From IMG/VR virus record IMGVR_UViG_3300007623_000021, positions 1-30,861 of that record: a stretch of 30,861 nucleotides of DNA, one strand, 5' to 3'. Positions 1 to 30,861 of this stretch are shown here, one piece after another (within the stretch, counting starts at the first letter, position 1; each line of letters opens with the position of its first letter). The translations under genes and the position numbers were made by a program. A model generated the notes under the pieces. It was not told the origin of the DNA. It was given only the letters and a program-made list of their open reading frames with translations, and searched no databases. The DNA is from a virus.

Positions 1-110
1 ATCCAAGGGAAGATTGGTTGATACACCAAACCCTTACTGCTCTCACTTACTTTAGTAGAGAGTTCTCTGATAGAACACCAGTATCTAAATCACTTAAACC
101 AAAAATATAG
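1..110 (+). CDS. C-terminal end of an unidentified protein (5' truncated by window edge)
   Basis: The third forward frame is open from the window edge (first full codon at base 3) to a TAG at 108-110 and gives about 35 residues, including DWLIHQTLTALTYFSREF and a basic tail ending KSLKPKI. The stop lies 9 bases before the next start codon, the same tight packing as in the rest of this operon, which supports it as a real gene end. There is too little sequence to name a family. It is presumably the preceding member of the + strand operon. Confidence 0.5.
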   Translation, partial: PREDWLIHQTLTALTYFSREFSDRTPVSKSLKPKI

Positions 111-119
111 GTAAATCAA

Positions 120-389
120 ATGGAAACACAATTAGATAAAGTTAAGAGCGACTTCATCCGTCAAGTCAGTGCATTCGTATTATGGAAGGACTGTCTAGAT
201 ACACTAACAGTACATGGTGATATGGTGTATATTAAACCCTACACTTATCTTGATGGTTACATAGACGGTATTAAGAATACTCTAGCAGCAGAAGATATCA
301 ATGAGTATGTGGAGTTCACTAAAGACTATCTGAATATGTACATACCGTTTCACATAAAACATTTTTTAGAGAATAATAAGGAAGAGTAA
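120..389 (+). CDS. Hypothetical protein, 89 aa, upstream of glutaredoxin
   Basis: This is a complete small acidic protein without membrane segments or cysteines. The C-terminal half (about residues 55-89) looks helical and charged. I do not recognise a family. It is translationally coupled to the glutaredoxin gene: its stop and the next start share the sequence TAATG. Its function is unknown; co-transcription with a redox protein and replication genes suggests an accessory role in nucleotide or DNA metabolism, but that is inference from position only. Confidence 0.7.
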   Translation: METQLDKVKSDFIRQVSAFVLWKDCLDTLTVHGDMVYIKPYTYLDGYIDGIKNTLAAEDINEYVEFTKDYLNMYIPFHIKHFLENNKEE

Positions 390-601
390 TGATTGAAGTG
401 TATGGTGCTGATTGGTGTTCTTACTGTAACAAAGCTAAGACTTACTTAGATGAGCTACAGATAGAATACAACTACATAGATGTAGATAATCATCCTAACT
501 TTGAAGCTGATTTTAACAGGGAAGTTAAGAGCATACCTCAAATCAAACTAAACGGAGAAGAGATAGGTGGCTATGAAGAGCTTATCCGTCTCATATCTTA
601 A
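389..601 (+). CDS. Glutaredoxin
   Basis: A 70-aa glutaredoxin-fold protein. The N terminus (MIEVYGADWCSYC) holds the CxxC redox site at C10 and C13. The conserved cis-proline segment is present as KSIPQI near residue 50, and the GG-Y glutathione-binding turn follows at about 60-63. The length is typical of minimal phage glutaredoxins. The family reduces the C-terminal cysteine pair of class I ribonucleotide reductase; this phage encodes that enzyme 4 kb downstream, with a C-terminal CxxC, so NrdA is the likely partner (inference). The start overlaps the preceding stop (TAATG), and an AAGGAAG-type ribosome site lies just upstream. Confidence 0.9.
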   Translation: MIEVYGADWCSYCNKAKTYLDELQIEYNYIDVDNHPNFEADFNREVKSIPQIKLNGEEIGGYEELIRLIS

Positions 602-617
602 GCATCTATAAAACTAA

Positions 618-642
618 CTTTTTTAGATGCATGGTTAAGGGG
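618..642 (+). promoter_or_regulatory. Candidate phage RNA polymerase promoter P1, upstream of ssb
   Basis: The gap between glutaredoxin and ssb carries TTTAGATGCATGGTTA (622-637) followed by AAGGGG. The same 16 bases occur again at 29526-29541, also followed by a G run, and a diverged copy lies on the - strand at 29491-29506. A long repeat confined to intergenic DNA, followed by a G-rich start, is what single-subunit phage polymerases use (T7 promoters start on GGG). It would drive ssb through the T7-like RNA polymerase gene. The start site is inferred near 639. Confidence 0.55.
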
Positions 643-660
643 AACATTAAAGTTCCTCTT
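637..660 (+). other. Hairpin at predicted 5' end of the P1 transcript
   Basis: Bases 637-645 pair with 652-660 (9 bp including one G-U) around the six-base loop ATTAAA. It begins at the predicted initiation site of P1, so it would cap the 5' end of the ssb mRNA. Such a structure could stabilise the transcript or be recognised by a second polymerase. P2 at 29541 is also followed at once by a hairpin. Confidence 0.5.
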
Positions 661-690
661 AAACTTAATAGCTCTCAAGGAGAAAATCAA

Positions 691-1161
691 ATGGCTAAAT
701 CAACTACAGCAAACAACAGTTCAACTGAAATTATTCGTGACCTAGAATTACACTGGGCTAACGTATACAAGCCTCATAATCCTTTCGGTACAGAGATCTG
801 GGATATTCAGATCCGTACTACTGATAAGAATAAGGTAGAAGAACTAGCTAAGCATGGTATCAAGCTTAAAGAGCATGATGAAGGCTACTTCTTTGGTAAC
901 GTAAAGCGTAAGACAGTTAACGCTAAGGGTGAGCCTATGAAGGCACCTGAAGTGTTTGATGCAGGGAAAAAGATTATCAGTGAACCTATTGGTAATGGCT
1001 CTAAAGGTCATATCAAGGTATTCTCTTATGACTACAAAGTAGGTGGACGTAAAGGACGTACAGCAATGCTTACTGCCCTACAAGTAGTAGATCTAGTACC
1101 ATACAAAGCAGCTACCCAAGAAGTTGACTTTGATGTGGAAAACGATGACGTAGGTTTTTGA
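691..1161 (+). CDS. Single-stranded DNA-binding protein, T7 gp2.5-like
   Basis: I place the start at the ATG at 691 (MAKSTTANNSS), which has AAGGAG at 678-683. A longer reading from 631 would put the promoter repeat inside the gene and lacks a ribosome site. The 156-aa product has a basic, aromatic-containing core (SYDYKVGGRKGRTAM near residues 110-125). It ends in an acidic tail closing with phenylalanine, DFDVENDDVGF. That acidic tail with terminal Phe is the hallmark of gp2.5-type SSBs, where it contacts the phage DNA polymerase and primase-helicase, both encoded downstream. Overall sequence similarity to gp2.5 is low by eye, so the call rests on tail, size and context. Confidence 0.75.
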   Translation: MAKSTTANNSSTEIIRDLELHWANVYKPHNPFGTEIWDIQIRTTDKNKVEELAKHGIKLKEHDEGYFFGNVKRKTVNAKGEPMKAPEVFDAGKKIISEPIGNGSKGHIKVFSYDYKVGGRKGRTAMLTALQVVDLVPYKAATQEVDFDVENDDVGF

Positions 1162-1168
1162 GGTGAGT

Positions 1169-1342
1169 ATGAGAGAGTTCTTAGCACTACCGTTCTTACT
1201 ATTAGCGAAAGGGTTTGCTCAAGTAACCTCTTACATTGACTCAGCACCGTGCCTCTGTTTCTCTCTTCGGGAAGCAGAGGAAGTGAATGATGAAAACCTA
1301 GAGGAAATCACTGATATTATTAGGAGTAAAGATAATGAGTGA
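1169..1342 (+). CDS. Small hypothetical protein, 57 aa, hydrophobic N terminus
   Basis: The ORF runs from the ATG at 1169, preceded by GAGGTG, to the TGA at 1340-1342. Its stop overlaps the next start at 1335. The protein begins MREFLALPFLLLAKGFAQ, a hydrophobic stretch like a signal anchor, followed by two cysteines (CLC) and an acidic helical tail (EEVNDENLEEITDII). It could be a small membrane-associated or exported peptide. The ribosome site and tight overlaps at both ends support translation. No family was recognised. Confidence 0.6.
   Translation: MREFLALPFLLLAKGFAQVTSYIDSAPCLCFSLREAEEVNDENLEEITDIIRSKDNE
1252..1280 (+). other. Strong RNA hairpin inside a small gene
   Basis: Bases 1252-1262 pair with 1270-1280 (11 bp with two G-U pairs) around a seven-base loop that contains TTCG. 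It lies in the middle of the 57-aa gene and has no U run after it, so it is not a classical terminator. It could be a processing site or an mRNA stability element. Confidence 0.45.
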
Positions 1343-1580
1343 AGAACAACATTCTTCAACTAAAATTAATCGTCAACATGTTATTGAGACCTCTATTGAC
1401 TTTCTAACTAAGCAAGTAAGCAATCAGCGCCTGCATGTAGCGAACCTTCTAGCGAAAACAGGTGATACTGAAAGCTACTCCTATCTCCAACAGTTCTTTA
1501 AGAACCTCGAAGAGGACATTATCGAGGCTGGAGAGGAAGCTGTATATGAAGTTAGATTGATGTACAGTAAAGGCCAGTAA
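1335..1580 (+). CDS. Hypothetical protein, 81 aa
   Basis: A soluble, mostly helical, acidic protein (MSEEQHSSTKINRQHVIETS at the start). It has no cysteines, membrane segments or recognisable catalytic motif. It overlaps the previous gene by eight bases (ATGAGTGA) and is the last protein gene before the tRNA pair. The translational coupling and normal codon use support a real gene. Its function is unknown. Confidence 0.7.
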   Translation: MSEEQHSSTKINRQHVIETSIDFLTKQVSNQRLHVANLLAKTGDTESYSYLQQFFKNLEEDIIEAGEEAVYEVRLMYSKGQ

Positions 1581-1625
1581 CATGTGCAGTCCTGAGCATG
1601 ACTTTAAACTGCTTTATTTTTATCA

Positions 1626-1701
1626 CTCCCTGTAGCATAATGGATAATGCACATGTCTTCTAAACATGCGATTACAGGTTCGAGTCCTGTCGGGGAGGCC
1701 A
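1626..1701 (+). tRNA. tRNA-Arg (anticodon TCT)
   Basis: A complete 76-base cloverleaf. The acceptor CTCCCTG pairs with CGGGGAG; the D stem is GCAT/ATGC; the anticodon stem CATGT/ACATG carries the loop CTTCTAA with anticodon TCT at 1659-1661; the T arm is ACAGG-TTCGAGT-CCTGT. The CCA end is encoded (1699-1701). It reads AGA codons, which are frequent in the surrounding phage genes and often rare in bacterial hosts. Confidence 0.95.
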
Positions 1702-1702
1702 T

Positions 1703-1787
1703 GCGGGTATGGTGGAATTGGTATACACAACAGACTTAAAATCTGTCACCGAAAGGTATCTGAGTTCGAGTCTCAGTATCCGCACCA
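1703..1787 (+). tRNA. tRNA-Leu (anticodon TAA)
   Basis: An 85-base tRNA with the long variable arm expected for leucine. The acceptor GCGGGTA pairs with TATCCGC; the anticodon stem ACAGA/TCTGT holds the loop CTTAAAA with anticodon TAA at 1737-1739; the T arm is CTGAG-TTCGAGT-CTCAG; CCA is encoded (1785-1787). It begins two bases after tRNA-Arg, so the two are likely cut from one transcript. It reads TTA, a leucine codon heavily used in these genes. Confidence 0.95.
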
Positions 1788-1805
1788 ACTACTAGGAGAA
1801 ACATA

Positions 1806-2009
1806 ATGAAACAAATACATTACGCCGTTGAATGTTATCTCACTAAAGATAACTTAATAACAACTATAGAGTACAATGATAGGAAGATGGCTGAACGTCA
1901 CATGGGAAGTTGTATACCTAACTATCCTATAGTTAAGTTGATTAAGGTTACTACCGTGATAACAAGACAGCAGATAATGGAGATAAATAAGGAGAAAGAC
2001 TATGAGTAA
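1806..2009 (+). CDS. Hypothetical protein, 67 aa
   Basis: A small basic protein (MKQIHYAVECYLTKDNLITT) preceded by an AGGAG ribosome site that lies only a few bases after the tRNA-Leu CCA end. Its 3' end overlaps the DNA polymerase start at 2002 by eight bases (ATGAGTAA), indicating translational coupling. The alternating hydrophobic pattern suggests a small alpha/beta fold. No family was recognised. Confidence 0.65.
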   Translation: MKQIHYAVECYLTKDNLITTIEYNDRKMAERHMGSCIPNYPIVKLIKVTTVITRQQIMEINKEKDYE

Positions 2010-3846
2010 GTATGTATTCGATATAGAAGCTGATGGGCTTCTTAATACCATAACACACATATGGATGGTTGTGTTTAAGAAAGTAGATGAAGATCTATTT
2101 GTAGTATTCACGGATGATGATGATAGTCATAAGCCTCTATCAGAGCTACCTCAATGGGTAGCTGATAATGTGTCTATGTTAATAGCACATAATGGCATCC
2201 GTTATGATCTACCAGCATTAAATAAAGTCCTTGGGTACTCGTTACCTGAGGACATTAAAGTTATTGATACGCTTATTGTATCACGTATGAATGACTGGCC
2301 TAACAAGAGGCTTAAAGGTAGACATGGCTTAGGAGCTTGGGGAGAGTTCTTAGGCCATAAGAAGATAGAGTTCAATGACTTCTCTAAGTACAGTAATGAG
2401 ATGTTAACCTACTGTAAACAAGATTGTGTAGTCAATGAACAGATCTTTAAGCGTGTTATGTATGAAGCTAAGAGTTGGTCTCAGAAGTATCCTAAGTACC
2501 CTAAGGCTCTACGTATGGAGCATAACATGGCTAAGTATACTGCCTTACAGGTAGAGAACGGATGGTTCTTTGACTTCGATAAGTGTCAGAGTCTTATTGA
2601 TAAGATAACCTCTGAGATGAATCACATTGAAGCTAATGTAGAGCCACACTTAGGAGAGATAGTTAAGCTCATAGATAAAGAACCTAAGAAGCCTCAATAC
2701 AAACGTAATGGTGAGTATACAGCTACATCAGCTAGAATTATAGGTGAGTATCTGAACATACCAGTAGATCCTAAGGATGCTTTAGAACCTAATGCTCCTA
2801 TGAAAGCTGGTACTCTCTTTCAACGTAAGTCAGTTACTCCTGCTACTATGGGTCAACAGGGTAGTGTGAGAAAGTATCTAGAACATCTAGGTATTAAATG
2901 GACTGAATGGAACTGGAAGAATGTAGATGGTGACTTCGTTAAGACTACTCCTAAGCTTAATGATAAAGATATTAGAGCTATAGGACACCCTCATGCTGAC
3001 TTGATAGCTGACTACTACACTCTAAGATCACGTAGAAGTATACTACAGGGTTGGATGGAACAATCAGGTGGTGATGGACGTCTTAGAGGTGATGTCATGG
3101 ATCTAGGTACAGCTACTAGTAGACACTCACATAAGATAATAGCTAACATACCAAGTGGTAAGGCTGTATATGGAAAAGAAATACGAGAGTTATTCACCTG
3201 TCCCAAAGACAAAGTCATTATCAGTGCTGACGGAGCCTCCTACCAGATACGATTACTCGCTCACTATCTTAAAGATAAAGATTATACTGATACAGTTCTT
3301 AACGGTGATGCCCATCAACGCCATGCTGACATCGCTGGAGTGGATAGAGCGACAGCTAAGCCGTTGTTCTTTGCGATTATATTCGGTGCTGGTGCGGGTA
3401 AGTGCGCATCAATCATTAAAGGTAGCCAAGCTGAAGGCAAGAAGATAAGAGAGAAACTTATTAACGGGATACCTAACTTCTCTAGACTCATAGAGAAAGT
3501 ACAGGATGTAGCTAAACTTAATGGATGGATTCCCGGTATCGATGGACGTAAAGTCTATTCGGAAGAGCCCTACAAGGCTATCAATTACTTAATACAATCT
3601 ACTGAAGCTATCTTAATGAAGGCTACAGTAGTAGCTATTAATAAATCATTCGAAGATAACAACATACCTTATAAACAACTACTAATGTACCATGATGAAG
3701 TCTCTTATGAGATAGATCCTAAGTATGTTAGTAGATGTGAACACATTATACGACATCACTTCGCAGAAGCTCCTAAGCAGTTTGGTGTAGATATCATGGA
3801 GGCTGGAGATGTCAAGGTAGGGGCTGACTACTACGAAGTCCATTAA
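2002..3846 (+). CDS. Family A DNA polymerase with 3'-5' exonuclease, T7 gp5-like
   Basis: A 614-aa replicative polymerase. The exonuclease domain (about 1-150) has D7/E9 in FDIEADGLL, D69 in HNGIRYDLPAL, and Y137/D141 in YCKQD. The polymerase domain has motif A D410 (ADGASYQIRLLAHYL), motif B R449/K453 (RATAKPLFFAIIFGAG) and motif C H564-D565-E566 (YHDEVSYE). It is about 90 residues shorter than T7 gp5 (704 aa); by eye the thioredoxin-binding insertion is absent or reduced. Two substitutions stand out. The motif A glutamate (T7 E480) is Q415. The residue at the T7 Tyr526 position is F457, as in E. coli Pol I. The gene is coupled to the preceding small ORF by overlap and followed by recombination and nucleotide genes. 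Confidence 0.97.
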   Translation: MSKYVFDIEADGLLNTITHIWMVVFKKVDEDLFVVFTDDDDSHKPLSELPQWVADNVSMLIAHNGIRYDLPALNKVLGYSLPEDIKVIDTLIVSRMNDWPNKRLKGRHGLGAWGEFLGHKKIEFNDFSKYSNEMLTYCKQDCVVNEQIFKRVMYEAKSWSQKYPKYPKALRMEHNMAKYTALQVENGWFFDFDKCQSLIDKITSEMNHIEANVEPHLGEIVKLIDKEPKKPQYKRNGEYTATSARIIGEYLNIPVDPKDALEPNAPMKAGTLFQRKSVTPATMGQQGSVRKYLEHLGIKWTEWNWKNVDGDFVKTTPKLNDKDIRAIGHPHADLIADYYTLRSRRSILQGWMEQSGGDGRLRGDVMDLGTATSRHSHKIIANIPSGKAVYGKEIRELFTCPKDKVIISADGASYQIRLLAHYLKDKDYTDTVLNGDAHQRHADIAGVDRATAKPLFFAIIFGAGAGKCASIIKGSQAEGKKIREKLINGIPNFSRLIEKVQDVAKLNGWIPGIDGRKVYSEEPYKAINYLIQSTEAILMKATVVAINKSFEDNNIPYKQLLMYHDEVSYEIDPKYVSRCEHIIRHHFAEAPKQFGVDIMEAGDVKVGADYYEVH

Positions 3847-3861
3847 CATTTGAGGAAGGTT

Positions 3862-4260
3862 ATGAATACGAATAAACTATGGGTATTCGAATGCCATGCT
3901 TTAGTTAAGCCTATTAGTATTAATAGAGCATGGTATATGAATAAGAAGAAGTCTAAGGCGTATCATACCTTCCAAGAAGAAATGTTACCTTACTTACAGG
4001 GCTTTACTGCACCCAAACATATAGTAGATAACAAAGCTATCTTACATGCTGAGATGGAATTCGGTTTCAGTAGTAAGAAGAGTGATGTAGATAATTGTAT
4101 CAAGACAACTCTAGACACAATGCAATGTTGGTTTGGGTTTGATGATGTGATAGTCTTCAAGGTTACTGCTTGTAAGACTCACGTTAAACGTGGTAAAGAT
4201 TATTTAAAGATAAAACTTATAGAAGTAAATAATGATGCTGACACAGATACAAACACCTAA
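3862..4260 (+). CDS. RusA-like Holliday junction resolvase
   Basis: The product is 132 aa from the ATG at 3862, which has AGGA at 3853-3856. A TTG at 3850 is also in frame but would overlap the ribosome site. The RusA signature is visible as KSDVDNCIKTTLDTM near residues 75-90: paired aspartates around DVDN, a conserved lysine and a third aspartate, the residues that hold metal in the RusA family. The length matches RusA (about 120 aa). It would cut branched replication intermediates before packaging. Its 3' end overlaps nrdB by 29 bases. Confidence 0.88.
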   Translation: MNTNKLWVFECHALVKPISINRAWYMNKKKSKAYHTFQEEMLPYLQGFTAPKHIVDNKAILHAEMEFGFSSKKSDVDNCIKTTLDTMQCWFGFDDVIVFKVTACKTHVKRGKDYLKIKLIEVNNDADTDTNT

Positions 4261-5215
4261 AGACACCTTCACGATAGACTACCCTGCTGCTGTAGAGTAT
4301 CGTAATAAACAATCCAGTATCTTCTGGCCTCCTGAAGAGGTTAGAGTAGAGAAAGATGTTCAAGATATACTAGTCAATATGACTCCAGCTGAACGTCATG
4401 CTGTTATCACTGTACTTAAACTCTTTGTTAAGTATGAGTTGATTATAGGTGATGAGTTCTGGTCTAAGTTCGTTATGAAGAAGTTCCCTAGACCTGACAT
4501 TCAGTCTATGGCTAGTCTCTTCTCAGCTATCGAACTATCAGTACATGCTCCATTCTATGCTAGGCTTAATGAAGAACTAAAGATAGCTACTGATTCTTTC
4601 TATGACTCATATAAGGATGATGAGGTACTAAGTGATCGTATTAAAGTGTTAGAAGATATCTTCAAAGAAGGAGATGATCTATACTCTCTTGGTGCATTCA
4701 CCTTTGCTGAAGGAGCTATCCTCTATTCATCATTCGCTTTCCTTAAACACTTCCAATCACAAGGTAAGAATAAACTACTTAATGTAGTGAGTGGGATTAA
4801 CTTCTCTGCTAGAGATGAAGCCCTACATTCTGAAGCTTCTGGTTGGTTATTCCAACAGCTACTTCGAGAGAAGATGGAGGCTAATCTTGTATCTAAGGAA
4901 GACACATTGCTCTTGGAAGAAAGGATCAAGAGTACCGCTAGGACAGTCTACGAACACGAATGTAGAATCATCGAAAAGCTCTTCGAAGAAGGAGACATTG
5001 AAGGAATCTCAGCAAAACAACTTGAATACTTCGCCCAATCAAGAGTGAATGTATGCCTACGTAATATGGGTTATCAGAATCTCTTTGAGGTTACTTACAA
5101 TCCTGTATCGGAGTGGTTCTATAAAGGCATTAACGGTTATAGTATGAACGACTTCTTTAGCAGTGTAGGTAATCAATACGAAAGAGGTTGGGATGAAAAT
5201 GAATTTAAATTCTAA
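4232..5215 (+). CDS. nrdB: Ribonucleotide reductase class I, beta (radical) subunit
   Basis: A 327-aa ferritin-like protein; the N terminus has the usual W-P-E pattern (FWPPEEVRVEKD, about 31-42). Likely cofactor ligands by comparison with E. coli NrdB are E69, E101, H105, E160, E196 and H199 (SARDEALH), with Y109 at the radical tyrosine position (HAPFY). It is oddly spaced: the first Glu-His pair is ELSVH (E-x3-H), whereas E. coli has E-x2-H (E115/H118). It forms the radical needed by NrdA, encoded 11 bases downstream, so that host ribonucleotides can supply phage DNA synthesis. A second ATG at 4235 is an equally possible start. Confidence 0.95.
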   Translation: MMLTQIQTPKDTFTIDYPAAVEYRNKQSSIFWPPEEVRVEKDVQDILVNMTPAERHAVITVLKLFVKYELIIGDEFWSKFVMKKFPRPDIQSMASLFSAIELSVHAPFYARLNEELKIATDSFYDSYKDDEVLSDRIKVLEDIFKEGDDLYSLGAFTFAEGAILYSSFAFLKHFQSQGKNKLLNVVSGINFSARDEALHSEASGWLFQQLLREKMEANLVSKEDTLLLEERIKSTARTVYEHECRIIEKLFEEGDIEGISAKQLEYFAQSRVNVCLRNMGYQNLFEVTYNPVSEWFYKGINGYSMNDFFSSVGNQYERGWDENEFKF

Positions 5216-5226
5216 GGAGAAACACA

Positions 5227-6915
5227 ATGAGCTATAACAAACTATCTGAAGAAAGAAAAAGACTACAAGCTGCTGGTGAGTTACCTGAATGGTTTTCTAC
5301 TGGTGGCTATCAAATGTTTAAGGAGAAATACCTCTATCAGGCTAACACTCCGAGGGATCAATATGAACGTATTGCTAGAACACTGGCTACTCATACTCCT
5401 GACCCTAATAGCTGGACTAATAAGTTCTTTAATCTATTATGGAAGGGTTGGCTCTCTCCGTCTACCCCTGTACTCGCTAACACTGGAACTACTCGTGGCC
5501 TTCCTGTCAGTTGTGCTGGTAGCTATATTAGTGACAATCTAGATAGTATCTATAAGGGTAAGCATGAGATAGCTGCTCTAACTAAAGCTGGCTTCGGTAC
5601 TGCTAGTTATCTAGGAGATATAAGACATAGGGGTGCTGAGATATCTGTTGGTGGTAAGGCTAGTGGTCTACTACCTATTATCAAAGGCTTTCAACAAGAC
5701 ATGGAGTATGTATCTCAAGGTACAGCTCGTAGAGGTTCTTGGGCTGGTTATGTCCCTATCGACCATCCTGACTTCGATGAGGTATGTGATCACCTTGAAC
5801 ACAACCCTGATGGTAATAACATTGGCTGGAATATTAGTAACTCTTTCATTACTAAACTAGAGAACAGAGATAGTGAAGCTATCAGACGTTATGGTAAAGC
5901 AATGAAGACTAAGATGGTGACAGGTAAAGGTTACTTCTTCTTCCCAGATAAAGCTAATGATAAGAGACCTCAATGGTATGTTGATCAGGGTCTAGACATC
6001 AAGTCACCTCAACTCTGTGCTGAGATTATGTTACACTCATCTGAAGATTATACTTATACTTGTGTTCTATCTTCTATGAATGTAGCTCTCTATGATGAGT
6101 GGAAAGATACTAATGCTGTCTATGAAGCTACTGTATTCCTTGATTGTGTAGTACAAGAGTTCATTGAGCGTGGTAAGAACATACCGGGGCTAGAGAAGGC
6201 TATAGCATTCACTAAGAATAGTAGAGCCTTAGGCTTAGGTGTATGTGGACTTCACACTCTCTTTCAGAAGAGACGTATAGTGTTTGGTTCATTTGATTCC
6301 ATGATGCTCAATACAGAGATCTTTAGGCACTTAGATACCGAGAGTAAGAGAGCCAGTCAATGGATTGCTCAGGTATGGGGTGAACCTAAATGGATGAAAG
6401 GTTATGGATACGCTAACACTCACAGAATTGCTATCGCCCCTACTAAATCAACGGCTCTTATCATGGGAGGAGTCTCAGAGGGCATCAATCCTGATACAGC
6501 TATGGTCTACACTCAACGAACAGCAGCAGGCGAAGTGGATAGAATTAATCCAGTCTTGCTTGAACTCATGCAGGCCAGAGGAGTATACAACCGAAGAACT
6601 GTTGAACGTATTAGAGATAACATGGGGTCTGTACAGAGTGAAGAATGGTTAGATGACCATGAGAAAGAGGTATTTCGTACTGCCTTTGAAATACCTCAGA
6701 TGGCTGTAGTAACTATGGCTTCAGCTAGATCTAAGTTCATTGATCAATGGCAGTCTCTTAACTTATTCTTCTCAGCAGAAGAAGATGAGAGCTATATTAA
6801 TGAAGTACACAAACAAGCTTTCCAAGACCCTAATATCTTAGCTCTATACTATGTGTATTCCAAGACAGGTGTACAGGCCAGTAATGATAATGGGGAATGT
6901 ATGGCATGTCAATAG
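5227..6915 (+). CDS. nrdA: Ribonucleotide reductase class I, alpha (catalytic) subunit
   Basis: A 562-aa catalytic subunit without an obvious N-terminal ATP-cone; the barrel begins almost at once. Key residues are C96 (PVSCAGSY), C264 and E266 (QLCAEI), C279 (YTCVLSSMN), the tyrosine pair Y541-Y542 for radical transfer, and a C-terminal redox pair C558/C561 (CMAC). E. coli has Asn437 two residues before the thiyl cysteine; here that position is Q262. The C-terminal CxxC is the natural substrate of the phage glutaredoxin at 389-601. An AAGGAG site precedes the start. The 3' end overlaps the next gene by ten bases. Confidence 0.96.
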   Translation: MSYNKLSEERKRLQAAGELPEWFSTGGYQMFKEKYLYQANTPRDQYERIARTLATHTPDPNSWTNKFFNLLWKGWLSPSTPVLANTGTTRGLPVSCAGSYISDNLDSIYKGKHEIAALTKAGFGTASYLGDIRHRGAEISVGGKASGLLPIIKGFQQDMEYVSQGTARRGSWAGYVPIDHPDFDEVCDHLEHNPDGNNIGWNISNSFITKLENRDSEAIRRYGKAMKTKMVTGKGYFFFPDKANDKRPQWYVDQGLDIKSPQLCAEIMLHSSEDYTYTCVLSSMNVALYDEWKDTNAVYEATVFLDCVVQEFIERGKNIPGLEKAIAFTKNSRALGLGVCGLHTLFQKRRIVFGSFDSMMLNTEIFRHLDTESKRASQWIAQVWGEPKWMKGYGYANTHRIAIAPTKSTALIMGGVSEGINPDTAMVYTQRTAAGEVDRINPVLLELMQARGVYNRRTVERIRDNMGSVQSEEWLDDHEKEVFRTAFEIPQMAVVTMASARSKFIDQWQSLNLFFSAEEDESYINEVHKQAFQDPNILALYYVYSKTGVQASNDNGECMACQ

Positions 6916-7325
6916 AATATAAATGTAGTGAAGACTATAAGTTAAAAGCAAATAGGATATGTAAACAAGACGGTTGTAATAACCCTGTTCAAAAACCTAA
7001 TTGGAATGATAAGAAAAAGATGTGGAGATCATATACTGATTGTTCCTCATGTAATCATTCTAAAAGAAAGTGGGGCTTTAACAGTGTTGTAAGAGAACAT
7101 ATGCTTATTGAGCAGGACTGCAAGTGTAAAGCTTGCGGTTCCCCTATTAGTTTTAATGGACAACATTCTGGTTGGAAACAAAATGATGCAGTGGTAGACC
7201 ATTGCCATCATACTGGGGAGATAAGAGGGCTTATATGTGGTGTATGTAATTACATTGCTAGGCATGATATCGATAGTGATAGGCTTAGAAGTATAGCCGA
7301 TTACTTAGATAATCATTATAAATAA
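6906..7325 (+). CDS. Endonuclease VII-like HNH nuclease
   Basis: I prefer the ATG at 6906 (MSIEYKCSED), which lies nine bases after GGGGA, over the ATG at 6897; both sit inside the end of nrdA. The roughly 139-aa product has zinc ligands in two pairs, CKACG (about residues 74-78 from this start) and CGVCN (about 115-119). These flank VVDHCHHTGEIRGLIC, the signature of the T4 endonuclease VII/HNH family (DH, then H, then RG-L-C). A further CxxC (TDCSSCNH) and an N-terminal CKQDGC may bind another zinc. It could be a second junction-resolving nuclease besides the RusA-like protein, or a free-standing homing-type nuclease next to nrdA. Confidence 0.87.
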   Translation: MSIEYKCSEDYKLKANRICKQDGCNNPVQKPNWNDKKKMWRSYTDCSSCNHSKRKWGFNSVVREHMLIEQDCKCKACGSPISFNGQHSGWKQNDAVVDHCHHTGEIRGLICGVCNYIARHDIDSDRLRSIADYLDNHYK

Positions 7326-7339
7326 ATATGAGGTGAAAC

Positions 7340-8140
7340 ATGATTGCAATAATAGATGGTGACTCAATACTTTACAGAGCTTGTTATGGCACTGATGATT
7401 TAGAGTATGCTAAAAAGAAGTATCTAGAGATACTGAGAGCACAGATAGATGATTGTTGGGCTGATAAAGCTATATGCTTTGTTAAGGGAAAAGGTAATTG
7501 GAGACATAAAGTCTTTAAGTACTACAAAGCACATCGAAGTACTGTAAGTAAAGAGGATCATCTGAAGAGTCATGGTCTCAATATGGAACTAATGCCTCCT
7601 CTATTAGATTGGTTAGTGGCTAGTCGTCTAGCTATACCCTCTAATGGTATGGAAGCTGATGATCTAGTAAGACGTAAGGCGCTTAAGTGTGAGGCTAGAG
7701 GTGAAAACTACACTATAGTTAGTGCGGATAAAGATCTAGACTGTATTGTAGGTAAACATCTAAGACCTTACAAAGATAAAACCTCTTCTTACTTCATCAC
7801 TCCAGAGGAAGCTGATTATAATTACTATAAACAAATTATGATCGGTGACTCTACTGACTTCATTAAATCACCTAGACTTCTTGGTCCAAAGACAGCTGAG
7901 AAGCTACTGAAAGAAACCTCTAGAGGTAACTGGAAGAAGATGATTGAGAAGGAGTATAAAGAGAGATGTGGTAGTGAGTGGTTCCATGCACTCATGTTCA
8001 CTGGTAGTCTAATACATATACAAAGATATGCTAATGACTTCTTTGTATGGGATAAAACTAAAGGAGACTTCTGGGAATGTGGATTCTCAGAAGCTCCTAA
8101 ATGCTATGGGTATAAACTAGATGGACTCGAAGCCAAGTAA
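7340..8140 (+). CDS. 5'-3' exonuclease (PIN/FEN fold), T7 gp6-like
   Basis: A 266-aa nuclease. The acidic metal cluster is visible in order: IDGDS (residues 5-9), GMEADDLVRR (about 103-112) and SADKDLDC (about 128-135). A helix-hairpin-helix DNA-binding segment follows (GDSTDFIKSPRLLGPKTAEK), as in FEN-type enzymes. The start has AGGTGA just upstream. In T7 the equivalent removes RNA primers and degrades host DNA for nucleotides, which fits the adjoining ribonucleotide reductase genes. Confidence 0.9.
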   Translation: MIAIIDGDSILYRACYGTDDLEYAKKKYLEILRAQIDDCWADKAICFVKGKGNWRHKVFKYYKAHRSTVSKEDHLKSHGLNMELMPPLLDWLVASRLAIPSNGMEADDLVRRKALKCEARGENYTIVSADKDLDCIVGKHLRPYKDKTSSYFITPEEADYNYYKQIMIGDSTDFIKSPRLLGPKTAEKLLKETSRGNWKKMIEKEYKERCGSEWFHALMFTGSLIHIQRYANDFFVWDKTKGDFWECGFSEAPKCYGYKLDGLEAK

Positions 8141-8255
8141 GACATGTGCCTTTTGTGGTGGTAAGAATAATAAACACAATCTAAGTTGTGAGAAGGTGTA
8201 TAATGAACTTCGTAAGGCAGTTAATAGATTCCCTCAAAGGACTAGAGCCAAATGA
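8121..8255 (+). CDS. Possible 44-aa zinc-knuckle protein
   Basis: An ORF from the ATG at 8121 to the TGA at 8253-8255, in a different frame from both neighbours. It overlaps the exonuclease end by 20 bases and the next gene by 53. The product, beginning MDSKPSKTCAFCGGKNN, has a CxxC followed by NLSC, a plausible zinc knuckle, and a basic C terminus. It fills what would otherwise be a 62-base gap. No convincing ribosome site precedes it, so expression would depend on coupling to the exonuclease stop. It may be chance. Confidence 0.4.
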   Translation: MDSKPSKTCAFCGGKNNKHNLSCEKVYNELRKAVNRFPQRTRAK

Positions 8256-8493
8256 GGCGATCCATGTTATATTAGAAGCACTAGATGAATTCAACGTGGA
8301 GTTAGTAGAACTACTCCATGATGATACCATAACTCCAGCTGAGTACTTCTGTAACCTTAATGTTAGGGCTACTCAAGCTAGTATTGTAATTGAAATTATT
8401 AGGAGAACAAATAACGATGATAGCTATCATGCTATCCAATTAGAACCTGATCCCGAAGATACTTGTACTGTTTACAGTGCAGTGATTCATTAA
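8203..8493 (+). CDS. Hypothetical protein, 96 aa
   Basis: I chose the ATG at 8203 (MNFVRQLIDSLKGLEPNEAI), which has AGAAGGTG at 8191-8198, over an upstream GTG at 8188. The acidic protein is mainly helical (about residues 5-75) and lacks cysteine clusters or membrane segments. It sits between the exonuclease and primase-helicase. No family was recognised; a replication-associated role is only inferred from position. Confidence 0.7.
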   Translation: MNFVRQLIDSLKGLEPNEAIHVILEALDEFNVELVELLHDDTITPAEYFCNLNVRATQASIVIEIIRRTNNDDSYHAIQLEPDPEDTCTVYSAVIH

Positions 8494-8519
8494 ATATAAC
8501 TAAACTTAAGGAAAATATT

Positions 8520-10145
8520 ATGACTATTTCTGTTGGTAAAGCCTCTTGTAAATACTGTGGATCTAAAGATAACGTATCTCTATTCAGAGATGCGGATAGT
8601 GATATAGTCAAGGGTAAATGCTGGACACCTGAGTGTAATAAGTTCTACCCTGATTACTACAATGAGGATGCTATGGAAACAAGAATAGAAGTAGAAACAG
8701 CCCATGTTAATACAGGTATTAATGACTACCCCTGTCGTACTCATTCCTCTAGACAGATCAGTGAAGAGATCTGTAAGATGTTTAATGTACGTAGTGCCAT
8801 CAATATAGATGGTGAAGTCTCTACTACCTACTACCCCTACCCTAGACCTGACGGTACTAGTTATAAGATACGTAACTACCCTAAAGACTTTAAGGTATCA
8901 GGTGGTCTCAATAACATTACTCTCTTTGGTCAAACAGTCTTTGATGGTGCTCCAAGAAAGAGAGTAGTTATTACTGAGGGTGAGGAAGATACCTTAGCTA
9001 TAGCTCAATCATATCTTGAATACAACGGTAAGATCTATCCCGTTGTATCTATCCCTTCAGCTTCTAACCTAAAGCCTGTTATAGAAAACAGGGATTGGAT
9101 TATGGAGTTTGAAGAGGTAGTCTTCTATGGCGATAACGATGACGCTGGTAAGTCTGTCATACCTAAGTTAGCTAAGATCATAGGATATAACAAGCTTAAA
9201 GTAGCTAAAGGTAAACACAAAGATGCTTCAGATGAGCTCACTAAAGAGGGACACAAAGGTGTACTGTCTGCTATATGGAATGCAAGCCAGTATAATCCTC
9301 AAGGCATACTCCGTAGAGATACCCTATGGACTGCTATGGAAGACTACGCTAAGATAGAGAGTGTTCCTTATCCTGATTGCTTTGATGGTCTCAATGAGAA
9401 AGTTAAAGGCATGAGGGGTGGTGAGATAACTCTCTGGACTAGCGGTACAGGTAGCGGTAAGAGTACTATGCTACGTGAGATAGTCTATCATCTAATCAAT
9501 ACTACTGATGATAAGATAGGTATTATCTCTCTTGAAGAGTCACCTGCTGAGACAGCTAAGAAGCTATCATGTATGGCTATCAATAAGAACCCAACAAGAG
9601 AAGATATCGATGATAAAGAACTCAGACAAGGCTTTGATGCTGTATTTGGTGATGATAGGATTCTTGTCCTCGATCACGCTGGTGCCATCACTGACGGTAT
9701 TATATCCCAACTTGAGTACATGGCTGCTGTGGGTTGTAAATATCTCTTCATTGACCACATTACTATACTTGTTTCTGAAGGAGCAGAAGGACTAACTGGT
9801 AATGAAGCTATCGATAAGATAATGAATGATCTATTGAAGGTAGCTAAGACACATAACGTATGGATAGGTCTTGTATCTCATCTACGTAAGACATCTTCAG
9901 GTAAATCCTTTGAGGAAGGTGAACTACCTTCTCTTGATGACATCAAAGGCAGTGGTAGTATTAAACAGATATCAATGGATATCATAGCATTCGCTAGAGA
10001 CAGTGGTAACTCAGACCCTACTATCCGTAATACTATTCAGATGAAGGTATTGAAGTGCCGTCACACTGGCCTTACTGGTCCAGCTGGTGAGGCTATCTAT
10101 GAACATGATACAGGACGTATAAAACTTAATGTAGTAGAATTTTAA
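8520..10145 (+). CDS. Bifunctional DNA primase-helicase, T7 gp4-like
   Basis: The start is the ATG at 8520 (MTISVGKASCKYC), with AAGGA a few bases upstream; an in-frame ATG at 8463 lies inside the previous gene. The 541-aa product has an N-terminal zinc finger (C10, C13, C34, C39) and a TOPRIM primase core with E153 (ITEGEEDTLA) and D205/D207 (FYGDNDDAG). A hexameric helicase follows, with Walker A (SGTGSGKST, about 308-316), a catalytic glutamate in SLEES (339-340) and Walker B FIDH (D412). It unwinds DNA and lays primers for the phage polymerase, and should interact with the acidic SSB tail. All active residues appear present. Confidence 0.97.
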   Translation: MTISVGKASCKYCGSKDNVSLFRDADSDIVKGKCWTPECNKFYPDYYNEDAMETRIEVETAHVNTGINDYPCRTHSSRQISEEICKMFNVRSAINIDGEVSTTYYPYPRPDGTSYKIRNYPKDFKVSGGLNNITLFGQTVFDGAPRKRVVITEGEEDTLAIAQSYLEYNGKIYPVVSIPSASNLKPVIENRDWIMEFEEVVFYGDNDDAGKSVIPKLAKIIGYNKLKVAKGKHKDASDELTKEGHKGVLSAIWNASQYNPQGILRRDTLWTAMEDYAKIESVPYPDCFDGLNEKVKGMRGGEITLWTSGTGSGKSTMLREIVYHLINTTDDKIGIISLEESPAETAKKLSCMAINKNPTREDIDDKELRQGFDAVFGDDRILVLDHAGAITDGIISQLEYMAAVGCKYLFIDHITILVSEGAEGLTGNEAIDKIMNDLLKVAKTHNVWIGLVSHLRKTSSGKSFEEGELPSLDDIKGSGSIKQISMDIIAFARDSGNSDPTIRNTIQMKVLKCRHTGLTGPAGEAIYEHDTGRIKLNVVEF

Positions 10146-10154
10146 GGAGGATGT

Positions 10155-12605
10155 ATGAATAATCTTGTTGTAGAATACCTGAGCACTAGGCTCGGAAAGG
10201 TTGTTCTGAATACTAATAAGAAGCAGGCCTATGGTCCACTCTATTTAGTACACCTCCTACAAGACAATGGTGAGATCTATGAGGAAGATATCGCTAAGTT
10301 AGTTAGTATAGCTACTAACATTGTACTACATAAAGCATCTAATGATCCTTCAGGGAAGAAGGGAGAAGCCTTACTCACTCATACAGCTATATCTATAGGC
10401 TTTGAGGTAGCTAACTTTAAGTCTGCTACACTGAATAAGGAACAGATGCTACACATAGGAGATCTATTCATTGAAGCCTTCTATCATGCTGGCTTCATTG
10501 AGATAGCTATCCAAGATGGTTTCGCTCCTAAGTCTGGTTCACCTTATGTTATCTCTATTAAAGATAAGTTCAGTGAGTTAGTTAAGACACAACCACCTAA
10601 GAACTTATTACTCTATACTACTGAAGAACCTATACCACCTATTAAGGGTGTGTTACAGGGTAACAACTATGCAGTAGTTAAAGGAGTTAATTCTGAGACA
10701 GCTAAACAACCACTGATTATCCATCAACAAGCATTCAAAGAGTCTATTGAAAGGAGAGATCCTTGGGTTAAGGCTGTAGATAAAGTACAACAACAACCAT
10801 GGATAATCAATAGAGAGTTATTAGAGGTTATTGAAGACAACTTAGACTCTATTCTTCCTGCTAAGAAAAAGAGATTAAATAAATATACTAAGGCTGAGAT
10901 CAATAATGCTTATAAAGCTTTACAGAAAGATCCAAGCGAAGAGAACAAGCAAGCGTATAATGAAGCTTCTGAGAGGTGGAATCAAGAACTATCCGTTCTC
11001 AGAGACATCTCAAAGAGAGCAGAGTTAGAGGCTATCTATAAGAAAGCTTCTGCTCTTAAACATGTATCTGCTTTCTATCAGTATGTAGATGTAGACTATA
11101 GAGGTCGTATCTACTACAAAGAACCTTTCTTTAACTATCAAGGTAGTGATATGGCTAAGGCTCTCTTTATGTTTGAAGAGGGTGTTAAGCTAACAGAGAA
11201 AGGATTGAGGTGGTTATACATTCATACTGCTTGTTGTTACAATGAGTCTTATGAAGCACATCAAATACCTTCATGGTGTACATATGACTATGCATCTCAT
11301 CTAGAGAGTGAAGGGTTAGACTCTATCTCAGTAGATAAGATGACACTAGAAGATAGATACCTATGGACTGTTAATAACTTAGACTTCATTAAGCTATCAG
11401 TTAACACTATCAATAACTGTGAGAAGCCTTTCTCTTTCTTAGCCTGTTGTATTGAGTTAAATAACTACTTCAATAATCCTAATCATCTGTCTCATCTACC
11501 TATACCTATAGATGGTAGCTGTAATGGCTATCAACATTCAGCGGCTATAGCTAAAGATGAGTTAACAGGTAGACTAGTATCTCTTGAGGCTACTCCTATA
11601 CCTTCTGATCTCTATGTTCAATCAGCTAAGTCTCTTATTGAGAGAGAACAAGAGTGGTTTGATAAGAGAGATATGCCAATGAAGCATATCAGGAAGTATA
11701 TTACTAAACGGGGTACTATGACTAGACAGTATTCAGCTGGTGTTGAGAAGATAGCTGATAGTATGTACTCTGATAGTTATACTGGTGAGATCACTGATAA
11801 ATATGATATAGCTATGGTAGACTGTGAACTACTCTCTAAGAGTCTAATTAAAGCTCTTGAAGAAGTATGTCCCGGAGCTACAGATACTATGTCATTCCTT
11901 CAGTCATTAGTTAACTTTGAGATAGGTAAGACTAGTGCTTATGATATAGATGGTACTAAGTGGACTCATACTAAGAAGAAGAGACTACACTCTCGTAAAC
12001 AAGCTCTTAAGCGTACTAAAGATAAGACAATAGATGAAGAGTTAGAATTAGCTCTGATAGAACAACGTCTATCTCACGTTAAGAAGACTCGTTATGTATC
12101 CTATGGTAATGGTAAGACACATATGGAATGGGTTAGCCCTTCTAACTTCCCTGTCTTCTATCACTCATACCTTACAAGAGAGTTTAATGTCTATGTTACT
12201 CTAGCAGGAGTACCTATAGGCCATAAGAAGAATGGAGAGCATACAGGACGTATTACACATGTCTTACAAGAACCTTCTCCTTATGCTTCTCTTCAGGGGC
12301 TAATGAGTGGTATTAGTCCTAACTATATTCATTCACAAGATGCTGCTCATATGGCATTAGTATTGAGTGAATGGGACTATACCTTTGGGGCTGTCCATGA
12401 TAGCTTTAGTACTCATGCTGAACATGTAGATGAACTAACTGTATTAACTAAACAGAAGTTCATTGATATGTACAGTAGTGATAACTGCTTTGTGGATATA
12501 ATGAACAATGTACTAAGCGATACTACTGGCTTTGATAGACCTCTACCGAAGTTAGGTAATCTAGACATTAACAAATTAAATGAATCAGAATACTTCTTCT
12601 GTTAG
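10155..12605 (+). CDS. Single-subunit DNA-directed RNA polymerase, T7-like
   Basis: An 816-aa enzyme (T7: 883). The motifs are DxxGR at D314-R318 (VDVDYRGRIYY); motif A D453 (PIDGSCNGYQHSAAI); motif B K514, K518, Y526 (YITKRGTMTRQYS); GISPNYIHSQDAAHM (about 719-733); and motif C H748-D749 (VHDSF). The C terminus YFFC resembles the T7 FAFA foot. Compared with T7, Arg627 is Lys and Gly640 is Ser. GGAGG precedes the start. Unlike T7, where this gene is early, it is the second-last gene of a long operon. It probably recognises the repeated sites at 622, 29526 and 29491 (inference). Confidence 0.97.
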   Translation: MNNLVVEYLSTRLGKVVLNTNKKQAYGPLYLVHLLQDNGEIYEEDIAKLVSIATNIVLHKASNDPSGKKGEALLTHTAISIGFEVANFKSATLNKEQMLHIGDLFIEAFYHAGFIEIAIQDGFAPKSGSPYVISIKDKFSELVKTQPPKNLLLYTTEEPIPPIKGVLQGNNYAVVKGVNSETAKQPLIIHQQAFKESIERRDPWVKAVDKVQQQPWIINRELLEVIEDNLDSILPAKKKRLNKYTKAEINNAYKALQKDPSEENKQAYNEASERWNQELSVLRDISKRAELEAIYKKASALKHVSAFYQYVDVDYRGRIYYKEPFFNYQGSDMAKALFMFEEGVKLTEKGLRWLYIHTACCYNESYEAHQIPSWCTYDYASHLESEGLDSISVDKMTLEDRYLWTVNNLDFIKLSVNTINNCEKPFSFLACCIELNNYFNNPNHLSHLPIPIDGSCNGYQHSAAIAKDELTGRLVSLEATPIPSDLYVQSAKSLIEREQEWFDKRDMPMKHIRKYITKRGTMTRQYSAGVEKIADSMYSDSYTGEITDKYDIAMVDCELLSKSLIKALEEVCPGATDTMSFLQSLVNFEIGKTSAYDIDGTKWTHTKKKRLHSRKQALKRTKDKTIDEELELALIEQRLSHVKKTRYVSYGNGKTHMEWVSPSNFPVFYHSYLTREFNVYVTLAGVPIGHKKNGEHTGRITHVLQEPSPYASLQGLMSGISPNYIHSQDAAHMALVLSEWDYTFGAVHDSFSTHAEHVDELTVLTKQKFIDMYSSDNCFVDIMNNVLSDTTGFDRPLPKLGNLDINKLNESEYFFC

Positions 12606-12613
12606 GAGATATC

Positions 12614-12877
12614 ATGGAAAAGAAAAGTTATAACTATATGGCATTAGCTAACAAGATGCCTGTAGATGATATGGATGTAGTAGAAGCCTTTAACCTAGAC
12701 CCTAAGGTAGCCTATACTCCTGAGATTAACAATGCTGCTTTGAATGAGGCTATGCGTAGACTAAGAGTTAACCTATTAGAAGAGGGTTATACTGAAGAGC
12801 AAGCCAACAATGAAGTAGAGCTCTATCGTAGCGGTGTGTTAGAGAATATTAATAACGCTACTAAGATGAGTCGATAA
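12614..12877 (+). CDS. Hypothetical protein, 87 aa, last gene of the + operon
   Basis: A small acidic helical protein (MEKKSYNYMALANKMPVDDM at the start), coupled closely behind the RNA polymerase with TTAGGAGAT as ribosome site. There are no cysteines or membrane segments. Its place directly after the RNA polymerase makes a polymerase-associated or regulatory role possible, but no family was recognised. A bidirectional terminator starts seven bases after its stop. Confidence 0.75.
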   Translation: MEKKSYNYMALANKMPVDDMDVVEAFNLDPKVAYTPEINNAALNEAMRRLRVNLLEEGYTEEQANNEVELYRSGVLENINNATKMSR

Positions 12878-12883
12878 ATAAAG

Positions 12884-12915
12884 ATGCCCCAAAGAGAATA
12901 ATCTCTAAGGGGCAT
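12884..12915. terminator. Bidirectional intrinsic terminator between convergent blocks
   Basis: ATGCCCC (12884-12890) pairs with GGGGCAT (12909-12915), and AGAGA (12893-12897) pairs with TCTCT (12902-12906) around the loop ATAA, with a 2x2 A/A internal mismatch. T-rich sequence follows on both sides (TCTTGTTT on +, CTTTATTT on -). It sits exactly between the convergent + operon and - late genes, so it should stop transcription from both. Confidence 0.9.
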
Positions 12916-12921
12916 TCTTGT

Positions 12922-15900
12922 TTATGAAGAGGACTTACTATTAAAGTAACCTTTACGTATAGCCTTCTGTATCTTATCCCTACCATTAGACATTCTATTC
13001 AACATCTTCTTAAGAGGGGCTACAGCACCTTTACTAACATCTAGTCTAGGTGTAAGCATTAACCCAGTTAATTTAAGGTTGATGTTAACCAATGCCTTAA
13101 AGTCTTCTGGACTAATCACTAAAGCTTTACGTCTGTTTCTTTGAACAGTAGGATCAGGATCCATATTAAATCCTAAAGAAGCTAGTTCAGTAAACTGGGG
13201 TGGAACCCTCCATCCAGCAGATTCAGCTGCCTTAAGCAAACCAATCCTGTCTTTATGGGTGTTCTCTTGATTCTCCCATATCTTCCTGTTATAGTTCTTC
13301 ATCCTTTCATTTTCTTCACTGTTCTGTAACCTAAGGGCTACCTTCTCAGCGTAATCATCTAACAAACCGAATATAGCTCTGTATTGAGAGTCAGCAGAAG
13401 TACCTACTAAGAATCCCTGTTGCTGATTCTTAGGAGCTTTCTTATTACTTTCAATAACTCTATCAGCTCTACGCTTTAAGTCATTAGACGATTGAATAGC
13501 CATATCATATAGCTGATCAAATGTATTAGACTCCATAGCGATAGCTGTCATAGCTATATTGTTGTATGCTATATTATGGAACAACCAAGAGTTAGCATTA
13601 AGAATGTTAGCATCATGGATAGGTACGTTAGGAGAAGCAGTCTTCCTTCCCATGTTCTGGGATAGAATAGCTATCTTCATTACAGTAGCATCTAGTGCAT
13701 GAGTAATCTTAGCTGAGAGAGACTGAGCAAAACCTTTACCGGGAGACTTATCATAACGAACAAACTGTTCATCTTCAACTCGTACTCTAGGTGTAGGGTT
13801 ATCTATCCTGTCTTCTCTTTCTAAGTATACCTGCTTATTCCCTTCAGCATCATAGTAGACTTCTTTATTAGGGTTACTAGCAAGCATCCCATCAGTAGCC
13901 TCTTCCATAGCTATCTGTCCAGTCATACCAGAAGGTAGTAATTCACTAACACTCATAGGTATTTCAGTACCCAAGTCATTAACGATATTAGCTCCGAACT
14001 TATTGTTCATTGCTAGTATACGACCTAAGGGTTCTACAAACCTCTGTACTGAGTGTTCAGCTAATACTTCTTCATATGTCTGACCATATACATTCTTCAT
14101 AGCATCAACAACAGCCTTATCAGAACCAAACTCTTTAACTAAGCTATCATAACCCTCTGGGTTACGTAACTTAAGCTCCATCATAAGGTCTTTAGTAGCA
14201 GCTGTATTTACTCTAGCATGTAAACCATAGAAGCCATGTACTAAGACATGTCTTGTAGAGTTCTTAATACCAACTAGATCAACTAGATCATTGAAGGCTG
14301 TTATAAGAGCTTCAGCTTTATCCTTATCATCTGCATATAACTTAATAGCAGGAGAGTGTGGACCAGTAATGTGATCTCTCATAACATCATAGAAGGAATC
14401 ATAATCACTAAAGAATAACTCTGTATCTTCAGGATCAATAGAGTAACCTAAGATGTTAGTACCCTTAGTTCCTTTCTTAATTGCTTGTAGCTGTACGTTA
14501 GAGTTGTTCTGGTCAACTTCTAGTATAGCCTCCATTGGGTAATGAGTAACAGTAGGATCAAAGTAATTAGATATATCCTGTAACTGAGATACATGGAACC
14601 CTAAGTCACCTCTCTTCAGAATAGCTTTCTGTTCCTTAGTGTACTGATCAGGTAGACGAGGCATAGACAATAAGTCTTTATTGATCTGAGCCATCCTCTG
14701 AAGCTCTTTATCTATCCTACCTTTATTAAGGGCATAGTAACGAACAAGATCAGCATCAGACATAGAGTTAAGTCTAGGTGTATATTCATTTCTAGCACCA
14801 TAGTACTTATACTTAGGTGTGAATGTACCTACCTCTTCAGCTAGTTGTAAGAACAAACGAGCAAACATAGCTGCTCTTGTCATCTCAAGGAACTTGTTCT
14901 TATCTGCTTTCTCTAGATTTCTTAACTTCTTAAGAGACTCAAATCCCTCTCTAGTTACAGTCTTACCATTAGAGTTACTACTGAATAAGATGTTATTCAA
15001 CTCATCAGCAATAGCCATCAAGTCATAGTTAGCGGCAGCTATTCTATCTTTAAAGAATGTAGGTTTCTCTGCAAAGCTCATTACAGCTCTGAGAGTAGCC
15101 TTCATCATAGACATACCATCACGACTTAACTCATGGTGACGTAGGTTTCTACCTCTACCCCACCGAACAAACCTAGGTTTACCTGCATGTTCATAATGCT
15201 CAGGGTTTGTTTCAGGGTTAGGATCAATCTGAAACTTAGATAAACGTAGGTCAACATTTAAGATAGACCAACCATGATTCCTATCTTGGTTTGTTTTCTC
15301 TTGAGCTTTAATCCTAAGTTTGTCTAGAGTATTCTTATTAAGAGGTTGATCAGAAGGAATGTTATTAATCTTTCTGTAGTGAGCTACCTCAGTATCAAAG
15401 TATTTCTTCTCTGTCTTCTTATAGTCTGTATCAGACATCTTGAAGTACTCTCTTTCGAAGCTATTCACTCCCTGTTGAAAGTCTCTCAATGCCTTATCAT
15501 ACATCTTAGCTACTAGTTCTAGACGTTCAGGAGATACTTGACGACCTACAGCGTTAAGAAGATCTTCATACAGATACTCAGGTAGAATACCTTTCTGTAG
15601 CTGGTTAGTAAGATCCTTAACTGTGTTAGGCATATCTCCAATGTTACCTGAAACATTAGAAGAAGGAGTTATAGGAGCTAATCTCTTCTGGAACTTCTCA
15701 GGATAAGCTGTTTCGAGTATAGCTTCAGCTGCTTTATAGTCCTCTCTAGCCATAGCAGAAGGATCAGTGAACTCAGCGTAATAAGTTACTGAACCTCTAG
15801 TACTAGTAGATCTATAGATACTAGCTGTACCATCATCTACCTTACTCTGTAGTACTCTGGTACCTACCATAGCGTAGTAAGGATCATCCTCACGCTTAGT

Positions 15901-16974
15901 CTCTACCCCATTCATCTTAGCCGCCATGCGACCTATCTCTGTTACCTGATTTTGTAGGGTAATAAAGTCAGCTGCCTCACCTTCATCTACTGCTCTTGAT
16001 CTAGCTTCAGATACAGAAGGGAAGGACTCACCCCTATTAAATCTACTCTCCTGAAAGCCATCTCCCCTGAAAGCCATCTCTTCAGTGTCATCAGCAATAT
16101 CTTGATTGGCTTCATTCTCACCAATACCAAACATATGGACATTACCTAAGACACCATAGGTAGCAGTATTAAGACCAATACCTAAGGCTCTAGGATTCAC
16201 TCCGGGATAGAGAGATTCTAATACTTCCTTACCACGGTACTTAGTCTCCATCTCTTGATTGGTGTCAGGGTCTACACTTCTTTCAGAGAAAATAGTTTGA
16301 TCTAATAAACCAGTAGATTCAGGAGATAAGGTATACATTAACTTATCTGAATTAACGAATAAGTCTTCAGTAGTAACAGGTGTTAACAGAGGGTTAGTAA
16401 ATTCAGGATTAATAAAACCTTCTTTAGCTCTAATACCTAACTGTTCTCTTCTCTTCTCATTAACACCTTCTTGAAAGCCTATAGGATCAGTCATATCATA
16501 ATCACTGATACTAATACCTTCAAACCTTTTCTGCCTTAACTTCTCTTCCTCAAATCTTTCTCTAGGTAGAGGTTCAGCTGGAGTGTCTGGACCAAAGGCT
16601 ACACCTCTAGGGTCATTAACCTCTAGTGCAGGGGTAGGTACATTAGTAAACTTAACCTTCTCCTCAGGAGAGAGATCACGATATACAGGTTTACCCTGTG
16701 GATCTCTCATAACCTTAGGCTTACCATTAGAACCTAATATTGGTTTACCCTGTTTATCCCTTTCAAAGACAGGTACTCTTTCTTTATTGATAAGAGGGTT
16801 AATACCTTCCAACTCTTTACGATTCTGCATATCAGCAAAGATTTGTTCAGGAGTAGGTACATCCCTCTCTGGTTCGATCATTAGGTCTAGAGGACGAGGG
16901 ACGACAACAGGTTGAACACCTTCCTCACCTACAGGGGTAGTAGTACCCGTGAACTTTCCCGGTTTTGCTCTCAT
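12922..16974 (-). CDS. Divergent single-subunit RNA polymerase in the virion cassette (putative virion RNA polymerase)
   Basis: A 1350-aa protein with, in order: WGRGR (605-609) at the T/DxxGR position; D821 in VDQNNSNVQLQAI (motif A; T7 D537 in DGSCSGIQ); K904-x3-R908-x7-YG at 916-917 (motif B; T7 R627, K631, Y639-G640, same spacing); H1092-x2-D1095 (T7 H784/D787); and H1120-D1121 in PIHDAN (motif C; T7 H811-D812). H1092 to D1121 is 29 residues, against 28 in T7. In motif B the Arg/Lys pair is exchanged. Residues 1-550 are unrelated to the T7 enzyme and proline/charge-rich at the start. The gene overlaps the 1288-aa gene by TAATG, among giant ejection-type proteins, as N4 gp50 is. Packaging in the virion is inferred. 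The alternative is an inactive structural relative. Confidence 0.75.
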   Translation of the reverse strand: MRAKPGKFTGTTTPVGEEGVQPVVVPRPLDLMIEPERDVPTPEQIFADMQNRKELEGINPLINKERVPVFERDKQGKPILGSNGKPKVMRDPQGKPVYRDLSPEEKVKFTNVPTPALEVNDPRGVAFGPDTPAEPLPRERFEEEKLRQKRFEGISISDYDMTDPIGFQEGVNEKRREQLGIRAKEGFINPEFTNPLLTPVTTEDLFVNSDKLMYTLSPESTGLLDQTIFSERSVDPDTNQEMETKYRGKEVLESLYPGVNPRALGIGLNTATYGVLGNVHMFGIGENEANQDIADDTEEMAFRGDGFQESRFNRGESFPSVSEARSRAVDEGEAADFITLQNQVTEIGRMAAKMNGVETKREDDPYYAMVGTRVLQSKVDDGTASIYRSTSTRGSVTYYAEFTDPSAMAREDYKAAEAILETAYPEKFQKRLAPITPSSNVSGNIGDMPNTVKDLTNQLQKGILPEYLYEDLLNAVGRQVSPERLELVAKMYDKALRDFQQGVNSFEREYFKMSDTDYKKTEKKYFDTEVAHYRKINNIPSDQPLNKNTLDKLRIKAQEKTNQDRNHGWSILNVDLRLSKFQIDPNPETNPEHYEHAGKPRFVRWGRGRNLRHHELSRDGMSMMKATLRAVMSFAEKPTFFKDRIAAANYDLMAIADELNNILFSSNSNGKTVTREGFESLKKLRNLEKADKNKFLEMTRAAMFARLFLQLAEEVGTFTPKYKYYGARNEYTPRLNSMSDADLVRYYALNKGRIDKELQRMAQINKDLLSMPRLPDQYTKEQKAILKRGDLGFHVSQLQDISNYFDPTVTHYPMEAILEVDQNNSNVQLQAIKKGTKGTNILGYSIDPEDTELFFSDYDSFYDVMRDHITGPHSPAIKLYADDKDKAEALITAFNDLVDLVGIKNSTRHVLVHGFYGLHARVNTAATKDLMMELKLRNPEGYDSLVKEFGSDKAVVDAMKNVYGQTYEEVLAEHSVQRFVEPLGRILAMNNKFGANIVNDLGTEIPMSVSELLPSGMTGQIAMEEATDGMLASNPNKEVYYDAEGNKQVYLEREDRIDNPTPRVRVEDEQFVRYDKSPGKGFAQSLSAKITHALDATVMKIAILSQNMGRKTASPNVPIHDANILNANSWLFHNIAYNNIAMTAIAMESNTFDQLYDMAIQSSNDLKRRADRVIESNKKAPKNQQQGFLVGTSADSQYRAIFGLLDDYAEKVALRLQNSEENERMKNYNRKIWENQENTHKDRIGLLKAAESAGWRVPPQFTELASLGFNMDPDPTVQRNRRKALVISPEDFKALVNINLKLTGLMLTPRLDVSKGAVAPLKKMLNRMSNGRDKIQKAIRKGYFNSKSSS

Positions 16975-19900
16975 TATCTGCTTCCTAATATATCATCAAT
17001 AGTTGTACCAGTCTTCTCATCAGAGAACTTACGTGAAATACTAGCTGCTATTCCACCGAATGGTATAGCCTTCTCAGCGGCTCCACTATAATCCCCTGCT
17101 ATCACTTTCTCTTTGATACCACTAAAGTTACTCAATGCAGGTATACCTAACATGTCTTCTATAGTACCACCGAACCCATAACTATCTGTTACTAGACGGT
17201 TGTATATCTCCATACCAGTACCAAATATACCTGAGTAATCTACAGCACGTTGGATATCACCATAGTCATGTAGATATGGATTAAGCTCACCATGTCTCAA
17301 TAGATCTTTAAGGTATTGGCTAAGGTAAGACATCATCAGAGCACCTGCAACTACCTTAAACGTATTAAAGGCTATAGGAGCAGCTGCTTCTGCTAGATAC
17401 TGCTTCCATATTCTAGGTAGAATGTTAGCTGTCCAATGACTAACGAAAGACATAAACATAGTAAAGAAGGGAACACCAAATCTCTTCTCTTCCATGATAG
17501 CCCATCTAGATCCCGGCTCTAATCTAACTGACATCTCATCAGTAAACTTAGGAGCTAATACATTAGCCCAGTTATCCCAAGATGCTTGGAGATCAGGACT
17601 AAGATCAGTATAGTCTAGTCCTTGAGCTTCTGCTTCTTGTAATAGCTTCATTGTGATAATAAAGTTATTTACATCATCGAAGTCAGCACCATAGAAACTT
17701 AATCTCTCATAAGCATGAGCTTGAGATTGAGTCATCTTAGAGTAATCACCATTAAGAGGGACAAGACTTAGAGCTAACTGTTCCATAGTGTACATACCTA
17801 GAGACATTCTAGTTATACGTACAGAATCGGCTAGAGGCTTGAGTAAGTTAAGCTTGAAGAACAATCTCATCATTCTATCTAAATGAGAAACTTCCATATC
17901 AGCACCCTGTTGTGCTGCTACTTCCCCCTCATTGTAACCTGAAGCGTAGTAGTTCTTCTTAGCATCACCTTCCCTTATAATCTTAAGGTCTTCAGCCATA
18001 TTAATGACAAAGCGTTTAACAAAGTCATATATGATTTTAGGTGTTTGGAACTCAGATGGTTTACCTGTTCTAGTATCTTTAACCTTAGTGCCCAAGAAAG
18101 CAAATACTGCTTCAGCTGCTTGGGCAAATAAAGCTTCATCTAGCATCTGGACAACAGCTACAGATCTAATATATCTCTCTGCTTGAGTAACAATACCTTC
18201 TTTACCTGACTGAATACGACCATAAGAGCCAGTATCCATGTCTACAAGATCAAGTAAGTCTTGAGCTAACTCAGATGCTCTCTGTTCATCTATAACACCA
18301 TCACTGTATAACTCATTAATGATGTTAGAGTAAACATTGAGGTTATCACTACCTCTGAACTTATTGTTAACAGTACGTAATGACTGACTAACAACATTGT
18401 TCATAAGTCTACTAACAGCGGTATCTGAATAGAAGTCTGGTAAAGACTCATACGCCCTTAGATCTCTAAGAGTAGGTAATACAGTACCTATCTCTCTACC
18501 CTGCATTAAGAGATTGTATAACTCTCTAGCATTAGCTTCCCCTACCTTCTCTCCCTTACGGAGTCTCCATAAGTCTGTTGGAGCCTCTATATCAGCAAGC
18601 CTCTTAACAAACTCTTCTGAGTTCTCTCTTACTTTAACAGTATCAGGAAAATTAGATCTGAAGAAGTCCTTCCAAGCATCATTTTTAACAAGATACTTGC
18701 CATTCTCTTTTCTAGCAAACCTTTCTTTATCTTTCTTAGAAGCATTAGGTATTAATTGTTTCTCTATAAACTCATTAACACGCATAATGATTTCATTAGC
18801 AACATCATACTCATCCGTAGTCAGTTGTCTAGGATCAAAGGTAGCTGAACTCATTCTATCAATAAGAGAGTTAAGATCTACATTGATAGCATTAGGAGTA
18901 GATAAAGATTTACCTTGATCATCAAGCCAAGTAAAGAATTCAGGGATAGTACCTAATAGAGATGCCTTCTGTTTATGATAGGTATTACCCTTCATGTTCT
19001 GAATAGCACCTTCAATATTCCCTAAGATAGCTGACCCCTTAATTACTTTACCGAAGGTATCCTTCAAGATAGGGAGTAAAGCTCTCTTCCTAAAATTAGT
19101 AAAGGGATTGTACTCACCTCTAGTAATTTTAGATACTCGTCTACCCATTCTACCCTGAGCTTCTTCAGCCCAATCAAAGATAGATTTACCAGTAACAGGT
19201 ACATCATACTCTTCAACTGATTCTTCTACAGATTTATTACCTGTAGCTTCCTTAGTCTGGAAAGCAGTAGCAGCAGAGTCTTTAGCTACATTAATATCAT
19301 AGTTAATATCTTGTCTTAATCCATGGTATTTAGTGTAGTCAGCTATAGAGTTAGGTAGATGATAGGAGGTACCTACAATACCACCTGCCGCACCAGCATT
19401 AGCTAGACGCCAACCGTACTTCTCCCAATCCTGAGCATTCTGAGGAACACCATTAACACCTAAGTATTGAATAGATTCCTGAGCCATCTCAGTTAAGGTT
19501 TCTCTACCACCTTGTCTTAACGCTCTATTAAGTAATGAACCTACAGCCTTCTTCTTGGAGATCATAGCTGTAGTACCTAATGCAGCTTCCTTAAGAGAGG
19601 CACCTATAACCTTCCGAGTCATACTCTCTATTAACTCTACAGCTGCATCCTCAGTGATACCATCTCGTTTAGCTATATATTTAGCAAAGTCTTTCCTACC
19701 TTCTTTGGTAAGCATATCCTTAGGATCAAATACACCCTTAGCACCAAAGACATCAAGCATAAAGATAGGGATACCTAATGCCCAAGCTAAAGCTATATCT
19801 TCCTTACCTGTAGTCTCAATGATCTCACCCTGTACACTACCTACAGACTGCATTAGAGACCATCCCTTACCTATGAGAAAGCCTATACCCCCACCTATAG

Positions 19901-20840
19901 CTGTACCTATACCGGGAGCTATAGCTGTACCTATAGCAGCACCCGCAGTAGTAGAACCAGCTAGAATAGCATAGTCTGGTCCCTGTACGATGATGTTGTT
20001 TAAAGCAAAATCAGACAGATCACCTATATCTTCTACATCCTCTAGCCCTATCACATAACCTGAAGGTGTTTCCCTCTGCATTTCATCTTGAGCTTTCTTA
20101 ACATCATCTAAAGAATCCATACCCAAAGAGACAGCAAAAGAGTTAGCATTAATCTTAAGCTGATTACCATAGTAATCTAAAGAAGTAGCTAAGGAGTTAG
20201 GGTCTTCACCTCTACCTTTAAGTAAGCCAATACCTCTAAACTCACTATCACCTAATTGAGGAGTAAACCCTTCTAATCTAGGGTCTACTAACATCTTAAA
20301 TATTTCTTCGTTCTTCTTCCACGGTTCAGCTACTTCTAAAGCATTAACAGCCCTATAATGATTACCCGCATCATAAGCAGCTTGGATGTTAGCATCCTGA
20401 AAGTTGTATCTACTAGGCTCTAATACACCTTCAGCAGTAAGAGCTAGATGAGCTTGATCCCCATACTGATTCTCAAGTACAGTGAGATCACGCCCATACT
20501 TATCTTTACCCATATCTACTGGAGTGTTATATCCAGAATCTATCTTTGACTTAACTGACTGTACATAATTACGTTCAAAGGGGTTATAGTCTAGTACCTG
20601 AACGATACCAGACTGCATATCGGCTCCACCCTTCTCATCCCTCAATATTGTAGGGGCTTCAGGTGCATCCATCCCATAGAAACGTTTACCATCTGAAAAC
20701 TCTTCCTTAGAGTAAGGAGCAGCATCAGGGTTTTTAGTGTATGAGGTATCAGCATCATATAAGACTGCTTCTTCGCCACCTATCTCTACTTCAGGCTTCT
20801 CGAAAGGTGCCATCATAGCTTGTATTTTTTCAAGATCCAT
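16974..20840 (-). CDS. Giant virion/ejection protein with N-terminal staphylococcal-nuclease-like domain
   Basis: A 1288-aa protein. Residues about 25-175 match the SNase pattern: DADT (29-32), R53-x4-D58-A-P-E61 (KRFYGMDAPE), DKYGR117, then ALTAEG (133-138) and a final W174. In staphylococcal nuclease these are DGDT, R35-x4-D40-T-P-E43 and DKYGR87, so the catalytic Arg, Glu, Arg are all kept. A Gly/Ala-rich hydrophobic stretch (about 290-326) looks membrane-inserting. The C terminus (about 1110-1200) has further hydrophobic helices. Size and place suggest a T7 gp16-like ejected core protein; T7 gp16 instead starts with a lytic transglycosylase domain. GAGGT precedes the start. Confidence 0.8.
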   Translation of the reverse strand: MDLEKIQAMMAPFEKPEVEIGGEEAVLYDADTSYTKNPDAAPYSKEEFSDGKRFYGMDAPEAPTILRDEKGGADMQSGIVQVLDYNPFERNYVQSVKSKIDSGYNTPVDMGKDKYGRDLTVLENQYGDQAHLALTAEGVLEPSRYNFQDANIQAAYDAGNHYRAVNALEVAEPWKKNEEIFKMLVDPRLEGFTPQLGDSEFRGIGLLKGRGEDPNSLATSLDYYGNQLKINANSFAVSLGMDSLDDVKKAQDEMQRETPSGYVIGLEDVEDIGDLSDFALNNIIVQGPDYAILAGSTTAGAAIGTAIAPGIGTAIGGGIGFLIGKGWSLMQSVGSVQGEIIETTGKEDIALAWALGIPIFMLDVFGAKGVFDPKDMLTKEGRKDFAKYIAKRDGITEDAAVELIESMTRKVIGASLKEAALGTTAMISKKKAVGSLLNRALRQGGRETLTEMAQESIQYLGVNGVPQNAQDWEKYGWRLANAGAAGGIVGTSYHLPNSIADYTKYHGLRQDINYDINVAKDSAATAFQTKEATGNKSVEESVEEYDVPVTGKSIFDWAEEAQGRMGRRVSKITRGEYNPFTNFRKRALLPILKDTFGKVIKGSAILGNIEGAIQNMKGNTYHKQKASLLGTIPEFFTWLDDQGKSLSTPNAINVDLNSLIDRMSSATFDPRQLTTDEYDVANEIIMRVNEFIEKQLIPNASKKDKERFARKENGKYLVKNDAWKDFFRSNFPDTVKVRENSEEFVKRLADIEAPTDLWRLRKGEKVGEANARELYNLLMQGREIGTVLPTLRDLRAYESLPDFYSDTAVSRLMNNVVSQSLRTVNNKFRGSDNLNVYSNIINELYSDGVIDEQRASELAQDLLDLVDMDTGSYGRIQSGKEGIVTQAERYIRSVAVVQMLDEALFAQAAEAVFAFLGTKVKDTRTGKPSEFQTPKIIYDFVKRFVINMAEDLKIIREGDAKKNYYASGYNEGEVAAQQGADMEVSHLDRMMRLFFKLNLLKPLADSVRITRMSLGMYTMEQLALSLVPLNGDYSKMTQSQAHAYERLSFYGADFDDVNNFIITMKLLQEAEAQGLDYTDLSPDLQASWDNWANVLAPKFTDEMSVRLEPGSRWAIMEEKRFGVPFFTMFMSFVSHWTANILPRIWKQYLAEAAAPIAFNTFKVVAGALMMSYLSQYLKDLLRHGELNPYLHDYGDIQRAVDYSGIFGTGMEIYNRLVTDSYGFGGTIEDMLGIPALSNFSGIKEKVIAGDYSGAAEKAIPFGGIAASISRKFSDEKTGTTIDDILGSR

Positions 20841-20860
20841 ACATACCTCATACAGAGTAC

Positions 20861-23665
20861 TTACAGTTTGTTAATGTGTTTGATAAGATAACGAGCGTTA
20901 ATCTTAGCTATCTCTTCAGCAGATTTACCCTTGATCTCTTTCATGTATTGATTACGTAGCTCTACCTGCCAATCTTCTAACTCCGAGGTAGTTCCATCTA
21001 ATACACTTAGACCTTGCATAATGGGGACTGAAGAGTTGTTGTATTTTTGTCCACCAGCTAGCGCAACTCTATCATTAAACCCTTTAATAGCTAATTCTAG
21101 ATCAGCAAATACAGGGTCATTAGGATCTTTTGGAAGAGCAGGTAGTCGAATGTTACCTGTATTCATATCCATAAGTCTAAGATTGGTAGCAGCAATAAAG
21201 CCGGGGAAGTTAGTTATAGGCTTATTGTATTTACCTACATACTCCGTAGCAGCCTTAACATAGTTCTCCATCATGGCTTGCCCTTCAGCACTAGTCAAAT
21301 AGTACAAGGCCGCTTCTTCATTTCCATTAAAGAGTTTCTTAGCATTACTCATTGCAGCTATCTTAAGGCTATTGTAGTTAACCTTATTGCCAGACAAAGT
21401 ATTAGCTGTTCGGGTATCTCCATCTGTCGTTGTGACAGTAGTTCTAATACCAAAGTCTTCAATCGCCTTATCCCACTGTGATTGAAGATGGTTTTGGAGA
21501 CTTTCTCTACTGTGTCTCTTATCATCTTTAGATTCAGATGCACCAGTAGGGATAACAATCAACTCATTCTTATTGGTACGACCTATAAAGCCCATACTAC
21601 CTACATACCCATTAATCTGAGTCATAGGTTGTAAGACTCTGCCATCAGGCATATGATAAGCTTTAGTTAATACATGAGTCTCTGTTCTATTACCAATGTT
21701 AGTAGCGCCAAAAGCTCTAGCAGCCCTATTAAACTGTTGAGGAGAAGCTACCTTTTGACCTATCTCAAATGTTTCTCCTTCAGCAGAAGCCTGAGCAGGA
21801 GTAGAAACTACAGCCTCACCAGTAGATGTCTTTACAGATTTAGTTGGAGCACCACCTGTAGCAGTACCTGTACCATCTACAGTAGTAGGAGGAGTACCAC
21901 CAGTACCTACAGTAGGAGCAGTAACAGTACCACCACCTCTAGTTAACTGTTCAAAGTAAGGAGAAGCAGACATAGCTTGTTGATAAGCTTGAGGCCAAGT
22001 CATATAGGTACCATCACCATATATGTCAGTAGCATTCTTAACTATATCATCATAGATCTTCTGATTGAGTTTATCTCTATCTAAACCTACTCTCTGAGCA
22101 TCCATGCCTAAATTAGCATTAGCGATCTGTGCTTTGAGACTCTGTTCAGCATCGAATCTGGTATTGCGACCAGTCTCTTTCATAGTCTCTCTAGCATCAA
22201 GACGATTTTGCGTGTATTCTTCTTCTCTCATCTTGAGAAGAGACTCTTGCTGTTTAGCCTTAGCTTGAGCAGCTGCCTTATCTCTAGCTGCAAGAGTACC
22301 TACATACTGCTTACCAGACCATCTGATAGAGTCACCATGATTGTATCCCAAAGCTCTAGAACCAAGATAAAGAACAGCAGACTTAGCTAATAGACCAGAG
22401 TCAATGACACCTGAGTCAAGCATAGCTGTAGCAGAATCATCTAATACTTTCCCAAAGAAACCTAAAGGATCTTTAGCTGCTCCTGAGAAATACTGTTTAA
22501 TTCTACCCCAAGCAGAAGGATCTTTCTTTATTTCCTCTTGGCCTTTGAGATAAGCTTCTCTAGCCTCTTTACTCTTCCACGGAGCATAGTTAACATCAGG
22601 ATCTTTAGGTGGAGTATTAGGGTTAAGTAGAGAATCAGTAAATGCTGTCAATTCTTCATTAACATTAGCTTCAACTTCTTTCCCATTCTGCATAATAGGC
22701 TTTTGAGTCTTAGCATCAATAACAGCAGGTTTACCCTTAGCTGTACCATTTTTCTTGACTAAAGGTTTTTTACCTGTAGCAGGAACAGGAGGTGTATTAG
22801 TAACAGGAGGGACTTCATCTCTCCTCCATACATTACCTCTACCACCTAACACTGCAGGAGTACCTGTCATAGTCTGGATATCATCAGGAGTAGCTGTCTT
22901 CAGATACTCATCCATCCTCTGTCTTTCTCTTACAGCTCTTTGTTCTTCAGTCATAACAGGAGAACCTGTCATAGCTTCTACATCAGAAGGAGTAGCCGTA
23001 GAAAGATAGTCATCCATTAGGTTTCTGTTATTAACAGCAGTAGCCTCACCTACAGACATTCTAGGCGGTACAGGATTACCTGTCATAGTCCTAATGTCTT
23101 GAGGTGTAGCTGTAGAAAGATAATCATCCATCATCTCTTTTTGATTTACAGCAGCTATCTCTCCTTGACTCATAGGCTGATTACCCATAGTACTAGGATT
23201 ACCAGTCATACCAATGATATCAATAAGAGGCGCACCCTTAAGCCGCTGATCCATTAACTGCCTAGCTCTAACAGCATCGTACTCTTTTTTATTTAATCGA
23301 GCAAGTGCTTCTATAGCTGCAAGAGGGATTTCACCACCATACTGCATAGGAGGTACTTGACCGCCCGGAGCTTTATACAGGGGTTTAACACAGCCACCAC
23401 CAGCAACATACTGAGGGATAGTGCCTCCCTGTTGAGCTTGTACTGCTTGCCCCTTATTATTCATAGCCTCTATCTGAGGTTTAAACATACGAGTAGCTTC
23501 AGCATTCATTACAAACTCACCGGGAGTTAACCATGCAGGTACCGTATCAGTACCCACAGGTTGTCCGGGATGTTGAGGTACTTCATTCATAGGAGGTACA
23601 TCAAACTCAAAAGACATCATATTACCATACCTGTCTTTCTGAGTGTACTTCTTTATGTTGTTCAT
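20861..23665 (-). CDS. Giant virion protein, 934 aa, with DTVPAWLTPGEFV motif and MTGNP repeats
   Basis: The N terminus contains GTDTVPAWLTPGEFVMN (38-54), a motif known from phage tape-measure and internal proteins (D-VPA-L-PGEFV). Residues 131-270 hold four imperfect repeats of 34-41 aa, each ending in MTG(N/S/T)P preceded by DDYLSTATP-like text. A Gly-rich segment (GGGCVKPLYKAPGGQ) and a coiled-coil-like region (about 450-530) follow, then a low-complexity Gly/Thr/Pro linker (about 575-620). The C-terminal 300 residues are a globular domain that I do not recognise. AAGGA precedes the start. It is probably an ejected inner-core or tape-measure-like protein. Confidence 0.7.
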   Translation of the reverse strand: MNNIKKYTQKDRYGNMMSFEFDVPPMNEVPQHPGQPVGTDTVPAWLTPGEFVMNAEATRMFKPQIEAMNNKGQAVQAQQGGTIPQYVAGGGCVKPLYKAPGGQVPPMQYGGEIPLAAIEALARLNKKEYDAVRARQLMDQRLKGAPLIDIIGMTGNPSTMGNQPMSQGEIAAVNQKEMMDDYLSTATPQDIRTMTGNPVPPRMSVGEATAVNNRNLMDDYLSTATPSDVEAMTGSPVMTEEQRAVRERQRMDEYLKTATPDDIQTMTGTPAVLGGRGNVWRRDEVPPVTNTPPVPATGKKPLVKKNGTAKGKPAVIDAKTQKPIMQNGKEVEANVNEELTAFTDSLLNPNTPPKDPDVNYAPWKSKEAREAYLKGQEEIKKDPSAWGRIKQYFSGAAKDPLGFFGKVLDDSATAMLDSGVIDSGLLAKSAVLYLGSRALGYNHGDSIRWSGKQYVGTLAARDKAAAQAKAKQQESLLKMREEEYTQNRLDARETMKETGRNTRFDAEQSLKAQIANANLGMDAQRVGLDRDKLNQKIYDDIVKNATDIYGDGTYMTWPQAYQQAMSASPYFEQLTRGGGTVTAPTVGTGGTPPTTVDGTGTATGGAPTKSVKTSTGEAVVSTPAQASAEGETFEIGQKVASPQQFNRAARAFGATNIGNRTETHVLTKAYHMPDGRVLQPMTQINGYVGSMGFIGRTNKNELIVIPTGASESKDDKRHSRESLQNHLQSQWDKAIEDFGIRTTVTTTDGDTRTANTLSGNKVNYNSLKIAAMSNAKKLFNGNEEAALYYLTSAEGQAMMENYVKAATEYVGKYNKPITNFPGFIAATNLRLMDMNTGNIRLPALPKDPNDPVFADLELAIKGFNDRVALAGGQKYNNSSVPIMQGLSVLDGTTSELEDWQVELRNQYMKEIKGKSAEEIAKINARYLIKHINKL
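22856..23275 (-). repeat. Four imperfect MTGNP protein repeats
   Basis: Within the 934-aa protein the segment MTG(N/S/T)P recurs at residues 153, 194, 233 and 267, preceded each time by a variant of (M)DDYLSTATP and followed by a helical stretch. The DNA copies have diverged, so this is an old protein repeat under selection rather than a recent tandem expansion. Confidence 0.75.
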
Positions 23666-23746
23666 TTGATCTTCCTTCTTACCTTCAAGTATAAGTAATT
23701 CTTCACCTGAAGATATATCAATCTCAGGGTAATCTACAGATTAATC

Positions 23747-26700
23747 TTAAACTACTTCACCGTTCTCACGAATAAACTTAGTATCTCCACCTAGAACATC
23801 AAAGACTTTCATCCAGAAATTCTTAATAGGAGTGAAAATAACGCCATGTTTATTTTTACCGTAGTAATACTTACCATAGGACACTAAGGGGTCAGCAAAG
23901 GTTTTCTGAACAACCCATTTAAATACCTTAGACTTACGCATCAACGGGACTAATACTTCAGCTAGTTTGTAATAGCCTCTTTTATTACGCTCTGTCATGT
24001 ACTCATCACGGTATCGTCTTACTACTTCATCCATAGTACCATTACCGTAACGAGCCTCTAACATAATAAAGCAACAGCCACCACCCGAACTAGAGCTTGA
24101 ACTTGAATCACTAGAGTATGCATCAATTACATTTTGATCACTAGTAAATTTACTAACATCAAATGCATCACCTGTAGTAGAAGAGTAATCTTGACCATAA
24201 GAGTAAGATTCACTATCACTACCATAGTTAACTGAACCACCGCTATCAACTACAGGAACAGCCATTGCTGTGTCTTCACTAGCAACTAGTCCCGGAGTTT
24301 GAGAGGCATTTATTGAACTAATATAGTTATCTACTATAGCTTTAGCTTCAGCTGGATCACCTGTAGCATTAGCGGCTGCTAATCCTGCTTCTTCTTCAGC
24401 GGTAAGTTCTCTACCTAACTGACTAGTGGCGTAATTGGTTGCTACTTCAGGATCATAAGCCAACTTAGTAGCCGTTTCAGTATCAGTCTCTTCTGGAGCA
24501 GGTGCTGGAGCAGGTGCTGGAGCAGGTGCTGGAGCAGGTGCTGGACTACTACTAGTACTCTTACTAGTTTCGTTAGCTATCTCTTCAGCTATAGCCTGAT
24601 CTAGCTCATCCACTGTTACACCACCACCAGTAGAACCAACATCTCCCCAATCGGTATTACCTTGATCTACTAAAGCGTCACCTGCAGTTACTTCTACTTC
24701 CAATGGGTCTGGTTCGAAATCAGGATACTGATTGTAGAGCTCTTCCATTTTAGCGTTATACTCAGTACCAGTAATATCTCCTGTTATAAGTTGATTATGG
24801 TAAAGAGTTAGCTGTTCCACGAAAGATAAAGTAGTAGGATCAATAATCTCTACAGTCAGAGGTTTAGTATAACCTTCAGTAGTAGGATCAGCAGGGTCAT
24901 AGTAGCCATACTTAGTAGCTAACTCTATATGTCCGGCATTATATTCCGCCTCACCTATCTCTCCTGCAGCATAAGCATCATCTAAAGATTTAGCTTCTGA
25001 CAGATAACCTACAGTGTTTGATGTGGCATAACTAGTATCATCGATATCACCAGAAGTATATAAAGCATTTAGAGCATCTATTTCATCAGTAAGTGTATTA
25101 GCACTTTCTACAATCTGCTCATATTCATCATAACCGATATTACCAGAAGCGATCTCATCTAACATTAACTGATAGTCGATATCACCATCACTAGTATTAA
25201 TATCTTCTACAATATTAGTATACTCATCATAGGTAATATTACCTTTGTTTACTTCGTCTAACGCTTGATTGTAAAGATTAGAGTTAACTACTGAATCATT
25301 GATAGAATCTACAGCATCATTAACTGTCTGGGTTAACTGCTCTTGAGTAACACCCTCAGGTATAGTAATGTTATTTAAGATATCTTCTTTGAGTTGATCT
25401 AAATCATTAGTAGTTAACGCACCATCACCGATAGCAGTTTTAATATTAGTTTCTAAATTAACTAGATCAGATTCAGTAAGAGTAGTCTGAGGTAGCCCTG
25501 CAATAGCATCAAGAATACCAGTCTCTAATGCAGTTACGTCAGCTGAAGTTAAATCGTAAGCATCAGTGATAGCACCCTTAAGTGACTCTTCTAAATCACC
25601 TATAGTAGAATCTAATGACTCATTGAGCTTAGTCAAATCTTCAGCAGTGAGCTCATAGGTATCAGAAATAGTCTTTATAATACTATCTTTGATATCAGTT
25701 AAATCTTGAGTGGTTAACTCAGACTTATTAGTTAGAGCATCAGTTAAGTCTTTAGTAATACCTTCTAACTGTTCTGTAGTAAGATCATAATTATCATTGA
25801 TAGTCTTAGTTAGACTCTCTTCAATGTTAGTTATGTCTTGAGCAGTAACATCATAAGTATCAGAGATAGTGCCTTCAAGAGAGGTCTGAAGATTACCTAA
25901 GGATACACCTAAAGACTCTTCTAGATCAGCAAGATCATTGGCTGTTAGATCATAAGTATCACTAATAGAAGTAATAATACTTTCTTTAATAGCAGTAAGA
26001 TCATCTGTAGTAAGTTCAGACTTATCTGCTAAGATATCACTTATATTCTTTTCTATGCCTGCTAGATCATCAGCGGTTAGGTCATAAGAATCACTAATAC
26101 CAGTTAGAATGTCTTCTCTGGCTCCAGCTAACCCTTCTCCTAGATCAGCTACACTCTCTCCTACACCACCTACTGCTTCACCTACACCAGCAATAGCATC
26201 AGATACATTCTTCTCTAATGTAGCTATTTCTTCTGCTGTTAATTCTTGAGAAGTAGCTATACTATCAACTAAGTCCTGCCCTAACTTATTTAACTGTTCT
26301 GTATTAAGATCAGCATTAGTGTTAAGTGTGTCAATAATAGTGTTGAAATTATCTTGTAGGGCTATTTCTCTTTCTAACTCAGCAGCTGCATCAACGTGCT
26401 CTTGCATAGAACGAGCATCGGTGAAGCCCATTGCATTAGCTTCTTCAACAGTGTATTGTCCCGGACCAGTACCTACCTCAATAGTTTGTCCTTCAGGGTT
26501 AGTCCATACATTATATACGGAGTCTGCTCTAGTAAGACCTGATCTCCAATCAAGCCCCTCAAAGATCTTATCTATCTCAGCAAACTGTTCATCTGAACCT
26601 ATACCAAATTCAGCTACAGCTTTAGCTTCATCAAAATTACCAAAGGCATCTGAACCAAAGCCTTCATTTGCTCCAATATTAACAGCCATATCAAAGAGAG

Positions 26701-27517
26701 CATCAGCCTGAGACTGAGTAACTACTCTCGTATTACCATTAACATCACTTACAACTGTTAGAGGTTCATCATAGTAGTTAGCGGCTGTAGCTTCCCCTGC
26801 TTCGCCTGCATTGAGGACATCAAAAGACGCATCTAAGTTATCTATACGATTGTCTAGTATAGTTCCACCTAGCGCATTAGCAATAAGGCCTCCCGGCATC
26901 CAAGCAGGATAGTTAAGTAAACCAAATCCTAAGTCTTCAGTCCACTGCCCCCATAATCCTTGCCCTCCCGGAAGGTTATGAGAGTAACCGCCAGCAGTAC
27001 CCATACCAAAAGGATCACTGCCTGTGGCATATGTCCAACCGCCTCCAGGATATCCACCGCCATCGCCACTCGATCCTCCATTTACAGAGGGAGCAGAAGG
27101 AGACGCAACAGGAGAATCAATAGGAGAATCAATAGGAGATCCAACAGGAGGAATAATAGTGCCTCCTCCTATTCCCGGAGTAATAGGAGTAGTAGGAGCA
27201 ATAGGACTAAAATAGTCATCTCCTACAAGAGGACGAAAACCAAAGTCACCTAATCCTTCAATAGCACTATTATCTCTACCCGAACCATCGTTAACATAAC
27301 CCATAGCATCATAACTAGGAGTAGCGTAACGCGGTGGTGCATCCATTACCTGAGGAACTTGAGGGGCTGAACTAAATGAACCACCATCTTGTTGAGGTGA
27401 TTCTGCTTGCTGGTCTACAGCTCCTGTAACCCCTTGAGCAGGTGCTGGAGTCTGATTACCCATGTATCTATTACCATACTTGGGTACATACACATAGTTC
27501 GGGTTAAAGTTTGGCAT
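23747..27517 (-). CDS. Giant repeat-rich virion protein, 1256 aa, with CFI-box-like C terminus
   Basis: The order is as follows. A Pro/Gly/Ser-rich N terminus (about 1-200) includes SPIDSPIDSPV. A globular part follows (about 200-390). Then come helical repeats built around (S/N)D(S/T/N)YDLT--DL--IE (about 395-740), five SHOCT-like G-x-I-x3-EY units (about 750-935), an Ala-Pro tract (PAPAPAPAP, about 1000), a Ser/Gly linker, and a cysteine-led C-terminal domain from residue 1145 (GGGCCFIMLEARYGNGTMDE). The last resembles the CFI-box C-terminal domain (CFI, YG, VVRRYRDE, YY). It is acidic overall. The gene follows three small virion genes with AAGGA upstream. It is a likely fibrous or ejected structural protein. 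Confidence 0.65.
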   Translation of the reverse strand: MPNFNPNYVYVPKYGNRYMGNQTPAPAQGVTGAVDQQAESPQQDGGSFSSAPQVPQVMDAPPRYATPSYDAMGYVNDGSGRDNSAIEGLGDFGFRPLVGDDYFSPIAPTTPITPGIGGGTIIPPVGSPIDSPIDSPVASPSAPSVNGGSSGDGGGYPGGGWTYATGSDPFGMGTAGGYSHNLPGGQGLWGQWTEDLGFGLLNYPAWMPGGLIANALGGTILDNRIDNLDASFDVLNAGEAGEATAANYYDEPLTVVSDVNGNTRVVTQSQADALFDMAVNIGANEGFGSDAFGNFDEAKAVAEFGIGSDEQFAEIDKIFEGLDWRSGLTRADSVYNVWTNPEGQTIEVGTGPGQYTVEEANAMGFTDARSMQEHVDAAAELEREIALQDNFNTIIDTLNTNADLNTEQLNKLGQDLVDSIATSQELTAEEIATLEKNVSDAIAGVGEAVGGVGESVADLGEGLAGAREDILTGISDSYDLTADDLAGIEKNISDILADKSELTTDDLTAIKESIITSISDTYDLTANDLADLEESLGVSLGNLQTSLEGTISDTYDVTAQDITNIEESLTKTINDNYDLTTEQLEGITKDLTDALTNKSELTTQDLTDIKDSIIKTISDTYELTAEDLTKLNESLDSTIGDLEESLKGAITDAYDLTSADVTALETGILDAIAGLPQTTLTESDLVNLETNIKTAIGDGALTTNDLDQLKEDILNNITIPEGVTQEQLTQTVNDAVDSINDSVVNSNLYNQALDEVNKGNITYDEYTNIVEDINTSDGDIDYQLMLDEIASGNIGYDEYEQIVESANTLTDEIDALNALYTSGDIDDTSYATSNTVGYLSEAKSLDDAYAAGEIGEAEYNAGHIELATKYGYYDPADPTTEGYTKPLTVEIIDPTTLSFVEQLTLYHNQLITGDITGTEYNAKMEELYNQYPDFEPDPLEVEVTAGDALVDQGNTDWGDVGSTGGGVTVDELDQAIAEEIANETSKSTSSSPAPAPAPAPAPAPAPAPEETDTETATKLAYDPEVATNYATSQLGRELTAEEEAGLAAANATGDPAEAKAIVDNYISSINASQTPGLVASEDTAMAVPVVDSGGSVNYGSDSESYSYGQDYSSTTGDAFDVSKFTSDQNVIDAYSSDSSSSSSSGGGCCFIMLEARYGNGTMDEVVRRYRDEYMTERNKRGYYKLAEVLVPLMRKSKVFKWVVQKTFADPLVSYGKYYYGKNKHGVIFTPIKNFWMKVFDVLGGDTKFIRENGEVV
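24495..24542 (-). repeat. Four exact 12-bp tandem repeats (Ala-Pro tract)
   Basis: GGAGCAGGTGCT occurs four times in a row on the + strand, encoding an alternating Pro-Ala linker in the - strand gene. Exact copies suggest recent slippage expansion, so the length may vary between isolates. A smaller 12-bp repeat near 27110-27140 encodes SPID units. Confidence 0.9.
24720..25262 (-). repeat. Five SHOCT-like protein repeats
   Basis: The motifs GNITYDEY, GNIGYDEY, GDIDDTSY, GEIGEAEY and GDITGTEY recur in the 1256-aa protein, each with a preceding leucine-rich helix. This matches the pattern of SHOCT domains (L-x-L--G-I-t-eEy). SHOCT domains are usually single and C-terminal; here they form an internal array. 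Confidence 0.55.
25300..26335 (-). repeat. Helical protein repeats around YDLT/ELTT-DL motifs
   Basis: Roughly a dozen imperfect units of about 24-36 residues, such as DTYDLTANDLADLEESL, DTYELTAEDLTKLNESL and NKSELTTQDLTDIKDSI, occupy residues about 395-740 of the 1256-aa protein. The regular L/I spacing implies an extended helical or coiled-coil rod. The DNA copies are diverged. Confidence 0.8.
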
Positions 27518-27526
27518 ATCTATTCC

Positions 27527-28063
27527 TTACTTAGGATTAAGAGGAGAGACGAATTTTACATCAAACTCGTCACTTACTTCTCCGCCCATTGACTTATACT
27601 TGATTCCAGCTAGTGGTCCAACTAGCCCTCCCTCAGAGAACAAGCCAAACATCTTAGCACCTAATAAACCTGCACCAATCCAAGGCATAGCAGCACCTAG
27701 CCCTGCCATAGCACCAGCACCCGCTGTACCTGCAGCCATAGTCCCACTTGCAGTAGGGGCGGCACCTGCCATAGCGTTAGCAATACCAGCATCAACGCCA
27801 GCATTCATAGCACTTGTAGCAGCTGTTGAATTCATAAAGGGAGCCTTCATAGCGGCTAGAGCGTCTTTAGCTAACGGAGCACCATACTCCATAGTCTTAT
27901 TCATACCAGCTTCAGTACCTTTAGATACAGCTAATTGTTTAGCCATATCCATAGCAGAAGGATCATTAGCAAATTGGGCATGTTGAGCTGGTTTAGCTGT
28001 CTGTACCATGCCTTCCATAGACATTGGACCAGCCCCTAAACGTCTCTTTTGTCCTTGATACAT
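27527..28063 (-). CDS. Small Ala/Gly/Met-rich virion protein, 178 aa
   Basis: It starts MYQGQKRRLGAGPMSMEGMV and has a long hydrophobic Ala/Gly-rich stretch (about residues 85-140, AGTAGAGAMAGLGAAMPWIG) that could enter membrane. The tail SEGGLVGPLAGIKYKSMGGE resembles a Gly-rich segment of the 934-aa protein (KPLYKAPGGQ...QYGGE). Position and composition resemble the small internal ejection proteins of T7-like phages. It is coupled to the gene before by TAATG and followed 10 bases later by the 1256-aa gene. Confidence 0.65.
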   Translation of the reverse strand: MYQGQKRRLGAGPMSMEGMVQTAKPAQHAQFANDPSAMDMAKQLAVSKGTEAGMNKTMEYGAPLAKDALAAMKAPFMNSTAATSAMNAGVDAGIANAMAGAAPTASGTMAAGTAGAGAMAGLGAAMPWIGAGLLGAKMFGLFSEGGLVGPLAGIKYKSMGGEVSDEFDVKFVSPLNPK

Positions 28064-28308
28064 TACTTACCTCCTTTACCAAATACAGTAGTTGGTGCTC
28101 TAGTAGAGGAAGATAATGCTGTACCTCTACCCTGTCCATAATACTGCTTAGGCTTAGTATTTAAACCTTCCATTTGACTCATATCAGGTTTAGCTAAAGC
28201 AGTTGTTTCTGTATTAGCTTCTATATTCTGTAAAGCTTGCATAGCTTGACCTAAACTATCAGTAATAGATGAGTCAGCAGGTCTTGTATTAGATTTACCT
28301 GCACCCAT
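28063..28308 (-). CDS. Small hypothetical virion-cassette protein, 81 aa
   Basis: A small basic, probably partly disordered protein (MGAGKSNTRPADSSITDSLG) ending FGKGGK. The final codons GGA GGT AAG double as the ribosome site of the next gene, whose start overlaps the stop (TAATG). The same junction is used at its own start. There is no family match. Its place in the middle of the cassette suggests a minor virion component or assembly factor. Confidence 0.65.
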   Translation of the reverse strand: MGAGKSNTRPADSSITDSLGQAMQALQNIEANTETTALAKPDMSQMEGLNTKPKQYYGQGRGTALSSSTRAPTTVFGKGGK

Positions 28309-28988
28309 TACTTACCTCCTGTCTGAGTAGTACTGGACTGTTGAGGAGCATTGCCAAGGGCAACATTAGAATATCTCTGTAGCTCTGTGTAAGGTGCGTC
28401 AAGGACTCTTTGACTCTGTTCCTGAAAGACACCACCTACATCCTGCATAGACTGAGCACCACCTTCTGCTTTCCTCTGGCGACCTTCATGGATTCCATAG
28501 AGAGCACCTGCACCTTCTGCTGCACGTTGCTGCCTACCCTGTTGGAACTGATAACCCATGTCAGCTAGTGCTGCTTGCTTAGCACGTTCTCCACGAGCAC
28601 TTCCGAGACTGCCTTGAAGGGCATAGTCTTGAGCACCTGAAGCATTCTGTAGCATACGCTGTACGTTAGCTTTATCATTGTAGATACCAGTACCTTCGAC
28701 TGCTTGTTGAGCTAACTTAGCTTGTGCTGTATCCATATCATTGTAGATACCAGTACCATAGAAAGCTGATTCAGCTAGCCCTTGTTGTCCTGCTAAACCT
28801 AATTTCTGTTGGTCTGTGAGGCCAGCTACAATACCTGCTGCTGAAGGATCTCTCAGATTACCTTTTTCATCAAACTGACCTGATAATCTATTAGTCGCTA
28901 TCCCTAGAGCTTTCTCATAATAAGGAATAAACTCTGGAGCAATACCTGAAATTGTTGTAGAAGTTTTTGAACCGCCACCGCCACCCAT
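28308..28988 (-). CDS. Putative internal virion / ejection protein, 226 aa
   Basis: It starts MGGGGGSKTSTTISGIAPE, a Gly-rich N terminus common to podovirus ejection and tail-associated structural proteins. It continues as an Ala/Gln-rich, mostly helical protein (about 40-200) without cysteines or long membrane segments. A near-repeat YGTGIYND / EGTGIYND occurs near residues 77 and 99. A strong AGGAGG site precedes the start. The place after a GNAT-like gene parallels T7 gp13-gp14, but sequence identity to gp14 is not evident. Function by context only. Confidence 0.65.
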   Translation of the reverse strand: MGGGGGSKTSTTISGIAPEFIPYYEKALGIATNRLSGQFDEKGNLRDPSAAGIVAGLTDQQKLGLAGQQGLAESAFYGTGIYNDMDTAQAKLAQQAVEGTGIYNDKANVQRMLQNASGAQDYALQGSLGSARGERAKQAALADMGYQFQQGRQQRAAEGAGALYGIHEGRQRKAEGGAQSMQDVGGVFQEQSQRVLDAPYTELQRYSNVALGNAPQQSSTTQTGGK

Positions 28989-28998
28989 AAGTGACCTC

Positions 28999-29472
28999 CT
29001 ATTCTATCTTTCCATGCACTCCACTAAAGGGAATAGCACCATATTTCTTTTGAAGGAATAAAGCATACTCTTCAGCCTTATCACTAGAGCGTATACTATC
29101 TGCTCTCCAATACTTACCACCATGTTTCTTAACATGGTCGATCATAAAGTCAAACATGCGAATTACTGTTTTGCCATTATGATAATCGTGATCTACAATA
29201 CAATCCTTAACATCCATAACCCACTCTTGAGTGTAGTAGTTTTGGAAGGCAGAACAAATAAGAAAACCTTTAATATATTGTGCTTCAGAGTCTACATCTG
29301 CTATAGCTAGATAACGGGGATTACCTGAACCTTGCTCTCTAACATGAGTAGTAAAGTGTTCTATCCAACACCTTTCATTCCTCTCATAAGGACTATAGTC
29401 GTTATCTTCAGTAGACTTATGCATTAGATCAATGCATTCTAAGATCATATTATCGTTAATGTATACTATCAT
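28999..29472 (-). CDS. GNAT-like protein (T7 gp13 position)
   Basis: A 157-aa alpha/beta protein. The central part (WVMDVKDCIVDHDYHNGKTV, about 90-109) followed by a helix (FDFMIDHVKKHGGKYW) and a C-terminal ADS---S---EEYALFLQKKYGA fits the layout of GNAT acetyltransferases: a strand, an acetyl-CoA loop region, then an 'eekyGF'-like end. The classic Q/R-x-x-G-x-G/A loop is degenerate (HNGKTV). T7 gp13, a virion-morphogenesis protein at the same place, has a comparable fold outline. The ribosome site is AGAGAGGA. It is the first gene after candidate promoter P3. Confidence 0.6.
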   Translation of the reverse strand: MIVYINDNMILECIDLMHKSTEDNDYSPYERNERCWIEHFTTHVREQGSGNPRYLAIADVDSEAQYIKGFLICSAFQNYYTQEWVMDVKDCIVDHDYHNGKTVIRMFDFMIDHVKKHGGKYWRADSIRSSDKAEEYALFLQKKYGAIPFSGVHGKIE

Positions 29473-29486
29473 GGGGGCGTCCTCTC

Positions 29487-29512
29487 TTCTCTTAACTATG
29501 CAGCTAGATATA
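29487..29512 (-). promoter_or_regulatory. Candidate phage promoter P3, upstream of the ejection genes
   Basis: The - strand reads TATATCTAGCTGCATAGTTA then AGAG. The core TAGCTGCATAGTTAAG (29491-29506) differs from P1 (TAGATGCATGGTTAAG) at two of 16 positions. It points toward the GNAT-like gene, whose start codon lies 15-20 bases beyond the core. It would drive the long ejection-protein operon. It also forms an imperfect inverted repeat with P2, so a protein-binding operator is an alternative. Confidence 0.5.
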
Positions 29513-29525
29513 AATCAATGAGATA

Positions 29526-29555
29526 TTTAGATGCATGGTTAGGGGGGTTCCCCCT
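29526..29555 (+). promoter_or_regulatory. Candidate phage promoter P2 with G-run hairpin
   Basis: TTTAGATGCATGGTTA (29526-29541) is identical to P1 and is followed by GGGGGGTTCCCCC. That sequence forms a six-pair hairpin with a three-base loop (29541-29546 with 29550-29555). It points to the + strand, where there is no gene; instead an AT-rich palindromic tract begins ten bases on. Transcription would be antisense to the endolysin gene or could prime replication. Confidence 0.5.
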
Positions 29556-29560
29556 CCCCT

Positions 29561-29625
29561 TTAGATATATTATTAATATATTAATTATTAATAATATATT
29601 AAAGATATACTTTAAAGTATATTAA
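29561..29625. other. AT-rich palindromic tract (candidate replication origin)
   Basis: An almost pure A/T stretch. It holds a perfect 14-bp inverted repeat (29565-29578 and 29586-29599, seven-base spacer) and then a perfect 18-bp palindrome (29605-29622, ATATACTTTAAAGTATAT) that overlaps the end of the endolysin gene. Two TTAAGGG direct repeats follow at 29622-29628 and 29634-29640. A phage promoter running into an AT-rich segment is the layout of the T7 primary origin. A terminator role is less likely because the stems contain almost no G or C. Confidence 0.45.
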
Positions 29626-30091
29626 GGGATACCTTAAGGGTCTCTATAGTCCTTTTAGTCCATCCCTTACCATAGATGTTAAAGTTAACTAAAGATGTAT
29701 AATACTCTAGTCTTCTTAAAGTGTACCTAGTAGCTAATTCTTTATCATCTTTCTTTCTTACCTCACCAAGAGTTATATCTCCTATGATACCATCTCTCTT
29801 AGTCCCTACTACTTCTTGTAACATCTTTATAGCTCTTCTTACTCCAGCATTTACTGCCATATCAAAGACTACTAATGCTACACTAGGTGGTAAGTTATCT
29901 CCCTTAACCCTATCCCAATAGTCTTCCTTATATATCTTCTTAGCTTCTTCTTCACTAAGCTTACTGATATCTAAGTCAGGATAAGCCTTCTTAGAGATTC
30001 CATAGTTAGTCTCTCCTCCCGGATCTCTTGGATCATTGACATACCCTCCTTCATGCTTAAGAATTAATTGTACACAACGATCATAAGACAT
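29612..30091 (-). CDS. Endolysin, glycoside hydrolase family 108
   Basis: A 159-aa muramidase. HEGGYVNDPRDPGGETNYGI (residues 13-32) is the GH108 signature, with the catalytic Glu in the EGGY segment. The C-terminal part has the usual peptidoglycan-binding fold (DGIIGDITL, about 118-126). There is no signal peptide or transmembrane segment, so release depends on the holin-like protein encoded just upstream. GGAG lies before the start. The last codons overlap an 18-bp palindrome. Confidence 0.93.
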   Translation of the reverse strand: MSYDRCVQLILKHEGGYVNDPRDPGGETNYGISKKAYPDLDISKLSEEEAKKIYKEDYWDRVKGDNLPPSVALVVFDMAVNAGVRRAIKMLQEVVGTKRDGIIGDITLGEVRKKDDKELATRYTLRRLEYYTSLVNFNIYGKGWTKRTIETLKVSLNIL

Positions 30092-30093
30092 AA

Positions 30094-30369
30094 CTATACT
30101 CCAATAACTTTACGTAATACTTCTACTAAGCCTATAGAATCAGCTACATAAAAAAGAGCTGCCCCATAAGAAATGTATTTAATCTTAATAAGAGTATCGG
30201 TAATATCAGCTAAGTCATGAGCTATATTAATGGTTGTCTTCTTAAGATCAGCTATTTCTTCTGAATGTATACCTAAAGTCCACTCAGTCTTAAGTACACG
30301 AGCTTCTAGAGCTTGTCTGCTAGTCTGATTAAACTCACTACTCCTTCTTTCCTCTCCCTCATAACTCAT
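30094..30369 (-). CDS. Putative holin (coiled-coil plus C-terminal membrane helix)
   Basis: The 91-aa product has a charged, heptad-patterned helix (about residues 18-62, ending IAHDLADITDTLIKIKYI), then one hydrophobic helix (SYGAALFYVADSIGLVEVL) and a short basic end. A soluble coiled-coil followed by one C-terminal membrane segment is the layout of XhlA-like hemolysin/holin-associated proteins. It lies three bases before the endolysin, with GGAGA upstream. The membrane helix is rather polar, so it could be a holin partner rather than the pore former. Confidence 0.6.
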   Translation of the reverse strand: MSYEGEERRSSEFNQTSRQALEARVLKTEWTLGIHSEEIADLKKTTINIAHDLADITDTLIKIKYISYGAALFYVADSIGLVEVLRKVIGV

Positions 30370-30379
30370 AATATCTCCA

Positions 30380-30613
30380 TCAATTAAAATTTATGAGCCA
30401 GACTATAGTAACTGATCCTCCGACTATAGTAGCGAATGCATCCTTAATCTCTGGAGTTCCTTTCCCTGAGATCTTATCCCACACTTCCTTCCCTATAGCT
30501 ACTCCTACACATATAAGAAAAGCTAATTCAAAACCAAGAGGCATTAACATCCCTGTTAACATGCCTCCTGAGAAGAAGTGTAGTTGTTTATCGGCTGGTA
30601 TTTCTGATAACAC
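30380..30613 (-). CDS. Small membrane protein in the lysis cassette, 77 aa
   Basis: It starts MLSEIPADKQLHFFSGGMLT. It has two or three hydrophobic segments (about 14-27, 28-43 and 60-75) separated by a charged loop (KEVWDKISGKGTPEIKDA). The DK-x2-HF-x-GG start followed by a KE-x-WD loop recurs in small phage membrane proteins found beside lysis genes. It could be a holin or a holin regulator. Its 5' end overlaps the preceding membrane protein by 26 bases. Confidence 0.65.
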   Translation of the reverse strand: MLSEIPADKQLHFFSGGMLTGMLMPLGFELAFLICVGVAIGKEVWDKISGKGTPEIKDAFATIVGGSVTIVWLINFN

Positions 30614-30861
30614 GGAAATTCCCCCACACTACGTAGGCATAACCTATACAGAGCATGACTAGTATCTCAGACTGCTGGTAGTAGTAGAGGACAACCCCTG
30701 CTGCCACACCCGCTACCTTAGCTATCCCTAAGCCAAGTTTAAGCCCAAACTTATCCATTAGCTTAGCGACTACAGGGTTAGCCTCTACACCGCCATTAGA
30801 AATAGCTCTAATGGTTGTCCAGTAGTCTAAGCCCTGTAGCACTAAGTAGACGCCTAGCAGC
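30588..30861 (-). CDS. Small membrane protein resembling DUF5658 (5' end outside window)
   Basis: The frame stays open to the window edge (LLGVYLVLQGLDYWTTIRAI), so the true start is beyond it; the GTG at 30842 would cut off half of the first membrane helix. The pattern is a hydrophobic helix ending in LQ-LDY-TT, then GGVEANPVV, then two more membrane helices (VAGVAAGVVLYYYQ and VMLCIGYAYVVWGNF). It matches my memory of DUF5658-like membrane proteins. It lies at the head of the visible lysis cassette. Function unknown. Confidence 0.55.
   Translation of the reverse strand, partial: LLGVYLVLQGLDYWTTIRAISNGGVEANPVVAKLMDKFGLKLGLGIAKVAGVAAGVVLYYYQQSEILVMLCIGYAYVVWGNFRVIRNTSR

Follow-up and report, generated by a model that had tools for sequence, protein, structure and literature searches.

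A putative, highly divergent virion RNA polymerase of the single-subunit type, encoded opposite a T7-like RNA polymerase in a CRP-7-type phage

Organization of the locus

The window analyzed here is the whole 30,861-nucleotide stretch of IMG/VR virus record IMGVR_UViG_3300007623_000021. The features around the point where its two operons converge are as follows:

10155..12605, plus strand: ordinary one-chain T7-like RNA polymerase (P0001), 816 aa, 11 cysteines, convergent with the putative virion polymerase gene
12884..12915, no strand assigned: hairpin between the converging operons, ATGCCCC...GGGGCAT with inner AGAGA...TCTCT, read from the sequence
12922..16974, minus strand: putative virion single-subunit RNA polymerase gene, 1350 aa, no cysteine, family defined by iterated HMM search
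13540..15177, minus strand: predicted polymerase core, residues ~600-1145, holding all catalytic motifs, delimited by alignments, a homolog model, and Foldseek
15898..16974, minus strand: N-terminal region, residues 1-359, poorly conserved and outside the modelled polymerase
16974..20840, minus strand: presumed ejection/internal virion protein, 1288 aa, no cysteine, with a Gly-zipper-like segment
20861..30369, minus strand: remainder of the leftward late operon, structural-type proteins and an endolysin (GH108)

The open reading frame at 12922-16974 (P0002, here the window protein) begins with ATG, contains no internal stop, and is the final gene of the leftward late operon. Its start codon overlaps the stop codon of the 1288-aa neighbor in the sequence TAATG. 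Profile searches with this neighbor gave a weak virion-structural match and a sub-threshold glycine zipper match. The facing gene at 10155-12605 had been called an ordinary T7-like enzyme in the first-pass annotation, and its Pfam RNA_pol match (E=2e-54) agrees with this. The hairpin is likely a terminator shared by both operons.

A protein family in uncultured phages and CRP-7

Searched alone, the window protein had no match in Pfam, PHROGs, NCBIfam, PDB sequences (phmmer), or phage sequences (tblastn), and no relative was found in the bacterial genomes searched. Iterated HMM searches gathered 70 ORFs, some at overlapping loci, that reduce to a family of 31 non-redundant members. Its carriers are one cultured phage, Roseobacter phage CRP-7, and dozens of uncultured ones. 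Full-length members are 1,197-1,393 aa long with N-terminal prefixes of ~270-340 aa. Conservation in blast comparisons with relatives starts at about residue 362 of the window protein, and residues 1-359 are a candidate packaging/ejection region.

CRP-7 gp33 (MK613349, QBQ72826.1) is a direct homolog that occupies the equivalent position and converges on the gene for the T7-like RNA polymerase gp30. It is annotated as hypothetical, and the paper describing the phage recognized only ORF30 as an RNA polymerase (PMC6918029). The RNA_pol match and the family homolog also face each other in family records when contig coordinates are compared, and exactly one Pfam-detectable T7-like RNA polymerase was present in 19 of the 20 family genomes checked. 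The label CRP-7-type fits this marine phage, whose early and late operons are opposed, better than that of the plain T7-like podovirus initially proposed. The CRP-7 portal belongs to the same PHROG as that of N4 (1216), and its MCP and TerL belong to PHROGs other than N4's; none of the portal, MCP, and TerL genes was seen in the window contig.

Both the window protein and its family fall below detection with PF00940, the T7-type RNA polymerase model. This is not a firm exclusion from the superfamily, since the N4 vRNAP profile likewise could not be aligned to T7 by hhalign. Profile searches gave no match to PHROG 2206 (virion RNA polymerase), and hmmsearch of the PDB with the family profiles returned nothing relevant. 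Comparison of the family with N4 and T7 profiles by hhalign was not significant and is uninformative because the T7-N4 positive control also failed. The best local hhalign match to T7 has motif C in register, with IQSTDG...VHDS placed over T7 VHSQDG...IHDS, an alignment that is not significant on its own.

Conservation of polymerase motifs

The window protein contains, in order, D821-x6-Q828 (motif A), K904/R908/Y916-G917 (motif B), H1092/D1095, and H1120-D1121 (motif C). The conserved positions are listed below, with counts over homologs and the corresponding residues of the homolog model described in the next section:

15139..15141, minus strand: R612, invariant, within N-x-R-x(12)-K-x3-R; maps to R221
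14512..14514, minus strand: D821, predicted catalytic Asp of motif A, invariant in 19/19; maps to D413 on model strand 410-414
14227..14253, minus strand: motif B, R908 to Y916, then G917; maps to K492 (helix 486-499) and Y500 just past the helix
13690..13692, minus strand: D1095, invariant in 20/20; aligns with T7 VHSQD
13612..13617, minus strand: H1120-D1121, predicted catalytic HD of motif C, 20/20; corresponds to H714-D715, where hairpin 710-719 turns

Y916 is likewise invariant (19/19), and position 908 is K or R in every member covering motif B, with K in most relatives. Homologs thus keep the residues D821, R908 (as K or R), Y916, and D1121, whose loss the first-pass annotation had named as evidence against its reading. 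Other parts of its motif list fared less well. Q828, K904, and H1092 are present in the window protein but vary among homologs, H1092 being Q in most members, and G917 is replaced by S in a few. WGRGR (605-609), also proposed as a polymerase motif, was rejected, as it is missing from other members. The literal DxxGR/TxxGR motif is absent from the family alignment, in which R612 is likely the counterpart of its arginine (T7 R425).

Motif A reads DGNQNG in most relatives, DGSCSG in T7, and DGVTNG in N4; most relatives have K-x7-YG in motif B and VHDA or VHDS in motif C. In the window and CRP-7 clades the glycines of motif A are missing, DG being changed to DQ, DA, or DS, and R occupies the T7 K631 position. 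Of 20,000 shuffles of the window protein, 1 reproduced the ordered, spaced pattern, which was composed after the fact, and 5 a relaxed form of it. Conservation among homologs at 17-29% identity is a stronger test than shuffling.

Predicted fold

Single-sequence AlphaFold2 prediction of the window protein reached a pLDDT of 36 and gave no usable model. The model analyzed here is that of a homolog, L034, built from an alignment that included the window protein, with a mean pLDDT of 89.0 and a pTM of 0.87. In this model, motif A forms part of a strand, motif B lies along a long helix, and the turn of a hairpin carries motif C. A Foldseek search with this model, a check suggested along with the original reading, matched T7, mitochondrial, and N4-type virion RNA polymerases with E values down to 1e-12. 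Each of the best 50 matches in the PDB was a mitochondrial or T7 RNA polymerase, the lowest E value being 8e-12, and among the 46 viral (BFVD) matches with E<=1e-3 every clearly named polymerase was an RNA polymerase, the N4-type virion enzymes included. DNA polymerases appeared among the viral matches from E=1.5e-3, about nine orders of magnitude behind the RNA polymerases. TM-scores were modest, mostly 0.37-0.46 by query in multi-domain alignments. Motif conservation in homologs and the confident predicted fold of one of them support the initial proposal that the window protein is a highly divergent second single-subunit RNA polymerase encoded among virion/ejection genes.

Evidence for packaging and alternative explanations

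The window protein contains 0 cysteines where ~22 would be expected at the early-gene rate (P ~2e-10). N4 vRNAP also has none in 3,500 aa, and the window's T7-like enzyme has 11. In comparisons with two relatives, L006 and L009, identity is 58-89% for the sampled replication proteins but 24-32%, or below blastp detection, for the polymerase and its ejection neighbor. Packaging and injection of the polymerase are well supported indirectly because the gene overlaps, and is thereby translationally coupled to, that of a presumed ejection protein, is the last of the late operon as in N4, encodes no cysteine, and has diverged together with the ejection protein.

A genuine single-subunit RNA polymerase that is made late but left out of the particle, acting in the infected cell, for example at late promoters or to make primers, would also have conserved catalytic residues and could also lie within a late operon, packaging being deduced from indirect signs. 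We consider this unlikely given the absence of cysteine, as compared with the 11 in the cytoplasmic T7-like enzyme, and a divergence that tracks the ejection module and not the replication module. These genomes (19/20) moreover already encode a T7-like RNA polymerase, and the gene holds the same position as that of N4's injected polymerase. Loss of catalysis in the window and CRP-7 clades, leaving an ejection protein that still has the polymerase fold, would explain their altered motif A and the K-to-R change, but it appears quite improbable: D821, Y916-G917, D1095, and HD are retained at 17-29% identity, K to R preserves charge, and the changes are common to whole clades instead of being scattered as in decay.

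The reading of a family-A DNA polymerase-like enzyme was raised by five homologs whose motif C region gave weak, sub-threshold matches to Pfam DNA_pol_A (E 0.001-0.02). It was rejected on fold and motif A, and we give it very little weight: Foldseek finds RNA polymerases at ~1e-12, whereas no DNA polymerase does better than 1.5e-3, and motif A is of the DGxxxG type, which differs from that of family-A DNA polymerases. That the motifs match by chance in an unrelated structural protein would be in keeping with the window protein's lack of any family-model match, but is hardly credible in view of the shuffling result, the invariance among homologs, and the confident polymerase fold of the homolog.

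Proposed role and comparison with known systems

We favor, with a probability of roughly 0.8, a compact single-subunit virion RNA polymerase that is made late, packaged, delivered with the first DNA, and used to read the early genes. Its catalytic activity, packaging, ejection, and role in early transcription are all things that we infer. The polymerase would be synthesized late alongside the ejection proteins, packed into the particle, and carried into the cell with the first DNA, where it would transcribe early genes without the host RNA polymerase. Transcription of later genes would then fall to the ordinary T7-like polymerase, the product of one rightward gene.

N4 and its relatives are known to inject RNA polymerases of the single-subunit type. 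N4 injects its vRNAP and also makes a T7-type RNAPII (PMC4496689), so that the first-pass annotation went too far in taking such a combination to be undescribed; what is new here is the family, its compact size, and the unsplit partner. N4 RNAPII consists of two chains (PMC4496689), whereas the T7-like partner here is one. N4 vRNAP has 3,500 aa with a membrane-linked N-terminal and a regulatory C-terminal domain (PMC12633501), far from the 1,197-1,393 aa of full-length members here, and the 1350-aa window protein is unlike this three-domain gp50 architecture of ~3,500 aa. Like the window protein, N4 gp50 (Schitoviridae, PHROG 2206) belongs to the single-subunit superfamily, is accompanied by a T7-type polymerase, is encoded by the last gene of a leftward late operon facing a rightward early operon, and lacks cysteine. 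Motif B is also alike (KNPLTITIYG in N4, KxPLMQxSYG here), as is motif A (DGVTNG, DGNQNG). Sequence homology between N4 vRNAP and the window family is not detectable, and N4-style hairpins show no excess in CRP-7, where 6 stems (>=6 bp, 3-nt loop; N4 stems can be shorter) compare with 4.6 expected and none lies in the early region. T7 RNA polymerase and P0001 share catalytic motifs and predicted fold with the window protein, but P0001 is a cysteine-rich protein of the replication module with a match to Pfam RNA_pol, whereas the window protein lies in the virion module and has no such match.

In crAss-like phages, jumbo phages, and P23-45, a polymerase is packaged and injected for early genes, and P23-45 has a second, non-virion polymerase as well (PMC10770324, PMC7598289). 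The virion polymerases of jumbo phages and P23-45 are kin to cellular RNA polymerases, not of the T7 type. Large cysteine-free late-operon proteins of StenR_269 and Zobellviridae have been proposed as vRNAPs on the basis of size, absent cysteine, and helical content only (PMC10747016). The Zobellviridae internal virion proteins were rejected as family members, as those of SIO1, VpV262, and ICP2 have neither a significant family-HMM match nor the motif set.

Injected single-subunit RNA polymerases probably have, in this family, a second and independent lineage outside Schitoviridae, about one third the size of the N4 enzyme and with an unsplit T7-like partner. The strategy of injecting a single-subunit polymerase would then be more widespread than N4 and its relatives, and a widespread group of uncultured podoviruses would have host-independent early transcription missed by the family models tested. 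The assignment gives a name to a gene annotated only as hypothetical. A family whose compactness allows structure prediction with good confidence, and which has a member in a culturable marine phage, would offer a smaller system in which to study polymerase passage through the tail and refolding, and would bear on how phages of slow-growing ocean bacteria begin transcription without the host RNA polymerase.

Genomic context and family of P0002

The window is an entire 30.9-kb IMG/VR viral record in which the rightward replication genes are opposed by a leftward operon encoding large virion-type proteins; the replication genes end with the T7-like RNA polymerase P0001, followed by one small ORF. 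The start codon of P0002, the putative second polymerase, and the stop codon of the upstream gene (1288 aa) overlap as TAATG.

Rightward: replication genes (DNA polymerase, ribonucleotide reductase, primase-helicase)
10155-12605, rightward: P0001, 816-aa T7-like RNA polymerase (Pfam RNA_pol, E=2e-54)
12884-12915: hairpin in the sequence, separating the converging operons
12922-16974, minus: P0002, 1350 aa, last gene of the leftward operon

Elsewhere on the minus strand are a 1256-aa protein (23747-27517) with many degenerate, DLTADDLxxLE-like internal repeats and a non-repetitive C-terminal part, a 934-aa structural gene containing four diverged 82-nt direct repeats spaced 102-123 nt (22855-23275), and a GH108-type endolysin with a peptidoglycan-binding domain (29612-30091).

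P0002 alone gave no relevant match in Pfam, PHROGs, NCBIfam, PDB sequences, or 50,697 phage records. Its relatives were reached via the adjoining P0001, which shows 66-100% identity to contigs and 38% to the cultured Roseobacter phage CRP-7 (MK613349). Genes homologous to P0002 lie in the same place in the related locus L006 (29% identity) and in CRP-7 (gp33). Alignment-based searches recovered homologous ORFs, about 70 in all; some of these stem from overlapping loci, and the set reduces to 31 at 88% identity. Iterated HMM searching placed P0002 in the family of the L034 homolog, and CRP-7 gp33 matches both ends of this family directly, linking P0002 to distant members. It was the only cultured-phage homolog found (tblastn with a distant family member as query), and the bacterial genome contigs searched contained none.

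Conserved motifs and predicted fold

The motif pattern on which the first-pass annotation had proposed a polymerase was reproduced by 1 in 20,000 shuffles of P0002. Since that pattern had been formulated post hoc, conservation is the real test. In family alignments, the proposed catalytic residues D821 and Y916 (both 19/19) and D1121 (20/20) are invariant, as are D1095 and H1120 (20/20 each). Position 908, proposed as arginine, is always K or R. WGRGR (605-609), also put forward as a polymerase motif, was rejected since it is found only in the window protein; three residues farther on, R612 is invariant, and we infer this residue to be the DxxGR arginine. Distant members carry canonical forms: DGNQNG as motif A (DGSCSG in T7, DGVTNG in N4), K-x-PLM-x3-YG as motif B (KNPLTITIYG in N4), and PIQSTDG...VHDS versus VHSQDG...IHDS in T7.

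The structure comparison suggested earlier was run on the L034 homolog, modelled from residue 302 to its end using 30 aligned sequences, the window protein among them (mean pLDDT 89.0, pTM 0.87), and matched the RNA polymerase fold, including T7 and N4-type enzymes. The best 50 PDB matches were yeast and human mitochondrial and T7 RNA polymerases (top E=8e-12). In a viral library 46 matches passed E=1e-3, and the clearly named polymerases there are RNA polymerases. They include N4-type virion polymerases, for example the phi50-12 enzyme, which ranks second among the matches; DNA polymerases enter only from 1.5e-3. Global TM-scores, which describe the homolog and not P0002, were mostly 0.37-0.46 by query. 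In the model, the counterpart of D821 is D413, which lies on a strand; K492, matching R908, is part of a long helix, and Y500, matching Y916, directly follows that helix; D715, matching D1121, sits in a hairpin turn. This predicted placement is as expected for motifs A, B, and C. We put the probability that P0002 is an RNA polymerase at about 0.97.

Indirect evidence for a probable virion location

The P0002 gene closes the late operon and overlaps the gene of a presumed ejection protein, and N4 gp50, the injected virion polymerase of phage N4, occupies the same genomic place. P0002 has no cysteine, where 22 are predicted at the early-gene rate (P about 2e-10). The 1288-aa neighbor also has none, as does the N4 virion polymerase in 3,500 residues, versus 11 in P0001; most of the 31 family members lack cysteine, and the maximum is three. 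Sampled replication proteins are 58-89% identical between the window and the related loci L006 and L009, whereas P0002 is 29% identical or below blastp detection and its neighbor 32% or 24%. By this comparison the P0002 gene evolves with the ejection module.

L009 encodes a T7-like RNA polymerase 68% identical to P0001, yet it takes a sensitive HMM (E about 1e-8) to recognize the homolog in the P0002 place (12867-16607, minus), which keeps the aligned D, K-x7-YG, and HD. The putative virion polymerase thus appears to diverge or be swapped far faster than replication genes.

Relation to known systems

The initial claim that such a polymerase combination is undescribed was too broad, as N4 pairs its injected single-subunit polymerase with the T7-type RNAPII (PMC4496689). 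In a survey, species with N4-type virion polymerases all have heterodimeric RNAPII save two, in which the gp16-like part is itself split (PMC4496689). In contrast, the partner enzyme in the window and family is one chain, and P0002 is about one third the size of the N4 virion polymerase. The CRP-7 portal (49611-51845, minus) hits the same PHROG (1216) as that of N4, while its capsid and terminase do not share N4's PHROGs; CRP-7 and Schitoviridae may thus descend from a distant shared ancestor. The portal match suggests mosaicism or a distant link, and P0002-type phages may be a sister lineage of Schitoviridae.

The CRP-7 paper identified the T7-like enzyme only (PMC6918029). Zobellviridae virion polymerases were guessed in 2023 from size and missing cysteine (PMC10747016), and these showed no significant match to the P0002 family. 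We found no description of the family in the open-access literature, subscription papers and bioRxiv lying mostly outside the search.

Also in CRP-7, an adenosylcobalamin-dependent ribonucleotide reductase (35552-38170) is annotated in two pieces, gp44 and gp46, with the small gene gp45 between them, among structural genes; an intron or homing gene may interrupt it.

Proposed role in infection

Exactly one Pfam-detectable T7-like RNA polymerase was found in 19 of 20 family genomes, and by contig coordinates the polymerase gene faces the P0002 homolog. The exception, a contig of 48.7 kb, may represent only part of a genome. A scan of CRP-7 for N4-style hairpins showed no excess. A near-identical element, TATAGTCCC[C/T]TATTAAAAGG, occurs in three non-coding CRP-7 stretches, on both strands, and is a candidate promoter for either of the two polymerases.

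CRP-7 2030 (+): element
CRP-7 38276 (-): element
CRP-7 57226 (-): element

The non-coding stretch 1436-1626 in the CRP-7 early region holds many ACCTTG-type repeats, possibly an origin or promoter array.

We consider it likely that P0002 is delivered in the virion and active early. By analogy with N4 (PMC4496689), it would probably be synthesized late and packaged, then ejected with the first DNA to transcribe the early genes; the T7-like enzyme, probably among the early products, would then take over transcription.
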